Assembly: GCF_029350945.1 (NCBI RefSeq)
Contig: NZ_JARKMS010000001.1
Coordinates: 586,313 to 650,312 of the forward strand
Direction of reading: 5' to 3'
From: Maribacter huludaoensis
GTDB taxonomy: Bacteria > Bacteroidota > Bacteroidia > Flavobacteriales > Flavobacteriaceae
Length of the DNA stretch: 64,000 nucleotides
Shown piece after piece: positions 1-64,000 of this stretch. The translations under genes and the position numbers were made by a program. Within the stretch, counting starts at the first letter, position 1, and every line of letters starts with the position of its first letter. Below the pieces are notes generated by a model. It searched no databases, had not been told where the DNA came from, and worked only from the letters and a program-made list of their open reading frames with translations.

Positions 1-2802
1 TACCAAGATGTAACGGATACTACGGTGACCGCTCAGTTTAAAGCCGTAGAAGAAACCTTGCCGGATTTCTTGCAGAATGAAGGAACGATATACTTTTTAG
101 CCTGGACGACAACACCTTGGACATTACCTTCCAACACGGCATTGACCGTAGGACCAAAAATTGACTACGTGCTTGTAGAGTCTTATAATCAGTACACTTT
201 TGAGCCAATGAATGTAGTGCTTGCCAAGAATTTGGTAGGTAAACAATTCTCAGGTAAGTTCACGGAGGTAACAGAGAAGTCGGCATTGTTGGAGTATAAA
301 TCTGGCGATAAAAAAATACCTTACTACGTTGTAAAGGAATTTAAGGGAAAAGATCTATTGGAAATAAGATATGAGCAGTTATTGGATTATGTATTGCCAT
401 ATGAAAACGCAGAAAACGCTTTTAGAATTATTGCAGGAGATTTTGTTACCACTGAAGATGGTACGGGTATTGTTCATACCGCGCCAACTTTTGGTGCAGA
501 TGATGCTTTTGTAGCAAAGCAGGCGGTTCCTGAAATACCGCCAATGTTGGTGCTAGATGAAAATGCCAACTTAGTGCCCCTTGTTGACTTACAAGGTAAG
601 TTTAGGCCAGAGTTGAAAGAATTGGGCGGTAAGTACGTAAAGAACGAATATTATGAAGATGGTAAAGCGCCCGAACGTTCAATAGATGTCGAAATTGCCA
701 TTAAACTAAAAGAAGAAAATAAGGCCTTTAAGGTAGAGAAGTATGTACACAGTTACCCTAACTGCTGGCGTACGGATAAGCCCATATTATATTATCCTTT
801 AGATTCTTGGTTCATTAAAGTGACTGATGTTAAGGATAAAATGTTCGGTCTGAACCAAACGATCAACTGGAAGCCAAAAGCAACTGGTGAAGGTAGATTT
901 GGTAATTGGTTGGCAAATGCAAATGATTGGAACCTTTCTAGGTCACGTTATTGGGGTATTCCATTGCCGATCTGGAGAACAGAAGATGGTAAAGAAGAAA
1001 TTATCATAGGTTCCGTAGCTGAACTGAAGTCAGAAATGGCAAAAGCAGTTGAGGCAGGAGTTATGGAAAAGGATATATATGCAGACTTTGTTGTAAACGA
1101 TATGTCCGATGATAACTATGATAAAATAGATTTACATAAGAATATAGTTGATCAGATTACATTAGTATCCGCATCAGGAAAACCAATGAAACGTGAAAGC
1201 GATTTAATTGATGTTTGGTTTGATAGTGGTTCTATGCCCTATGCACAATGGCATTATCCATTTGAGAATAAAGATTTAATAGATGAAGGGAAAACGTTTC
1301 CTGCCGATTTCATTGCAGAAGGGGTTGATCAAACTCGTGGTTGGTTCTATACCTTGCATGCAATTGCAACTATGGTTTTTGATTCTGTTGCTTATAAAAA
1401 TGTAGTATCTAACGGGCTGGTGTTAGATAAGGAAGGTAAAAAAATGTCTAAGCGATTAGGTAATGCCGTAGATCCTTTTGAAACGATGAACGAGCATGGG
1501 GCCGATGCTACAAGATGGTACATGATCAGTAATGCCAACCCTTGGGATAACCTGAAATTTGATACTGAAGGTATAGTGGAGGTCAAGCGTAAGTTCTTCG
1601 GAACTTTATATAATACGTATTCTTTCTTTGGTCTATATGCCAACTTGGATAAATTTACATATACAGAGGCAGATGTGCCAATGGCAGAGCGTACAGAGAT
1701 TGATCGCTGGATTCTTTCCGAGTTGAATTCGTTGATAAAAATTGTAGATACCGCATATGAGGAATATGAGCCTACACGTGCTGCTAGGGCAATTTCAGAA
1801 TTCGTTCAAGAGAACCTTAGTAACTGGTATGTACGTTTGTGTAGAAGACGTTTTTGGAAAGGAGAGTATGCTACAGATAAAATAGCGGCATATCAAACCC
1901 TCTATACCTGTTTAGATGTAGTGGCTAAACTTTCAGCGCCTATTGCACCGTTTTTTATGGATCGTTTATATTTAGATTTAAATAAAGCTACCGTAAAAGA
2001 TGGTTTTGAAAGTGTACACTTGGCAAACTTTCCCGTTGCAGATGAATCACTTATAGATGAAGGTCTTGAGGTAAAAATGCACAAAGCGCAGGTAATATCA
2101 TCTTTGGTATTATCTATTCGTCAGAAAGAGAAGATAAAAGTGCGTCAACCATTACAGAAAATTATGATTCCTGTATTTGATGATAAGGATAGGGAAGAAA
2201 TTGAAGCGGTTTCAGAATTAATTAAATCTGAAGTTAACGTTAAGGAAATTCAATTGTTAGATGATGCTTCTGGTATATTGGTAAAACGTATTAAGCCTAA
2301 TTTCAAGACTTTAGGTCCTAAATTTGGTAAAGAAATGAAGCAGATTGCTCAAGTTGTCAATGGTTTTGATCAGAATGATATCCAAAAAATTGAGCAGGAT
2401 GGCGAATTAACAATCCAATTAGAAAATAAAAGTATTACTTTACAGTTACAGGATGTAGAGATCTCTTCTCAGGATATTGAAGGTTGGATGGTTGCTACCT
2501 CTGGTAAATTAACCGTTGCTTTAGATGTTACGATTAATGAAGAGTTAAGAAATGAAGGTGTTGCAAGAGAGCTGGTAAATAGAATTCAGAACATTAGAAA
2601 AGATTCTGGTTTTGAAGTAACGGATAAAATTGCAATTGAAATATTGAAAGATGGTTTTGTTGAAGTTGCTGTAGAAAACAATTTAGATTATATTAAAACA
2701 GAAACATTAACGGCTAAACTAAATTTTGTAGAAAACTTGAATAAGGGCATGGATATTGCTTTTGATGAGGTAAAGACTAAATTGTTTATTGAAAAATATT
2801 AA
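1..2802 (+). CDS. ileS: Isoleucyl-tRNA synthetase (5'-truncated by window edge)
   Basis: Charges tRNA-Ile with isoleucine in the cytosol. The frame is open from base 1, so the N-terminus with the HIGH motif lies outside the window. Visible are the CP1 editing-domain motif WTTTPWTLPSN near the start, the class I signature GKKMSKRLGN (bases ~1435-1465), the segment NLSRSRYWGIPLPIWR, and an anticodon-binding half followed by a long C-terminal extension. The overall style, including that extension, resembles the larger eukaryote-like IleS2 form usual in Bacteroidota; this is inference. Only three bases separate its stop from the DksA-like gene, so the two are probably co-transcribed. The upstream GTG at 25 is internal and not a start. 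Confidence 0.97.
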   Translation, partial: YQDVTDTTVTAQFKAVEETLPDFLQNEGTIYFLAWTTTPWTLPSNTALTVGPKIDYVLVESYNQYTFEPMNVVLAKNLVGKQFSGKFTEVTEKSALLEYKSGDKKIPYYVVKEFKGKDLLEIRYEQLLDYVLPYENAENAFRIIAGDFVTTEDGTGIVHTAPTFGADDAFVAKQAVPEIPPMLVLDENANLVPLVDLQGKFRPELKELGGKYVKNEYYEDGKAPERSIDVEIAIKLKEENKAFKVEKYVHSYPNCWRTDKPILYYPLDSWFIKVTDVKDKMFGLNQTINWKPKATGEGRFGNWLANANDWNLSRSRYWGIPLPIWRTEDGKEEIIIGSVAELKSEMAKAVEAGVMEKDIYADFVVNDMSDDNYDKIDLHKNIVDQITLVSASGKPMKRESDLIDVWFDSGSMPYAQWHYPFENKDLIDEGKTFPADFIAEGVDQTRGWFYTLHAIATMVFDSVAYKNVVSNGLVLDKEGKKMSKRLGNAVDPFETMNEHGADATRWYMISNANPWDNLKFDTEGIVEVKRKFFGTLYNTYSFFGLYANLDKFTYTEADVPMAERTEIDRWILSELNSLIKIVDTAYEEYEPTRAARAISEFVQENLSNWYVRLCRRRFWKGEYATDKIAAYQTLYTCLDVVAKLSAPIAPFFMDRLYLDLNKATVKDGFESVHLANFPVADESLIDEGLEVKMHKAQVISSLVLSIRQKEKIKVRQPLQKIMIPVFDDKDREEIEAVSELIKSEVNVKEIQLLDDASGILVKRIKPNFKTLGPKFGKEMKQIAQVVNGFDQNDIQKIEQDGELTIQLENKSITLQLQDVEISSQDIEGWMVATSGKLTVALDVTINEELRNEGVARELVNRIQNIRKDSGFEVTDKIAIEILKDGFVEVAVENNLDYIKTETLTAKLNFVENLNKGMDIAFDEVKTKLFIEKY

Positions 2803-2805
2803 AGT

Positions 2806-3189
2806 ATGGCAGAAGATTTAAAAGTGAGGTATTCTGACAAAGATTTGGCAGAATTCAAAGTATTGATAGAAGAAAAGATAGAAAAGGCCAAAAGTCATTT
2901 AGAGCTTTTGAAAAGTGCTTATATGAACGACGGTAATAATGGTACGGATGATACGTCTCCTACCTTTAAAGCTTTTGAAGAAGGTTCTGAAACTATGAGC
3001 AAAGAGGCAAATACCCAATTGGCTATTAGGCAAGAAAAGTTTATTCGTGATCTTAAAAATGCAATGTTACGTATAGAAAACAAGACCTTTGGTATATGTC
3101 GTGTAACAGGAAAGTTGATTAATAAAGAGCGATTGAAACTTGTTCCACATGCTACTTTAAGTATTGAAGCTAAGAATATGCAATCATAA
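2806..3189 (+). CDS. TraR/DksA-family regulator with degenerate zinc finger
   Basis: A 127-aa DksA-like protein, expected to bind RNA polymerase through its secondary channel. The first ~85 residues are charged and helical (coiled-coil-like), and the C-terminal block has the DksA finger layout, FGICRVTGKLINKERLKLVP. Only one cysteine (C98) remains of the usual four; the partner positions hold threonine and other residues, so zinc binding is unlikely. I recall the same CRVTGKLI form from other Flavobacteriia, which makes it a lineage variant and not a sequencing error. It follows ileS by 3 bp and ends just before a strong terminator. The tip aspartates of E. coli DksA cannot be matched confidently by eye. 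Confidence 0.9.
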   Translation: MAEDLKVRYSDKDLAEFKVLIEEKIEKAKSHLELLKSAYMNDGNNGTDDTSPTFKAFEEGSETMSKEANTQLAIRQEKFIRDLKNAMLRIENKTFGICRVTGKLINKERLKLVPHATLSIEAKNMQS

Positions 3190-3191
3190 TT

Positions 3192-3215
3192 AAAACGCCT
3201 CTAGGGGCGTTTTTT
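3192..3215 (+). terminator. Intrinsic terminator after ileS-dksA
   Basis: Stem AAAACGCC/GGCGTTTT with a 6-base loop followed by a T run, starting three bases after the stop of the DksA-like gene. Confidence 0.9.
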
Positions 3216-3227
3216 AATAGTCTTTAA

Positions 3228-3848
3228 TTGAAAGGTTCCCTATTATATTTTATGCTTCTGCTTTCTTTTGGGTTATGTGCCCAAAAGAAGGTGTATAAAA
3301 ATGTATTGGCGGATAACATTGGTCTAATTCAGGTAGATGCTACTAATTGCTTCATAGTAGAGATTCATACGGGCAATAGTAACAGGGTTAGCATTGAGGC
3401 TGAAATGGAAGGGGAGTATAGCAAAGATTTGGAGCTAGAAGTTTCAACGAACGGTAATACACTTATTGTGGATACGGTCTTTGCACCAAATTTTAAAAAC
3501 CCCAATGATAAACTTAGTGCCCATAAGGTAATTTCTATTGCGCTACGATTAACCTTGCCATCTTATAAGAATTTAGAAATTTTTGGCACAAATACCAGAG
3601 TAGTTTTAGATGGTACGTATAAAGATTTGCAGGTATCTCTAGCAGATGGCAACTGTATGCTGAACAACATAATTGCCAACGCGGAGATAAAAACGCAAAG
3701 TGGTAATATTAAGGTGTATTCCACAGGGGCTACTATTGATGCCATAAGTAAATATGGGGTAGTTTCCTCCAATAAAATACCGAAAGGAAATTCATCTTTA
3801 AAACTACAGACCGTAACCGGAAATATTGATCTCTTTAAAACCGAATAA
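3228..3848 (+). CDS. Exported protein with DUF4097-like beta repeats
   Basis: A 206-aa protein of unknown function. The N-terminus (KGSLLYFMLLLSFGLCAQ) is a signal peptide, so the product is exported. The remainder is built of short alternating beta-strand segments with recurring G-N-x-K/D-L turns near the end (SGNIKVYS, TGNIDLF), as in DUF4097/GIN-type putative adhesins; that link is tentative. The best start is TTG at 3228, which directly follows an in-frame stop and gives the full signal peptide; an ATG at 3252 would leave only a stub. It lies between the DksA terminator and lspA, interrupting what is often a compact ileS-dksA-lspA order in this phylum. Confidence 0.75.
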   Translation: MKGSLLYFMLLLSFGLCAQKKVYKNVLADNIGLIQVDATNCFIVEIHTGNSNRVSIEAEMEGEYSKDLELEVSTNGNTLIVDTVFAPNFKNPNDKLSAHKVISIALRLTLPSYKNLEIFGTNTRVVLDGTYKDLQVSLADGNCMLNNIIANAEIKTQSGNIKVYSTGATIDAISKYGVVSSNKIPKGNSSLKLQTVTGNIDLFKTE

Positions 3849-3854
3849 TATTTA

Positions 3855-3862
3855 TATTTTTG
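3855..3862 (+). promoter_or_regulatory. Candidate -7 box (TATTTTTG) for lspA
   Basis: Matches the Bacteroidota TAnnTTTG -7 consensus, 20 bases before the lspA ATG. A TTG at 3826-3828 is a possible -33 element, but the 26-base spacer is longer than usual. Confidence 0.4.
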
Positions 3863-3881
3863 CGCTCATTGATGAAAGCCC

Positions 3882-4553
3882 ATGAACATTAAAAAGTCTG
3901 TCCTATTTATTTTATTGATTTTAATAATTGATCAATGGAGTAAGATTTATATAAAAACCAATTTCGTATTGGGTGAGTCGGTTGAGGTATTTAGCTGGTT
4001 TAAAATTTTATTTATTGAAAATGAAGGTGCTGCTTGGGGTGCAAAACTAAGCGACGTATTACCTATATCCGATGATATAGGAAAGTTGGTATTGACCGTA
4101 TTTAGGTTGTTTGCAATTTTTGGTATTGGGTATTGGCTTTTTGATGTTATTAAAAAGAAAGCATCAAATACCTTAATTTGGGCAGTGTCCCTAATTTTTG
4201 CCGGAGCCTTGGGAAATATTCTAGATTCTGTTTTTTACGGGGCAATATTCAATGAAAGTTATAATGAAGTAGCAACGTTATTTTCTGATGAGCCTTATGG
4301 TAAGTTGTTTTATGGTAAAGTAGTGGATATGTTATATTTTCCTATGGTAGACTCTACATGGCCAACTTGGATGCCTATGGTGGGCGGTCAAAATTTTAGA
4401 TTTTTTGAACCTGTATTCAATATTGCCGATACGGCAATAAGTACAGGTGTTGGTATATTGTTGGTTTTTAATAAAAGAGCTTTCAACAAAGAAGAAGAGT
4501 TGTCAACTAATGACAATGAGATTTTAGAGAATCAAGAAGTTTTAAAAGAATAG
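3882..4553 (+). CDS. lspA: Lipoprotein signal peptidase (SPase II)
   Basis: Inner-membrane aspartyl protease that removes signal peptides from prolipoproteins; the window itself encodes several lipoproteins. Hydrophobic helices run through the N-terminus and residues ~70-90, ~98-115 and ~180-197. The catalytic pair is visible as D149 in VVDMLYFP and D183 in FNIADTAIS. At 223 aa it is longer than the ~165-aa enterobacterial enzyme: there are extra residues between the second and third helices and around 120-145, plus an acidic C-terminal tail, as in other Bacteroidota versions. Its last 22 bases overlap the 3' end of the convergent cyclo-ligase gene. Confidence 0.95.
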   Translation: MNIKKSVLFILLILIIDQWSKIYIKTNFVLGESVEVFSWFKILFIENEGAAWGAKLSDVLPISDDIGKLVLTVFRLFAIFGIGYWLFDVIKKKASNTLIWAVSLIFAGALGNILDSVFYGAIFNESYNEVATLFSDEPYGKLFYGKVVDMLYFPMVDSTWPTWMPMVGGQNFRFFEPVFNIADTAISTGVGILLVFNKRAFNKEEELSTNDNEILENQEVLKE

Positions 4554-5101
4554 ATTTTTTTAGGGGTAATACAGTAGTCTAATGGTATGTCTGTACTATC
4601 TACGTCTTCTATGCTATCTTCAGCTTCAAAAAAAGAAAGACCTATTTTTATTACGTCATCTTTACATTCGTTTAAAAAACGGTCATAATAACCTTTTCCA
4701 TATCCTATTCTATTTCCTTGCTTGTCAAAAGCTAAAAGAGGAATAAAAACAACATCTATTTTATGCGGTTCTATTGTAATACCATCTACAGGTTCAGGTA
4801 TATTTAGACTGTTGTTGATGAATTTGGTATTATCTGTAAGTAAATAATGTTCTAAGGCAGTGTCTGAAATAATTTTGGGAACTATAACATTTTTATCCAA
4901 ACCTAAAAGTACTGAAATAATACCTTCTGTATCTATTTCAGATTTTTGTTTTATAGGAAGGTAAATATGAAAATATAGATAATTCCATATTGGTAATTGC
5001 AAAACTGAATTTGCGATTACTATACTTTCAGAAGATATTTGAGAGGGTTTTAGGGAACTACGAAGTTTAATATATTTTATACGTAAATCTTTCTTCAACA
5101 T
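4532..5101 (-). CDS. 5-formyltetrahydrofolate cyclo-ligase
   Basis: Converts 5-formyl-THF to 5,10-methenyl-THF using ATP, feeding the one-carbon pool in the cytosol. The 189-aa length is normal for the family. The signature RIGYGKGYYDRFL is present at about residues 131-143, and the N-terminus has the lysine/arginine-rich start typical of the family (LKKDLRIKYIKLRSSL). The ATG at 5101 is the natural start. It is convergent with lspA, with a 22-bp overlap of coding sequence, so the two 3' ends are mutually antisense. No terminator was seen. Confidence 0.93.
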   Translation of the reverse strand: MLKKDLRIKYIKLRSSLKPSQISSESIVIANSVLQLPIWNYLYFHIYLPIKQKSEIDTEGIISVLLGLDKNVIVPKIISDTALEHYLLTDNTKFINNSLNIPEPVDGITIEPHKIDVVFIPLLAFDKQGNRIGYGKGYYDRFLNECKDDVIKIGLSFFEAEDSIEDVDSTDIPLDYCITPKKIYSFKTS

Positions 5102-5134
5102 AGTGAAGTGAATTTAACATACTTATATTTTAAA

Positions 5135-5221
5135 TTATTCTTTACCTGCAACAGCAAAAAATACTTTAAAAAATAACATTAAAATAAGGTAAGTTCCTAA
5201 AGTGATGATGTAACTATCCAT
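5135..5221 (-). CDS. Possible 28-aa single-span membrane microprotein
   Basis: ATG at 5221 to TAA at 5135 encodes a short peptide that starts MDSYIITLGTYLILML and ends FFAVAGKE, a single hydrophobic helix with a charged tail. It sits alone downstream of a possible regulatory repeat and upstream of the cyclo-ligase gene on the same strand. The composition (one helix, charged C-terminus) fits real membrane microproteins, but in AT-rich DNA such frames arise by chance. No family is recognised. Confidence 0.35.
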   Translation of the reverse strand: MDSYIITLGTYLILMLFFKVFFAVAGKE

Positions 5222-5296
5222 AATCTAAAATTTGTAAATGGGCTAATAATTGTTGTTGTTGTGTTAAAAATAGGTAAAATAATTAATATAACATCC

Positions 5297-5334
5297 TTGA
5301 AATGCACTTTTTTATCGTTGAAATGCATTTTTTT
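5297..5334. repeat. Tandem 17-bp direct repeat, 21-bp spacing
   Basis: Two copies of TTGAAATGCAyTTTTTT (5297-5313 and 5318-5334) differ at one base and start 21 bp apart, i.e. two helical turns. It lies 76 bp upstream of the 28-codon minus-strand frame and 259 bp before uvrC, so it may be a regulator binding site. Confidence 0.5.
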
Positions 5335-5535
5335 AAAATAAAATTAACACTTTCATTCATATAACGAAACAAAATATCAATTAATTGCCTGAAAATCAAA
5401 GTTTTAAATATATGTAATTTTTATTGGATTATGAATGCCATAAATTAAGAATAGTAAAATTATTTATATCAAAATATAAGGGTGTCTAAAATATCGAATT
5501 GATAAACGGTTAAAAAGTGTTTTGTGCTAACAAAA

Positions 5536-5543
5536 TAACTTTG
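5536..5543 (+). promoter_or_regulatory. Candidate -7 box (TAACTTTG) for uvrC
   Basis: Matches TAnnTTTG and lies 50 bases before the uvrC ATG. No TTG is found at the usual spacing, so the assignment is weak. Confidence 0.35.
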
Positions 5544-5592
5544 AGGTACAATCTAAAATGGCATATAAACACTAATTTAGTAGTATTGAATT

Positions 5593-7386
5593 ATGACAGA
5601 GATTCCTATAAAAATACAGTTAAGTGCATTACCTAATAGTCCGGGAGTTTACCAATTCTATGATAGCAGTGACGGTATATTATATGTAGGTAAGGCAAAA
5701 AATTTAAAAAAGCGTGTTTCCTCATACTTTACCAAGAACCACGAGTATGGTAAAACTAGGGTTCTGGTAAAGAAGATTCGTTCCATAAAGCACATAGTCG
5801 TGCCAACGGAATCTGATGCTCTTTTATTGGAAAATAATTTGATCAAGGAGTTAAGGCCCAGATATAACGTTTTGTTGAAAGATGACAAATCTTATCCTTG
5901 GTTATGTCTTAAAAACGAAAGATTTCCAAGGTTATTTCCAACAAGAAGGGTAATTAAAGATGGATCTGAATATTTTGGACCGTACACCAGTATGAAAACG
6001 GTTCGGGTTTTATTGGATTTGATTAAAAGTGTTTATCCGTTAAGAACATGCAATTATGATCTATCTGCCGAGAAAATCAATGCAGGTAAATTTAAGGTAT
6101 GCCTAGAATATCATTTGGGTAACTGTAAAGGACCATGTGAAGGGCATCAGTCAATATCGGAATATGATCGTCAAATAGAAGACATTCGGGAAATTGTAAA
6201 AGGTAATTTTAAGTCGTCAATAGCCTATTTTAAAAGCCAGATGAAAGCTCTGGCAGAAGAAATGAAATTTGAAGAAGCGCAAAAGGTAAAGGATAAAATT
6301 GATGTTTTAGAGAACTACCAGGTAAAATCTACCATTGTAAATCCTAAGATCAGTAATGTAGATGTGTTCAGTATAATCTCGGATAATTCTTTTGCATATG
6401 TTAATTTTCTTCAATTGGCACATGGGTCTATAATAAGGTCCCATACAATGGAAATCAAGAAGAAACTTGAAGAGAAAGATGAAGATTTGCTTGAGCTGGC
6501 TATTGTAGAGATTAGGGAAAGGTTTAAATCAGATTCAAAAGAACTTTATGTACCCTTTGATATAGCCGTGTCACCAGGGTTAAAAGTAACAGTGCCCAAG
6601 TTGGGGGATAAGAAACGAATTCTTGATTTGTCTGAGCGAAATGCCAAATTCTTTAGGCAGGAGCGTTTTAATCAGATTAAGATTATTGATCCCGATCGTC
6701 ATACCAATAGAATAATGGCCCAAATGAAAAAAGATCTTCGTTTATCGGCTGAACCTAGACATATTGAATGTTTTGATAATAGTAATATTCAAGGTAGCAA
6801 TCCTGTAGCGGCATGTGTTGTTTTTAAGGACGGTAAACCTTCAAAAAAAGAGTACAGACATTATAATATAAAGACGGTTACCGGTCCGGATGATTTTGCT
6901 TCAATGGAAGAAGTGGTGTATCGTAGGTATAAAAGACTACAAGAAGAACTACGGCCATTACCGCAATTAGTTGTTATTGATGGGGGTAAGGGCCAATTAT
7001 CATCGGCTTTAAAGAGTTTGGACCTTTTAGGTTTAAGAGGTAAAATTGCTATAGTGGGTATAGCTAAAAGGTTAGAGGAGATATATTTTCCTGAAGACCC
7101 TATACCTTTATATCTGGATAAGAAATCTGAAAGTCTTAAAATAATTCAGTATTTACGAAATGAAGCCCATAGATTTGGTATAACGTTTCATAGAAATAAA
7201 AGAAGCAAGGGGGCTATTAATTCTGAATTGGAAGGTATAGACGGTGTAGGTGAAAAGACAGCGCAGCAGTTATTAAAAAAATTCAAATCGGTAAAACGCA
7301 TAAAAGAAGCTTCCGTTGAAAGTTTAAGTTTAGAGGTAGGAGCGTCCAAAGCAAAAAAAATATATGAATCTTTTCGTAAAAAATAG
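5593..7386 (+). CDS. uvrC: UvrABC excision nuclease subunit C
   Basis: Makes both incisions around DNA lesions in nucleotide excision repair. Domains in order: GIY-YIG nuclease (residues ~12-95, with PGVYQFYD and ILYVGKAKNLKKRV), cysteine-bearing middle region (CNYD, CLEYHLGNCKGPCEG), UVR motif (~205-240, MKFEEAQKVKDKI), RNase H-like nuclease domain (ECFDNSNIQGSNPVAACVVF and VIDGGKGQL), and a C-terminal helix-hairpin-helix pair (~548-595, IDGVGEKTAQQLLKKFKSV). The 597-aa length is normal. The 3' end overlaps the next gene if that gene uses its longest frame. Confidence 0.97.
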   Translation: MTEIPIKIQLSALPNSPGVYQFYDSSDGILYVGKAKNLKKRVSSYFTKNHEYGKTRVLVKKIRSIKHIVVPTESDALLLENNLIKELRPRYNVLLKDDKSYPWLCLKNERFPRLFPTRRVIKDGSEYFGPYTSMKTVRVLLDLIKSVYPLRTCNYDLSAEKINAGKFKVCLEYHLGNCKGPCEGHQSISEYDRQIEDIREIVKGNFKSSIAYFKSQMKALAEEMKFEEAQKVKDKIDVLENYQVKSTIVNPKISNVDVFSIISDNSFAYVNFLQLAHGSIIRSHTMEIKKKLEEKDEDLLELAIVEIRERFKSDSKELYVPFDIAVSPGLKVTVPKLGDKKRILDLSERNAKFFRQERFNQIKIIDPDRHTNRIMAQMKKDLRLSAEPRHIECFDNSNIQGSNPVAACVVFKDGKPSKKEYRHYNIKTVTGPDDFASMEEVVYRRYKRLQEELRPLPQLVVIDGGKGQLSSALKSLDLLGLRGKIAIVGIAKRLEEIYFPEDPIPLYLDKKSESLKIIQYLRNEAHRFGITFHRNKRSKGAINSELEGIDGVGEKTAQQLLKKFKSVKRIKEASVESLSLEVGASKAKKIYESFRKK

Positions 7387-9655
7387 ATTGGGTATAATGC
7401 CATTGGTGTTGTCGGTACTTTTTTTAGGTATCGGTACTTTGGTTGCTCAAGATCATGAGGAAAAGATTAAGCCTAAAGTTGGGTTGGTACTAAGTGGTGG
7501 CGGTGCAAAAGGTATGGCACATATTGGCGCATTGAAGATCATTGAAGAAGCCGGTGTTGAAATTGACTACATTGGTGGTTCTAGTATGGGTGCAATTGTA
7601 GGTGCAATGTATGCTGCTGGGTATTCTGCAAACGAGTTGGATTCTATCTTTAAAGCAACCAATATTGGTTCGTTAATTCAAGATAATTTACCTAGAAGTG
7701 CTAAAACCTTTTATGAAAAGGACGATTCTGAACGTTATGCACTAACACTACCGTTCAAAAATTTTAAAGTAACGGTGCCGCCAGCTATATCGGGAGGTCA
7801 AAACATTTACAATGAATTTGTAAGGTTATTGTATCATGTAAAGGATATAGATGATTTTAATAAGCTACCTACTCCTTTTGTTTGTATAGCTACCGATATT
7901 GAAACAGGTAAACAAGTAATTTTAAATTCGGGCTATTTACCGGAAGCTATTTTGGCCAGCGGAACACTGCCTTCGCTTTTTGAGCCTACTGTCATAAATG
8001 ATAGAGTGTTGATAGATGGTGGTGTGGTCAACAATTATCCTATAGATGAAGTCAGGGCAATGGGAGCTGATATTATAATTGGTGTAGATGTTCAACACGA
8101 TCTGTCCGATCGAGATGCCTTGTTGTCTGCAACTGAAATTTTGTTGCAGATCAATAATTATAGAACGGTGGCCGATATGGAAGTGAAGTCTGCCAAGACA
8201 GATATTTATATTAAACCGAACATTGAGGAATACTCGGTAATAGATTTTAATAGATTGGGGGAAATTGTTAAAACAGGTGAAGATGCCGCAAAATTAAAAA
8301 TACAAGAACTCAAGCAACTTACAACGGGATATAAAAAAGATAAAAATTCAATTTCGGTAATACAAGAAAATGAGCAGTTGACCATTAATAGGTTGTTAAT
8401 AGAAGGAAATACCGATCATACCAGGGGTTATGTAAAAGGTAAATTGCGATTTAGTCTTGATGAGCCTACAAACTTTAAAAGGCTTCAGCAGGGAATCAGT
8501 AATCTGTCCGCAACGGGCAATTTTAGAACGATCAAATACAAATTGTTGGATAATATGAACGGTGGTGAAGATTTAATTCTTCCGTTAGATGAAACCGAAA
8601 ATACCTCGTTTTTACGTTTAGGTGCTCATTTTGATGATTTGTATAAGAGTGCCGCGTTAATCAATATTACCAAGAAGAGGATATTGTCAAAAGATGATGT
8701 GGCCTCTTTTGATTTTATTTTAGGTGATAATATAAGGTATAACTTTGAATATTATTTGGATAAAGGAACGTATTGGAGTTTTGGAATTAACTCAAGGTTC
8801 AATGATTTTGAACAGGAAATTGATTTTGATTTAATTGAGGGTAATTTTGAAGTAGGTGCGGGTACGGCATTGAATAGAATAAATTTAAACGTATCTGATT
8901 TTACCCATCAGTTATACGTACAAACAGTAGTTAAAGAAGAATTTGCTTTTACACTTGGCGGAGAATTTAAACACTTACAATATAGTACCAGAACGTTTGG
9001 TGATACGCCCAATGTTACTACCCCTGGTACAACCTCCAGCAATGGTAGAACATATTTTGACAGGAGTAATTATGTAAGTGCCTTTGGATCGTTGAAGTTG
9101 GATACTTATGATGACAAATATTTTCCCTCTAGAGGGTTGTATTTTAATGGTGATATGCACTATTACGTTCTATCATCGGATTTTAACAACAATTTCAAGG
9201 ATTTTTCTATATCAAAAGCTCGTATGGGTATGGCAATGCCCCTAATCAAAAATTTGTCCATTAATATAGAAACGGAAGGAGGTTTTAAGTTGGGTACATC
9301 CGGCGTTACCAGCTTTGATTTTCTTTTGGGCGGTTATGGTACAGATTTTATAAATAATTTTATACCCTTCGTGGGCTATGACTTTATAAGTTTGCCGGGT
9401 AACAGTTTTGTTAAAGCTTACGGTAGATTAGATTATGAATTTGCGGAAAAGAACCACATGCTTTTTAGTGCAAATTTTGCCAATGTAGATGATGATCTTT
9501 TTAGAACGGGAGATTGGTTTAAGGCGCCGTCATATTCTGGGTATGGAATAGGTTACGGCCTAGAATCATTTTTGGGACCTATAAACCTTATGTATTCCTG
9601 GACACCAGAAATAGATAAATCACAATTCTTTGTAAGCATAGGTTATTGGTTCTGA
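7364..9655 (+). CDS. Patatin-like phospholipase fused to POTRA and outer-membrane barrel
   Basis: A 763-aa surface-type lipid hydrolase (RssA/PlpD-like layout). After a signal peptide ending near LVAQ, the patatin domain shows the oxyanion loop SGGGAKG (44-50), the nucleophile elbow GSSMG with S74, and the dyad aspartate in LIDGGVVNNYP. A POTRA-like segment follows (~335-405, LTINRLLIEGNTDHTRGYVKGK) and then a beta-rich C-terminal half ending in an aromatic residue (SIGYWF), typical of a BamA/D15-type barrel. The frame opens at ATG 7364, overlapping uvrC by 23 bp; ATG 7397 gives a shorter signal peptide and avoids the overlap. The longer start adds two basic n-region residues. Either is possible; co-transcription with uvrC is likely. 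Confidence 0.9.
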   Translation: MNLFVKNRLGIMPLVLSVLFLGIGTLVAQDHEEKIKPKVGLVLSGGGAKGMAHIGALKIIEEAGVEIDYIGGSSMGAIVGAMYAAGYSANELDSIFKATNIGSLIQDNLPRSAKTFYEKDDSERYALTLPFKNFKVTVPPAISGGQNIYNEFVRLLYHVKDIDDFNKLPTPFVCIATDIETGKQVILNSGYLPEAILASGTLPSLFEPTVINDRVLIDGGVVNNYPIDEVRAMGADIIIGVDVQHDLSDRDALLSATEILLQINNYRTVADMEVKSAKTDIYIKPNIEEYSVIDFNRLGEIVKTGEDAAKLKIQELKQLTTGYKKDKNSISVIQENEQLTINRLLIEGNTDHTRGYVKGKLRFSLDEPTNFKRLQQGISNLSATGNFRTIKYKLLDNMNGGEDLILPLDETENTSFLRLGAHFDDLYKSAALINITKKRILSKDDVASFDFILGDNIRYNFEYYLDKGTYWSFGINSRFNDFEQEIDFDLIEGNFEVGAGTALNRINLNVSDFTHQLYVQTVVKEEFAFTLGGEFKHLQYSTRTFGDTPNVTTPGTTSSNGRTYFDRSNYVSAFGSLKLDTYDDKYFPSRGLYFNGDMHYYVLSSDFNNNFKDFSISKARMGMAMPLIKNLSINIETEGGFKLGTSGVTSFDFLLGGYGTDFINNFIPFVGYDFISLPGNSFVKAYGRLDYEFAEKNHMLFSANFANVDDDLFRTGDWFKAPSYSGYGIGYGLESFLGPINLMYSWTPEIDKSQFFVSIGYWF

Positions 9656-9775
9656 TTTTTATGTGCAAAGCGAGTGGGAAAAAAGTATTGGGATATAGAT
9701 TTTCTTAATAGTTTCCCAAATATCGAATTCAAGTGTGAATAACTGTTAAGGTTATCATTAAAGTAAGTTAAACCG

Positions 9776-9914
9776 TACTGTTGGTATAATAATGTGCCTT
9801 AAATTTACACCAGCTAAGGGGTGGTTCCCTTACAACTTTAAGTAGTGGTTTTTCATAATTTAAAGTTTGGTTGGTTATTTAGGAAAAGCCCAGTTTTTAA
9901 ACTGGGCTTTTTTT
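9776..9914 (+). ncRNA. Candidate small RNA in the 9656-10008 gap
   Basis: The 350-base gap after the patatin gene has no reading frame, yet it carries a hairpin (UAAGGG/CCCUUA, 9815-9832) and, 70 bases on, a strong terminator (9884-9914). The terminator is 229 bases beyond the patatin stop, far for a simple gene terminator. A 7-of-8 match to the -7 consensus (TACTGTTG, 9776-9783) would start a transcript of about 125 nt, although no clear -33 TTG is present. No Rfam family is recognised. It could also simply be a long 3' UTR. Confidence 0.35.
9884..9914 (+). terminator. Strong intrinsic terminator
   Basis: Stem AAAAGCCCAGT/ACTGGGCTTTT with a 6-base loop followed by T residues. It ends either the patatin transcript or a separate small RNA. 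Confidence 0.88.
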
Positions 9915-10008
9915 ATACAACAATACTTTGGAATAAATTTTGTTTAAGATATTGTAATGAAAGTTATAGAGAACTATCTATTGCTATTTTTACAATAAAC
10001 TACTGACT

Positions 10009-10788
10009 ATGAAAAAATATTTTTTACTTGCCCTGTCCTTAACATATTTTGGTGTACAAGGTCAAAATACTAAGTCAGCTTTTAAGACAGGAGAATGGTT
10101 GAAGTTTAGAATGCATTACGGTTTTTTAAATGCAAGCTATGCTACACTGCAAGTTAATTCTACCATTTTAAACAATAAGTCTGTCTACCATGTAGTGGGT
10201 CATGGTGAAACTACCGGTGTGGCCAGTTGGTTTTTTAAAGTAGATGATACCTATGAAAGTTATTTTGACAAGCAAGATGGTAAGCCATATAAGTTTGTTC
10301 GTAAAATTAACGAAGGGGGTTATAAAAAAGATGTAGAGATAAACTTTGACCATAATGCATCTAATGCAGAACTTAATGATAAGAAAAACAAGAAAAAGCT
10401 TAATTTTACATTAGAGAACAATATACAGGATCTAATATCCGCTTTTTATTATTTGAGGAACAACTATAAAACAGAAGACCTTGAAGTAGGAAAAGCAATT
10501 ACCCTGAAAATGCTTTATGACGATGACGGTATTTTCAATTTTAAACTTAAGTATTTAGGTTTAGAGGTTTTAAATACAAAATATGGTAAAGTAGAATGCT
10601 TAAAATTTAGGCCTTTGGTACAATCGGGGCGTGTATTTAAAGAGCAAGAAAGTTTATCATTATGGGTTTCGAACGATGACAATCGAATTCCAATTAGAAT
10701 TAAAGCAGATTTAGCCGTAGGTGCTATAAAAGCAGATATTGATGGGTATAATGGTCTTAAACATCAGTTTAAAATTATAATGGATTAG
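10009..10788 (+). CDS. DUF3108-family exported protein
   Basis: A 259-aa periplasmic or outer-membrane-associated protein of unknown function. The signal peptide is MKKYFLLALSLTYFGVQGQ. The mature part reads as beta-rich with the DUF3108 pattern: FKTGEWLKFRMHYGFLNASYA near the start, a conserved helix-like YYLRNN region, and LKFRPLVQSGRVFKEQ with a closing WVSNDDNRIPIRI strand. Family members are found in envelope contexts, but no biochemical role is established to my knowledge. It starts a four-gene run with tryptophan dioxygenase (7-bp gap), an M23 lipoprotein and pgi. Confidence 0.88.
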   Translation: MKKYFLLALSLTYFGVQGQNTKSAFKTGEWLKFRMHYGFLNASYATLQVNSTILNNKSVYHVVGHGETTGVASWFFKVDDTYESYFDKQDGKPYKFVRKINEGGYKKDVEINFDHNASNAELNDKKNKKKLNFTLENNIQDLISAFYYLRNNYKTEDLEVGKAITLKMLYDDDGIFNFKLKYLGLEVLNTKYGKVECLKFRPLVQSGRVFKEQESLSLWVSNDDNRIPIRIKADLAVGAIKADIDGYNGLKHQFKIIMD

Positions 10789-10795
10789 ACCCTAA

Positions 10796-11767
10796 ATGGA
10801 AGATAGAGAGAAGATCAAATCCCAAATATCTAAACTAGAAGAAAAATATAAAGATTCAGGGCAAGATCTTAGCTCTTATTTAGATGGTCTATTGCACCAG
10901 CGTTATCTTACCTATTGGGATTATATACATTTAGACACCCTATTAAGTCTACAAGTACCAAGAACTCATTTTCCTGATGAAGAAATATTCATCATGTATC
11001 ATCAAATTACCGAATTATACTTTAAATTGATTTTGCACGAGCAAAAGCAATTGGTAGATGATAAAAGTGACAATTTAGATTTTTTTATAGAAAAGGTCAG
11101 AAGAATAAATAGTTACTATAAAGTTCTAATATCTTCATTTAGTGTAATGATCAAAGGTATGGAGCGAGAGCAGTTTTTGCAATACCGTATGGCATTGTTG
11201 CCTGCTAGTGGTTTTCAGTCTGCACAGTTTAGGATGATCGAGCTGTATGCCACGCCCTTAGAAAATTTGGTTCATGTATCGGAAAGGGCTCAATTCTCAT
11301 CAGAATCTACGATCGAAGAGTTATACGAACACATTTATTGGAAAAAGGGTGCTACAGATAAAGAAACGGGCGAAAAAACATTGACATTGAAACAGTTTGA
11401 GTACCGTTATACGCCTAGGCTTATAAGAATAGCAAAACAGGTAGAGAACGCTACAATATATCATAAATACTTAAGTTTACCCAAAGAGCAGAGAGAGGAT
11501 TCTGCACTAGTGGATGCGTTGAAGACTTTAGATGTAAATGCTAATATAAATTGGCAATTGATGCACATGGGTTCGGCTCATAGATACTTAAGAAAAGAAA
11601 CCGGTGATATAGAGGCAACAGGTGGTACCAATTGGAAAGAATACCTGCCGCCTAGTTTTCAAAAAATTGTATTCTTTCCAGAATTGTATACAGAACAGGA
11701 ATTAAATAATTGGGGTAAACAGTGGGTAGACCATATGTTGAATCCAGATAAATCAAGAGTAGAATAA
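10796..11767 (+). CDS. Tryptophan 2,3-dioxygenase family protein
   Basis: Heme enzyme opening the indole ring of L-tryptophan to N-formylkynurenine, first step of the kynurenine route. The 323-aa protein shows the family core: YLTYWDYIHLDTLLSLQ, MYHQITELYFKLILHEQ with the active-site-type H69, ASGFQSAQFRMIE, and NWQLMHMGSAHRYL with H257 in the position of the proximal heme ligand, followed by ATGGTNWKEYLPP. The last motif differs from the textbook GTGGSSG loop, a divergence usual in the Bacteroidota branch (from memory). No other kynurenine genes are adjacent. Its stop overlaps the next start by one base (TAATG), indicating coupled translation with the M23 lipoprotein. Confidence 0.92.
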   Translation: MEDREKIKSQISKLEEKYKDSGQDLSSYLDGLLHQRYLTYWDYIHLDTLLSLQVPRTHFPDEEIFIMYHQITELYFKLILHEQKQLVDDKSDNLDFFIEKVRRINSYYKVLISSFSVMIKGMEREQFLQYRMALLPASGFQSAQFRMIELYATPLENLVHVSERAQFSSESTIEELYEHIYWKKGATDKETGEKTLTLKQFEYRYTPRLIRIAKQVENATIYHKYLSLPKEQREDSALVDALKTLDVNANINWQLMHMGSAHRYLRKETGDIEATGGTNWKEYLPPSFQKIVFFPELYTEQELNNWGKQWVDHMLNPDKSRVE

Positions 11768-13047
11768 TGCAGAAGTATTGGGGGGTATTATTGGCATTGA
11801 CAGTAATTGCATCATGCAAGGACGCCGGTAGTGAGAAGAAGGATATAGCTCAAGATTTCAAGGTTATAGAGGCACCTGAAGTCAATGAGAGATTTGGTTT
11901 CAATTTAGATGAATTTAACGTAAAGTTAGATACTGTAAGGTACGGGGATAGTTTTGGTGAATTAATGCAGGATAATAAAGTAGATTATCCAAAAGTTTTA
12001 GCTGTTTCGGAAAATTTTAAGGATAGTTTTGATGTACGTAAAATACGCGTGGGCAAGCCATATGCTATTTTACAATCTAAAGATACTACTGCGCAAGCTC
12101 AGGTGTTTATTTACGAGAACGATCCAATAAACTATACCGTAATAGATTTGCGGGATAGTGTAAAAGTCTACAGGGATAAAAACAAGGTTAAGTTTGTTCA
12201 ACGAGAAGTTTCGGGGGTTATAGAATCTAGTTTGTCTGAAGCAATATTGGAACAAGGGGTTGATTATAATGTTACGCACAACCTGGCAAATGTTTATGCG
12301 TGGACAATAGATTTTTCAAGATTACAAAAAAATGATAAGTTCAAGATCATCTATAATGAGAAGTTTATAAATGATACGGTATATGCAGGTGCCGAACCGA
12401 TCGAAGCTGCATTTTTTGAGCATAACGGCAAACCAATTTATGCCTTTGCCTACGAAAATGATTCGTTAAGAAGTTTGGTCGATTATTTTGATGAAAATGC
12501 AAATAATCTAAGAAGAACTTTTTTAAGAATGCCTGTAGAGTACGGTAGGTTATCTTCTAGGTACAATCTTAAACGAAGAATAAAATATTACGGTTATAAA
12601 TTACGCCCGCACAAGGGTACGGATTACGCGGCACCTATTGGAACACCAATTATGGCAACGGCCGATGGTACCGTGGTAGAGTCTACCAGAAGAGGTGGCA
12701 ACGGTAAATATGTTAAGATTAGACATAATGGAACCTATTCTACGCAGTATTTGCATATGAAGGCCCAAAATGTAAAAAAAGGAGATTTTGTACGTCAAGG
12801 AGATGTTATTGGTTGGATCGGTATGACCGGCAATACGGGAGGTCCTCATGTGTGCTATCGTTTTTGGAAAAATGGCAGGCAGGTTGATCCTTTAAAAGAA
12901 GAATTGCCACAGGCAGAACCATTGCACGATTCATTAAAAGAAGAATATTTTGCATACATAGCAACATATAAAGAACAGTTAGACTGTATAATATATCCTA
13001 AAGTCTTAATTGAAGAAGACAACGATCTAATAACACTTAATCAATAA
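11767..13047 (+). CDS. M23-family metallopeptidase lipoprotein (HxC variant)
   Basis: Predicted peptidoglycan endopeptidase, membrane-anchored. The signal sequence ends in the lipobox VIASC (C17). The C-terminal LytM/M23 domain (~275-385) has H282 and D286 in HKGTD, H330 in QYLHM, and PHVCYRF where most relatives have HLHYEF: H361 is kept but the second His is C363. Cysteine can ligate zinc, so activity is not excluded; I recall this [11 protein letters not shown] form from other Flavobacteriia. Residues ~55-270 form an N-terminal beta-rich region. It overlaps the dioxygenase by 1 bp and sits 1 bp before pgi, so it is in the operon. Confidence 0.92.
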
Positions 13048-13048
13048 A

Positions 13049-14686
13049 ATGGCACTAGATAAAATAAACCCACAGCAAACCGAAATTTGGAATAAGTTAA
13101 CGGCACATTACGAAGAAACTAAGGGCGAGCATCTTAGAAGTTTATTTTCGTCGGATACAAAAAGAGCCGAAAAGTTTACGCTACAGTGGAATGATTTCTT
13201 GTTCGATTATTCTAAGAACAGAATCTCTGAAGAGACAATGCAACTGTTGTTCAAGCTAGCTGATGAGGTGAATTTAAAAGGTGCGATCAAAGATTATTTT
13301 GGTGGTGGATTGATTAATGAGACAGAAGGTAGGGCGGTACTACATACCGCATTACGTGCTAAGAAAGATGATGTTGTTCTGGTAGACGGTAAAAATGTAA
13401 TGCCAGAAGTTTATGAGGTAAAAGAACATATAAAGGAATTTACAGATAGGGTAATTAACGGAGATTTAAAAGGATATACAGGTAAAGCTTTTACAGATGT
13501 AGTAAATATAGGTATTGGAGGTTCAGATTTGGGTCCTGCAATGGTGACCGAGGCATTAAAGTTTTATAAAAATCATTTGTCTATCCATTTTGTTAGTAAT
13601 GTAGACGGTGATCATGTGCATGAAATACTAAAGACTTTAAATCCTGAGACTACATTGTTCGTAGTAGTTTCTAAAACCTTCACAACACAAGAAACACTTA
13701 GTAATGCCACTACGATCAAGAAGTGGTTTTTAAAGCATGGAACACAGGAGGATATTGCAAAGCATTTTGCCGCAGTATCAACTAACAGTGAAAAAATAGC
13801 AGAATTCGGCATTGATGCTGCAAACGTATTCCCTATGTGGGATTGGGTAGGTGGAAGATTTTCACTGTGGAGCGCAGTAGGTTTAACAATTGCCTTGGCG
13901 GTCGGTTATGAAAACTTTGATGCTTTATTGAAAGGAGCAAATGAAACCGACATACATTTTAAGGAAACTGATTTTTCCGAGAATATTCCTGTAATTATGG
14001 CATTGGTCAGTGTTTGGTATAATAATTTTTATGAAGCCGAAACAGAAGCTATCATTCCTTACGCACAGTATTTAAGTAGATTTTCTGCTTATTTGCAGCA
14101 AGGTATTATGGAGAGTAATGGTAAGAGCGTGGATAGAGCTGGTAATACCGTTGGTTATGAAACAGGGACTATTATTTGGGGAGAACCAGGTACAAATTCT
14201 CAGCATGCCTTTTTTCAATTAATACACCAAGGAACGAAATTAATACCGACAGATTTCATAGGTTTCAAACATTCTTTACATGGAGATAAAGATCATCATG
14301 ATAAGTTGATGGCAAATTATTTTGCCCAGACCGAAGCTTTGATGAACGGTAAAACCAAAGAAGAAGTTGTTAAAGAATTAAAAGAAAAAGATTTATCGGA
14401 AGCAGAAATAAACAAGCTTGCACCGTTTAAGGTATTTACCGGTAACAAGCCTACAAATACAATTCTAATCGATAAGCTAACGCCTAAAAGCCTTGGTTCA
14501 TTGATTGCGTTGTATGAGCATAAAATATTTGTACAGGGTATTGTTTGGAACATCTTTAGTTATGATCAATGGGGTGTAGAACTAGGTAAACAGCTGGCAG
14601 GGACTATACTTAACGATATTAAGAATTCGGATATTTCTGATCACGATAGTTCTACATTGCGACTTTTGCAATATTTTAAGAAATAA
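13049..14686 (+). CDS. pgi: Glucose-6-phosphate isomerase
   Basis: Interconverts glucose-6-phosphate and fructose-6-phosphate in the cytosol (glycolysis/gluconeogenesis). Two SIS-type domains are visible: [19 protein letters not shown] at ~152-170 and the family signature [15 protein letters not shown] at ~264-278. The C-terminal signature part [15 protein letters not shown] is also present. At 545 aa it matches the long bacterial/eukaryotic class. Last gene of the DUF3108-TDO-M23-pgi run; no clear terminator follows. Confidence 0.97.
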
Positions 14687-14794
14687 TTTTTAATACGATA
14701 AAGATTCTTTAAAAACGATAACTATTTCATTTTCAAGTAATTTGTGTAAAGTTTTTGGGTATTTTTGAATTGCTGATTTAACGTTCTCTTAACG

Positions 14795-14822
14795 TTGAAG
14801 GTGTAAAAATAAAGGACTTTTG
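14795..14822 (+). promoter_or_regulatory. Bacteroidota-type promoter for the TonB receptor
   Basis: TTG (14795-14797), 17-base spacer, then GACTTTTG (14815-14822), a 7-of-8 match to TAnnTTTG. Spacing fits the -33/-7 model, and it lies 34 bases before the receptor ATG. Confidence 0.5.
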
Positions 14823-14856
14823 CAGCAAGTTAAAAACTAACAAATACTCGAAGAAA

Positions 14857-17559
14857 ATGAAAAAAATGTATTTTGCGTTAGCGGCATTTTTAATGACCGT
14901 GACTGCTTTTTCACAAGGACCAATTTCTGGTACTGTATTAGATGGCGATACTAATACTCCGTTGCCAGGTGCTACAGTAATGGTAAAAGGTACTACTAAT
15001 GGAACATCAACTGATTTTGATGGAAATTTTACAATTAATGCAAGTTCTGAATCCGGAACTTTAGTGATTTCTTACATTGGGTTTAATTCAAAACAAATTA
15101 CTTTCACTTCAACAGGTAGTGTAGGTTCTATTGTATTGGAGTCTAATGCGGAAGAGTTAGAAGGTGTTGTTGTAACTGGAATTTTGGATATTGCAAAGGA
15201 TAGAGAAACTCCGGTGGCTGTATCAACTATTAGAGCTGCTGAAATTCAGGAAAAATTAGGTTCTCAAGAATTACCTGAGATTTTAAAATCTACTCCTTCT
15301 ATTTACGCTACCAAAACAGGTGGTGGTTTTGGTGATGGAAGAGTTAATGTTAGAGGTTTTGATTCTAGAAATACTGCAGTTATGGTTAATGGAATACCGG
15401 TCAATGATATGGAGAACGGTATAGTTTATTGGAGTAACTGGGCAGGTTTAGGTGATGTTACCACTGCAATGCAAGTACAAAGAGGTTTAGGATCTTCAAA
15501 ATTGGCAATCTCTTCTGTAGGTGGTACTATTAATGTTATTACAAAATCTACTGAAAAGGAACAAGGAGGTACTGTTATTCTTGGTGGAGGTAACGATGGT
15601 TATTTGAAAACATCGGTTGCTTATAATACTGGTAAATCTGATAAAGGCTTTGCAGCCTCTTTCCTATTTGGTAGAACTGCTGGTGATGGTTATATTCAAG
15701 GAACAGAGTTTGAAGGGTATAATTATTTTGTTGGTTTAGGATATGAGCCAAATGAGAAGCATAATTTCCAGTTTGTGTTAACTGGTGCTCCTCAGGTACA
15801 CAACCAAAGAACATCAAGTTTCTTCAATGTGGCAACATTGGAAGATCATTTAGAGTATGGAGCTAGATATAACTATAATGGTGGTACGCTAAACGGTGAG
15901 GAATTTGGATGGAGAAGAAATTTTTACCATAAACCAATAACTTCATTGACATGGGAATGGAAAGCTTCTGAAAAATCTACATTGTCTACTTCTGCCTATG
16001 CTTCCTTTGGTCGTGGAGGTGGAACAGGTGATATTGGTGCTGGTCCAAGTTTTGGTTTTGCTAGTTCTAGTAGATATAGAATACCTGCAACAGGTCAAGT
16101 TGATTATGATTTAATTTCACGTTTTAATGGTGGTGAGGCAGTTACTTTTTATGATGGTAACGATTACCAATTGTCTGCTAATGCCGATGGAGAGTATATT
16201 ACTACAAGTTTTGGCGATGGTCTTGCAAGAAGAGCATCGATTAATTCACATAACTGGTTTGGCGTAATTGCTAATTTGAATACTCAAATAAACGAAAAAT
16301 GGAACTACGACGTAGGATTGGATTTAAGAAGCTATAAGGGTATACATTATAGAAGAATGGATAATTTGCTTGGTGCAGATGGCTATTTTGACGATGATGA
16401 TATTAACAATCCTAATCATGTTATACGTGCAGAAGATACAATAGATTCTGATTTTAGTTCAATAGTGAATGTATTTAAAAGTATAGACGACGAAGAAAAA
16501 ATTGATTACTACAATGATGGTCTAGTTAGATGGGCCGGTGCATTTGGTCAAGTGGAATATACTGACGGTGTTGTTTCCGCCTTTGTGCAAGGTGGTATTT
16601 CAAATCAAGGGTTTAAAAGAATTGATTATTTCAATTATTTAGATTCTGATCCTTTACAAGAAACTGACTGGGAAAATATTTTAGGAGGTAATATTAAAGG
16701 TGGTGCTAACTTTAACTTGAGCGAAGCAAATAACGTTTTCTTTAATGCAGGCTATTATTCAAAACAACCACTTTTTGATGCAGTATATTTAAACTTTGTC
16801 AATGAATTGAACCCAGATTTAGCAAATGAGAAAATACTAGGTTTAGAAATGGGTTACGGTCTTAATTTAGGAGACTTTAGAGCTAAATTAAATTTGTATA
16901 GAACATCTTGGAAAGATAGATTTGTTCGTATAGGTATTGAAACACCAACAGGTGATGAAGGTAGTGCAAATATCAACGGTGTTGAGCAAATTCATCAAGG
17001 TATTGAAATTGAAGCGGATTATCGTGCATCAGAGATTGTACAGTTTAGAGGTATGATATCTTTAGGTGATTGGGAGTATGCTGGTAATGCAACTGGTCAA
17101 GCTCTTGATGATGACAGAAATGTTATCGATCCAGATGTAACCTTATTCTTAGATGGTGTAAAAGTTGGTGATGCTGCACAATTTACTACAAACTTGGAAA
17201 TGATAGTAAGACCATTGGAAGGTTTGAAAATTAGCGGTAACCTTTACAACGCATCAAGATTATATGCATTCTTAAATGCTGAAGATTTTGATTCTGCTGA
17301 CAATCAAGGATCATTACGTTTACCAAGTTATACTCTTTTTGACTTAGGAGCTTATTACACTTTTGGTTTTGGAGGAAATAATAAGCTAAGTATCGCAGCT
17401 AACGTAAACAACCTTTTTGATACAGAATATATAGCTGAATCATTAACAAATACTTTTGCGGAACAAGGAGATGATGTATTTAGAGGAATTTCTACGGACA
17501 ATAAAGTATTCTTTGGATTTGGAAGAACTTTCAACGTAAGTGCACGTTACAATTTTTAA
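14857..17559 (+). CDS. TonB-dependent receptor with carboxypeptidase-regulatory-like domain
   Basis: A 900-aa outer-membrane transporter. Order: signal peptide MKKMYFALAAFLMTVTAFSQ; CarboxypepD_reg-like domain (~23-105, GTVLDGDTNTPLPGATVMVKG, TDFDGNFTI); plug (~115-230, with VNVRGFDSRNTAVMVNGIPV); 22-strand-type barrel to a C-terminal SARYNF. The plug phrase DMENGIVYWSNWAGLGD is close to the equivalent NWGGLND stretch of the receptor at 19297, so both belong to the same receptor subgroup. No SusD-like partner follows; a terminator ends the transcript 21 bases after the stop. Substrate cannot be told from sequence. Confidence 0.95.
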   Translation: MKKMYFALAAFLMTVTAFSQGPISGTVLDGDTNTPLPGATVMVKGTTNGTSTDFDGNFTINASSESGTLVISYIGFNSKQITFTSTGSVGSIVLESNAEELEGVVVTGILDIAKDRETPVAVSTIRAAEIQEKLGSQELPEILKSTPSIYATKTGGGFGDGRVNVRGFDSRNTAVMVNGIPVNDMENGIVYWSNWAGLGDVTTAMQVQRGLGSSKLAISSVGGTINVITKSTEKEQGGTVILGGGNDGYLKTSVAYNTGKSDKGFAASFLFGRTAGDGYIQGTEFEGYNYFVGLGYEPNEKHNFQFVLTGAPQVHNQRTSSFFNVATLEDHLEYGARYNYNGGTLNGEEFGWRRNFYHKPITSLTWEWKASEKSTLSTSAYASFGRGGGTGDIGAGPSFGFASSSRYRIPATGQVDYDLISRFNGGEAVTFYDGNDYQLSANADGEYITTSFGDGLARRASINSHNWFGVIANLNTQINEKWNYDVGLDLRSYKGIHYRRMDNLLGADGYFDDDDINNPNHVIRAEDTIDSDFSSIVNVFKSIDDEEKIDYYNDGLVRWAGAFGQVEYTDGVVSAFVQGGISNQGFKRIDYFNYLDSDPLQETDWENILGGNIKGGANFNLSEANNVFFNAGYYSKQPLFDAVYLNFVNELNPDLANEKILGLEMGYGLNLGDFRAKLNLYRTSWKDRFVRIGIETPTGDEGSANINGVEQIHQGIEIEADYRASEIVQFRGMISLGDWEYAGNATGQALDDDRNVIDPDVTLFLDGVKVGDAAQFTTNLEMIVRPLEGLKISGNLYNASRLYAFLNAEDFDSADNQGSLRLPSYTLFDLGAYYTFGFGGNNKLSIAANVNNLFDTEYIAESLTNTFAEQGDDVFRGISTDNKVFFGFGRTFNVSARYNF

Positions 17560-17580
17560 GAGATTAATCTTAATAAATAA

Positions 17581-17610
17581 AAACCCTGATCTAATGGTCA
17601 GGGTTTTTTT
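17581..17610 (+). terminator. Intrinsic terminator after TonB receptor
   Basis: Stem AACCCTGA/TCAGGGTT with an 8-base loop, then a run of T. Confidence 0.9.
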
Positions 17611-17652
17611 ATGACCAAAATTCAGTATTTTTAAAGCCTAAATAATAGAACT

Positions 17653-18093
17653 ATGTACGAAACTATTCACATGCTACATTCCTACCTTGCCTATATTGTT
17701 TTGGCAGTATTGATTTTAGCAGTTATTAATGCTATCTCAGGACTTGTTGGAAAGCGAATTTTTAATATGGGAAAAGACCTTAGACTTAGTCTTTTTGCAC
17801 TTATTTTGTGCCATATTCAATTATTGGTAGGATTAATTTTATACTTTGTTTCACCTAGTGGTTTAAGTGCAATACAAGAATTTGGTATGGGCGGTTTAAC
17901 TTCTGCGGCACGTTTATTGGCAGTTGAACATCCTTTTATCAATATTTTAGCCATCGCCTCTATAACCATAGGTTGGTCAAGACATAAGAAATTTGTTGAA
18001 GGAGATAAAAAATTTAAAAGTATTGCTATTTTTTACACCATTGGTTTACTGCTTATATTAAGTAGAATTCCATGGGGGCAATGGTTTAACTAG
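17653..18093 (+). CDS. Four-helix membrane protein, cytochrome-b-like pattern
   Basis: A 146-aa integral membrane protein with four predicted helices (~13-33, ~44-66, ~90-108, ~125-141). Histidines fall at helix positions in LHSYLAYIVL, LCHIQLLVG and VEHPFINIL, a spacing that could ligate heme, and homologues are sometimes named cytochrome b-like. This role is an inference; no cofactor motif such as CxxCH is present. It stands alone between two terminators, so it is probably its own transcription unit. Confidence 0.8.
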   Translation: MYETIHMLHSYLAYIVLAVLILAVINAISGLVGKRIFNMGKDLRLSLFALILCHIQLLVGLILYFVSPSGLSAIQEFGMGGLTSAARLLAVEHPFINILAIASITIGWSRHKKFVEGDKKFKSIAIFYTIGLLLILSRIPWGQWFN

Positions 18094-18114
18094 AATTTTG
18101 GAATTTTAATACGA

Positions 18115-18148
18115 TAAAGAACCTAGCATAATTATGTTAGGTTCTTTA
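18115..18148. terminator. Bidirectional terminator hairpin
   Basis: Arms TAAAGAACCTA/TAGGTTCTTTA with further inner pairing. It serves the gene ending at 18093 (+), and its 3' arm overlaps the stop codon of the nuclease gene coming from the other side. Confidence 0.7.
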
Positions 18149-19189
18149 TTGTTTCTGGACTTTTTTAATTAGGTGAAGGTATACGGGAAAATGGTCGCTA
18201 TAACCACCAATATAACTCCCTCCGGCATATGTTCTTAAAGGGTAGCCTTTATATTTTCCTTTGGGGTCCATTAAATATTCTGGGGTGAAAATACCTACTT
18301 TCCAGTAAATATAACCTTGTATTGCCTTGTCCGTAAGAGATGATGTCATATATAGTTGGTCGAATAAATTCCACTTATCACGATAAGCCAATGAACCTCT
18401 TCCTTTTCTATAAAGCTTTTCCATTGGTCCGTAAAGATTTGTAGAATCCAAATTTTTATAGTGCTTCTTAACTTGTAGTATTTTTTTAAAACTGGGGTCT
18501 ATAGGATCATCGTTAAAATCTCCCATGCTTATAATTTTAGCGTAGGTATCTAACTTTTGAACAGAATCTATTATTCGCTTGTTTAACTTGGCGGCTTCTA
18601 ATCTAAACGGCCTACTTCTGGCTTCGCCACCACTTCTAGATGGCCAATGGTTCACCATAAAATATATTTTTTCATTATCCAATAAGCCCTCTACAATTAG
18701 TTGATCCCTTGTGTAATCTCGTTTGCCATCAAGATTAAACAGAAGTAATCTATGGCTGTTAAAATTAACAGGCACAAAGGCACTTTTCTTATAAAGTAAG
18801 GCAACGTCTATACCTCTTTCATCGGGAGAGTCAAAATGAATGATGCCGTAGTTGTATGTGGCTAAATTAGTATGTTGTATTAAATCTTCCAGTACATTTA
18901 AGTTTTCTACTTCACAAACACCAATAATGTCCGGGGCTGTTTTATTATCGGTCGAACCAATTTCAGAAATTATCCTGGACATATTTTCTATTTTTTGTAA
19001 ATAGCGTTCTTTTGTCCAATTGTCTTTTCCGTCGGGTGTTCTATCGTCATCGTATATTAAAGAATCATTTTTAGTGTCAAAAAGATTCTCAAGATTGTAA
19101 AAAGCTACTGTTCTAATTTGATAAGTATCAGAATTTTGGGCTAATAAATTTATGTGGAGAAGTAGGAAGAGGACAAATGGTAATCGCAT
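18146..19189 (-). CDS. Exported endonuclease/exonuclease/phosphatase (EEP) family protein
   Basis: A 347-aa secreted EEP-fold phosphodiesterase, probably a nuclease. A signal peptide (MRLPFVLFLLLHINLLAQ) precedes a complete EEP core: N32 in FYNLENLFD, E93/E95 in VCEVEN, H181 in NHWPSRSGG, D224 and N226 in GDFNDDP, and D332-H333 in SDHFPV. All metal and catalytic positions appear intact. It is transcribed away from a TonB receptor and a DUF5689/lamin-tail lipoprotein, the two partners most suggestive of nucleic-acid scavenging. Substrate is not proven; EEP folds also include lipid and sugar phosphatases. Confidence 0.9.
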   Translation of the reverse strand: MRLPFVLFLLLHINLLAQNSDTYQIRTVAFYNLENLFDTKNDSLIYDDDRTPDGKDNWTKERYLQKIENMSRIISEIGSTDNKTAPDIIGVCEVENLNVLEDLIQHTNLATYNYGIIHFDSPDERGIDVALLYKKSAFVPVNFNSHRLLLFNLDGKRDYTRDQLIVEGLLDNEKIYFMVNHWPSRSGGEARSRPFRLEAAKLNKRIIDSVQKLDTYAKIISMGDFNDDPIDPSFKKILQVKKHYKNLDSTNLYGPMEKLYRKGRGSLAYRDKWNLFDQLYMTSSLTDKAIQGYIYWKVGIFTPEYLMDPKGKYKGYPLRTYAGGSYIGGYSDHFPVYLHLIKKVQKQ

Positions 19190-19226
19190 GTTAAAGGGTA
19201 TTTTGTCTTAATTATAAGCGAGTATA

Positions 19227-19237
19227 CGGAATTTCCG
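19227..19237. promoter_or_regulatory. Short palindrome in the divergent EEP/TonB promoter region
   Basis: CGGAA-T-TTCCG lies in the 107-base gap between the two divergent genes. It is short and could be chance, but it is the only GC-rich symmetric site in the gap. Confidence 0.25.
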
Positions 19238-19296
19238 CGTTAATTATTTCTTAAATACTATCTTAATGGCTCAATGTTAAGGCATTAAGTTTTAAA

Positions 19297-22038
19297 ATGA
19301 TTAAGCATACACTTTGTTTCTTGTTATTTCTAAAAATATGTTTCTTAAATGCTCAAAGGACCATAACAATATCTGGAGAAGTAAAAAATAAGATAGGAAA
19401 AGAGGTAATTATAGACGCAACTATTAGATTAGAAAGGAGCTCTATAGAAACGGCAACAAATAACTTAGGAGAGTTTCAGCTTATTACTGCATATAAAGGA
19501 GAATTTATATTACAAATTTCTTCTGCTGATTTTAATACTAAAAGAATACCAATATTTCTAGGTGAAAATAATATTGATCTTGGTAGTATCTTTTTAGATA
19601 GAGATATGACCATAGAGAAATCCATCAACCTTATCAATATCACTGATGAAGAGTTGTTAGATGAAGAGGTAAATTCTAACGCGCTTGCGTTACTGCAATC
19701 TACGAGAGACATTTTTTTAAACAGGGCGGCGTTTGATTTTGGTCAGGCGTTTTTTAGGGTAAGAGGATATGATTCTCAATATGGAGAAGTTCACCTAAAT
19801 GGATTGCCCATGAATAAAATGCTAAACGGTAGGCCACAATGGAACAACTGGGGAGGATTGAACGATGTAATAAGAAATCAACAATATACTAATGGTTTAG
19901 AGGCTTCAGATTTTACTTTTGGGGGTATTTTAGGGAATACTAACATAGATTTACGGCCTTCGGGATTACGGCCTGGAACAAGATTATCTTCTTCTATGTC
20001 TAATAGAACTTACAACGGTAGAGTTATGGCAACTTATAACTCTGGGGTCAAAGATGAAAAAGTGGCTTATATTATTTCTGCTTCTCGGCGTTGGGCAAAG
20101 CAAGGGTATATAGATGGCACATTGTACGATTCCTATTCGGCCTATGGTTCCATTGAATACTTATTAAATGAAAACAATACAATTTCCGCTACGGCAATAG
20201 TAGCATCTAACAGGAGAGGGCGCTCGTCCGCAATTACAGAGGAAGTACAAGAAATACAGGGCAACAGGTATAACCCTTATGCAGGTATACAGAACGGGAA
20301 AATTAGAAACTCTAGGGAAAGGCATATTAATGAACCACTGTTCTTGATCAACTACCTTCGTGAATCGGAAAATCTTCAATTAAATGTTGGTGTCGGTTAT
20401 CAAACAGGTGTTTATAAAAGAAGTCGTTTAGGATATTACAATGCTCCAAATCCAGACCCTACATATTACCGTTATTTACCCAGTTTTTATTTAAATAGTC
20501 CAATTGGGGCAAATTATGAAAGTGCTATACAGGCGGAAGAAGGTTTTCTTAAGTGGCCACAATTTGATTGGAATACTATTTATGAAGCAAATACAAGTAT
20601 AAGTCAAAACGGTGAAGCCGCATATGTACTATATGACGATATTACTAAAGACAATCAATTAACCGCTAGGGCAACCGCAAACATAAACTTTAACAAGCAT
20701 TCAGACTTTGATGTGGGGTTGACGCATCGCCAACTATACTCTAATAACTATGCTCGTATAGATGATCTTTTGGGAGCCGATTATCATAAAGATATAGACG
20801 TGTTTTCTGAAACGTTGAATGATGTTTCTAACGAAGTAAATAAATTGGAGGGGCAAATTTTTAATTATCAGTATAATCTAAACGGCAACAATACGGATTT
20901 ATTCGCTCAATTAAATACCTATTATAATAAGATAAAGTTATTTGTAGCAGGCAAGTATGAAATGGTCTCTTATCAAAGAGAAGGGTTATTTCAGAATGAA
21001 AGATATATTGATAATTCAATAGGAAAAAGTGAAAAAGTCAAGTTTTCTAATTGGTCAGTGAAGTCAGGAGCGGCTTATACCTTAACAGGTAGGCATTGGG
21101 TTTCTGCCCATGCCGCAATAATGAATAAAGCACCTGTTTTACAAAACGTATTTATTAATCCTAGAGAAAATAACGCTATCGTCCCAAATATGCAAAATGA
21201 AACTATTACGAGTGTAGATGCCAATTATTTTTTTAGAATGCCAAAATTAACCGGTAGGTTTACCGGTTTTTATACTCGTTTTCAAAATACCACCGATGTA
21301 AATTTCTTTTTTGTTGATTCTGGGGTGGGTTCAGATTTTGTGCAAGAAGTAATTACCGATTTAGACAAATTACAGATGGGTACCGAACTTGGTTTAGAGT
21401 ACCAACTGTCTAGTGCGGTTAAACTATCATTAGTTGCCTCAGTGGCAAAACATGAATATGCCAGTAATCCTTTTGTGACTATTAATTTTGATACTGCGGG
21501 CGCTACCGAAGATTTGATAGATATATCGGGCTCTAAATTTTTAGGACCATCTGCTGTAAAGGGTTACAAATTGGCGCAAGGTCCGCAAAAAGCAATTGCG
21601 GCAGGTGTGGAATACAGAGATCCCAAATATTGGTGGATAAGTGCTTCTGCAAACTATCTCGCAAACAATTATGCTAATATTTCTACAATAACCAGAACCC
21701 AAAGTTTTTTTATTGATCCAGAAACGCAATTAAGGTTCCCTGATGCAACAGATGAAAATGTGCGGAAACTTCTAAGACAAAAGCCACTTGATAATTTTTA
21801 TTTATTAAATATGGTTGGCGGTAAATCATGGCTGAAGAATGGCAAATACATAAGTGTATTTGCCAGTATTAACAATCTTTTTGACACCACTTTTAGAACA
21901 GGTGGCTACGAGCAAAGTAGAAACGGCAATTATGGTCAATTAAAGCAAGATAACTTAAGCGGTAACCCGTCTTTTGCACCAAAATATTGGTATGGGTTCG
22001 GTAGAACTTATTTTTTAAATTTTGCTTTTAGTTTTTAA
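19297..22038 (+). CDS. TonB-dependent receptor (putative nucleic-acid-associated locus)
   Basis: A 913-aa outer-membrane receptor. A signal peptide ends at FLNAQ; the CarboxypepD_reg-like domain spans ~24-105; the plug (~125-235) includes FFRVRGYDSQYGEVHLNG and GRPQWNNWGGLNDV; the barrel runs to the terminal FLNFAFSF. It is followed 16 bp later by a lipoprotein with DUF5689 and lamin-tail domains, so receptor and lipoprotein form an outer-membrane pair, reminiscent of SusCD organisation without SusD. The gene faces an exported EEP nuclease. Substrate assignment to DNA, nucleotides or phosphate compounds is inference from that context. Confidence 0.93.
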   Translation: MIKHTLCFLLFLKICFLNAQRTITISGEVKNKIGKEVIIDATIRLERSSIETATNNLGEFQLITAYKGEFILQISSADFNTKRIPIFLGENNIDLGSIFLDRDMTIEKSINLINITDEELLDEEVNSNALALLQSTRDIFLNRAAFDFGQAFFRVRGYDSQYGEVHLNGLPMNKMLNGRPQWNNWGGLNDVIRNQQYTNGLEASDFTFGGILGNTNIDLRPSGLRPGTRLSSSMSNRTYNGRVMATYNSGVKDEKVAYIISASRRWAKQGYIDGTLYDSYSAYGSIEYLLNENNTISATAIVASNRRGRSSAITEEVQEIQGNRYNPYAGIQNGKIRNSRERHINEPLFLINYLRESENLQLNVGVGYQTGVYKRSRLGYYNAPNPDPTYYRYLPSFYLNSPIGANYESAIQAEEGFLKWPQFDWNTIYEANTSISQNGEAAYVLYDDITKDNQLTARATANINFNKHSDFDVGLTHRQLYSNNYARIDDLLGADYHKDIDVFSETLNDVSNEVNKLEGQIFNYQYNLNGNNTDLFAQLNTYYNKIKLFVAGKYEMVSYQREGLFQNERYIDNSIGKSEKVKFSNWSVKSGAAYTLTGRHWVSAHAAIMNKAPVLQNVFINPRENNAIVPNMQNETITSVDANYFFRMPKLTGRFTGFYTRFQNTTDVNFFFVDSGVGSDFVQEVITDLDKLQMGTELGLEYQLSSAVKLSLVASVAKHEYASNPFVTINFDTAGATEDLIDISGSKFLGPSAVKGYKLAQGPQKAIAAGVEYRDPKYWWISASANYLANNYANISTITRTQSFFIDPETQLRFPDATDENVRKLLRQKPLDNFYLLNMVGGKSWLKNGKYISVFASINNLFDTTFRTGGYEQSRNGNYGQLKQDNLSGNPSFAPKYWYGFGRTYFLNFAFSF

Positions 22039-22054
22039 AAATCAAGTAATTTAA

Positions 22055-23419
22055 ATGAATAATAATGTCAATAAATATTTTGTGATTATGGCTATTGCCA
22101 TAGTGCTTTTCTCATGTGTAAAAAATAGAGAATTTGATACACCTGAAATAGAATGTTTAGATGCTGATGGTACATTTATTTCGATAGCTGATTTAAAGAA
22201 TAAGTACAATGGAGAGACCGCACAAATTTATGAAGACCTGTTCCTGAAAGGTTATGTAATCTCTTCTGATAAGGAGGGTAATTTTTTTAATACGATATTT
22301 TTTCAAGATGAGTCAAGCAATCCGTCAGAAGGAATGAAGATAGAATTAGAATTAAGGGATTCTCATTTGTTCTTTGATGTTGGTCAGCAAATTGTAATTA
22401 AATTGAAAGGATTGTATTTAGGCGAATCTAATGGCACATATAAGATTGGTGGTGTATTTACTTCCTTTGGGAAACGTAGTGTTGGTAGGTTGCCTAAAAA
22501 TGTTGTTTTTGACCATATTCTAATCTCTTGTAACGACAATTTTGGAATAGAGCCTACAACAGCCGTAATTTCAGAATTGAACGATGGCATGCTTAATACA
22601 TTGATAGTACTGAACAATGTAGAAATAAAATTAGAAGAACTTGGGGAAACTTTTGCTACTAAAGAAGTAGAAACATTTAGAACCTTGGTAGATTGTTTTG
22701 ATAACGAATTGCTGATGTTAAATAGCGGCTATGCCGATTTTCAATCAGAAATTCTACCTGATAAAATGGGTAGTGCCACTGGTTTGTTAACTAAGGATAA
22801 CAACAGGTACCAATTAATAATACGTAGCTTAAAAGACCTTGAATTTGAACAACAACGATGTGTAGATTATATAGATGAATTTACGTCTCCTTCAATTTTA
22901 ATAACTGAGATTGCCGACCCCAACAATAATGCAGGCGCAAGATTTGTGGAGCTTTACAATTCAGCAGAAGAAAATATGTCTTTAAAAGGTTGGAGTTTAA
23001 AGCGTTACACCAATGATAATGTTGAAGTCAGCTCTAGTATAGACTTGTCTGAATATGAAATACCAGGTCAAGGATTTTTAATCATATCACCTAACGCAGA
23101 AGAATTTAATAATATTTACGGTTTTAATGCTAATGTGTCAGTAGGTACCAATTCACCAGCAGATTCTAACGGTGATGATACTATTGTGTTAGTGGATCCC
23201 TTTGATTCTGTTGTAGATATTTTTGGAGTAATCGGTGAAGATGGTAGTAATACCAACCACGAATTTGAAGATGGTAGAGCTGTTAGAAAAATGGAAATAG
23301 AAGCTAACAATGCTGTTTTCAATTCAGCGGAATGGTTTATTTATAATGACACCGGTGGTGCGGGAACAGTTAATATGCCACAAAATGCACCATTGGATTT
23401 TAACCCGGGTGTAAGATGA
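22055..23419 (+). CDS. DUF5689 and lamin-tail-domain lipoprotein
   Basis: A 454-aa surface or periplasmic lipoprotein. Lipobox VLFSC places the lipid on C21. Residues ~30-270 match the DUF5689 layout; the part at ~60-140 (LKGYVISSDKEGNFFNTIFF, then IVIKLKGLYLG) resembles an OB-fold of the kind found in secreted ExeM/NucH nucleases. Residues ~280-425 form a lamin-tail domain (ILITEIADPN, FVELYNSAEE, LKGWSLKRY, GQGFLIIS). OB-like plus LTD, with the EEP enzyme encoded divergently, gives the parts list of an ExeM-type nuclease. Probably co-transcribed with the upstream receptor. Its stop lies 2 bp from the stop of the convergent response regulator. Confidence 0.88.
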   Translation: MNNNVNKYFVIMAIAIVLFSCVKNREFDTPEIECLDADGTFISIADLKNKYNGETAQIYEDLFLKGYVISSDKEGNFFNTIFFQDESSNPSEGMKIELELRDSHLFFDVGQQIVIKLKGLYLGESNGTYKIGGVFTSFGKRSVGRLPKNVVFDHILISCNDNFGIEPTTAVISELNDGMLNTLIVLNNVEIKLEELGETFATKEVETFRTLVDCFDNELLMLNSGYADFQSEILPDKMGSATGLLTKDNNRYQLIIRSLKDLEFEQQRCVDYIDEFTSPSILITEIADPNNNAGARFVELYNSAEENMSLKGWSLKRYTNDNVEVSSSIDLSEYEIPGQGFLIISPNAEEFNNIYGFNANVSVGTNSPADSNGDDTIVLVDPFDSVVDIFGVIGEDGSNTNHEFEDGRAVRKMEIEANNAVFNSAEWFIYNDTGGAGTVNMPQNAPLDFNPGVR

Positions 23420-23421
23420 TA

Positions 23422-23829
23422 TTACGCTAGCTCCTTTGAATCTATGATTTTTTTTACGGCGCTTTCTGTCAAAGGTTTTACAATATAATCTTTTACCAAT
23501 TTGTAGTCTTTTGCTTTTTCCATGAATTTAGGACTGATAAAGGAACTGGTAATATAGATTTTTATGTGCCCTATCTTATCTTCAGGGAGGTCTTTAAATT
23601 CTTCTAGAAAAGACCAGCCGTCTCTATTTGGCATGTTTAAATCCAAAAAAATGACATCAGGTAATTTAATATTTTCAACTAATAGACCAATTAGACCATC
23701 TAGAGCCTCTTGTCCCCCCGTGTAGTATAAGATATTATCACTAAAATTATGATTTTTTAAAATGTTTTTACTACTGATAGAAAAAAATTCATCATCATCA
23801 ATTATACAACAGCTAGAAAATATGCTCAT
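23422..23829 (-). CDS. Single-domain response regulator
   Basis: A 135-aa receiver domain with no output domain. The acidic pocket is in CCIIDDDEFF, the phospho-acceptor aspartate in FLDLNMPNRDGW, the switch Ser/Thr in YITSSF and the lysine in YIVKPL. Such proteins relay phosphate or act by protein contact. It is a paralogue of the receiver at 24004, 175 bp upstream on the same strand, and both are likely partners of the PAS kinase at 24424. Confidence 0.93.
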   Translation of the reverse strand: MSIFSSCCIIDDDEFFSISSKNILKNHNFSDNILYYTGGQEALDGLIGLLVENIKLPDVIFLDLNMPNRDGWSFLEEFKDLPEDKIGHIKIYITSSFISPKFMEKAKDYKLVKDYIVKPLTESAVKKIIDSKELA

Positions 23830-24003
23830 GTTTAATTATTATAAAAGTAAATCTTTGTCAGATTTTAGATTACTAAGTCTGTAGGCAATTATAATCGACT
23901 AAATTATATAAATTATTAAGTGATGATATTTAATAAAAATAAGTTACACTCCTTTTTATTAACAATAGCATTTTTTAAAAGGCTAAATAATTTCTTGTTC
24001 TCA

Positions 24004-24411
24004 TTAACTTTCTACCGTAGCTCCTAATATTTTACCAAGGTCATCTGGTGTAATCGGTTTTAAAATATAGGTGTCTACTTGTTCATAATTTTTGACCCTT
24101 TCTAAATCCCTAGGGTCTACAGATGAACTAATTATATAGATTACAATCTTCTTTGATAGTGGGCTTTTACAGTTTTTGAACTCATCTAGAAATTCCCAGC
24201 CATTTAAGATAGGCATGTTCAGGTCCAAAAAGATTACATCTGGCAACGGTTCGTTGGCAATGCATAATTTCATGAGTCCGTCAAGGGCATCTTTACCGTT
24301 GTTATAAACAATAATAGAATTGGCAAAATTTACTTCTTTTATAATTCTTTTGGTGCCATATACAAAAATTGGGTCGTCATCTATAATACAACAAATTTCA
24401 ATTTTTTTCAT
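24004..24411 (-). CDS. Single-domain response regulator
   Basis: A receiver domain of about 135 aa. Visible: acidic residues in CCIIDDDPIF, phospho-acceptor in FLDLNMPILNGWEFL, IISSSV switch, and YILKPI lysine. An ATG at 24411 is preferred over an in-frame TTG at 24417, which would add two residues. It lies directly downstream of the PAS histidine kinase (12-bp gap), so the two form a kinase/receiver pair. Confidence 0.93.
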   Translation of the reverse strand: MKKIEICCIIDDDPIFVYGTKRIIKEVNFANSIIVYNNGKDALDGLMKLCIANEPLPDVIFLDLNMPILNGWEFLDEFKNCKSPLSKKIVIYIISSSVDPRDLERVKNYEQVDTYILKPITPDDLGKILGATVES

Positions 24412-24423
24412 TTTCAATTTTTA

Positions 24424-26619
24424 TTAGCCCTGTTTAAGTTTAATGATGATTTTGGTTCCTTTGTCTACTTTACTTTCAATATTTATGCTCCCGCTCATTG
24501 ATTCGATCTGGTTCTTCGTAATGAATAAACCAATGCCTTTGGCATCTTTATGCTTATGAAAGGTTTTGTACATGCCAAAAATTTTGTCGCCATGCCTTTT
24601 CAAATCTATACCTTGTCCGTTATCGGTAAATGAAATTACCATAAGTTGTTCTTCAATATGAGATGTAATTTTAATTATAGGTGTTCGTTTTTCAGAACTA
24701 TATTTCAGTGCATTTGTTAGAATATTTAAAAAGATACTTTCCAGATATGCAGGTACTGCATTTACAAAATGTGTTTTACAAATGTCAATTTTAAGTTGTG
24801 CCTCTTTGTCTTCCAATAGACCATTGATACTTTTGGTGATATGATTTATTGTATTGATTACACTTATGCTTTGTAGATTTTCTAGCGTACCGGTTTTGAT
24901 CTGAACAACATCGTTTAAATGTGCAATAGTTTCAGAAAGGCTTTCGGTAGCACTGGTAATCATTCTATGAATGTTCTGGCGTTCCTCATCATCTTTTTCT
25001 TTGTTCAAAAATTTGGTGAGCATAACCATGTTTGTGGAGTGCGAGCGAAGGTTGTGAGAAACGATATGGGCAAAATTGGTAAGGCTTTCGTTTTGGCTCT
25101 TTGTAACATCTACCAGTGCCTCTAATTTTTTTTGTGACTCAATTCTTTCGGTAATATCCAAAAACTGGATAATGATATGGCTTATATTGCCATTTATATC
25201 TTTAACAGGTGTTGCGCCTATTATGGCATGGACAATGTTGCCGTTTTTATGAAAGTATCTTTTTTGAAATTGTAAGTTTATTGTATCACCTTCAATTACT
25301 TTCTTTTTAAAATAGCGGCTTCCCGGTAAATCATCTGGATGGGTAATATCATTGGAAGATATTTTTAATAACTCATTTTCAGAATATCCTAAACTTTTGC
25401 ATAAGCTTTTGTTTGCTTTTAGCCAATTAAGATCTGGGCTAACAAGCGCCATCCCAATAGATGAATGTTCAAAAGTTTCGGTAAAGGATTTGGTGCTTTC
25501 CGCCAGCTTAATTTCAGTGCTGCGCAGCTCTGTAATGTCCCAGTTTGCCCCTGTCATTTTAACGGCGGTGCCATTAATGTCATTAATAGTTTTTGAAAGA
25601 CCCTTAATATGTCTTATAGTTCCATTTTTATGTATAATTCTGTACTCTTCATCAAAGTCCTTTATACCATTGATAGCATTTTCGGTCGCTGTTAAAACCC
25701 TTTTTAAATCATCTGTATGAATTGTTGATGACCAAGCTTCAAATGCTCCTGAAAAATTGAACTTTTCTATATCGAAAATGCGATACATTTCATCGTCCCA
25801 ATCTAAATTGTTTTCGGTTAAGTTATAATTCCATGTACCAATTTGTGCGGTTTGTGAGGTCATTTTCAATCGCTCCGAAATTTCTTGATGGGCCAACTCA
25901 ATTTTTTTTCGCTCATCAATATCTTGAAAAGTACCAATAAGTCTTACCGCTTTGCCGTTTAATATTTCAACTTCGCCTTTGGCACAGACCCAGACCTCTC
26001 TTCCTTTTGCGGTAATAATTATAAGCTCGGTGTCAAAAGATTTGCCTTCTGCAATTGCGTTACTTACTAAATATGATATTTTATCCCTATGAACACCCTC
26101 TTTATAAAAATTTATTCCCTCTTCTAAATTTGGAACAAAGTCTTGGTCTACTTCATGGATTTCCTTTGTAGTCTTTGTCCAATATACGGTATTGTTCAGT
26201 AAATCAAGTTCCCAACATCCAATTCTGGCAACTTCCTCGGCCTTATGTAGTAATTCTATTTCTTTTTGTTCTTCAGTAATATCATCTAAGAATATGATGG
26301 CTCCGTCAAAACCTTGATTTTCAACTTTAGAAGGTATAATTTTCCACTTAAGCCATTGTAACGTGCCATCCGGTAGAATAAATTTTTGTCCGGTATTAAT
26401 ATGTTCTTCCCCATTAATACCATTGCTTATGGCTTTTTTGAAAAAATCAGGCGTTTCAATTATGCTCTCAAATAAATTTTTATTGACGTAATCAGTGTTG
26501 CCTAAACTAAATCTATCATGCCACTCGTTAGAGTAGTTAATAAAGTTTAACTTAGTATCCACGATAGCAATTGCATTGGGGGACTCTTTTAAAAGAAAGT
26601 CAACGGCTAATGTTTTCAA
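24424..26619 (-). CDS. Four-PAS-domain sensor histidine kinase
   Basis: A 731-aa kinase lacking transmembrane segments, so a cytosolic sensor. Four PAS/PAC units are visible at ~10-120, ~128-245, ~250-370 and ~378-495, each ending in a D-I/D-T/D-E-R/Q type linker (LDDITEEQKE, FQDIDERKK, WDITELR, LDITERIE). The dimerisation/phospho-acceptor helix carries the H-box in FAHIVSHNLRSH, and the ATPase domain has N-box NILTNALKYSS and G-box DNGQGI. The start is TTG at 26619, preceded in frame by a stop codon, and no in-frame ATG occurs before the first PAS domain. Signal unknown. Genetically paired with the receiver genes downstream. Confidence 0.93.
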   Translation of the reverse strand: MKTLAVDFLLKESPNAIAIVDTKLNFINYSNEWHDRFSLGNTDYVNKNLFESIIETPDFFKKAISNGINGEEHINTGQKFILPDGTLQWLKWKIIPSKVENQGFDGAIIFLDDITEEQKEIELLHKAEEVARIGCWELDLLNNTVYWTKTTKEIHEVDQDFVPNLEEGINFYKEGVHRDKISYLVSNAIAEGKSFDTELIIITAKGREVWVCAKGEVEILNGKAVRLIGTFQDIDERKKIELAHQEISERLKMTSQTAQIGTWNYNLTENNLDWDDEMYRIFDIEKFNFSGAFEAWSSTIHTDDLKRVLTATENAINGIKDFDEEYRIIHKNGTIRHIKGLSKTINDINGTAVKMTGANWDITELRSTEIKLAESTKSFTETFEHSSIGMALVSPDLNWLKANKSLCKSLGYSENELLKISSNDITHPDDLPGSRYFKKKVIEGDTINLQFQKRYFHKNGNIVHAIIGATPVKDINGNISHIIIQFLDITERIESQKKLEALVDVTKSQNESLTNFAHIVSHNLRSHSTNMVMLTKFLNKEKDDEERQNIHRMITSATESLSETIAHLNDVVQIKTGTLENLQSISVINTINHITKSINGLLEDKEAQLKIDICKTHFVNAVPAYLESIFLNILTNALKYSSEKRTPIIKITSHIEEQLMVISFTDNGQGIDLKRHGDKIFGMYKTFHKHKDAKGIGLFITKNQIESMSGSINIESKVDKGTKIIIKLKQG

Positions 26620-26752
26620 AAGATCTTACATTTTATATAAAGGTACGCATTTCATATAAAGTAAGAAAAAAGGAATTATAAGTAAGAAAAAACACTCTAT
26701 TTTAAGCTGGTTTGAAATCTTAGGAAAGAGAACAATTATAAATATAAAAACT

Positions 26753-27217
26753 ATGAACGAGTTTTTTTTTAAAGCAATAAGAGAAGGTAGCTTTAATGAG
26801 GTTAAGGCCATGTTAGAGAAAAATCCTGTACTTGTAAATAGTAAAGATACAAGAGGGTCTACACCTTTGATTTTGGCTACCTATTATGATGAAAAGGAAA
26901 TAGCACTCTTATTGTTGGATAAAGGGGCTAAAATAGATGCTGTAGATGCCTCTGGCAACACAGCGCTAATGGGCGTTTGTTTTAAAGGTTTCACCGATAT
27001 AGCAAAAATGTTGATAGATAAAAATGCACAATTAAATGAGCGTAATGCAATGGGTGCTACCTGCTTGATCTATGCAGCACAATTTAACCGTTTAGAGATA
27101 GCAAAACTGTTAATGGCAAATGGTGCGGATAAAACCATTAAGGACAATAGGGGTAATAGTGCTTTAGATCATGCTAAAACCCAAGGTTTAAGCGCTTTTA
27201 TTGATTTGTTGGAATAA
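26753..27217 (+). CDS. Ankyrin-repeat protein
   Basis: A 154-aa cytosolic protein made almost wholly of about four ankyrin repeats: ~4-33, ~37-66 (GSTPLILATYYDEKEIALLL), ~70-99 (GNTALMGVCFKGFTDIAKML) and ~103-132 (GATCLIYAAQFNRLEIAKLL), with a C-terminal cap. No enzyme domain, so probably a protein-binding partner. It lies 4 bp upstream of the nitrilase-family gene, implying co-transcription. Divergent from the histidine kinase. Confidence 0.92.
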   Translation: MNEFFFKAIREGSFNEVKAMLEKNPVLVNSKDTRGSTPLILATYYDEKEIALLLLDKGAKIDAVDASGNTALMGVCFKGFTDIAKMLIDKNAQLNERNAMGATCLIYAAQFNRLEIAKLLMANGADKTIKDNRGNSALDHAKTQGLSAFIDLLE

Positions 27218-27221
27218 AAAA

Positions 27222-28013
27222 ATGACTAAGGATAAAAATTATAGCTTAAAAATCGCAATGGTTCAATCTAAATTGCATTGGGAAGATCCTGAGGCAAATA
27301 GAAAAATGTTCAGTGATAAGATTGAGAAGATCGGTGAGTCTGTAGATATTATAGTTTTGCCGGAAATGTTTACTACCGGCTTTACAATGTCACCTAAGAA
27401 TATTGGTCCAAAGGAAGGATTAATTACGCTAGATTGGATGAAGGAAATTGCTGCTGCTAAAGATAGTGCTATTATTGGAAGTGTTGTGTTTCAAGAAAGC
27501 GGCAACTATTATAATAGGCTTTTTTTTGTGAGACCAAATGGAGATTTTGATAGTTATGATAAGCGCCATACATTCACTCTGGCAGGAGAAGATAAGGAAT
27601 ATACGGCGGGCACAAAAAGAGTGATAGTTAGTTATAAAGGATTTTTAATATGCCCGTTAATATGCTATGATCTTCGTTTTCCGGTATGGAGTAGAAACAC
27701 AGAAAATTTTGATGTATTGTTGTATACGGCAAATTGGCCAACACCAAGAATAAATGCATGGGATACATTATTAAAAGCTAGGGCTATTGAAAATATGGCC
27801 TATTGTATAGGCGTAAATCGTATTGGTGAAGATGAGGTAGGGCATAAGTACCCAGGGCACTCCAGTGTGTACGGACCTTTAGGTGAGCTAATTGCAAATT
27901 CGGAAACAGAAGAAATAATTGTCGTTGAGATTATTAAAAACGAAATAAATTCTATAAGAGATAAGTTTCGTTTTCTGAACGACAGAGATGAATTTAAACT
28001 ATTTGAAGCTTAA
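27222..28013 (+). CDS. Nitrilase-family amidase (omega-amidase/YafV-like)
   Basis: Carbon-nitrogen hydrolase of 263 aa. The catalytic triad is visible as E48 in LPEMF, K114 in YDKRH and C148 in LICYDLRFP. The closest recognised group is the YafV/omega-amidase type, which hydrolyses 2-oxoglutaramate or 2-oxosuccinamate in metabolite repair; the assignment rests on the TGFTM and HxFxLAGE features and is moderate. ATG at 27222 is preferred because it gives the normal family N-terminus; an upstream in-frame TTG at 27201 lies inside the ankyrin gene. Its stop shares TTAA with the convergent gene. Confidence 0.9.
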   Translation: MTKDKNYSLKIAMVQSKLHWEDPEANRKMFSDKIEKIGESVDIIVLPEMFTTGFTMSPKNIGPKEGLITLDWMKEIAAAKDSAIIGSVVFQESGNYYNRLFFVRPNGDFDSYDKRHTFTLAGEDKEYTAGTKRVIVSYKGFLICPLICYDLRFPVWSRNTENFDVLLYTANWPTPRINAWDTLLKARAIENMAYCIGVNRIGEDEVGHKYPGHSSVYGPLGELIANSETEEIIVVEIIKNEINSIRDKFRFLNDRDEFKLFEA

Positions 28014-28675
28014 AGTGAATTTAGGTATTCAAATAATTTAATGATATCTTCTTCTTTTTTTAAAGACAAGTTATTGTTCTTTGCAACATTAATTGTTTCG
28101 GCAGATAAGTTTTCCTTAATATCTCTTTTAGAGGTAGGATACTTAATGATTTCATTTTCTTTATTGTAATATAATGTACTTGTAATTACAACTTTGTCAG
28201 TACTTTCTATACTTAGTAATTTGGCATCGGAGGGCGCTTTGTTAATTTTTATATCATAAACTTTGTAAAGTTCATTTTTGCCATCTACAAGAATTTCTGC
28301 GAAAATAGTTTTTGGTTTATCTTGAATTGAAATTGGGGTAAATTGTCTATTATTTAAAAAAACTTTTAAACCATCAACAGGTATTAAAGAACTTACTTGG
28401 TCATCTTTTAAAATTTCTATCTCGCTATGGTAAGCATTGAATTTAGCCATCGAAGTTGTTTTATTTGATTGGCTATCAGTAATTATGGCCTGACCCCAGT
28501 TTTCGTCTAAATAGATACTTCCTTCAATTTTATTTCCAGTTGAAGTGGAAACTCGTAAAAAAGGCGAATCGATATTTCCGGTTTGAAAAGTGCCGGAATC
28601 TTCGCTAGAATAATTAATTTGTCCAAATACCAGATTGGTAAGAAGTAATGATGATAGTACAAGTATAAGTTTCAT
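28010..28675 (-). CDS. Exported protein of unknown function
   Basis: A 221-aa protein with a clear signal peptide (MKLILVLSSLLLTNLVFGQ) and no recognised domain. The mature part is predicted beta-rich up to ~175 and ends in a charged helical stretch. No cysteine, no lipobox. It follows an Ig-like lipoprotein on the same strand with a 21-bp gap, so the two may be co-expressed in the envelope. Overlaps the stop of the nitrilase gene by 4 bp. Confidence 0.75.
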   Translation of the reverse strand: MKLILVLSSLLLTNLVFGQINYSSEDSGTFQTGNIDSPFLRVSTSTGNKIEGSIYLDENWGQAIITDSQSNKTTSMAKFNAYHSEIEILKDDQVSSLIPVDGLKVFLNNRQFTPISIQDKPKTIFAEILVDGKNELYKVYDIKINKAPSDAKLLSIESTDKVVITSTLYYNKENEIIKYPTSKRDIKENLSAETINVAKNNNLSLKKEEDIIKLFEYLNSL

Positions 28676-28696
28676 ATCGGTTTCGTTTTATAATAA

Positions 28697-30313
28697 TTAT
28701 TCTATCAAGTTGAAAGTTTCAATTTTTTCCCAATTTGCCCGTAACTCAATTAAATTTGGGTAGTAACTTATTTTTTCCGGTTGTCTTTTTTCTAAAAAAC
28801 TACCGGTATCCCATTCGCCATTTCCGTTCATGTCAAAAATGACACGGGCTTGGTACTTTCCAGGATTAAGGTTGTCAAAAACGTACGGTTGTGGTTGCGT
28901 TGAGTAAATTTCGCGTTGTAAATCTCCTTTTTCATTGGTTAGCTGCACTATAATAGGGTAAACGATAGTGTTACCATTTACGTTCAAGGTAAGATTACCA
29001 TAATCTGCAAGACTTTTAGTTCTAAAGGAATAGGCTACAGAATCGTTGGTAGTTTCAAAAAAATCTGTTACCGCACCTGGTATTAATTCCATTCTATAGC
29101 TTTGGTCCGCATCAATTTTAAAATCAAAATTTAATGAATTATCAAGAGTATCTAAATTTACCCTAAAGGCTATTTCAATAGAATCTTTATCCATTAATTT
29201 TATTTTGGTACTATCATAGTTTATTAACGGCGTATTGCTTAAAAGGTTGATGGGTTTGTCCATTTCTATATTACCACTTTGGCTCATAGATATCTTAAGT
29301 GAATCGAAAGCTACTTTTCTGTTTTTAACCTTAAAAGTGTCTTTAATTTTTAGATTTTCATTGGTAATTGTAAAAAGCAATGAATCCATCTCATATGGTG
29401 TAAACCAAAAATTTAAGGTGTCTTTTTCTCTTTCTTTCGATATTATAGTTCTAACAGTATCCGGTATTTCGGTAATTGTTTCAATTTTAATGTCGTCTCC
29501 TTTACCATAGTACCCAAAACTTATTTTATTGCTAGCTTCCATACTAGGTACGGCAACACCATAATCTTGAACTTCCTTAAAAAGATTTAGTAGATAAATA
29601 GAGTCTGTAGGTAAGCTAATAGTATCTTCTACAAAACCAATTTTATCTGTTTTTTGATCAAATAAATTGTTACTTGACGCATCTTTAACACCAAACAAAG
29701 CGTATTTGCCTTCCTTTAAATTCTTAAGTTTAAATATTACCGCACTATCTAAAGTATTTGTAATGTAATTAGGTGGTTTTTTATAAACTGTAGAGTCGTT
29801 ATAACTGCTGTCTATTTTATAAAGCATTACGCTAATAAAATCATCTGCTTTTTTATTGAAAGCATCTTTTACGACTCCGGTAAGTTCTAAAGAGTCTATA
29901 TAATCACCTGTGGAGAAAACATAGGTGAAAAAAGATTTAGGATTTTGCTCGTTATTGTCTACAATACCTTGGCCAAAGTTAAAAGTGTAGGTTGTATTAG
30001 GTTCTAACGTATCTTTTATAATGATCTCTACATACTTGTTGGCATTGCCTATAGGCGAAAGCACGGGAGAATTTTTTAATGGTGGAGAAATGATAAGCTG
30101 TTTTTGAATGTCGTTCAACTTCACTAGTTCATTGAAATACAATCTTATTTTTTGCCCTGTAAAATTAGTGGTAAGGTTAGGCGGTTCGGCTCTAGTTAAT
30201 TCTGGAGGGGTAATATCTTTAGGTCCACCTGTTGGTGTACCTCTTTGTGCACATTGGTAAGAAACCAGTACAATGACAAAAATAAATATAAAACCTAAAA
30301 TTTTTCTGCCCAT
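28697..30313 (-). CDS. SbsA Ig-like (Big_5) lipoprotein
   Basis: A 538-aa lipoprotein: hydrophobic start then lipobox VSYQC (C21), followed by the typical GTPTGGPKDITPPEL linker. Residues ~35-135 form an SbsA/Big_5-type Ig-like domain (PPNLTTNFTGQKIRLYFNEL, PNTTYTFNFGQGIVD). The remainder is beta-rich with a carboxypeptidase-regulatory-like module (SLELTGVVKDAFNKK; KLKNLKEGKYALFGVKD) and a prealbumin-like C-terminus. Probable outer-membrane surface protein, function unknown; a widespread Bacteroidota family. Confidence 0.88.
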   Translation of the reverse strand: MGRKILGFIFIFVIVLVSYQCAQRGTPTGGPKDITPPELTRAEPPNLTTNFTGQKIRLYFNELVKLNDIQKQLIISPPLKNSPVLSPIGNANKYVEIIIKDTLEPNTTYTFNFGQGIVDNNEQNPKSFFTYVFSTGDYIDSLELTGVVKDAFNKKADDFISVMLYKIDSSYNDSTVYKKPPNYITNTLDSAVIFKLKNLKEGKYALFGVKDASSNNLFDQKTDKIGFVEDTISLPTDSIYLLNLFKEVQDYGVAVPSMEASNKISFGYYGKGDDIKIETITEIPDTVRTIISKEREKDTLNFWFTPYEMDSLLFTITNENLKIKDTFKVKNRKVAFDSLKISMSQSGNIEMDKPINLLSNTPLINYDSTKIKLMDKDSIEIAFRVNLDTLDNSLNFDFKIDADQSYRMELIPGAVTDFFETTNDSVAYSFRTKSLADYGNLTLNVNGNTIVYPIIVQLTNEKGDLQREIYSTQPQPYVFDNLNPGKYQARVIFDMNGNGEWDTGSFLEKRQPEKISYYPNLIELRANWEKIETFNLIE

Positions 30314-30361
30314 TGGTGTATTTATCGACTACAAAGAAACAACATATTTTTAAACCCAATT

Positions 30362-31063
30362 CTATGGTACAACGGCCATGCTAGAAATATAAATCTGAAT
30401 ACCTTCAATATCTTTAAAAGTATTGGCGCATATTTCTATAGTGGCACCAGTGGTGATTACATCATCAACCAATAATATATTTTTGTTGACCAACTTTCGT
30501 TCATTTTTAATTTCATACAAAGACCTATTATCGTACCATCTACTTAGTCTATTTTTTTTGGTTTGCGTTTTGGTGTTGGCGGTCTTTAACAATACGTTTT
30601 CCAAGTATTCGGCATTAATGTGAAATGCAATTTGTTTGGCAAAAAGTGCTACCTGGTTGTAACCTCTTTTTTTAAGTTTTTTTCGGTGTAGGGGTACGGG
30701 TATTACAAAGTCAATTTTGGGTAAATGGCCTTGCTTTTTTATGATTTGCCCGTGCCAATCACCTAAAAATCTACCAATTTCTTCCTGATTTTTATACTTT
30801 AAAAAATGAATCAAGTTTTTTACGATTCCAATTTCGGTAAAGAATAAGAAGGAATTTGCTTTTTTTATGTTAATTCGTCCATAAAAAATACGGTCAACAG
30901 CATTTTCGTCGTTAAAGGTATACTCGGTAAGTGGTAATTGATGTCGGCAAGATGTACAGAGAAGTACCTCTCCTCTATATAATCGTGCATTACATCCAAA
31001 ACATGATAAGGGTAACAGTATGTTGGTCACATCCTTTAGTATATTTGAAATTCTGTTTTTCAT
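30362..31063 (-). CDS. comF: ComF-family phosphoribosyltransferase-like protein
   Basis: A ~233-aa cytosolic protein. The N-terminus has a zinc-ribbon with two pairs of cysteines (CFGC, CTSC); the C-terminus is a type I PRTase fold with the PRPP loop ILLVDDVITTGATIE. The internal VIPVPLHRKKLKKRGYNQ stretch is a ComF hallmark. ComF proteins are linked to DNA uptake in competent bacteria, though the biochemical activity is unsettled. ATG at 31063 is preferred over an in-frame TTG three bases upstream. Divergent from the coiled-coil gene. Confidence 0.93.
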   Translation of the reverse strand: MKNRISNILKDVTNILLPLSCFGCNARLYRGEVLLCTSCRHQLPLTEYTFNDENAVDRIFYGRINIKKANSFLFFTEIGIVKNLIHFLKYKNQEEIGRFLGDWHGQIIKKQGHLPKIDFVIPVPLHRKKLKKRGYNQVALFAKQIAFHINAEYLENVLLKTANTKTQTKKNRLSRWYDNRSLYEIKNERKLVNKNILLVDDVITTGATIEICANTFKDIEGIQIYISSMAVVP

Positions 31064-31103
31064 CAAATTTTACAGATTAAACAACCTACAGCCCGCTTTT
31101 TAA

Positions 31104-32003
31104 ATGGACAGTCAAGATAATAAATTCAATTATAAGATAATACTAGCAGCATTTGTTGCGGTACTTTTAGCATTGTTAATAGCTTTTTATTACAGTTATG
31201 CCCAGTCAAACGCTGAAATTGAATTTTTAGAGCAAGAGAAAGAAATTTTGGTCAGGGATCTTACCATTATGAAAGCCGATGTAGATCGTTTGTCCGCAAA
31301 AAGTGAAATGAACGAAATTGAATTACAAGATTCTAAGTTTAAGGTACAGGAACTTTTGGATTCGGTAGGGCGATTGAATTTTACGGTCCAAAAATTAAGG
31401 GAGTTTAAAACTGAATTACGTAGGTTAGAATCTAAAAACGATAGTTTACTTTTAAAGAATAACTTCTTACGCTACAATAACATGTTACTTACGGATAAGT
31501 ATGACGAGTCTCGTAAGCAAATAGAAAACCTAAGGGCAAACAGTAATTCTTTGGCGGAAGCAGAGGCACTACAAAGAAGAAAAATCCTAGAGCTTAATCA
31601 AAAGTTGAAGACCAAAAGCTATTTAAAAATGGTTAATGCCGAGGGTAGTGGTTTTAGGCTAATTCGTGGTACAAAACCTACTAAGACCAATAAGGCTTCC
31701 ATTATTGAAAAGCTTAGAGGTTGTGTAACAGTTTTGGCAGATGAGAGCGAGGCCAACAATGAAAAGGTAATTTATCTTCAGTTCTTAGATCCTAACAAGC
31801 AGGTTATAGAAGATAATGCCAATACTATTACGGTAAATGGCAATATATATAGTAAAAGAGTGGAATTTGTTTTTACAGGTATCGATCAGAAGCTATGTGA
31901 GGCAATTACCATACCTGAAGGTTCCTTAAAGGAAGGTATTTATACCTTGAACGTCTTTGAAGATGAGCGTTTAATTACTTCTTCTGAATTTGAATTAAAA
32001 TAA
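31104..32003 (+). CDS. Membrane-anchored coiled-coil protein
   Basis: A 299-aa protein of unknown function. Short cytosolic start, one transmembrane helix (~10-32, IILAAFVAVLLALLIAFYY), a long coiled coil (~36-170), then a globular beta-rich domain (~172-299) containing two cysteines (GCVT, KLCEA) that could pair. The layout suggests a periplasmic spacer anchored in the inner membrane. Family members are sometimes misnamed SMC proteins because of the coiled coil. Stands between comF and glyQS. Confidence 0.8.
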   Translation: MDSQDNKFNYKIILAAFVAVLLALLIAFYYSYAQSNAEIEFLEQEKEILVRDLTIMKADVDRLSAKSEMNEIELQDSKFKVQELLDSVGRLNFTVQKLREFKTELRRLESKNDSLLLKNNFLRYNNMLLTDKYDESRKQIENLRANSNSLAEAEALQRRKILELNQKLKTKSYLKMVNAEGSGFRLIRGTKPTKTNKASIIEKLRGCVTVLADESEANNEKVIYLQFLDPNKQVIEDNANTITVNGNIYSKRVEFVFTGIDQKLCEAITIPEGSLKEGIYTLNVFEDERLITSSEFELK

Positions 32004-32028
32004 TTATTATTTTTTTGGGCTATTGTTC

Positions 32029-32036
32029 TATTTTTG
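32029..32036 (+). promoter_or_regulatory. -7-like box (TATTTTTG) four bases before glyQS ATG
   Basis: Perfect TAnnTTTG match whose last base is only 4 bases before the ATG at 32041. If used, transcription would begin at or next to the start codon and make a leaderless mRNA. No TTG at -33 spacing was seen. Confidence 0.35.
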
Positions 32037-32040
32037 CCAC

Positions 32041-33585
32041 ATGGCAAAGCAAGAAGATGATTTTAAGCGTGTAATTTCTCACGCAAAGGAATACGGATAT
32101 GTATTTCAATCTAGTGAAATTTATGATGGTTTAAGCGCTATTTACGATTACGGTCAAAATGGGGTTGAACTGAAAAAGAATATACGTGACTACTGGTGGA
32201 AAGCGATGGTGCAGCTCAATGATAACATTGTTGGGTTAGATGCTGCAATTTTTATGCACCCGTTAACATGGAAAGCTTCTGGGCATATTGATGCTTTTAA
32301 TGATCCATTAATAGATAATAAGGACTCAAAAAAAAGATATAGAGCAGATGTTCTAGTAGAAGATTATGTAGCTAAAATTGATGCTAAAATTGAAAAGGAA
32401 GTCAAAAAAGCGGAAAAACGTTTTGGCGACGCTTTCGATAAGGAACAATTTCTACAAACAAACCAGCGTGTAGTTGACTACCAAGAGCAGGGTAAAACAA
32501 TTCTGAACAGATTGGGTAAGTCTTTACAGAATGAAGATTTGGCCGATGTAAAAGCCTTAATTGAAGAATTGGACATCGCATGCCCGATGTCAGGTTCTAA
32601 GAACTGGACAGATGTTAAACAGTTTAATTTAATGTTCGGTACCAAATTGGGTGCCAATGCGGACAGTGCAATGGATCTTTATCTTAGGCCAGAAACTGCA
32701 CAAGGTATCTTTGTAAACTTCTTGAACGTACAGAAATCTGGTCGTATGAAGCTTCCTTTTGGTATAGCACAGACCGGTAAAGCATTTAGAAATGAAATTG
32801 TAGCAAGACAATTTATATTTAGAATGCGTGAGTTTGAACAAATGGAAATGCAATTCTTTATTCAGCCGGGCACACAAAAAGAGTGGTATGAGGTTTGGAA
32901 AGAAAAAAGAATGAAATGGCACTTGTCTCTTGGTCTGGGTCAAGACAATTACCGTTTTCATGATCATGAGAAATTGGCGCACTATGCAGACGCAGCCTCG
33001 GATATTGAGTTTCGTTTTCCGTTCGGGTTTAAGGAATTGGAAGGAATTCATTCTCGAACAGATTTTGATTTAGGTAGTCATGAGAAATATTCCGGTAAGA
33101 AATTACAGTATTTTGATCACGAAGTAAATAAAAACTACGTTCCTTATGTGCTGGAAACCTCAATTGGTCTAGATAGAATGTTTTTGGCAGTATTCTCCAA
33201 CTCGCTTCAAGAGGAAGAATTGGAAAACAATACAACAAGAACAGTGCTTAAGTTACCGGCAGTATTGGCACCTGTAAAAGCGGCAATATTACCCCTGCTT
33301 AAAAAAGATGGTTTACCGGAAATCGCACATCAGATAATAGACGACCTTAAATGGGATTTTAACGTTATTTATGATGAAAAGGATGCTGTAGGTAGACGTT
33401 ATAGAAGACAAGATGCCAATGGTACACCATTCTGTATTACGGTAGACCACCAAACTTTAGAAGATCAAACGGTTACTATAAGACATAGAGATTCCATGGA
33501 GCAGGAACGTGTTGCTATATCGGCATTGAACAGTATCATTCATGATGCAGTCGATATGAAGACATGGTTAAAGAAAATGGAATAG
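32041..33585 (+). CDS. glyQS: Glycyl-tRNA synthetase (eukaryote-like homodimeric type)
   Basis: Class II synthetase charging tRNA-Gly; alpha2 form, not the GlyQ/GlyS heterotetramer. The 514-aa sequence shows MSGSKNWTDVKQFNLMFGT, LYLRPETAQGIFVNFLNV and RNEIVARQFIFRMREFEQME (motif 2), SIGLDRMFLAVF (motif 3), and the C-terminal anticodon-binding domain starting near PAVLAPVKAAILPL. The ATG at 32041 gives the family-typical MAKQEDDFKRV start; an in-frame TTG at 32023 is not convincing. It ends 1 bp from the stop of a convergent TonB receptor, leaving no room for a terminator between them. Confidence 0.96.
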   Translation: MAKQEDDFKRVISHAKEYGYVFQSSEIYDGLSAIYDYGQNGVELKKNIRDYWWKAMVQLNDNIVGLDAAIFMHPLTWKASGHIDAFNDPLIDNKDSKKRYRADVLVEDYVAKIDAKIEKEVKKAEKRFGDAFDKEQFLQTNQRVVDYQEQGKTILNRLGKSLQNEDLADVKALIEELDIACPMSGSKNWTDVKQFNLMFGTKLGANADSAMDLYLRPETAQGIFVNFLNVQKSGRMKLPFGIAQTGKAFRNEIVARQFIFRMREFEQMEMQFFIQPGTQKEWYEVWKEKRMKWHLSLGLGQDNYRFHDHEKLAHYADAASDIEFRFPFGFKELEGIHSRTDFDLGSHEKYSGKKLQYFDHEVNKNYVPYVLETSIGLDRMFLAVFSNSLQEEELENNTTRTVLKLPAVLAPVKAAILPLLKKDGLPEIAHQIIDDLKWDFNVIYDEKDAVGRRYRRQDANGTPFCITVDHQTLEDQTVTIRHRDSMEQERVAISALNSIIHDAVDMKTWLKKME

Positions 33586-33586
33586 A

Positions 33587-35674
33587 TTAAAGGGTGTAAT
33601 GCAACTTTACACCGCCATAATAGTTGATATTGTTCCCAGGGTAGAAATACCTTGGGGCATTACCTCCAAACCCAGAAGCGTTAATTAATACGGACTGTGC
33701 GTACTTTTTATTGGTTAGGTTGTTGATTCCAAAATCTAATCCAATGCGTAGTTTTTCTGATATTTGTTTTTTATACCCTGCCTTTATATTTAATAAATTG
33801 AAAGAGTCGCTATAAAGGGAATTCGAATCTGTCAACGGTATTTCATCTACAAATTGATGGGTGATATTTGCAAACAGCCCATTTCCAAAATTAGTTTGAA
33901 TCCCTGAGTTTACTTTGTTTTTTGGAACTCCTGTTAAAACATTTTCAGAATAGTCTTCATCAGCTTCCTCATCTGTGAAATCAATAAATTTATGGTTGCT
34001 GTAGGTATAGCTTATAAATGGTGAAATCGTTATTTTATTGGTTAAGTTGATGCGGTAGCTCCAATCTAGATCCACACCTTGATGCTTCGTTTTGCCTGCA
34101 TTGCGCCCAATATATTGGTTGTCTCCAACACGTTTGGCAACTAATAGGTTTTTAATGGGCATAATGTAGGCGGCCACTTCTAATTTTAGTCTATTGTCTT
34201 TACTTTGATGTTTAATGCCAATCTCATAATTTGTTCCTGTCTCTTGAGCAATATCTGGATTAATGAGACCGTCAGGAGTAAGTGTTTCTTCTAAACTAGG
34301 GTTTGAAAATCCACGGCTAATATTCGCAAAAAGTTGGTTTGTTGGTGTAATTGTGTAGTTGATATCTAAGCTTGGAAGAAAAAGGGTCTTAAAATCTCTA
34401 TTGGCACTTGTATTGTTTTCGCCCGAGTTTAATAGGTCTCTGAAATCATATTGCGTTTTATTAATATTTAGACCCAATTGTGCAGTCAACTTGGGAGTAA
34501 AAGAATATGTTGCCGTAGCAAAACCATTAATTTGATTTCTAAATTCTTTATTTTGAGATAGTCTATCGCCTTGTAAACTTCCGTTACCGTTATTATCTCG
34601 GTACAGGTTTTCAAATGTTCCCCAAGAATATTCATCTTTATAAAGTTCAGCCCCAAAAGTGTATTTAAAAACATTGTCTGATATAAGTACATTTCCAGAA
34701 AATAATGTTCTAATACCGTACCCATTTGTAAATTCATCTAGTATGTTAAAAGGTGCCGGCTCATAATGGTCTAAGTAGGTATAAAATAAGCTAGTGGTAT
34801 TTTTTAATTTAGAACTTGCACGGTAAGTGTGGGAAAGGCCAATGAGACTATAGTTGTTATCTTCATATCCTTTTGCGGAGCCCCATGTAAATGCCGCCTG
34901 TGTAGGGTCTTTGTTAAAATCTTCTTGGCTTAAAGAGCTAGCTATTTGTGCAGAATAATCAATATGGTTTACTAGTAGCCCAATTTCACTTTTCTCTGAA
35001 ATTTTGAAAATGGTGTTCAAAAGAAATCCGTCACGTTCAAATCTGTTGTTTTCGCGGTATCCATCTATTTCCATATGGCCATATTGAAAGGTCATGTAAA
35101 AATCTTTTTGCGCGTGTGTAAATCCTAAACTGTTTTTAAACAATCCGTAAGATCCTATAGTAGTATTGTTGCTAAACTTGGTAGGTTGGTCACTTAATTG
35201 TTTCGTGTTCAAAATAATAGCTCCACCCAAATTAGTTCCAAAACCAGTACCTTTTGGACCTTTAATTACTTCAATTGACGTAAGGTTTTCAAGATCAAAT
35301 GCTTCAATGGTTGAAGATCCGGTTCCGTTGGTAATAGGAATATTATTATAATAAAGTCTTAATTTATCCGTACCGAATAAAGTTCTTGAGCCTACACCTC
35401 GTATAGTTATTCTATTAGTATTCAGAGCTCCGGACAAGGCGTAAAGACCGGATATTTGGTTAATGGAGCTAATAAAATCTACGGGACTATAATTGGCAAA
35501 TGTAGTGGCGCCAATAGTTTGTGACGGTATAATGCCAATAGCATTTTTAGCTGTTAGCGTATCTACGACAATAACTTCGTTTAATCGTGTAACGCTGTCG
35601 TTTTTTACATTGTTTTGTGCAAAGAAACTTAAGCTAAATAATGTAGTTAGTACTAAAGAAAGTATTGTTTTCAT
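33587..35674 (-). CDS. TonB-dependent receptor (short, siderophore-receptor-like)
   Basis: A 695-aa outer-membrane receptor without the carboxypeptidase-regulatory domain seen in the other three receptors of the window. Signal peptide to FFAQ; a possible TonB-box region NEVIVVDT at ~32-39; plug ~45-155 with ITIRGVGSRTLFGTDKLRLY and SIEVIKGPKGTGFGTNLGGA; barrel to the C-terminal KLHYTL. The short form is typical of receptors for iron complexes or vitamins, but no specific substrate is indicated. A small outer-membrane barrel gene follows upstream on the same strand (27-bp gap). Confidence 0.93.
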   Translation of the reverse strand: MKTILSLVLTTLFSLSFFAQNNVKNDSVTRLNEVIVVDTLTAKNAIGIIPSQTIGATTFANYSPVDFISSINQISGLYALSGALNTNRITIRGVGSRTLFGTDKLRLYYNNIPITNGTGSSTIEAFDLENLTSIEVIKGPKGTGFGTNLGGAIILNTKQLSDQPTKFSNNTTIGSYGLFKNSLGFTHAQKDFYMTFQYGHMEIDGYRENNRFERDGFLLNTIFKISEKSEIGLLVNHIDYSAQIASSLSQEDFNKDPTQAAFTWGSAKGYEDNNYSLIGLSHTYRASSKLKNTTSLFYTYLDHYEPAPFNILDEFTNGYGIRTLFSGNVLISDNVFKYTFGAELYKDEYSWGTFENLYRDNNGNGSLQGDRLSQNKEFRNQINGFATATYSFTPKLTAQLGLNINKTQYDFRDLLNSGENNTSANRDFKTLFLPSLDINYTITPTNQLFANISRGFSNPSLEETLTPDGLINPDIAQETGTNYEIGIKHQSKDNRLKLEVAAYIMPIKNLLVAKRVGDNQYIGRNAGKTKHQGVDLDWSYRINLTNKITISPFISYTYSNHKFIDFTDEEADEDYSENVLTGVPKNKVNSGIQTNFGNGLFANITHQFVDEIPLTDSNSLYSDSFNLLNIKAGYKKQISEKLRIGLDFGINNLTNKKYAQSVLINASGFGGNAPRYFYPGNNINYYGGVKLHYTL

Positions 35675-35701
35675 AAATGGTCGAGCCTAAAAAAATAGCT
35701 A

Positions 35702-36226
35702 TTAAAAGCGATAGCCTAAAGATAAACCGGCCCTGAACATAAAGTCATCTTGAAAATCTTCTGGATTAATATTTCTGCCCAGGCCACCATTTAATTCAAT
35801 GGTAAATTTTTGACTTCTTGTTGCCCATTTATAACCACCGCCAAGACCAAGTGCTACGGTAGAGTAATCATAATTTCTACTTCCTAAATTAGCGGTATCT
35901 TCATCATCATCTTCACCGGTATAGTATAGCCCGAATACTTCGGCAAATAGACCGCTTTTTGGTCCGTAGCCAAAATAAGCTCTTAAGTTTGGACCTATCC
36001 CAAAATTGCCATTATAATCGGTAGACTTTCCATCAAAATAAAGGGTGCCACCAATACTGGTGTCTTCGTTAATATAATACTCATACCCCAATTCAACAGT
36101 TGTAGTTACTAAAAACTGGCCAATGTTCAATTTTACTTCATGGCTATTTTCATCGTTGTAATAGGCTTGTGAAAAACTAGAAGTTGTTACGAATACCAAA
36201 AAAAGCAAAAAAATAAACTTGTTCAT
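35702..36226 (-). CDS. Small outer-membrane beta-barrel protein
   Basis: A ~174-aa porin-like protein: signal peptide MNKFIFLLFLVFVTTSSFSQ, alternating beta strands rich in Gly/Tyr (LGGGYKWATRSQ, GGLGRNIN) and a C-terminal LSLGYRF, the classic aromatic end. ATG at 36226 gives the normal signal peptide; an in-frame start at 36247 would add seven unlikely residues. Function unknown; it lies upstream of the TonB receptor on the same strand and may be co-transcribed. Confidence 0.85.
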   Translation of the reverse strand: MNKFIFLLFLVFVTTSSFSQAYYNDENSHEVKLNIGQFLVTTTVELGYEYYINEDTSIGGTLYFDGKSTDYNGNFGIGPNLRAYFGYGPKSGLFAEVFGLYYTGEDDDEDTANLGSRNYDYSTVALGLGGGYKWATRSQKFTIELNGGLGRNINPEDFQDDFMFRAGLSLGYRF

Positions 36227-36341
36227 AAGATGCGTTTTAAAGTGCAAATATTGTTTTAAAGCTGTGAAATTATGATTTTAATAGAAAGTATGCACCTTAA
36301 ATGGTCAACTCTTTTTTATTTTTAAGCCAAAACGAGAATAG

Positions 36342-37106
36342 ATGAAAATCATATCCTATAATGTAAATGGAATAAGGGCAGCGTTGAAAAAAGGTTTTTT
36401 AGAATGGTTAAGTACGGTGTCGCCAGATGTTGTTTGTTTGCAGGAAATTAAAGCACAGGAGGATCAGTTGGATCTTTCGTTATTTGAAGAGGCAGGTTAT
36501 AAGTACAATTATTGGTATAGCGCACAAAAGAAAGGCTATAGTGGAGTAGCAATACTTTCTAGGTCTAAGCCAGATAATGTAGTATTTGGTACCGGTATTG
36601 ATTATATGGATTTTGAGGGAAGAAATATTCGTGCAGATTTTGGCGATATTTCAATAATGAGCATGTATTTGCCTTCCGGCACAAATATGGAGCGTTTAGA
36701 TTTTAAACTTACGTATATGGCAGACTTTCAGGATTATGCCAATGAGCTTAAAAAGACCAATCCTAATTTAATTGTTCTTGGTGATTATAACATTTGTCAT
36801 GAGGCTATTGATATACATAATCCCGTAGGACTTAAGAATGTTTCCGGATTTTTACCGGTAGAAAGAGAATGGATCGGAGATTTTATAAAAAGCGGATTCA
36901 TTGATAGCTTTAGGGAGTTTAATGCTGAACCAGATAATTATACGTGGTGGAGCTATAGGGCCAATGCCAGAAATAATAATAAGGGCTGGCGATTAGATTA
37001 TGCCATGGTCTCTACCACATTGAAGGAAAGGTTGTCTAGGTCCGTAATTTTATCTGAAGCAAGGCACAGTGATCATTGTCCTATTTTAATAGAGGTAGAG
37101 AGTTAA
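36342..37106 (+). CDS. xth: Exodeoxyribonuclease III / AP endonuclease
   Basis: Cytosolic EEP-fold DNA repair enzyme acting at abasic sites and 3' ends. Visible residues: N7 region (ISYNVNGIRAALKKGF), E in CLQEIKAQ, GYSGVAILS, LGDYNICH (catalytic D/N), and the C-terminal SDHCPILIEV. At 254 aa it is typical for the single-domain bacterial enzyme. No signal peptide, in contrast to the exported EEP protein at 18146. Monocistronic by appearance. Confidence 0.95.
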   Translation: MKIISYNVNGIRAALKKGFLEWLSTVSPDVVCLQEIKAQEDQLDLSLFEEAGYKYNYWYSAQKKGYSGVAILSRSKPDNVVFGTGIDYMDFEGRNIRADFGDISIMSMYLPSGTNMERLDFKLTYMADFQDYANELKKTNPNLIVLGDYNICHEAIDIHNPVGLKNVSGFLPVEREWIGDFIKSGFIDSFREFNAEPDNYTWWSYRANARNNNKGWRLDYAMVSTTLKERLSRSVILSEARHSDHCPILIEVES

Positions 37107-37139
37107 CGAAATGGATACAATCCCCCTGATTATATTTAG

Positions 37140-37147
37140 TAATTTTG
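37140..37147 (+). promoter_or_regulatory. Candidate -7 box (TAATTTTG) for the aldo/keto reductase
   Basis: Perfect TAnnTTTG match 28 bases before the ATG at 37176; no clear -33 TTG. Confidence 0.4.
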
Positions 37148-37175
37148 CGTTTAAAGATTGCAAATTTTAAGCTAA

Positions 37176-38216
37176 ATGATTTATACCAAATTACCACATA
37201 CGGATATTGAAGTAAGTAAAATATGCTTGGGAACAATGACCTGGGGAAATCAAAACACAGAAGAAGAAGGTCATGAACAAATAAATTACGCCATAGATAA
37301 AGGGGTTAACTTTTTAGATACGGCAGAGCTTTATCCTGTTCCTGCACATAAGGATAGATATGCGGCTACCGAGAAAGTCATTGGTAATTGGTTTAAGAAA
37401 AATGGTAATAGGGAAGAAATTATTTTGGCTTCTAAAATTGCGGGCAAAGCGGATATGACGAAGTTTATCCGTACTACCGGATTTACCAGAGAGTCTATTA
37501 TCGATGCCGTAGAAGGTAGTTTGCAGCGTTTGCAAACAGACTATATAGATCTATATCAGCTTCATTGGCCGGATAGGAGTACCAATTATTTTGGTAAAAG
37601 AGGGTATAAGCATGACATATCTGACCATTGGGAGGATAATATCCATCAGGTTTTAGAAACCATGCGCGATTTAATTCGCGAAGGTAAAATTAAGCACGTA
37701 GGTATATCTAACGAAACTCCTTGGGGTACTATGCGGTTTTTGGAAGAAAGTAAAGTGCACGGAACATTGCCTAGAACCATAACCGTTCAGAATCCATATA
37801 GTCTGCTCAATAGGTTGTTTGAGGTGGGTATGGCAGAAATTTCAATGAGAGAGCAAATAGGCTTATTGGCCTATTCGCCAATGGGTTTTGGTGCTTTAAG
37901 TGGAAAGTATTTAGGCGATAGAATGCCAGAAGGTTCTCGTTTAAGTCTGTTTCCTCAATATAATAGGTATATAGGCGATACGGCTGTAGAGGCAACGAAA
38001 AAATATTATGATTTGGCACAGTCCCAAGGTCTTACATTGGCACAAATGGCATTGGCATTTGTAAATACAAGACCATTTGTAACAAGTACTATAATAGGGG
38101 CTACAAATTTAAGGCAGCTAGAAGAGAATATTGAAAGTATAGACGTTGCATTATCTGACGATGTACTTAAAGAAATAGAAGCTATACATAATACAATACC
38201 TAACCCTGCACCATAA
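37176..38216 (+). CDS. Aldo/keto reductase (Tas-like)
   Basis: NADP-dependent TIM-barrel oxidoreductase, 346 aa. The active-site set is visible: D in FLDTAELYP, Y in the same AELYP loop, K in ILASKIAG, and H in YQLHWPDR. The end of the barrel has the cofactor-binding stretch STIIGATNLRQLEENI. The insert after LHWPDRSTNYFGKRGY is characteristic of the E. coli Tas-type branch. Physiological substrate unknown. A 35-codon membrane peptide gene begins immediately after its stop codon. Confidence 0.94.
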   Translation: MIYTKLPHTDIEVSKICLGTMTWGNQNTEEEGHEQINYAIDKGVNFLDTAELYPVPAHKDRYAATEKVIGNWFKKNGNREEIILASKIAGKADMTKFIRTTGFTRESIIDAVEGSLQRLQTDYIDLYQLHWPDRSTNYFGKRGYKHDISDHWEDNIHQVLETMRDLIREGKIKHVGISNETPWGTMRFLEESKVHGTLPRTITVQNPYSLLNRLFEVGMAEISMREQIGLLAYSPMGFGALSGKYLGDRMPEGSRLSLFPQYNRYIGDTAVEATKKYYDLAQSQGLTLAQMALAFVNTRPFVTSTIIGATNLRQLEENIESIDVALSDDVLKEIEAIHNTIPNPAP

Positions 38217-38324
38217 ATGGAAAGTCTGGTATTTTTAAAGGTCGGTTTTGGACAAATAGTCCTAATACTAGTTGTAATAGTGGTTATAATGGTATTGGCC
38301 AGAATAATGAGAGATAAGCGTTAA
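38217..38324 (+). CDS. 35-aa single-span membrane protein
   Basis: ATG follows the reductase stop directly (TAA-ATG). The peptide starts MESLVFLKVGFGQ, has a strongly hydrophobic helix (~13-28, IVLILVVIVVIMVLA) and a basic tail RIMRDKR, so it should insert with its C-terminus in the cytoplasm. It ends TAA overlapping the convergent radA stop by 4 bp. Location directly after a coding region and the clean helix plus basic end argue for a real gene. The outline recalls the N-terminus of TatA/E-like proteins, but it is too short and lacks their amphipathic helix. Confidence 0.55.
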   Translation: MESLVFLKVGFGQIVLILVVIVVIMVLARIMRDKR

Positions 38325-39682
38325 CCGAATAAATTTCCGGTTACCTCCTCTATTTTAGATGCCATCAAAATTTTAATTTTGGTCGATTTTAGACCTATTT
38401 TATTGCTTTTGGATATAATGATAGTGTCGTAACCCAGTTTTTCCGCTTCTAGAATTCGCTGCTCTACACGTTGTACTGGTCTAATTTCACCGGCAAGCCC
38501 AACTTCCGCTGCAAAACAAATACCCTTGTCAATAGGTATATCTTCATTACTGGACAAAATTGCGGCAATTACCGCCAAATCAATAGCAGGGTCATCTACG
38601 GAAATGCCTCCGGTTATATTCAAGAAGACATCTTTGGCGCCTAGTTTAAAACCTGCACGTTTTTCCAAAACCGCCAATAACATATTTAATCTTTTTGCAT
38701 TATAACCTGTGGTAGAGCGTTGAGGTGTTCCATAGACAGCTGTACTGACCAATGCTTGAATTTCTATGAGCAAAGGTCGCATACCTTCTACCGTTGATGC
38801 TATAGCTGTGCCACTGAGCGCATCATCATTTTTGGAAATCAATACTTCAGATGGATTATTGACTTCCCTAAGACCGCTACCTTGCATTTCATAAATACCA
38901 AGTTCTGCGGTTGATCCAAATCTATTTTTTAAAGATCTAAGTATGCGGTACACATAGTTACGGTCACCTTCAAATTGTAGAACGGTGTCTACCATATGTT
39001 CCAAAATCTTTGGACCGGCAATAGAGCCGTCTTTGGTGATATGCCCAATAAGAATTACGGGTGTGTTGGTTTCCTTTGCAAATTTTATAAGTTCGGCCGT
39101 GCATTCCCGAATTTGAGAAATACTACCTGCAGCAGATTCAATATAATCAGAGTGGAGTGTTTGTATAGAATCAATGACCACAATATCCGGTTCCGTAGCT
39201 GCAATTTGTTTAAAGATGTTCTGTGTTTTTGTTTCCGTAAGAATAAAGCAAGTTTCGCTACTAGGGTGAATTCTATCGGCACGCATTTTAATTTGTTTTT
39301 GGCTTTCTTCACCAGAAACGTAAAGCGTTTTGTACGGCAGTTTTAATGCAATTTGAAGTAGTAATGTACTTTTGCCCACACCAGGTTCCCCGCCCAGCAA
39401 AACTAATGCCCCAGGAACAAGACCACCACCAAGAACTCTGTTAAATTCTAGGTCAAAGGTATTTAGGCGCACTTCTTTCTCAATGCTAATTTCGTTTACC
39501 AAAAGAGGTTTTGAAATTTTTTTGGCTGTTTGTGGCGAGGTTTTCCAACTGGTTTTTTCTTCTTTTTGAACCACCTCTTCAACAACGGTATTCCATTGTT
39601 TGCATGCAGAACACTGTCCTACCCATTTAGCATATTGAGTACCACAGTTTTGACAAAAAAATGCAGTTTTAGTTTTGGCCAT
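38321..39682 (-). CDS. radA: DNA repair protein RadA
   Basis: RecA-like ATPase that processes recombination intermediates (branch migration). Order: zinc finger C10-x2-C13...C24-x2-C27; Walker A GEPGVGKS (98-105); RadA-specific KNRFG motif; C-terminal Lon-protease-like domain (~290-453, with NITGGISVDDPAIDLAV). The 453-aa length is standard. It heads the minus-strand series going on to the pan genes' neighbours, although a 56-codon gene lies upstream of it on the same strand. Confidence 0.97.
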   Translation of the reverse strand: MAKTKTAFFCQNCGTQYAKWVGQCSACKQWNTVVEEVVQKEEKTSWKTSPQTAKKISKPLLVNEISIEKEVRLNTFDLEFNRVLGGGLVPGALVLLGGEPGVGKSTLLLQIALKLPYKTLYVSGEESQKQIKMRADRIHPSSETCFILTETKTQNIFKQIAATEPDIVVIDSIQTLHSDYIESAAGSISQIRECTAELIKFAKETNTPVILIGHITKDGSIAGPKILEHMVDTVLQFEGDRNYVYRILRSLKNRFGSTAELGIYEMQGSGLREVNNPSEVLISKNDDALSGTAIASTVEGMRPLLIEIQALVSTAVYGTPQRSTTGYNAKRLNMLLAVLEKRAGFKLGAKDVFLNITGGISVDDPAIDLAVIAAILSSNEDIPIDKGICFAAEVGLAGEIRPVQRVEQRILEAEKLGYDTIIISKSNKIGLKSTKIKILMASKIEEVTGNLFG

Positions 39683-39756
39683 CCTTAGCTTTTATCAATG
39701 AAAGCTAAAGGTAGCAAGAAGTTTGAAATGATATGGTTTTAGAAAGAAATTATGGT

Positions 39757-39927
39757 TTAATTTTCACCAGATTTCTCTTTTTTAAAAGCACTAAAGGCGA
39801 GGAAAAAAGATGCCCACGCCATAAATAGGGCTATACCATTATAGGCTAAATTGAATTCTCCTTTTAAGCCAAAGTAAGTAAAAAGCACTCCGGAGAACAC
39901 GAAGTACATTGCGTCAATTTTAATCAT
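39757..39927 (-). CDS. 56-aa two-helix membrane protein
   Basis: ATG at 39927 to TAA at 39757. The peptide begins MIKIDAMYFVFSGVLFTYFG, has a polar turn (LKGEFN), a second helix (NGIALFMAWASFFLAFSAF) and a lysine-rich tail KKEKSGEN. Two hydrophobic helices with a positively charged end make a credible small membrane protein. It lies between the hydrolase-like gene and radA on the same strand and fills most of an otherwise empty 300-bp gap. No family recognised. Confidence 0.6.
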   Translation of the reverse strand: MIKIDAMYFVFSGVLFTYFGLKGEFNLAYNGIALFMAWASFFLAFSAFKKEKSGEN

Positions 39928-39981
39928 AATTAAGTAGGTTGGGCTAATTTGGGACTAGCCGTTTATTTAATATAATAATCT

Positions 39982-41124
39982 TTAAAAACCGAAATCGGCT
40001 TTCAGTGCATCCATTTTTTCAAGGGCCATTTCTTTAGTTAAAAAATCTATTTCTTCCATTTGAAAAGACTTTTCAAATGTTCTCAGGGCTTTCTTGGGTT
40101 CGCCAAGTTGCTCATAGTACTCAGCTTCAAAATAAAAACCCAACATGGTTTCTGGGTATTCTTTTTTGCAAAGGTCAGATAGAGGTTTTAACGACTCAAA
40201 ATCTTCTTTCTTTCTAGATGCCGCGTAAATCGCCATAATATCGTTTAATTCAACCGGCTTGCTAAAACCGAACATATCTACAATACCTTGGTATTTATTT
40301 TCTAAATAGTCGTAAACCGGCTCTTCGCTAGTTAATATTTGAGTTTTGTATTCCTTTGGGCTAATAGGCTTGAACATTCCAAAGATATTGTCAAAAGCTT
40401 TTCCAATGCCATAGGTAGCAACAGAAATATGATCCGCATTAGAATACTCATCAAAGAAATAGTGTAAAGATTCTTTGCTGACGGCTTTAAGGTCTTTGTC
40501 CATTGCTAAAATTCGCTGCTTGTCGTTGCTGGCTTCACCTTCAACAATTAGCTGATAGAATATTTGGTCTTCAATGACACCCAAACGCATGGGTACCCTA
40601 CTTTCCATTTCCGGGGCTAGAGTAGGTGAAATACTAACATAACCATCAAAAATAGAATTGTCTTTGAACAACCAATAGTTCATAAAGTTGGCGGTGATAT
40701 CATAACCCACAATCATTTTAAAAGGTGCTGTGCTGTAATTAAGGTCTAGGTAAGGAATAAGTTCCATACCAATAAATTCATAAAAACTTTTTCCTTTTTC
40801 AGATGGCAGACCGTTATCTGGGTCAAATGCACAATCTTCATATCTTAGGTCATTTTCACTTTGGTTAATGCCAACCACTATACTTTCTGGCATTCCATGA
40901 AATCTACTGTAGAATTTAGAATTTGCCACTACTTGCTCAAAAAGATATTCACCATCAAGTACAATGATCAAAGGATACTTTTTGGTTTCATCCATATTCT
41001 CTGGAAAGTAGTAATTTACATCTCTTCGTTCTTGAAGTTTAAACGATTCAAAAATTTCTTGTGTCACTTGTGCATAGGAGGTTATCCCAAATAAAAGTGC
41101 GAATAATAAAGATATATAACGCAT
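39982..41124 (-). CDS. Exported alpha/beta-hydrolase-fold protein lacking the nucleophile serine
   Basis: About 380 aa, with a signal peptide ending at SYAQ. The fold matches IroE/Fes-type esterases (PLIIVLDGEYLFEQV; ESIVVGINQ; FYEFIGMELIPYLD), and the catalytic-type histidine remains in NADHISVATYG. The nucleophile elbow, however, reads VGYDIT: D142 sits where GxSxG has serine, and the final glycine is threonine. The C-terminal ~90 residues look like TPR-type helices (YFEAEYYEQLGEPKKALRTFE). Best read as a probable pseudo-enzyme or binding protein. ATG at 41124 is chosen over a TTG nine bases upstream. Confidence 0.8.
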   Translation of the reverse strand: MRYISLLFALLFGITSYAQVTQEIFESFKLQERRDVNYYFPENMDETKKYPLIIVLDGEYLFEQVVANSKFYSRFHGMPESIVVGINQSENDLRYEDCAFDPDNGLPSEKGKSFYEFIGMELIPYLDLNYSTAPFKMIVGYDITANFMNYWLFKDNSIFDGYVSISPTLAPEMESRVPMRLGVIEDQIFYQLIVEGEASNDKQRILAMDKDLKAVSKESLHYFFDEYSNADHISVATYGIGKAFDNIFGMFKPISPKEYKTQILTSEEPVYDYLENKYQGIVDMFGFSKPVELNDIMAIYAASRKKEDFESLKPLSDLCKKEYPETMLGFYFEAEYYEQLGEPKKALRTFEKSFQMEEIDFLTKEMALEKMDALKADFGF

Positions 41125-41150
41125 AAAAGGCAATTGTTAGTTGAAATGAA

Positions 41151-42116
41151 CTACTTACTACTGTTCAATAACGGTAATAAAAGAAAAGATATTGCACCAA
41201 AAACAACTATCATAAGAGTCTGGGCTATCCATATTATCCATCCAAAGGCATCACCCGATACTGCACTGATACCAAAGATGGCAAGAGCGCTACTTACGGC
41301 AATGGGATAAAGACCTATGCCACCGTTGGTGGTTGCCATGGCAAAAGCCCCGGCCACAAAGGCTACCAAGAGTTGGCTAAGGGTAAGTGATATGGTTTCT
41401 GGAACGGTAAATTTTATAATCCAAAGCATACCAATATAGCATGCCCAAATGAATAGGGTATGAAAAATGAACATCCATTTATTTTTCATTTTAAAAATAC
41501 TGAACACCCCATCAAGAAGACCTTTTACAAACGTCTTTATTTTTTGGGCAAATGCGTTTTTAGATTTTTTAATGAAGAAAATAAAAGCAAAGAATAAAGC
41601 TATTCCACCTAATGCAAGAAATATGAGTCCGGTTGCATTAAAACCACGTTCTTGTAGAATACCCATAATGACATCTGTTTGTAATAAAAATGCAATTGTT
41701 ACTACAATGAGCAACATCATAACATCAATTACCCTTTCTGTTACTATGGTACCAAAACCTTTTTCAAAAGGTACATTTTCATAGGTAGTAAGTGCGGTAG
41801 CTCTTAGTATTTCACCAGTTCTTGGTATGCCTAGATTGGCAAAGTATGAAGTTAGTATTATTAAAATATTATTAGTGAGTTTTGGTTTGTACCCCAATGG
41901 TTCTAGTAGATAATTCCATCTTACCGCTCTAGAAATGTGACCTAAAATACCTAAAAGAATAGAAAGTGAAACGTAGAGCGGATTGGCTTCTTTTATGTAA
42001 AAAATTATTTGCTTTCTATTTTCAGGAGTGGTTGAATGGTAAGAATACCAAACTAAAAAAACTCCCAATGCAATTGGGAGTATGATCTTAAGATTTTTTT
42101 TTAGTGAATTTGTCAA
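41151..42116 (-). CDS. LPG-synthase-TM/flippase-like (UPF0104) membrane protein
   Basis: A 321-aa integral inner-membrane protein with seven to eight hydrophobic helices and the family motif around GHISRAVRWNYLLEPLGYKP plus GIPRTGEILRATAL. It matches the flippase-like domain of MprF-type proteins; the catalytic synthase domain is absent, so lipid transport is the likelier role (inference). The start is TTG at 42116, two bases after the panD stop; no ATG is available near it. Tight coupling to panD and panC suggests one operon. Confidence 0.88.
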   Translation of the reverse strand: MTNSLKKNLKIILPIALGVFLVWYSYHSTTPENRKQIIFYIKEANPLYVSLSILLGILGHISRAVRWNYLLEPLGYKPKLTNNILIILTSYFANLGIPRTGEILRATALTTYENVPFEKGFGTIVTERVIDVMMLLIVVTIAFLLQTDVIMGILQERGFNATGLIFLALGGIALFFAFIFFIKKSKNAFAQKIKTFVKGLLDGVFSIFKMKNKWMFIFHTLFIWACYIGMLWIIKFTVPETISLTLSQLLVAFVAGAFAMATTNGGIGLYPIAVSSALAIFGISAVSGDAFGWIIWIAQTLMIVVFGAISFLLLPLLNSSK

Positions 42117-42118
42117 CT

Positions 42119-42469
42119 TTAGGTCAAAAGATTGTTTTCTTCATTAGGGAAAACCAACGAAGGATTAAATTTCTTGGCATCTTCAATATCCATCCAAGTA
42201 TAAGAAATTAAAATTAGAATATCGCCTACGGCTACTTTTCTTGCCGCCGCACCGTTTAATGTAATTTCTCCACTTTTTCGTGGGCCGGGAATGATATAGG
42301 TCTCTAGCCTTTCACCATTATTGTTATTGACAATTTGTACTTTTTCGCCACGAATAAAATTTGCGGCATCCATTAAATCTTCATCAATAGTAATACTGCC
42401 AACATAATTAAGATCGGCACCGGTAACTTTTACACGATGTATTTTTGATTTAACTACTTCTATTTGCAT
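42119..42469 (-). CDS. panD: Aspartate 1-decarboxylase
   Basis: Makes beta-alanine for pantothenate. A pyruvoyl enzyme: the self-cleavage site is G24-S25 in NYVGSITID, and Y58 in LETYIIPG matches the conserved tyrosine needed for catalysis. The 116-aa length is normal. Directly downstream of panC (8-bp gap), so the two steps of pantothenate synthesis are co-expressed. panB is not in the window. Confidence 0.96.
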
Positions 42470-42477
42470 ATCTTAAT

Positions 42478-43323
42478 TTAATTTAGGGCTATGTTGTCTA
42501 TTAGCCTTACGTCTTCAACATAAACGGCAATAAATGCCCTGTATTTTACATTTTTTATTTTATTCTGTACCGGGGTCAAAGTTTCAACATCAGTAATGTC
42601 AAAATATTCCAATTCAAAATCATCAACTTTTTTGAACTCATTAATAACCCATTCCTTAACTGCTATTGCATTTTCCATGCCAAATTTAACTTTGGCAGTT
42701 TTTAAGGTTGTATAAATAAATGCGGCTTTTTGTCGAATGTTTTTGCTTAACCTTTCGTTTCTTGAGCTCATTGCCAGACCGTGTTCTTCCCTAACAATCT
42801 CACAACCTATTATTTCTACGGGTATGTTCTGTATTTCGGTAAGTTTTTGAATGATGCGTAGTTGTTGAAAATCCTTTTCACCAAAATAGGCCCTTGTTGG
42901 TTTTACGATATTTAGCAGTTCTTCAACTATAGTACCTACACCGTTAAAATGATCATCTCTAAATTCACCTTCCATAACCTTGTCAAGACCTTCAAAATCA
43001 AAAATTTTTGGAATGACCGTATCAGGATAAATTTCGTCTACATCTGGTGCAAAAACAATAATCTTATCTGAAATACTGGATATTAACTCAATATCGGAAT
43101 CCAGAGTTTTTGGGTATTTGTCTAAATCCTCTTTGTTGTTAAACTGTGTTGGGTTGACAAAAATGCTGACTACTACATTAGGGTTTTGTTGAACCGCTTT
43201 TTTAATGAGCGATGCGTGCCCTTGGTGAAGCGCCCCCATAGTAGGTACAAGACCTAGGTCTTGTTTATGGCTTAATTTATTAAGTTCTTCTGTTAGCTTG
43301 GTTTTGGTCTTTATTACCGGCAT
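42478..43323 (-). CDS. panC: Pantoate--beta-alanine ligase
   Basis: Joins pantoate and beta-alanine with ATP to form pantothenate. Family motifs: VPTMGALHQGHASLI (HIGH-like), FVNPTQFN, YFGEKDFQQ and MSSRNERLS (KMSKS-like). Start chosen at ATG 43323 because it places PTMG at residue ~27, as in E. coli PanC; an ATG at 43335 would add four residues. First gene of the panC-panD-flippase series, divergent from the glycogen-synthase-like gene. Confidence 0.96.
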   Translation of the reverse strand: MPVIKTKTKLTEELNKLSHKQDLGLVPTMGALHQGHASLIKKAVQQNPNVVVSIFVNPTQFNNKEDLDKYPKTLDSDIELISSISDKIIVFAPDVDEIYPDTVIPKIFDFEGLDKVMEGEFRDDHFNGVGTIVEELLNIVKPTRAYFGEKDFQQLRIIQKLTEIQNIPVEIIGCEIVREEHGLAMSSRNERLSKNIRQKAAFIYTTLKTAKVKFGMENAIAVKEWVINEFKKVDDFELEYFDITDVETLTPVQNKIKNVKYRAFIAVYVEDVRLIDNIALN

Positions 43324-43381
43324 TGAAAAGTTCATTAGCAAGCAAACTTACTATAATTACTGCTAATCTCTATATTTTTTG

Positions 43382-43389
43382 TAATTTTG
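43382..43389 (+). promoter_or_regulatory. Candidate -7 box (TAATTTTG) for the glycogen-synthase-like gene
   Basis: Perfect TAnnTTTG match 36 bases before the ATG, inside the divergent 100-base gap with panC. No good -33 TTG. Confidence 0.4.
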
Positions 43390-43425
43390 CAATTGCGTTT
43401 CAGTGAAAAATAAAATATAACCTTT

Positions 43426-44235
43426 ATGAATGGTAAAAAGATATTATTTGTATCTTCTGAATTAGTTCCTTACTTACCCGAAAATGAAGTTTCCCTAATG
43501 TCTTATGAAACCCCTAGAATGGTCAACAGCAATGGTGGTCAAATTAGGATTTTCATGCCTAGATATGGGAATATCAATGAGAGAAGGCATCAATTACACG
43601 AGGTAATTAGACTTTCAGGTATGAACCTGGTCATTAATGATATGGATATGCCATTGATCATTAAGGTAGCATCTATTCCAAAAGAAAGAATCCAAGTTTA
43701 CTTTATCGATAACGAAGAGTACTTTAAGCGTAAAGCTACATTTACGGATAAACAAGGAAATCTTTTTCCGGATAACGATCAGCGTGCCATATTCTTTGCA
43801 AAGGGTGTTATGGAGACAGTTAAGAAATTAAACTGGTCACCGGATATCATTCATGTTCATGGTTGGATGGCAAGTTTATTACCATTGTATTTAAAAAAGT
43901 ACTACTCAGATGAGCCACTTTTTGCGGACAGTAAAATAGTATTATCGGTTTACGGTAAAACTTTTGAAGGTTCTTTGGATAATGATATGGTAAAGAGAAT
44001 TTCTTTTGACGGTATACCGGAGGAGGAGATAGCATCATTGGGTGACCCAACTTATAATAATTTGTTAAAGGTAGCGGTTGATTATTCTGATGCCGTTATT
44101 TTAGCTTCTGAAGATATTCCGGCAGAATTGGAAGATCATATTACCAACCAAGAAAAACCAGTGTTGTCATATGTACCTGTTCAAGAGTTTGAAGAGGCGT
44201 ATGCTAATTTTTATAACACCGAAGTTTTAAAATAA
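43426..44235 (+). CDS. Glycogen/starch-synthase-like protein, N-terminal domain only
   Basis: A 269-aa protein matching only the first Rossmann domain of GT5 glycogen synthases (IHVHGWMASLLPLYLKKYY, VLSVYGKTFEGSL). The nucleotide-sugar-binding C-terminal domain is absent, and the KxGGL substrate loop is not present at the N-terminus, which reads SSELVPYLPENEVSLMSYE. Full-length enzymes are ~480 aa. The reading frame is clean with an ordinary stop, and I recall the same short form in other Flavobacteriaceae beside DUF4270 and glmS, so it is a lineage-specific protein rather than a fresh truncation. Catalysis of polymer synthesis is doubtful. Confidence 0.85.
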   Translation: MNGKKILFVSSELVPYLPENEVSLMSYETPRMVNSNGGQIRIFMPRYGNINERRHQLHEVIRLSGMNLVINDMDMPLIIKVASIPKERIQVYFIDNEEYFKRKATFTDKQGNLFPDNDQRAIFFAKGVMETVKKLNWSPDIIHVHGWMASLLPLYLKKYYSDEPLFADSKIVLSVYGKTFEGSLDNDMVKRISFDGIPEEEIASLGDPTYNNLLKVAVDYSDAVILASEDIPAELEDHITNQEKPVLSYVPVQEFEEAYANFYNTEVLK

Positions 44236-44240
44236 TCTGA

Positions 44241-46175
44241 ATGAATTTTATTGCTAAGTCCGTTATCCCTAAGTTTTTAGGGTTGTTATTGATATTGGGT
44301 CTTTTGGTTTCTTGTGAGCAAGATTTAACTACTGTTGGTTCAGGTGTTGTTGGTAATGAGCCTTTTACAACAGGTAAAGAGGTATATGATGTTTTTGCTT
44401 TTAATAAGAATATTGAGGCGGTTCAAACAAATAAATTGAACATATATCAGTTAGGTGTCTATAACGATCCGGTATTTGGTAGAACAGAGGCTTCAATTAC
44501 TTCACAGATATTTTTAAGCACTATAAATCCATCCTTTGGGGCTTTTTCTCAAGCAAAGGAAAATCTTACCGGTACAGCCGATGAGTCTATTACTACTATT
44601 CAAGAAAACGAAACGGTAAAAGAGGTGTATTTATATATTCCTTATTTAACAAGTAGCGGTTCTTTGGATAGCGATGGTGACGGTGTAATAGATGTATACG
44701 ATAAAGTTCCTGACAGTGATAATGATAATGATGGTGACGGAGTGTTGAATTCTGTAGAGACGGCGTCCAATACAGATCCTCGTGATGAAACCAGTGTTGA
44801 TGCCGATAGGGATGGCATCAATGATAATAATGGGAAGACCATATTCGCCAATAATTTTGCGGAAAAGGTAGCGTTGGATAGTATTTATATTGATGGTGTT
44901 AATTATGACAATGTAGCTAAATCACCGCTTCCTGCTTTTAATCTTAAAGTTGAGCGTTCTACTTTCTTTTTAAGCGATTTAGATCCAAATACCAGTTTTC
45001 AAGAATCGCAGCAATATTATTCTGATGAGGTTTTCTCGCCAGATTTTGTTACAGGTACTCCATTGTTTCAGGGAGATGTAGAAATAATCGATGAGGAATT
45101 TTTAATTCAGAATGAAGACGATGAATCTACAGAAGATGTAAATGAAGCGGAAACGAACACAAAATTACAACCAGGTATTAGGGTAAAATTGAATAATGAG
45201 TTTTTTCAAACTAATATTTTGGACAAGGAAGGGAGTTCTGAATTAATTAGCCAAGCTAACTTTACTGAATTTATAAGAGGGCTGCATTTATCGGTTCAAG
45301 AAAGCAGTGCAAATGATGTTTTTTTAATGCTAGATTTAAGCGCTGCCAATATTACCATGACCTATACTTACACAAGTTATGATACCAATGGTACTTCTGA
45401 TGATGTTAGCGATGATAACCCGAACAATACATTAGAAAAAGATTTCGTGTTTACGCTATTGTCGAGAAGTACTACAGGGGTTATTTCTGGTAATGCCGTC
45501 AATACAATTATTACAGAAAATTATGGTCCTCAGATTTTAGATGTTTTGGATAGTGGTGAAAATTCATCTAGAATATATTTAAAAGGTGGTCCTGGCACAT
45601 ATGCTGAAATAAATTTATTTGAAGAAGGTGGTGGCGAGGAAATTATAGAGCAGATTAAAAGTGAGAATTGGGTTATCAATGAAGCTAATTTGGTATTTTA
45701 TATAGATAGAGATCAGTTGGATGCCGCAGGTAGTACCTTAGAGCCCCCAAGATTATTTTTATACAATACCGAAAACAAAATTCCATTAATAGATATTGCA
45801 ACTGACCCTGCATCGCCGCAAACCGGTATTCCTGATTTGTTCGGGTTTTACCCTAATTATGACGGTATCATTCAAAAATCTAATGATAAAGGGGTAAGGT
45901 ATTCGGTAAAAATTACGGATCACATCAATGATATTATTTTAAGAGATTCTACAAATGCTACTTTAGGGCTCACGCTTGCAACAAATATTCAAAATTGGAA
46001 TATTGCAGATGCTAAAGTTTCTGACCCGGAAATAGTTGATGGTATTGAAAGACTACCTATAACTTCCACGGTAACCCCGCTAAGTACAATTTTGTTTGGT
46101 GGTAATATTAATGCTACAGATCCTAATTTTGACAAAAGGTTGAAATTGGAAATATCTTATACGAAGGCACAATAA
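44241..46175 (+). CDS. DUF4270 lipoprotein with thrombospondin-type-3-like calcium repeats
   Basis: A 644-aa outer-membrane lipoprotein, lipobox LLVSC near residue 25. DUF4270 covers most of the length ([33 protein letters not shown]). An unusual insertion at ~135-195 carries Asp-rich calcium-type repeats ([40 protein letters not shown]). Five bases after the glycogen-synthase-like gene and upstream of glmS, an arrangement conserved in the family as far as I recall. Function unknown. Confidence 0.9.
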
Positions 46176-46335
46176 GTAATAGCGTGGTGGTTTTTGTTAT
46201 TTATCAAGTTATTTACATACCACTTCTTTAATATTAGCGTTGTATAACCTAAAAGGCATAAATCTTGAAGTTTATTCTTTGAAATAACTAAGAGGTTTCA
46301 AATTAAATTTTTCAAATAGAAATAGAAATAGAAAT

Positions 46336-48180
46336 ATGTGCGGAATTGTTGGTTACATAGGTCATAGGGAGGCATTTCCTATCGTTATAAAAGGACTTCA
46401 AAGATTGGAATACCGTGGTTATGATAGTGCAGGTATCGCACTTTATGATGGTAATCAAATCAATCTATCTAAAACAAAAGGTAAGGTAGAAGACTTAAAG
46501 AATAAAGCTAAAGAAATATCTCAGGCGGGTAGTATTGGTATTGGTCATACACGTTGGGCAACCCATGGTGTGCCAAATGATGTTAATTCCCATCCACATT
46601 ACTCAAACTCAGGTAATCTTGTTATTATACATAATGGTATCATTGAAAATTATGAGGCTATTAAGCAAGAATTGACCAAACGTGGGTATACGTTTCAATC
46701 GGATACGGATACCGAGGTTTTGATCAATTTGATTGAAGAGGTTAAGAAAACGGAAGATGTTAAGCTTGGCAAGGCTGTTCAAATTGCATTGAATCAAGTA
46801 GTAGGGGCATATGCAATCGCCGTATTTGATAAAGAAAAGCCAGATGAAATTGTGGTAGCCAAATTAGGTAGTCCTTTGGCTATAGGTATAGGTGAAGGTG
46901 AATTTTTTATAGCTTCAGATGCTTCTCCTTTTATTGAGTTTACCAATAATGCCGTTTATCTTGAAGATGAAGAAATGGCAATTATTAGATTGGGTAAAGA
47001 AATTAAGCTTAGAAAAATTAAGGATGATGCAGTTGCTTATCCAAGAATTTTGGAGCTTCAAATGAACCTTGAGGAAATTGAGAAAGGTGGTTACGATCAC
47101 TTTATGTTGAAAGAAATCTATGAGCAGCCTAGGGCAATAAAGGATACATATAGAGGTCGTTTGCTTGCTGATCAAGGTTTAATAAGAATGGCGGGAATTG
47201 ACCTTAACATGGAAAAATTCTTGAATGCAAATAGAATTATAATAGTAGCGTGCGGTACTTCATGGCATGCCGGTCTAGTTGCTGAATACATTTTTGAAGA
47301 TTTGGCAAGAATTCCGGTTGAGGTAGAATACGCATCGGAATTTAGATATAGAAATCCTGTTATTACAGATAAGGACGTGCTAATTGCAATTTCACAATCT
47401 GGTGAAACTGCGGATACTTTGGCAGCTATTAAATTGGCGAAAGAAAAAGGAGCTTTCGTATTTGGTGTTTGTAACGTTGTGGGTTCTTCTATTGCTAGGG
47501 AAACAGATGCAGGTGCATATACCCATGCCGGACCGGAAATAGGAGTGGCTTCTACAAAAGCGTTTACTACCCAGATTACGGTTCTTACTTTAATGGCTTT
47601 AAAATTGGCCAAGGCAAAGGGTTCATTCTCTGAAACAAAATATCGAGAGTATTTATCTGAATTGGAAACTATACCAAATAAAGTAGAAAAATCCTTAGAA
47701 TCAAATGCGCTTATAGAAATTATCGCAGATGTTTATAAAGAGTCTACTAATTGCCTTTATTTAGGAAGAGGGTATAATTTTCCCGTTGCTTTAGAGGGAG
47801 CTTTAAAGTTAAAGGAAATAAGTTACATTCATGCAGAAGGGTATCCGGCGGCAGAAATGAAACATGGACCTATTGCATTAATAGATGAACAAATGCCTGT
47901 TTTTGTTATCGCCACAAAGAAAGGACATTATGAAAAGGTGGTAAGCAACATTCAAGAAATTAAATCTAGGAAAGGTAAAATTATAGCGATCGTTACCGAA
48001 GGTGATGAGCAGGTAAAAGATTTGGCCGATCACGTGATAGAGGTTCCTGAAACTTTAGAAAGTTTAACTCCTTTGTTGACGACAATTCCTTTGCAACTAC
48101 TTTCTTACCATATAGCGGTTATGAGAGGCTGTAATGTGGATCAACCAAGAAACTTGGCAAAATCGGTTACGGTAGAATAG
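46336..48180 (+). CDS. glmS: Glutamine--fructose-6-phosphate aminotransferase
   Basis: Makes glucosamine-6-phosphate, the first step towards peptidoglycan and LPS amino sugars. The N-terminal nucleophile is C2 (MCGIVGYIGH) of the type II glutaminase domain (2-~220, with GIGHTRWATHG and HNGIIENY); two SIS domains follow (~290-425, ~460-600; CGTSWHAG, SQSGETADT, STKAFTTQ). It ends in the canonical DQPRNLAKSVTVE. The 614-aa length is normal. No glmS-ribozyme-like structure is evident upstream. Confidence 0.97.
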   Translation: MCGIVGYIGHREAFPIVIKGLQRLEYRGYDSAGIALYDGNQINLSKTKGKVEDLKNKAKEISQAGSIGIGHTRWATHGVPNDVNSHPHYSNSGNLVIIHNGIIENYEAIKQELTKRGYTFQSDTDTEVLINLIEEVKKTEDVKLGKAVQIALNQVVGAYAIAVFDKEKPDEIVVAKLGSPLAIGIGEGEFFIASDASPFIEFTNNAVYLEDEEMAIIRLGKEIKLRKIKDDAVAYPRILELQMNLEEIEKGGYDHFMLKEIYEQPRAIKDTYRGRLLADQGLIRMAGIDLNMEKFLNANRIIIVACGTSWHAGLVAEYIFEDLARIPVEVEYASEFRYRNPVITDKDVLIAISQSGETADTLAAIKLAKEKGAFVFGVCNVVGSSIARETDAGAYTHAGPEIGVASTKAFTTQITVLTLMALKLAKAKGSFSETKYREYLSELETIPNKVEKSLESNALIEIIADVYKESTNCLYLGRGYNFPVALEGALKLKEISYIHAEGYPAAEMKHGPIALIDEQMPVFVIATKKGHYEKVVSNIQEIKSRKGKIIAIVTEGDEQVKDLADHVIEVPETLESLTPLLTTIPLQLLSYHIAVMRGCNVDQPRNLAKSVTVE

Positions 48181-48202
48181 AAAAAATTTTTTACAGAGTT
48201 AT

Positions 48203-48237
48203 AAAAGGGGCATGATTTATTTCATGTCCCTTTTTTT
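48203..48237 (+). terminator. Intrinsic terminator after glmS
   Basis: Stem AAAGGGGCATGA paired with TCATGTCCCTTT around a short loop (one G-U/T-type pair), followed by seven T. Confidence 0.88.
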
Positions 48238-48293
48238 GGTTAGGGTTAAATCTCCAATTTATACGGTAATAGCTAAATTTTGATGATGATGTT

Positions 48294-48305
48294 ATAACAT
48301 GTTAT
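48294..48305. promoter_or_regulatory. 12-bp perfect palindrome upstream of TonB receptor
   Basis: ATAACATGTTAT, 147 bases before the receptor ATG, in a 270-base gap that has no other gene. Possible operator; could be chance in AT-rich DNA. Confidence 0.3.
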
Positions 48306-48451
48306 TCAAAAGTTAATTACGTATATCCCAATAAATGAACAGTTTAATTATTAAAATAATACTATGCATGCATAATTTTTTTCATATTATTATTATCCAT
48401 GTGAAATTATCTGTATCTTAACCCTCAACTAATTTTAAACTATTATTAAGA

Positions 48452-51235
48452 ATGAGAGCAATACTTCTTTTAGCATTGATGATTATGGGTACTCTAGGGT
48501 ATTCCCAGACCAATATCAGTGGTAATGTTGTTGATCAAAACAATGCACCTATTCCGGGTGCGAATATTGTTATTGTCGGCAAAACCATTGGAACAGTGAC
48601 AGATTTTGATGGTAATTTTAATTTGGCTACATCCGAGGTGCCACCTTTTAAGATAGAGGTGTCCAGTATTGGATATACAAGTACTACGGAAAGTATTACA
48701 AGTGCCAACCAAAAAATTACAATAACCTTGAATGAATCTCAAACGTTTTTAGATGAGGTGGTAATATCTGCATCTAGAACCCCTGAGCGTATTTTTGAAT
48801 CTCCTGTTACGGTAGAGCGAATTGGTATTTCTGAAATTAAGAATACTACCGCAGCCGATTTTTATGGAGGGTTAGAGAATTTGAAAGGAGTTGACGTTAA
48901 TACGAACAGTTTAACGTTCAAGTCTGTAAACACTAGAGGTTTTGCTTCTTTTGCCAATACCCGTTTTATGCAACTTGTAGATGGTATGGATAACTCTACA
49001 CCTGCATTGAACTTCCCTATCGGTAATTTGGTAGGTATGGTTGAGACCGATGTGTTAAGTGTAGAATTATTACCAGGAGCTTCTTCGGCACTTTATGGCG
49101 CAAATGCCTTCAACGGTATTTTGTTTATGCGCAGCAAGAGTCCTTTTGATTATGAAGGTATAAGCGTATCTGTTAAACAGGGAATTACATCTCAGAAAGC
49201 GGCGGGGGATAATTCATATACAGATTTTGGTATTAGAGCGGCACATAAATTCAGTGATAAATTTGCGGCAAAAGTTAATTTCGGTTATTTGAAAGGAACA
49301 GACTGGGCAGCTAACAACACGGATGATAAGATTACGCCAGGTGGTACACGAGATAATTTGAACTATGATGGCGTAAACGTTTATGGTGATGAGGTTTCTA
49401 CAAATATTAAAGAAGTTGCCTTAACTTTAGAAGGTTTAGGTATTTTACCGGCTGGGGCAAATGCTTTGGTACCTTCGGAAATAGTAAGTAGAACCGGTTA
49501 TAACGAAAGTGATCTTACCAATTATAACGCAGAAAGTATTAAGGCGGACTGGGGATTATACTACAGGCCTATTGAAGATAATAGTTTAGAGCTTTCTTAT
49601 GTTGGTAAAGTGGGTACGGGTAATACAATTTATCAAGGTACCAACAGATATAATATTAAAGGTTTCTTTCAAGAGCAGCATAAGCTTGAAATCAAGAACG
49701 ATAACTTTTTTCTAAGAGGTTATATGGTTGGTGATAAGTCTGGCGACTCTTATGATATGGTATTTACAGGTATCAATATTAACAGGGCTTGGAAAGATGA
49801 TAATACATGGTTCGGTGAATATACCGGTACATATGTACAGGCTACTTTGGGCGGGGCTACAGATGAGCAAGCTCATGCCGCAGCAAGAGCACAGGCAGAA
49901 TCTGGAAGGTTTTTGCCAGGTTCACCGGAATTTCAAGCTGCGTTCAACAGAAGTGTAAACGATCCAGATCTATCTACCGGCTCTAAATTTCAAGATGCTT
50001 CAAAATATTACCATGCAGATGGTAACTATAACTTTAGTCATTTAATTGATTGGGCAGAGATTCAAGTAGGTGGGTCTTTTAGGGAATATGATCTTAATTC
50101 GTCAGGTACTATTTACACGGATTTTGATGGTCCAATTAGATATTCTGAATTTGGTATTTATTCTCAAGTTCAAAAAACACTTCCTTTTGAAGGCGAAAAG
50201 AGTTTAAAGTTAACAGGTTCTATAAGATATGATAAGTCAGAGTTGTTTGATGGTTTTTTCTCTCCTAGATTATCTGCAGGTTATACCTTAAATAGAAACC
50301 ATAATATTAGGGCTTCTGCACAAACGGGCTTTAGAAATCCTACTACTCAAGATCTTTTTATTGGTTTAAATGCCGGTAGAGCTATTTTGGTGGGATCTGC
50401 TGAAGACAATTTAGATCGTTATTCAAGAGAATATGGAATTAGTGCAAGCGGGCAATTGTTAGGTCAGCCTTCTGAAGTTACACAGACAGGTGGCGCGGCA
50501 TATAACAACTCTTATTCTGCAGCTTCCGTAACGGCATTAGGTGCAACTGGTGATCCAAGTGTTCTTGAAGTTGCCAATCCTGATTTGATCAAACCTGAAA
50601 AAGTGACGTCTTTTGAAATAGGGTATAGAGGTAAGGTAGATAAAGTGGTTATCGATTTTAGTACGTACTATAACAGTTATGAAGATTTTATCTCGCAGGA
50701 AGTGGTAATTTCTCCATTTTACGGGCAAGCTGGTGACGGTGGGCTATCGGTTGCGGCAATAGCTAACGGAGATTTTCAAGCTTACAGTGCTTATACCAAT
50801 ACAGATGCCAATGTAAATTCTTATGGTGCATCGTTAGGATTGGATGTAAAAGTATTGGGTAATTTCGATTTAGGTGGTAGTTATACGTTTACCAAGTTAG
50901 ATTTTGACCGCGAGGCAAACCCAGATGTTATGTTGAATTTTAACACACCAGAGCACAAGTTCAAGGCATCTTTTGGTAACAAGGAACTGTTTGAAAATTT
51001 CGGATTTAACGTATCATATAGATTTAGCGATGATTATTTCTGGGAAGCTACTTTTGGTAACGGGGTAATTCCTGAATTCCATGTTGTAGATGCTCAAATT
51101 AATTATGATGTGCCAAGTATAAAGTCTTCTTTTAAATTGGGTGGAACAAACCTTACCAATAAAGAATATTACACGGCATTTGGTACTGGCTTTATAGGTT
51201 CTATGTACTATTTATCTTGGACAATTAACAACTAA
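48452..51235 (+). CDS. TonB-dependent receptor
   Basis: A 927-aa outer-membrane receptor. Signal peptide MRAILLLALMIMGTLGYSQ; CarboxypepD_reg-like domain (~20-105, GNVVDQNNAPIPGANIVIVG); plug (~115-225, TRGFASFANTRFMQLVDGMD, ELLPGASSALYGANAFNGIL); long barrel with TonB-receptor signature features in TGFRNPTTQDLFIGLN and ending WTINN. The plug wording is vitamin B12/siderophore-type but the substrate is not determinable. A lipoprotein with an SGNH-hydrolase fold follows 18 bp later; the two appear to be a fixed pair. Confidence 0.95.
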   Translation: MRAILLLALMIMGTLGYSQTNISGNVVDQNNAPIPGANIVIVGKTIGTVTDFDGNFNLATSEVPPFKIEVSSIGYTSTTESITSANQKITITLNESQTFLDEVVISASRTPERIFESPVTVERIGISEIKNTTAADFYGGLENLKGVDVNTNSLTFKSVNTRGFASFANTRFMQLVDGMDNSTPALNFPIGNLVGMVETDVLSVELLPGASSALYGANAFNGILFMRSKSPFDYEGISVSVKQGITSQKAAGDNSYTDFGIRAAHKFSDKFAAKVNFGYLKGTDWAANNTDDKITPGGTRDNLNYDGVNVYGDEVSTNIKEVALTLEGLGILPAGANALVPSEIVSRTGYNESDLTNYNAESIKADWGLYYRPIEDNSLELSYVGKVGTGNTIYQGTNRYNIKGFFQEQHKLEIKNDNFFLRGYMVGDKSGDSYDMVFTGININRAWKDDNTWFGEYTGTYVQATLGGATDEQAHAAARAQAESGRFLPGSPEFQAAFNRSVNDPDLSTGSKFQDASKYYHADGNYNFSHLIDWAEIQVGGSFREYDLNSSGTIYTDFDGPIRYSEFGIYSQVQKTLPFEGEKSLKLTGSIRYDKSELFDGFFSPRLSAGYTLNRNHNIRASAQTGFRNPTTQDLFIGLNAGRAILVGSAEDNLDRYSREYGISASGQLLGQPSEVTQTGGAAYNNSYSAASVTALGATGDPSVLEVANPDLIKPEKVTSFEIGYRGKVDKVVIDFSTYYNSYEDFISQEVVISPFYGQAGDGGLSVAAIANGDFQAYSAYTNTDANVNSYGASLGLDVKVLGNFDLGGSYTFTKLDFDREANPDVMLNFNTPEHKFKASFGNKELFENFGFNVSYRFSDDYFWEATFGNGVIPEFHVVDAQINYDVPSIKSSFKLGGTNLTNKEYYTAFGTGFIGSMYYLSWTINN

Positions 51236-51253
51236 TTAAAATCAAAAGTTGAA

Positions 51254-52888
51254 ATGAAAAACTTAAAATATTTATATATTTCTTTAGGTGTATTGGCTTT
51301 TACCGCTTGTAATGATCCTGAAGATGTAGATCTTGAACCAGAGATGATGGCAGAAGAGTTGCCTGCATTGACCGCTGGTTCCGCAGATTTCTCTAATTAT
51401 GTTTCTTTAGGAAACTCTTTAACGGCAGGTTTTACTGATGGCGCTTTATTTCAGGCTAGCCAGAGTCTCTCTCTTCCTAACTTGTTGTCCCAAAAATTCA
51501 GTCTTGTAGGTGGTGGTTCCTTTACACAGCCATTGACCAATGATAATCTTGGTGGTTTGGCGCTTGCTGGAACAAGAATTCAAGGGCCAAGATTGGTATT
51601 TGGTGGTGCAGGTCCGGTTTCATTAGAATCTTTAATTGGAGATGTTACGGTAACTACTGATATAGCTTTGAACAACCCAACAGGGCCTTTTAATAATTTA
51701 GGAGTGCCTGGTGCAAAAAGTTTTCACTTATTAGCGCCCGGTTACGGGAACATAGCTAACGTGCAATTGGGTCTTGCTAATCCCTATTTTGTTAGAATGA
51801 CGGGTGCAACACCGGATATTAGCGTATTACAGATGGCTGTAGGGCAATCGCCTAGTTTTTTCTCATTATGGATCGGTAACAACGATGTATTAGGTTATGC
51901 TACTACAGGTGGTGATGGAACAAATCCTATTACCCCTGTTTCCGGTGCACCGGGAGTTGGCTTTGACGGCAGTTATGGAGCTTTAATAGCTTCCTTGACC
52001 GCAACGGGAGCTAAAGGTGTTGTGGCTAATATTCCTAATGTAACAGATGTACCACATTTTACTACGGTGCCACATAATCCGTTAGACCCTACTAATCCAG
52101 ATTTTGGGCCACAAATTCCTACCTTGAACGGAATCTTTGGTCAGTTGAATCAAGTTTATGAATTTTTAGAGGTACCGGAGCGTTCTATTAAATTTTCGGA
52201 GACGCAAGCAAGTGAGGTTGTGATCAGGGATGAAACATTACCGGATTTGTCAGCTCAGATTGCGGGTGTTTTAATTGCTAGTCCTACTTTTCCTGCATTT
52301 GTAGAATCATTTGGATTACCGGCGCAGGCAGCACCATTGGTTGCCGGTTTGTTGGGTAGTACATATGGACAAACAAGGGAGGCTACGGCAGATGACTTAT
52401 TTGTATTGCCAAGTGCTTCTGTAATAGGAACGGTAAATTTAGAATCTGTTTCCAATTTAATGACAGCAGGCTTGCCACAGGCATTGGCAGGTCAGTTTTC
52501 TGTAGAAGGAATATCACTTCCCTTAGAAGATAAATGGGTTTTGATACCAAGTGAGCAAGATGAAATTGCAGAAGCAACCGCAGCCTTTAATGAAATTATA
52601 GCGGCTACCGCTAGTCAGGCAGGTTTGGCCTTGGTAGATGCAAATAGTCTTTTAAATCAGTTGGCCAATGGTGGTATTACAAGTGGAGATTTCACTTTAC
52701 AATCAAATTTAGTGACCGGTGGAGCCTTTTCTTTAGACGGTATTCACCCAACAGCTAGAGGTTATGCCTTGTTGGCAAATGAGTTTATGATGGCAATAGA
52801 TGCTACTTATGGTTCTAATTTTGAAGAATCAGGTAGTTTGTTGAATGTAGGTGACTACCCTACCAACTACCCGGCTACGCTACAATAG
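51254..52888 (+). CDS. SGNH/GDSL-hydrolase-family outer-membrane lipoprotein
   Basis: A 544-aa lipoprotein, lipobox AFTAC (C19). SGNH blocks are visible but widely spaced: block I reads GNSLTAG with S55 as nucleophile (N54 replaces the usual D of GDSL), block III GNND at 208-211, block V D495 and H498 in DGIHPTARGY. The ~280 residues between blocks III and V exceed a simple SGNH domain, so there is a large insertion. Probable esterase or deacetylase acting with the adjacent TonB receptor on an esterified substrate; inference only. Confidence 0.88.
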   Translation: MKNLKYLYISLGVLAFTACNDPEDVDLEPEMMAEELPALTAGSADFSNYVSLGNSLTAGFTDGALFQASQSLSLPNLLSQKFSLVGGGSFTQPLTNDNLGGLALAGTRIQGPRLVFGGAGPVSLESLIGDVTVTTDIALNNPTGPFNNLGVPGAKSFHLLAPGYGNIANVQLGLANPYFVRMTGATPDISVLQMAVGQSPSFFSLWIGNNDVLGYATTGGDGTNPITPVSGAPGVGFDGSYGALIASLTATGAKGVVANIPNVTDVPHFTTVPHNPLDPTNPDFGPQIPTLNGIFGQLNQVYEFLEVPERSIKFSETQASEVVIRDETLPDLSAQIAGVLIASPTFPAFVESFGLPAQAAPLVAGLLGSTYGQTREATADDLFVLPSASVIGTVNLESVSNLMTAGLPQALAGQFSVEGISLPLEDKWVLIPSEQDEIAEATAAFNEIIAATASQAGLALVDANSLLNQLANGGITSGDFTLQSNLVTGGAFSLDGIHPTARGYALLANEFMMAIDATYGSNFEESGSLLNVGDYPTNYPATLQ

Positions 52889-52911
52889 TAGCATGTATAA
52901 TACTAAGTTTT

Positions 52912-52937
52912 AAAAGGTGCTTTATGGGCACCTTTTT
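52912..52937 (+). terminator. Intrinsic terminator after SGNH lipoprotein
   Basis: AAAAGGTGC/GCACCTTTT stem with a 7-base loop and trailing T residues. Confidence 0.9.
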
Positions 52938-52986
52938 ACTTTTGTAAAAAAGGAAAAAAACTATTTTTCATTAAAGTTGAAAACTA

Positions 52987-52994
52987 TATCTTTG
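52987..52994 (+). promoter_or_regulatory. Candidate -7 box (TATCTTTG) for atpD
   Basis: Perfect TAnnTTTG match 61 bases before the atpD ATG, just after the preceding terminator. Confidence 0.45.
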
Positions 52995-53052
52995 CAGCCT
53001 GAAAATGAGAGCATTTTTCAGGTTATATTAAACGTAATACATAAACATATAA

Positions 53053-54564
<1,512 letters not shown>

Positions 54565-54643
54565 ATCTAGTAAACGGTTTTCGGTAGCAGTTTGCAGTTT
54601 TGCATTCGATTATTGAACACTGATTACTGAATACTGAAAAAAT

Positions 54644-54922
54644 ATGTATTTAGAAATTGTATCACCAGAAGCAACATTATTTGCAGGCGAAGTAACTTCG
54701 GTAACTGTACCAGGTATAAATGGCGAGTTTCAAATGTTAAAAGACCACGCCCCAATTGTATCCTTATTACAAGAAGGTAAAGTAAAGGTTGCAGGTAATA
54801 TTACTTTAGATGAAGAATATGCCTCTAAGTTCACTAAAGATGCCAGCGGAAATACCGTCTTACAAATTTCTAGCGGTACTATTGAACTTAAGAATAACAG
54901 AGTAATTGTACTAGCAGATTAA
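54644..54922 (+). CDS. atpC: F-type ATP synthase subunit epsilon (short form)
   Basis: A 92-aa epsilon subunit consisting only of the N-terminal beta-sandwich (MYLEIVSPEATLFAGEVTSV, GEFQMLKDHAPIVSLLQEG). The C-terminal helical hairpin that inhibits the enzyme in E. coli (~138 aa) is missing, so this form probably lacks that inhibition. It lies 79 bp after atpD and is closed by a terminator. Confidence 0.95.
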   Translation: MYLEIVSPEATLFAGEVTSVTVPGINGEFQMLKDHAPIVSLLQEGKVKVAGNITLDEEYASKFTKDASGNTVLQISSGTIELKNNRVIVLAD

Positions 54923-54946
54923 TTAGTACATTTTATTTTAAATTAT

Positions 54947-54977
54947 AAAGGCTACACCTAAAAGTGTAGCCTTTTTT
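54947..54977 (+). terminator. Intrinsic terminator after atpC
   Basis: AAAGGCTACAC/GTGTAGCCTTT with a 6-base loop and six or more T. It just reaches the stop codon of the convergent XRE gene. Confidence 0.92.
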
Positions 54978-55182
54978 ATTCCTTTTCATATGCTAAAATA
55001 TCGGCAGGTTGGCAGTCTAATGCTTTACAAATAGCGTCAAGGGTAGAAAAACGAATGGCTTTAGCTTTGCCCGATTTTAGAATAGAAAGGTTGGCTTCTG
55101 TTATACCTATCATTTCAGCGAGTTCTTTGCTCTTTAGGTTACGGTCCGCTAGTACGGTATTTAAGTTAACGACGATGCTCAT
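54976..55182 (-). CDS. Small XRE-family (Cro/CI-type) regulator
   Basis: A 68-aa DNA-binding protein consisting of one HTH_3 domain; recognition helices are around LKSKELAEMIGITEANLSIL. It resembles the YozG/YdaS-type mini-regulators that accompany DUF2975 membrane proteins. It is the last gene of a three-gene minus-strand operon (2-bp gap), and the operon promoter carries two symmetric 17-bp sites, so autoregulation is plausible. Confidence 0.92.
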   Translation of the reverse strand: MSIVVNLNTVLADRNLKSKELAEMIGITEANLSILKSGKAKAIRFSTLDAICKALDCQPADILAYEKE

Positions 55183-55184
55183 AG

Positions 55185-55697
55185 TTATATGGTTAAGTCG
55201 TTTTCAGATTGCACGGTATAGCCCTTTTGAAACACGTAAGTTAGAAACAAGGAGATCATTCCAAATATAATCAGCAGAATAAGATTGTGAATATTTCTAA
55301 ATTCAGTCTTATGCATTATTGGGTAATGAATTAGAAAGTATAAAACAGGACCAATAATTAAATTTAGAATGGTAAGTAATTTTAGATTTTTAACAATGCC
55401 TTTATTAAATATTATTGTCTTTTTTAATGCTTTAAATATGTTAGAAAGCAAATAGAAAAGTAGAATTCCAAATATGAGGACTAGAGATATAGTTAGAATA
55501 TCGCTAGATTGATAATTACCATCTATAGAGTTTGCTGTCAATGGAATTTTCATATGGAATCTACCATCCTGTACAGTAAATCTATTTGTAACAAAAGCAA
55601 ATTCCATATAGCTTAGAAAAGCTAAGAGTACGATTGAAATACTTCTGAATATATAATAGAAGAATGATGAAAGTGATTTTGGACCGAATATTTTCAT
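55185..55697 (-). CDS. DUF2975 membrane protein
   Basis: A 170-aa inner-membrane protein with four hydrophobic helices (~15-35, ~65-90, ~105-125, ~135-155), ending VQSENDLTI. The same ending in the upstream gene product (LKSDNDLTI) shows they are paralogues. The conserved C-terminal tail in the cytosol could contact the XRE regulator. Function unknown. Confidence 0.85.
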   Translation of the reverse strand: MKIFGPKSLSSFFYYIFRSISIVLLAFLSYMEFAFVTNRFTVQDGRFHMKIPLTANSIDGNYQSSDILTISLVLIFGILLFYLLSNIFKALKKTIIFNKGIVKNLKLLTILNLIIGPVLYFLIHYPIMHKTEFRNIHNLILLIIFGMISLFLTYVFQKGYTVQSENDLTI

Positions 55698-55707
55698 TGT
55701 ATTCTTT

Positions 55708-56268
55708 TTATATAGTTAAGTCATTGTCAGATTTAAGTGCCGTACCTTTTTCAATTAGTTCAGCAAAAATTAAAGTAATAGTCCCGAGTACTAAAAGGGG
55801 AATCCATTGATATAGTATTTTTAACAGGACCCCAAGAATATAACCAAATTGATAAGTTGATGTTTCTTCAGCTAATGAAAAGCTTTGGTCTATTGATTTA
55901 ATATCTAAGAATATTTCAATTCCAATAAATAAAATAGAAATGAATATAATCACCTTACCGGATAAGTATAATAGTTTATAGCTCTTTTCTGAGAATAATT
56001 TATTGTCGTCTAAGGTCCAAGAGAAATATATTAGTTTTAAAAGGAGGTATAGCAAATAGCCTAAAAGTAATTCAATAATTAAACAGATTATAATAAACTC
56101 TTTATCCGAAAAAAAATGATCGAAATTTATAGATAGGATTTTTTTAAGATTAATTTCTCCATAGACGAAATACCTAATTATTTTGACCAAAATACCTAAG
56201 AAATTTAATCCTAAAGTAAATATTAAACCAACTATAATCCATCTTAATAATTTATAAAATTTTTCCAT
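55708..56268 (-). CDS. DUF2975 membrane protein
   Basis: A 186-aa inner-membrane protein with four hydrophobic helices and the C-terminal ENGTALKSDNDLTI-like tail (actual wording EKGTALKSDNDLTI). First gene of the DUF2975-DUF2975-XRE operon; 10 bp separate it from the next. The ATG at 56268 lies 20 bases downstream of the operon -7 box. Confidence 0.87.
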   Translation of the reverse strand: MEKFYKLLRWIIVGLIFTLGLNFLGILVKIIRYFVYGEINLKKILSINFDHFFSDKEFIIICLIIELLLGYLLYLLLKLIYFSWTLDDNKLFSEKSYKLLYLSGKVIIFISILFIGIEIFLDIKSIDQSFSLAEETSTYQFGYILGVLLKILYQWIPLLVLGTITLIFAELIEKGTALKSDNDLTI

Positions 56269-56270
56269 TA

Positions 56271-56318
56271 TTATTGTTTAACGATAACAAATATATAAAA
56301 ATTATCGAAAAACAATAA
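56271..56318 (-). promoter_or_regulatory. DUF2975/XRE operon promoter flanked by two 17-bp palindromic sites
   Basis: Read on the minus strand: TTG (56315-56313), 17-base spacer, TATATTTG (56295-56288), a complete -33/-7 promoter. Two imperfect palindromes of form TTATyG-N5-CrATAA lie at 56302-56318 (over the -33 and spacer) and 56271-56287 (over the start of transcription). They are near-perfect inverted copies of each other. Confidence 0.75.
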
Positions 56319-56425
56319 TAAAATTAAAAAAATGATTTGTATTTTATTGTTATTAGTAAAACTATAGAGAGGTATCGGTTAAATTTGAATCTTAATTACA
56401 TGTCCACATTTTTACAGTTATAGAT

Positions 56426-56442
56426 ACAAGCATAACGCTTGT
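56426..56442. other. GC-rich hairpin downstream of immunity-like gene
   Basis: ACAAGC-ATAAC-GCTTGT followed by CCTAGCGGCGAG. This stretch is notably more GC-rich than its surroundings and lacks a T run, so it is not an ordinary terminator. It may be part of a dispersed repeat associated with toxin loci. Confidence 0.4.
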
Positions 56443-56471
56443 CCTAGCGGCGAGAGTCAATATCTCATATC

Positions 56472-57167
56472 TCACACATTTTTATAATACGGGTAAAGAG
56501 GCTCTATAGTTTTAAGGCGTTCTTTTAACTTATTGTAATATGGAATCCAATCTTTTAGTTGGGGCACCTTATAGAAAACCTCATCACGAGAGGCTACCTT
56601 TTCTTCAAAATTGGGATCGGAACAAAGTTTGGAAATAATCAAGCCTCTAAATCTTCGATCTGCCAACCCTACTAAAATTTCATTGGTGTTTTTTCCTTCG
56701 GCCTCTAAGCGGTCCATTTCCTTTAGTACATTGGGCAGGTAGGAGTAGGTGTTTATAAAAGCCTTACCTGGTCCTTGGGCATAATCCACAATTGCATGGC
56801 CCCATTGGCGGAATGAATCTAACTTCTTGAAATTCAATTTTGTTATAGCATCCACATAATCTTTAGCATGTATATCATGAATTGTTAAAAGTATATTATC
56901 CCCTTTCTTTATGTGTTCAAATGAATTTGTGGGAATACCTATTTCAAGAATTATTTTTTCAACCTCCTTAAAAGAAATACGGAAAGGTCCGGATAAATGA
57001 TTACCGAGTTTAATTGCGAACTGTAGGTACAATTGCACATAAAAATTTTCAAATTCTTTTCTATATAAAACAGGTCTTTTGGACTGAAACCTATATCCTT
57101 CCCCTTTAAAAAATGGATGAGTTACAGCAAATAATTCCTTTTTTCCTTCCGTTAGTTTTATTTCCAT
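56472..57167 (-). CDS. Hypothetical protein, probable immunity protein
   Basis: A 231-aa cytosolic protein with no signal peptide and no domain I recognise. It is mixed alpha/beta, with YYNKLKERLKTIEPLYPYY at the end. Context is the main clue: it starts 3 bp after the stop of a toxin-like 3' fragment, the standard order for polymorphic toxin and immunity genes. The reading frame is intact, as expected if immunity is kept after the toxin decays. Function is inferred from position only. Confidence 0.6.
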   Translation of the reverse strand: MEIKLTEGKKELFAVTHPFFKGEGYRFQSKRPVLYRKEFENFYVQLYLQFAIKLGNHLSGPFRISFKEVEKIILEIGIPTNSFEHIKKGDNILLTIHDIHAKDYVDAITKLNFKKLDSFRQWGHAIVDYAQGPGKAFINTYSYLPNVLKEMDRLEAEGKNTNEILVGLADRRFRGLIISKLCSDPNFEEKVASRDEVFYKVPQLKDWIPYYNKLKERLKTIEPLYPYYKNV

Positions 57168-57170
57168 AGT

Positions 57171-57494
57171 TTATAACTTACTTGAATCTTTTATAAATTC
57201 AACATCTGATATCCCAACAGTACCCACATCATTAGTGCCATGATCATTGAATTTTATTACTTTGGATTGTTCTACATTAAAACTTGTATTTGAATTTAAA
57301 CTAATTGGTCTACCATCAATTATTATTTCTTTATCAAACTTCACCTTGAACTCCACCGCACCGCCAGAGGCTTCTTTTACCTGTTTAAACTTGGCCGTTT
57401 GTGCGGGAGTAAAACGGGTACCGGGGCTTAGTTTGTTCTCGATTACGATGATGGCTGTAATAAACTGAGTTATTAAGTTAATATTTTTCGTTTT
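57171..57494 (-). pseudogene. Orphan toxin C-terminal fragment (ExK-nuclease-like)
   Basis: Open frame with no credible start: reading continues to 57569 only by running antisense-phase through a duplicated piece of another gene. The gene-like part contains IIVIENKLSPGTRFTPAQ, where E-x-K resembles the PD-(D/E)xK nuclease toxins, followed by a beta-rich region ending in FIKDSSKL. The upstream catalytic aspartate and all delivery domains are missing. The intact 231-aa gene follows after 3 bp. Best read as a displaced toxin tip of a polymorphic toxin. Confidence 0.55.
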
Positions 57495-57609
57495 GATTAG
57501 GTAGGGATTACAAGCTTCAATTTTCGTTTTTAACAATAACCTCATAATCCAAATCATAAAAGAAAACATCTGTCATGCCGGCTTCTTCTATGGCGTTTCT
57601 TAAGCGTTC
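57495..57609. repeat. 115-bp direct repeat, copy A (with 58823-58937)
   Basis: Bases 57538-57609 match 58866-58937 over 72 bp without a mismatch; the outer part toward 57495 has about ten differences. Offset 1328 bp, same orientation. It covers the 3' end of an immunity-like gene and abuts the toxin fragment. Confidence 0.9.
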
Positions 57610-57642
57610 TACTGTAATATAGTTATAAGCCAAATTATGAAA
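57517..57642 (-). pseudogene. 3' remnant of an immunity-like gene (paralogue of 58845-59558)
   Basis: On the minus strand the frame after a TGA at 57645 reads about 41 codons ending ERLRNAIEEAGMTDVFFYDL and on to the stop at 57517, almost identical to the end of the intact gene at 58845. Upstream residues (NLAYNYITV) differ from the intact copy, so the source was a related but not identical gene. Everything 5' of it is gone. Confidence 0.8.
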
Positions 57643-57899
57643 TCATGTACCATTTGAAAACTTAAAGATGAGAGGGTAAGCTTATTTTCTTGTTAATTTA
57701 ATTGTAAGTATATAAGATGAAAAAAAAGCTAGAGGATGATAAGGTATACTTATTTCGCACTTTACTGTAATTAATTCATTTATAATCAAAGAATTTATAA
57801 ATACTCCTCGTAAAGTAAAGAATGTTAATATAAATTTTTCTAAAAAAATGCGGAAACAGCAAGGTGTGTTTCCGCATTAAATAAAATTTTATTAATTGT
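57570..57899. other. Gene-free stretch between toxin remnant and barrel gene
   Basis: Besides the immunity remnant (to 57642) and the terminator at 57841-57878, the AT-rich bases 57645-57840 show no frame, repeat or hairpin that I can support. Confidence 0.6.
57841..57878 (-). terminator. Intrinsic terminator of the barrel-protein gene
   Basis: Arms AATGCGGAAAC/GTTTCCGCATT with a 10-base loop; on the minus strand a T run follows. It is 22 bases after the stop at 57900. Confidence 0.88.
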
Positions 57900-58433
57900 T
57901 TACCAAGCATATCCTAGTGCTAAACCTAACCTTGGTAGAATGCCTTCAATAGAAGTGCCGGTGATATCTCCGCTCGTGTTTGCAGAAATATACTGTGCAC
58001 CTAAATTTAGGTCCAAAGCAAAGCCTGAATCTCCGCCGCCAAAAACCCATTGGTAACCAGCAACTCCTCCAACTCCTAGGTAACTAAGTTTACCGTCACT
58101 TGATCCTGAAGATGCTTTTGTACTTGAGTAGGTTGCTACTGGAGCTCCATACCAACCCCTAACAGCATCTTTGGTTGAAGAGAAGTAGAATTTGTATTTA
58201 CCTTCTGCTCCAAACCCATTTGCTTTTGCATCACTATCAGAACCTATGGTAGCTGAAATACTTGAATAAGCTAAAGATACTTCAATGGCAGATTTATCGT
58301 TAAGGGCTTTTTCGTAACCAAACTGTGCAGAACCGAAAAGTAAACCTAATGGATTAACTTTAACTACGTTCTCTTGTGCTTGAACGACAAAACTGAATAA
58401 GGCAATTGTAACTAGTAAGCATACTTTTTTCAT
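57900..58433 (-). CDS. Small outer-membrane beta-barrel protein (DUF3575-like)
   Basis: A 177-aa protein with signal peptide MKKVCLLVTIALFSFVVQAQ, Gly/Ser/Tyr-rich alternating strands (VNPLGLLFGSAQFGYEKAL; YLGVGGVAGYQWVFGG) and a C-terminal LALGYAW aromatic end. It resembles DUF3575-type small barrels. It is a complete transcription unit with its own terminator, sitting in the middle of the decayed toxin/immunity region, and looks unrelated to it. Confidence 0.85.
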   Translation of the reverse strand: MKKVCLLVTIALFSFVVQAQENVVKVNPLGLLFGSAQFGYEKALNDKSAIEVSLAYSSISATIGSDSDAKANGFGAEGKYKFYFSSTKDAVRGWYGAPVATYSSTKASSGSSDGKLSYLGVGGVAGYQWVFGGGDSGFALDLNLGAQYISANTSGDITGTSIEGILPRLGLALGYAW

Positions 58434-58844
58434 AATTATAAATATTTGGTTGTATTTAGGGCTAATGTAGTTTTAAGTTGAAAAGTATGACTTACATAGT
58501 TGTAAAAACGTTAAAAGTGGTTGTGTACTTCATTATTTTGTAAGTTTATTAATACTAAATAAGTAGATAAGTTGTATTAATGCATGGTTAGATTGTTTAT
58601 TATACATCGTAACGATACAAGTCAATTGCTTTTAAATATTTAAAATTAGGCAGTATTATCTATTAAGGGATATAGCTTGTTTATCTTATTAAAAAATTTA
58701 TGAGCTGTATGGTCTTTAACGCAATCAATTCCCAATCTTTACATAAAGAATTGTAAGTGAAAATTTTCTGAAATCCTAAGGCTTAATGTGTCCAGGATTG
58801 TTATGCCTATATTTTTCCGTTCGATTTGGCAGGGATTTCAAGCT
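58434..58844. other. Intergenic region with acetyltransferase remnant
   Basis: Bases 58434-58720 are AT-rich and should hold the promoter of the barrel gene; no clear TAnnTTTG box was found. 58721-58791 is a degraded acetyltransferase 3' end. 58823 onward belongs to the direct repeat at the end of the immunity-like gene. Confidence 0.6.
58721..58791 (-). pseudogene. Degraded 3' fragment of a GNAT acetyltransferase gene
   Basis: Aligned with 59750-59820 in the same orientation, roughly three of four bases match. Minus-strand translation gives ALGFQKIFTYNSLCKDWELI against AVGFEKICTYHSLGQDWELI in the intact gene, with an in-frame TAA just before it. The normal stop is lost. A relic of a former paralogue. 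Confidence 0.8.
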
Positions 58845-58937
58845 TCAATTTTCTTTTTTAACGACAACCTCATAATCCAAATCATAAAAGAAAACATCTG
58901 TCATGCCGGCTTCTTCTATGGCGTTTCTTAAGCGTTC
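58823..58937. repeat. 115-bp direct repeat, copy B
   Basis: Partner of 57495-57609. This copy is the natural 3' end of the intact immunity-like gene, so it is the likely donor-type arrangement. Confidence 0.9.
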
Positions 58938-59558
58938 AGATACAATAAACGTGTAACCATCAAATAAGAAATCATATTCCTTTTTTAAGCTTAAAATTGA
59001 AGGGATAAATTCATAATTCTTGTGGTTGGCTTTTTTTATCTCAAGTAATTCATCATAAGAAGATGCTTTTAAGATTGTTATATCGTCTTTATCATTTTTA
59101 TTTACTTTTTTAAATACTGAGTTTTCAATACTTAAATGTGGAAAGTTCCATTGTTTTATTGGATAAAATAACCAATATTTATATTTGGTCTTTTTTTGAT
59201 AGTTGTCAACATTTAGTTCTAAGAATTGATCTTTCGTTAAAGTAAAATCATTTAAAATTTTAAACAATGCGTCACTTAGGCAAATTCCTCTTGTAAAAGG
59301 TGTAAAAGCAGCTTTATGCCATTTTCGACTTCCACCACCGCTAGACCATAACATGGTATTGCGCAATATGGGCTCATTAAAGTCTAACTGTTCATGATCT
59401 GGTACATTAGTGTCTGCATACAATTGAATAGGTTTAGGGTTTTCCCATCTTTCTCTATTTCTTAATAAATGTACATCTAATTGCAAACGGGCAATTTCTT
59501 CTTGGCTACAGTATAGAAACCAATATTCATCAGGTGAAAAGATTTGATAATATTTCAT
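58845..59558 (-). CDS. Probable immunity protein (Imm11/DUF1629-like)
   Basis: A 237-aa cytosolic protein. The C-terminal layout FIVSERLRNAIEEAGMTDVFF resembles the DUF1629/Imm11 group (ser-x-x-L...A...G pattern), and an internal GICLSDALFKILNDF helix fits; this match is tentative. It starts 2 bp after a 40-codon toxin-tail fragment, the position expected of an immunity gene. The frame is intact. A second, decayed 3' copy of a related gene is at 57517-57642, so immunity genes of this type have been duplicated here. Confidence 0.65.
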   Translation of the reverse strand: MKYYQIFSPDEYWFLYCSQEEIARLQLDVHLLRNRERWENPKPIQLYADTNVPDHEQLDFNEPILRNTMLWSSGGGSRKWHKAAFTPFTRGICLSDALFKILNDFTLTKDQFLELNVDNYQKKTKYKYWLFYPIKQWNFPHLSIENSVFKKVNKNDKDDITILKASSYDELLEIKKANHKNYEFIPSILSLKKEYDFLFDGYTFIVSERLRNAIEEAGMTDVFFYDLDYEVVVKKEN

Positions 59559-59560
59559 TA

Positions 59561-59683
59561 TTAATAAGTATCTAAAATTCTGTTTACAGCGGAAATTCTG
59601 TCTGGAACGCTATTTATTTTTCCTCCAAACAAATCATTTACATTGGAATTACCTTTTACAGAGTAATCTAACAATGCATTAAG
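59561..59683 (-). pseudogene. 40-codon orphan toxin tail
   Basis: Open frame from a TAA at 59684 to a TAA at 59561 with no start codon at its head. The sequence reads ALLDYSVKGNSNVNDLFGG then VPDRISAVNRILDTY, a well-formed protein C-terminus rather than random translation. It ends 2 bp before the immunity-like ATG. Consistent with the last piece of a polymorphic toxin whose 5' part was lost or never present. Confidence 0.55.
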
Positions 59684-59733
59684 TTATTAATTTACATTAT
59701 AAATTATAAGTCATAGCCTTAAACTTATTTTGG

Positions 59734-60267
59734 TCAACCAATCTTCAAAGAAATCAATTCCCAATCTTGGCCCAAGGAATGATAAGTACAAATTTTCTCA
59801 AAACCAACGGCGTAATGAGCTCCTAGTGATCGGCTATTAGTGGCATCTACTTCGGTAATTATGGCATCGTATTTAGGGTAAGAGGCTATTTTCATAACGC
59901 TATAAAGTCCGCGAAAAATACCCATTTTTCTATGGGTTTTGGCAACACATATTTGCCCCATGGTAATGAAATTTTGAATGTTTACGTTTTCTAATTCGGT
60001 AAACATGGGTCTTAAAACAGAAATTTCATCTTTAAAATCTTCGGTCATTGACAGCGCATAACCTACAACCTTATCACCATCTTTCGCAATGATATGTGGG
60101 CAGGCGTTGTTCATTCTTGTAAGAACATCTAATGTATGGTGAACGGTAACGAAACCTTCTTGTTTCATTTCTAGATCGGAAACAGAAGATTTTAAGTTCA
60201 TCTGCTGTAAAGAAAGAATCTGTATTAATTCTTCTTTGGTTGTGGCGGTGGTATATATCAAATTCAT
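59734..60267 (-). CDS. GNAT-family N-acetyltransferase
   Basis: A 177-aa cytosolic acetyltransferase, substrate unknown. The acetyl-CoA loop region is visible as ICVAKTHRKMGIFRGLYSVM (Q/RxxGxG/A-like, here HRKMGIFRG), followed by the N...ARxLYxxxGF-like ending NSRSLGAHYAVGFEKI. Its ATG overlaps the stop of the M61 peptidase gene by one base (TAATG), so the pair is translationally coupled. Its 3' end is the template of the fragment at 58721. Confidence 0.9.
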   Translation of the reverse strand: MNLIYTTATTKEELIQILSLQQMNLKSSVSDLEMKQEGFVTVHHTLDVLTRMNNACPHIIAKDGDKVVGYALSMTEDFKDEISVLRPMFTELENVNIQNFITMGQICVAKTHRKMGIFRGLYSVMKIASYPKYDAIITEVDATNSRSLGAHYAVGFEKICTYHSLGQDWELISLKIG

Positions 60268-62066
60268 TACTCAACATTTAACCAAGCTTGGCGGGCTTTT
60301 AGTATTTTTTTAGAGGGAGCTTTTTCATTTTTCTCAACTAAGTTGATAGCATAGTTTGGGTCAGAAGTTAAAGTGACTTCTGTTTTTCTTTCTAAACCAT
60401 CCCTTAAAAAGGTTATTGTAAGAACATCATTTGGTTGAAATCTTTCTTTAATAAACGTATTAAATTGAATTCCGTTAGGGAATGGTTCGCTATTTATTGA
60501 AGTAATGATATCGTCTTTATCTAAGCCGGCGATGTAAGCGGGACTACCGATTTTAGTATTGCTTTTAATTTTACCGTTCAAATCGTCTGTTATAGATATA
60601 GCGGCGCCAAAATAAGCAACTTCTGTGTCTTGAGACAAACTAACACCTACTGTTTTAAATAATTCGTTATATAGCGGCATTTCACTTTTGTGAATAAAGC
60701 TGTTAAAGAAGTTATTACCAAATGCTTCGCCAGCATACGTGTTCAACGTTTCGTTCAAATTTTCAATAGTGTATGGGTTTTCCTTTTTACCGTAGGCAGT
60801 CCAGACCAGCTTCATAAAATCATCTAGATTAAGACCTTCATTACGTAGTTGTAGATCCAAAGCTAGACCAAGAACACTGCCGTAAGAGTAATATGAAATA
60901 AAGGTATTTTCTCTGTTAACGGGGTCTACGGAAGTTGCCGCATCTACAAAAGGAGCTTGGTAACTCATTTCTATAGGGTTAAAGAATTGTCTTGCAGGTG
61001 AATTCCATACATAATTAAACGTACCGGTTAATCCTTCTACATATTTTTTAGCTGTAATCAATCCTGCTCTGCAAAGTATTAAATTGGTGTAGTAGCTGGT
61101 AAAACCTTCTGCAAACCAAAGTTCACCACTCATGTTCGCTTCTTCAAAATTAAACGGTTCCAAAGATTTTGGTCTAATACGTTCCACATTCCAACTATGA
61201 AAAAACTCATGTGAAACGGTGCCAATATTACCCTCCATGCCACCATTTGCCAAAGTTCTGGTACTTGTTAAAATGGTGGAGTTTCTATGTTCCATACCAT
61301 CACCGGACACATTTGGCGTATAGCAAGCTAAAAAGGTATAAGAACCATAGTCAAACTTTGGCAATTCTCCGAAAACCTCTTTTTCGGCAAGAACAATTTT
61401 TTTTACTTTTTCAAAGTAGGCATCGGCTTCTTCTTTGGTACCAGGATCATGTAAGGCTAATTTTATGGTTTGCCCGTCTAAACTGAATTCGCGCACTTTA
61501 TGGTTGCTCAACTCCGTTGGGCTATCCATAAAATAGTGCAGATTAGGGGCACTGTAGGTATTGTCTTTTATATGAAGTAATTGCGTAGCTATCTTCCAAT
61601 TAAGATCTTCTCTTGTTTTGAAATCAACTTCAATTTCCCGCTCACTAAGAGAAGGCGCATACATAAATGTTGCCGGAATATTTAAATGCGCATGTGTTTC
61701 ATCTATTTGAGAATAGGTGCCATCACCTCTGTTGGCAAAAAGGGTGTATGAAATGTTTACCGTACCATCATGACCAAATATTTTCCATTCATATGGGTTG
61801 GTTCTTAAGACGTGTAGAGAGTTTCCTGTACTATCAAGTGCATTAAAATTATAAATATTTTTAGCAAATTCATGAAGTGCGTACCTTCCCGGAGATGTCC
61901 TGCTCATTCTTAGGGATAAGGTATCTGATATGACCTTTGGAAATGTTACCGAAACATGGGCCTCATGATGCGCGGCATTTTTAAAAGAGATAGTGTAAGA
62001 ATTTGTTTGAGCTTGAAGCTGAAAGGATTGTAGACCAAAAAATAAAATTAGTAAAAGGTAGCGCAT
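60267..62066 (-). CDS. M61-family (glycyl aminopeptidase) metallopeptidase with PDZ domain
   Basis: A 599-aa exported zinc peptidase: signal peptide MRYLLLILFFGLQSFQLQAQ, beta-sandwich N-terminal region, thermolysin-like core with H286-E-F-F-H290 (HEFFHSWNVERIRP) and the third ligand E320 in LWFAEGFTSYY, and a PDZ domain at ~480-565 (GSPAYIAGLDKDDIITSI). All zinc ligands and the catalytic glutamate E287 are present. First of the M61-GNAT pair. Periplasmic location is inferred. Confidence 0.95.
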   Translation of the reverse strand: MRYLLLILFFGLQSFQLQAQTNSYTISFKNAAHHEAHVSVTFPKVISDTLSLRMSRTSPGRYALHEFAKNIYNFNALDSTGNSLHVLRTNPYEWKIFGHDGTVNISYTLFANRGDGTYSQIDETHAHLNIPATFMYAPSLSEREIEVDFKTREDLNWKIATQLLHIKDNTYSAPNLHYFMDSPTELSNHKVREFSLDGQTIKLALHDPGTKEEADAYFEKVKKIVLAEKEVFGELPKFDYGSYTFLACYTPNVSGDGMEHRNSTILTSTRTLANGGMEGNIGTVSHEFFHSWNVERIRPKSLEPFNFEEANMSGELWFAEGFTSYYTNLILCRAGLITAKKYVEGLTGTFNYVWNSPARQFFNPIEMSYQAPFVDAATSVDPVNRENTFISYYSYGSVLGLALDLQLRNEGLNLDDFMKLVWTAYGKKENPYTIENLNETLNTYAGEAFGNNFFNSFIHKSEMPLYNELFKTVGVSLSQDTEVAYFGAAISITDDLNGKIKSNTKIGSPAYIAGLDKDDIITSINSEPFPNGIQFNTFIKERFQPNDVLTITFLRDGLERKTEVTLTSDPNYAINLVEKNEKAPSKKILKARQAWLNVE

Positions 62067-62138
62067 ACGTGGAATTTTAGCTAAAGATAATGAAGCTAAT
62101 TCTTGTATGTACTCAAAATAATAACAGAAAAAGTGTTT

Positions 62139-62549
62139 TTATATGGTTTGATTTTGTTCAAACTTAGCTTTTATACTGTCCTTTATTCCTTTTAATAGAA
62201 ACTCGGTAATTGGTTTGGTAACAAAATCGGCAACTAAAGGTTTTTTCTTAAGTCTATCTATATCTTGTTGGTATGCTGAGGAAGTGAGAACAAAAACCAT
62301 ACAATTGTTTGTAGAGGCAAACGTTTCTAGTTGATCCATAAATTCCCAACCGTTCATTACAGGCATATTAAGGTCTAGAAAAATAATGTAGTTTTTGTCA
62401 TTGGAATATTCATTGTTCAAATACTCTATAGCAGGTTTTCCATTGGTGAAATTAATGGTCTCCCCTTTTAACTGGGCATGCTTAATGCCTTTTTCAAGTA
62501 AAAAAGTAAATATAGGGTCGTCCTCAATTAGTAATATTTGGTAATTCAT
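62139..62549 (-). CDS. Single-domain response regulator
   Basis: A 136-aa receiver: acidic pocket IEDDPIF, phospho-acceptor in FLDLNMPVMNGWEF, VLTSSA switch and VTKPI lysine. Its ATG overlaps the stop of the upstream kinase-like gene (ATGA, 4 bp), so the two are coupled. It is the third of three such receivers in the window, all with the FLDLNMP...GW motif. Confidence 0.95.
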   Translation of the reverse strand: MNYQILLIEDDPIFTFLLEKGIKHAQLKGETINFTNGKPAIEYLNNEYSNDKNYIIFLDLNMPVMNGWEFMDQLETFASTNNCMVFVLTSSAYQQDIDRLKKKPLVADFVTKPITEFLLKGIKDSIKAKFEQNQTI

Positions 62550-64000
62550 TTTATATCTTCTATATCAATCGCATTAATAGTATTTTCAACAATATCTTTT
62601 ATAACATGATCAATTTCATCTGCCGAAGTGATTATAAAGTTAAGAATTTGTTCTCTTTCTTCGGGTTTTAATTTCTCTTTATCATCCCTTAATAAATCTA
62701 CCAAGCCCATTAATCTAGCAACAGGAGCCCTTACAATATGAGACTGGGTCCAAGCAATTTTTTTGAGTTGGGCATTTTGTTCTTCTATGGCATTTAAGTG
62801 TTGCACCTTTGTAGTAACGTCTTTAGAATTAATTACGATACCTTTTATGGTAGGTTCATCGAACTTGTTTGTAATGGCGGTTTCTAGCCAAACGTAATGA
62901 CCGGCGCCATGTCTAAATCTAAATGGTTTAATATTTACCTGTGATACCTCTAAGATTTTCATGAATTCATTGTAAACGGTATCATAATCATCTGGATGAA
63001 TATAATCGAAAGCACTAGTGCCAACAAACTCTTCTGGTGTAATCTCCAATACTCTTGTAGAAGTTGGGCTTGCATAGGAGAAAATAGCATTTTTATCAGC
63101 AATACAGATCATATCGCTGCCTTCCTGTACTAAAGTTTTATATCTACGTTCACTTTGTATTAATTGCTCTTTCGCATTTTTAGTTTCATTGATATCTCTA
63201 GAGGTTATAATGACACCTTGTATTGAAGGTTCGTGTAATTGGTTGGATACATTGGCTACAAACCACCGCCATTCGCCAAATTTATTTTTAAATCTAAACG
63301 GTTCGATCTTTATAGAATCATTTTGGGTAATTTGGTTGAACTTTGTTTTTACACGCTCTAAATCATCTGGATGTATGTAGTCAAAAGCGTTTTGTCCTTC
63401 AAATTCTTCAGGGCTTATTTGAATGACCTTCGTTGAACTTGGGCTTACATATTTAAAGTTGGCATCTGCATCTAGTATACTAATGATATCACTACTCTCT
63501 TGTACCAGAGTTTTAAATCTGCGTTCACTGTTTTCTAATTGAAGTTCGGCTTTTTTCTTTTCGGTATTATCTCTAGAAATACAATAGTAAACACGATCTT
63601 TCTCGTCCCAATTAGATGACCACAACATGGGTACGGTATGACCGTCTTTATGAACGTATCTATTTTCAAAATTTACTACTTTGTTTCCTGACAATACAGA
63701 TTCGGCATTTTTTTCTGTAGAAATTATGTCTTCTTCATAGATTAGTTCAGTATATCTGGTACCTATTATATCTTTTGGTGCATATCCCCAAATATCTTCA
63801 ACGGCCTTGTTTATGCTTATAAAGTACCCTTCCTCATCAAGGGTGCAGATAATATCTAAAGAAGTATCCATAATTTTTTGCATCTCTTCCTTTGCACTTA
63901 ACAGTACTTGTTGAGATAAAATTTCTGAAGTTATGTCTTTAGAAAAACAGGTTATACCAATTGCTTCACCATCTTTATTATACATTAGGTCAAAGGAAGT
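62546..64000 (-). CDS. Multi-PAS kinase-like protein without ATPase domain (5'-truncated by window edge)
   Basis: The frame is open through the window end, so the N-terminus is missing. Three full PAS/PAC units are visible (~33-150, ~152-270, ~278-395 counted from the codon at 63985) after the end of an earlier one. A phospho-acceptor-type helix pair follows (AWTQSHIVRAPVARLMGLVD), in which H corresponds to the kinase H-box. The protein stops ~70 residues later at AIDIEDIK with no N-, G- or F-box. It may be phosphorylated by another kinase in trans, or act as a receiver phosphatase. Coupled to the receiver at 62139. Confidence 0.9.
   Translation of the reverse strand, partial: TSFDLMYNKDGEAIGITCFSKDITSEILSQQVLLSAKEEMQKIMDTSLDIICTLDEEGYFISINKAVEDIWGYAPKDIIGTRYTELIYEEDIISTEKNAESVLSGNKVVNFENRYVHKDGHTVPMLWSSNWDEKDRVYYCISRDNTEKKKAELQLENSERRFKTLVQESSDIISILDADANFKYVSPSSTKVIQISPEEFEGQNAFDYIHPDDLERVKTKFNQITQNDSIKIEPFRFKNKFGEWRWFVANVSNQLHEPSIQGVIITSRDINETKNAKEQLIQSERRYKTLVQEGSDMICIADKNAIFSYASPTSTRVLEITPEEFVGTSAFDYIHPDDYDTVYNEFMKILEVSQVNIKPFRFRHGAGHYVWLETAITNKFDEPTIKGIVINSKDVTTKVQHLNAIEEQNAQLKKIAWTQSHIVRAPVARLMGLVDLLRDDKEKLKPEEREQILNFIITSADEIDHVIKDIVENTINAIDIEDIK

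What the first reader, a model, noticed from the sequence alone, without database searches (positions are those of the whole stretch)
18146..23419. Split ExeM/NucH-type extracellular nuclease locus with dedicated TonB receptor
Seen: an exported EEP enzyme with a full catalytic set, divergent from a TonB receptor and a lipoprotein carrying an OB-like DUF5689 region plus a lamin-tail domain. Known: secreted ExeM/NucH nucleases combine lamin-tail, OB-fold and EEP in one chain. Inference: the same parts are divided into soluble enzyme and surface-bound binding protein, feeding a receptor, which would make an uptake system for extracellular DNA, oligonucleotides or phosphate compounds.
Basis: partly seen in the sequence, partly recalled or inferred. 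Interest (0 to 1): 0.72.

Follow-up and report, generated by a model that had tools for sequence, protein, structure and literature searches.

The report
Pilus-free DNA uptake locus, probable nuclease
Three neighbouring genes look like a surface gate, a DNA-holding lipoprotein and a secreted nuclease that would let this bacterium pull in outside DNA without a pilus; two of the three are relatives of genes already shown to be needed for DNA uptake in the duck bacterium Riemerella.

Summary
The three genes are real: an EEP enzyme with an export-type leader (PF19580, motifs intact), divergent from a TonB-dependent receptor (TBDT) and a DUF5689+LTD lipoprotein. TBDT and lipoprotein are the likely orthologues of Riemerella anatipestifer RA0C_RS04915/RS04920, whose clean deletions abolish natural transformation (PMC8459023). 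Best reading: a DNA-import locus for natural transformation that needs no type IV pilus. New here: the EEP is a frequent neighbour (30 of 43 sampled loci; 79 of 80 named loci, nearly all Weeksellaceae); DUF5689 models as tandem OB-like barrels; distant DUF5689 proteins are fused to nucleases (8 of 10 scanned); the two ComEC proteins checked lack a recognisable nuclease domain, so EEP is a candidate missing nuclease; serine-recombinase elements interrupt the TBDT gene at one site in three genomes, as other elements do in comM. Against: EEP is unlinked in 11 genomes of one genus, G123 has only a leaderless EEP, the Riemerella screen did not report it, and competence is untested in this organism. 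LTD is a minority module (9 of 48), so 'split ExeM/NucH' holds by analogy, not membership.

The parts
18146..19189 (-). EEP enzyme, 347 aa, N-terminal hydrophobic signal (by eye), probable divalent-metal nuclease or phosphodiesterase
   Evidence: PF19580 8.3e-116; catalytic motifs
19190..19296 (.). 107-bp divergent intergenic region between EEP and TBDT genes
19297..22038 (+). TonB-dependent receptor-type outer membrane protein, 913 aa, likely orthologue of R. anatipestifer RA0C_RS04915
   Evidence: the R. anatipestifer TBDT matches it with 451.5 bits, next best in the genome 71.7; tree
19843..19851 (+). Site in the plug motif NNWGGLND (AACAACTGG) that corresponds to the insertion point of integrative elements in G003 and G012 and, within about 5 bp, in G522; it is intact in the window
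22055..23419 (+). Lipoprotein, 454 aa, likely orthologue of R. anatipestifer RA0C_RS04920
   Evidence: (the only DUF5689 match in this genome)
22175..22837 (+). DUF5689 region (residues 41-261), modelled as two OB-like barrels
22886..23230 (+). Lamin-tail domain (residues 278-392), an exchangeable C-terminal module

Best explanation
The locus is the outer-membrane stage of a pilus-independent DNA import pathway for natural transformation in Bacteroidota. The lipoprotein (tandem OB-like DUF5689 plus an exchangeable choice-of-anchor J or LTD module) binds extracellular DNA at the cell surface and works with the TBDT, which passes DNA across the outer membrane using TonB energy; ComEC, encoded elsewhere, takes one strand across the inner membrane. 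Shown (by others, in R. anatipestifer): both likely orthologues are needed for transformation, and two of its three tonB genes contribute, one of those effects being put down to iron. Inferred: that the TBDT is itself the DNA pore, that DUF5689 binds DNA, that this organism is competent (pair as DNA importer, about 0.75). Inferred with less support (about 0.45): the secreted EEP is the metal-dependent nuclease that trims or single-strands the incoming DNA, a step for which the two ComEC proteins examined show no recognisable nuclease domain.
For: Orthology: R. anatipestifer TBDT against this genome finds the window TBDT with 451.5 bits, runner-up 71.7; DUF5689 has one match in this genome; a tree of 56 receptors puts 48, Riemerella and window included, together with 97% support, apart from six neighbouring receptors (TBDT2) and two others, branching largely by taxonomy. 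Identity with the published genes: R. anatipestifer CCUG25054 (L083) has ComEC, a 145-aa ORF, a carboxyltransferase, EEP, TBDT, DUF5689 in this order, fitting the tags RA0C_RS04895 (ComEC), 04915 and 04920; its lipoprotein matches choice-of-anchor J as the paper says of RS04920. Function: clean deletions of either gene below detection against 5.4e-5; tonBA and tonBB mutants lowered. No secretin match in 15 of 17 genomes with the locus, this one and R. anatipestifer included. ComEC, DprA and NamZ_N/DUF1343 are present here; RecA, ComF and the HhH protein were not searched. EEP: adjacent in 30 of 43 sampled loci and 79 of 80 named loci; Pfam finds no nuclease domain in R. anatipestifer ComEC (586 aa) or this genome's ComEC (670 aa), while PMC8579336 calls strand degradation without that domain an open question. 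Recombinase elements interrupt the TBDT gene at one site in three genomes.
Against: No competence data exist for this organism. F. [quoted passage not shown] 2 of my 17 genomes have a secretin. EEP is not adjacent in 13 of 43 sampled loci; 12 of the 13 genomes keep an EEP with a hydrophobic N-terminus elsewhere, G123 has only one without such a leader. The R. anatipestifer screen does not list the EEP gene among its 20 genes; by my arithmetic 3,000 insertions in 2.3 Mb miss a 1.2-kb gene about 21% of the time. The lipoprotein family is named after M949_1556, which is cited for roles in LPS, antigenicity and pathogenicity, so an indirect envelope effect is possible. The window lipoprotein lacks a clear surface-export signal (CVKNREF). 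Transformation depends on phosphate in opposite ways in the two Riemerella species (abstracts). In this genome ComEC is about 275 kb from the locus.
Confidence: 0.68

Rival explanations
1. DNA or nucleotide scavenging: EEP digests extracellular DNA, the lipoprotein catches fragments and the TBDT imports them as phosphorus, nitrogen or carbon source; transformation in Riemerella is a by-product of the same door.
For: EEP with intact motifs and a hydrophobic leader next to a TBDT; DUF5689 fused to nucleases with a T9SS tail in other Bacteroidota; R. columbina transforms better without phosphate (abstract).
Against: Deletion in R. anatipestifer abolishes transformation with a PCR fragment that carries homology arms, so longer DNA must pass or be needed; removing phosphate lowered transformation in R. 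anatipestifer (abstract); no obvious phosphate module among the neighbours, judged by eye. Not exclusive of the main reading.
Confidence: 0.2
2. Envelope effect: TBDT and lipoprotein shape the outer membrane or LPS, and transformation is lost indirectly.
For: M949_1556, the eponym of the lipoprotein family that R. anatipestifer L083 meets (590.8 bits, cut-off 475), is cited for roles in LPS synthesis, antigenicity and pathogenicity (citations seen; the original paper was not seen).
Against: Tandem OB-like fold resembling DNA-binding proteins; association with a nuclease-type gene and nuclease fusions; mobile elements inserted in the TBDT gene; transformation fell below detection rather than partly.
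Confidence: 0.08
3. Uptake of another phosphate ester or nutrient; EEP is a phosphatase or phosphodiesterase for that compound and the Riemerella phenotype does not carry over to this family.
For: EEP superfamily enzymes have many substrates and TBDTs mostly carry small ligands (general knowledge); identity to Riemerella is about 33% for the TBDT.
Against: Gene order and single DUF5689 match kept, best match clear, tree coherent; no secretin match in this genome.
Confidence: 0.05

Closest known systems
R. anatipestifer natural transformation genes RA0C_RS04915 / RA0C_RS04920 (Huang et al. 2021, PMC8459023)
   Same: TBDT followed directly by a DUF5689 lipoprotein; best match by a wide margin, same gene order, with an EEP gene divergent upstream in R. 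anatipestifer CCUG25054
   Different: About 33% (TBDT) and 26% (lipoprotein) identity; LTD instead of choice-of-anchor J at the C-terminus; not next to ComEC here; in the parts I read the paper mentions RS04910 only as an upstream gene and proposes no EEP nuclease
ExeM/NucH family extracellular nucleases (NF033681, NF033680; PMC6085458)
   Same: The same kinds of module: lamin tail, OB-like region, EEP; NF033681 positions within 16-133 match the DUF5689 part of three fused proteins, weakly
   Different: Modules on separate proteins; EEP of another Pfam family (PF19580), far under the family cut-off; a TBDT is added
SusC/SusD nutrient pairs
   Same: A TBDT with a CarbopepD-like N-terminal domain followed by a lipoprotein
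   Different: No SusD-type domain in the lipoprotein; no NCBIfam family, OMP_RagA_SusC included, matched by this TBDT at E 0.01
Type IV pilus/PilQ/ComEA DNA uptake
   Same: Role: bringing DNA across the outer membrane for ComEC
   Different: No secretin match in this genome or in R. anatipestifer; other pilus genes were not searched

Membership tests
Riemerella-type natural transformation pair (TBDT + DUF5689 lipoprotein) | R. anatipestifer TBDT finds the window TBDT as clear best match in this genome | tested here: met
   451.5 against 71.7 bits, (one direction tested; the R. anatipestifer genome was not searched back)
Riemerella-type natural transformation pair (TBDT + DUF5689 lipoprotein) | DUF5689 lipoprotein encoded directly downstream of the TBDT, one DUF5689 match in the genome | tested here: met
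Riemerella-type natural transformation pair (TBDT + DUF5689 lipoprotein) | Both genes needed for natural transformation | not testable with these tools
   shown only for R. anatipestifer
M949_1556 family lipoprotein (NF052645) | Score above the curated cut-off 475 | tested here: not met
   185 bits; the R. anatipestifer protein 590.8
ExeM/NucH extracellular nuclease (NF033681/NF033680) | Score above the curated cut-off (300 / 1300) | tested here: not met
   EEP 28.7 bits, lipoprotein 40.9 bits
ExeM/NucH extracellular nuclease (NF033681/NF033680) | LTD, OB and EEP in one chain | tested here: not met
   two separate ORFs
Exo_endo_phos_3 (PF19580) | Score above gathering cut-off 27, full-length match | tested here: met
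   386.8 bits, profile 1-311 of 311
OB-fold (DUF5689 region) | Predicted beta-barrel matching solved OB folds | tested here: met
   model of about residues 31-273; PDB matches listed are HIN domains, TEBP alpha, LEF-3 and aminoacyl-tRNA synthetases (that these are OB proteins is recalled); only 2 matches at E 0.001 or better, TM normalised by target up to 0.42: moderate support, predicted structure only
SusC/SusD pair | SusC model match and SusD domain | tested here: not met
Type IV pilus DNA uptake | Secretin PilQ (PF00263) present in the genome | tested here: not met
   0 matches in G000

The most novel reading that the evidence does not exclude
A pilus-free DNA importer spread over this class of Bacteroidota: a TonB-energised receptor capped by a tandem-OB lipoprotein admits DNA, and a dedicated secreted EEP nuclease degrades the non-transforming strand in place of the nuclease domain not recognised in the ComEC proteins examined; serine-recombinase elements use the receptor gene as attachment site and thereby close the door that would let the cell remove them.
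Probability: 0.33. Interest if true: 0.92.

Novelty: new variant of a known kind. Interest (0 to 1): 0.76.

Why it matters
How DNA crosses the outer membrane in bacteria without a secretin is open (general knowledge; the 2021 paper calls its model speculative), and PMC8579336 calls strand degradation without the ComEC nuclease domain an open question (passage). This locus gives one concrete candidate for each, both testable by a single gene removal or a purified protein. If right, the lineage has a machine that imports long DNA through a TonB-dependent receptor, and its gene can be used to look for competence across Bacteroidota. The elements inserted in the receptor gene would extend the known conflict between mobile elements and transformation (comM in Acinetobacter, PMC11472951 passages; comEC in Piscirickettsia, PMC12955456 abstract) to a new gene and lineage.

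Tried and rejected
Rejected: membership in ExeM/NucH and SusC/SusD. LTD as the essential binding module: 9 of 48. Co-occurrence with DprA as evidence: 66 of 66 NF052645-positive against 55 of 130 negative genomes of the order sample have DprA (rows matched by eye), but the negatives include many reduced genomes and some of the 66 are weak, partial matches, so I give it little weight. Surface-export signal (consensus from the abstract of PMC5080379): strict K(D/E)2 or QA(D/E)2 in 8 of 48, at least two acidic residues in +2 to +7 in 34 of 48, window not (in several rows the script took a Cys inside the signal peptide). Promoter scan: 39 found against 30.8 expected, not informative. Intergenic alignment: no clear shared operator, by eye. 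PDB sequence searches: nothing for EEP or lipoprotein, only a CarbopepD-like stretch for the TBDT. TBDT model of low confidence: used only to confirm the class. No tool here predicts complexes.

Literature: no paper naming the EEP gene as part of this system, and none after 2021 on this pair, was seen in the capped listings (open PMC only, no preprints); one search looked for mobile elements in competence genes. What I saw of each paper: PMC8459023 abstract, passages, sections 20 and 21; PMC8383284 abstract and section 20; PMC7965970 abstract and section 14; PMC6085458 abstract and section 18; PMC8579336, PMC11472951, PMC4976936, PMC6557517 and PMC12566107 passages; PMC5080379 and PMC12955456 abstracts.
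Full report
Observation. The EEP (347 aa) is a full-length PF19580 protein (386.8 bits, profile 1-311 of 311) with the five motifs I expect of the superfamily (patterns recalled). Across 104 EEP entries of related loci, four of them counted twice, the five motifs were found in 99 to 104. The TBDT (913 aa) has a CarbopepD_reg_2 domain and a plug below cut-off; its model is poor (mean pLDDT 50.6) but the 50 listed PDB matches are TonB-dependent transporters. The lipoprotein (454 aa) has DUF5689 and LTD. Gaps: 107 bp between the divergent genes, 16 bp between TBDT and lipoprotein.

The key lead. One paper in the open library held the word DUF5689 (abstract, sections 20 and 21 and passages read): in Riemerella anatipestifer ATCC11845, clean deletion of RA0C_RS04915 (outer membrane protein with a carboxypeptidase-regulatory domain) or of RA0C_RS04920 (DUF5689, choice-of-anchor J) brings natural transformation below detection (wild type 5.4e-5). 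The authors proposed that RS04920 binds DNA, RS04915 passes it, and that an unidentified protein makes single strands. A companion paper (abstract and section 20 read; [quoted passage not shown]

Is the window pair that pair? A named scan with five receptors returned the best 80 of 181 relatives, among them R. columbina (L082) and R. anatipestifer CCUG25054 (L083). L083 reads ComEC, 145-aa ORF, carboxyltransferase, EEP (-), TBDT (+), DUF5689 (+), which fits the published tags RS04895 (ComEC) to RS04920 in steps of five; that the EEP is RS04910 is my inference from this order. The L083 lipoprotein meets the M949_1556 family (590.8 bits, cut-off 475) and choice-of-anchor J, as the paper says of RS04920. 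The L083 TBDT finds the window TBDT with 451.5 bits in this genome, runner-up 71.7 (the reverse search in R. anatipestifer was not made). DUF5689 has one match in this genome. In a tree of 56 receptors, 48, with window and Riemerella, group together (97%), apart from six neighbouring receptors (TBDT2) and two receptors of f20 and f21, and branch largely by class, order and family (quick method). Residue identity to the R. anatipestifer proteins is modest, 33% and 26%.

How constant is the arrangement? Both samples were picked by hand from longer hit lists. Set A, 20 regions around TBDT or lipoprotein hits: TBDT in 20 of 20, lipoprotein downstream in 19 of 20 (one small gene between in two; L080 without; the L081 one has no DUF5689 match), divergent EEP in 19 of 20 (not L072). 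Set B, 40 regions around DUF5689 hits, out of 97 matching genomes: 23 have a receptor of this type (in L192 as two ORFs), all 23 with the lipoprotein next to it; EEP adjacent in 11 of 23 (10 divergent, 1 on the same strand). The other 17 are DUF5689 places without such a receptor (L163 is a strong one). Together EEP is adjacent in 30 of 43. Of the 13 exceptions 11 belong to genus g23 (Flavobacterium-like, name inferred); two other g23 genomes (G084, G100) do have it, and the ten g23 exceptions that are in the tree form one clade. In 12 of the 13 an EEP gene with a hydrophobic N-terminus (by eye) lies elsewhere, in nine of these on the same contig about 15 to 55 kb away; G123 has only one without such a leader. 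Same genus, window genome included: EEP found in 29 of 30 short loci and lipoprotein in 29 of 30 (the one without EEP, L020, is the interrupted receptor of G003, whose EEP lies beyond the element; L027 ends before the lipoprotein). The arrangement is also present in other orders of the class (f18, f19, f25), although the 2021 paper reported RS04915 homologues only in Flavobacteriaceae.

What is the lipoprotein? The DUF5689 region models well (about residues 31-273, blocks of pLDDT 65-96; the LTD is not modelled, probably because the alignment lacks it). Foldseek's best PDB matches are tandem-OB DNA binders (p204, IFI16, p202 HIN domains, Oxytricha telomere protein, LEF-3) and tRNA synthetases with an OB domain (fold names recalled); E-values are 1e-4 to 3e-2 in the 50 listed, two at 0.001 or better, and TM-scores are low, partly because the disordered half is counted, so this is moderate support. 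Of 48 related lipoproteins 47 match DUF5689, 26 choice-of-anchor J, 10 DUF5017, 9 LTD: DUF5689 is the core and the C-terminal module changes. Surface exposure is only weakly indicated.

Link to nucleases. Ten of the 17 DUF5689 places without such a receptor were scanned: six carry an EEP domain (PF03372) after DUF5689, one a PLD domain, one endonuclease I; these eight match a T9SS sorting domain (two of them below its cut-off); two have neither. L168 is LTD+DUF5689+EEP. The ExeM/NucH model matches some of these weakly (20 to 33 bits, cut-off 300), within positions 16-133 over DUF5689 in L196, L199 and L201. Their EEP is not matched by PF19580 at E 0.001, and the profile of the locus EEPs scores 20.6 bits at best, so the locus is an analogous division of labour, not a recent gene split.

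Why EEP could matter. Pfam finds Competence and DUF4131 but no metallo-beta-lactamase or other nuclease domain in the ComEC of R. anatipestifer (586 aa) and of this genome (670 aa); an HxHxDH-type motif search found none, and I saw no HxDxDH in the printed tails. Only these two ComEC proteins were examined. PMC8579336 (passages) shows that domain degrades DNA and calls the fate of the second strand without it an open question. R. columbina transformation is inhibited by EDTA and restored by Ca, Mg, Zn or Mn (abstract), which fits but does not prove a metal enzyme. Against: EEP is not among the 20 genes the screen names; with 3,000 insertions over 2.3 Mb (genome size) I calculate about a 21% chance of missing it.

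No pilus route seen. Secretin PF00263 has no match in 15 of 17 genomes with the locus, including this one and R. anatipestifer; G115 and G198 have one. On the other side, PMC7965970 lists low-identity pilus-like proteins, PilQ included, in F. johnsoniae.

Mobile elements in the receptor gene. In two congeners the TBDT is interrupted at the same 9 bp of the plug motif (window equivalent 19843-19851) by elements of about 17.7 kb (G003) and 28.2 kb (G012). They share sequence at 69-78% over stretches and a large serine recombinase (78% identity, next to the N-terminal half; 388 aa in G012, not checked for completeness in G003), ArdA, a small resolvase and an ExoVII_L-like gene. In another genus (G522) a 68% identical recombinase (555 aa) sits about 74 bp from a TBDT fragment that begins at residue 185, but in the other orientation; the contig ends inside the element, the N-terminal half was not seen and no lipoprotein was found next to that receptor. 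No other recombinase that close was found in overlapping samples of 199 (E 1e-20) and 397 (E 1e-60) genomes of the family; G003 and G012 would have matched and so were not in those samples. So 3 of 3 found sit in this gene, but G003 and G012 were found through the broken receptor; only G522 is an independent find. Elements in comM and comEC of other bacteria are the precedent. That it blocks transformation here is inference.

Verdict. The pair is very probably the outer-membrane stage of DNA import for natural transformation, as genes already known in Riemerella; the EEP as third, often linked part, the tandem OB-like fold, the spread beyond the order, the nuclease fusions and the mobile elements are what this analysis adds.

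Noticed in passing
L234-L237 (G003, G012), L239/L247 (G522): Serine-recombinase integrative elements with ArdA and resolvase (G003, G012) interrupt the orthologous receptor gene at one site; a third relative lies at the same place in another genus.
   Followed up: partly
window 14857-17559: A second, canonical TBDT between PGI and a 146-aa membrane protein; a receptor of this kind recurs near the locus in L062, L063, L073 and L080, and a more distant one in L071.
   Followed up: partly
window 23422-26619: Two short response regulators and a PAS-type sensor kinase (by eye) lie directly downstream, convergent with the lipoprotein; homologues of the kinase and at least one regulator stand in the same place in L062, L063 and L071.
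   Followed up: no
L168, L196-L201, L165: DUF5689 in one chain with EEP, PLD or endonuclease I domains and a T9SS tail; L168 also has an LTD, an ExeM-like layout in a Bacteroidota genome.
   Followed up: partly
G000 C7:149376-150290 and C7:468727-469677: Two further PF19580 genes in this genome; a leaderless EEP paralogue recurs in L069, L070, L072, L073 near a gene that looks like hflX (recalled, not scanned).
   Followed up: no
L192 (G193) 6792-9612; L238 (G010): Receptor reads as two ORFs in G193; receptor, lipoprotein and EEP are all fragmented in G010, perhaps by sequencing error.
   Followed up: no
L083 15664-21106: A 1,400-aa ORF followed by two short ORFs downstream of the R. anatipestifer lipoprotein looks like a type II CRISPR-Cas set (Cas9, Cas1, Cas2; recalled by eye, not scanned).
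   Followed up: no
window 48452-52888: Another CarbopepD-type receptor followed by a lipoprotein, perhaps a SusC/SusD-like pair (by eye).
   Followed up: no
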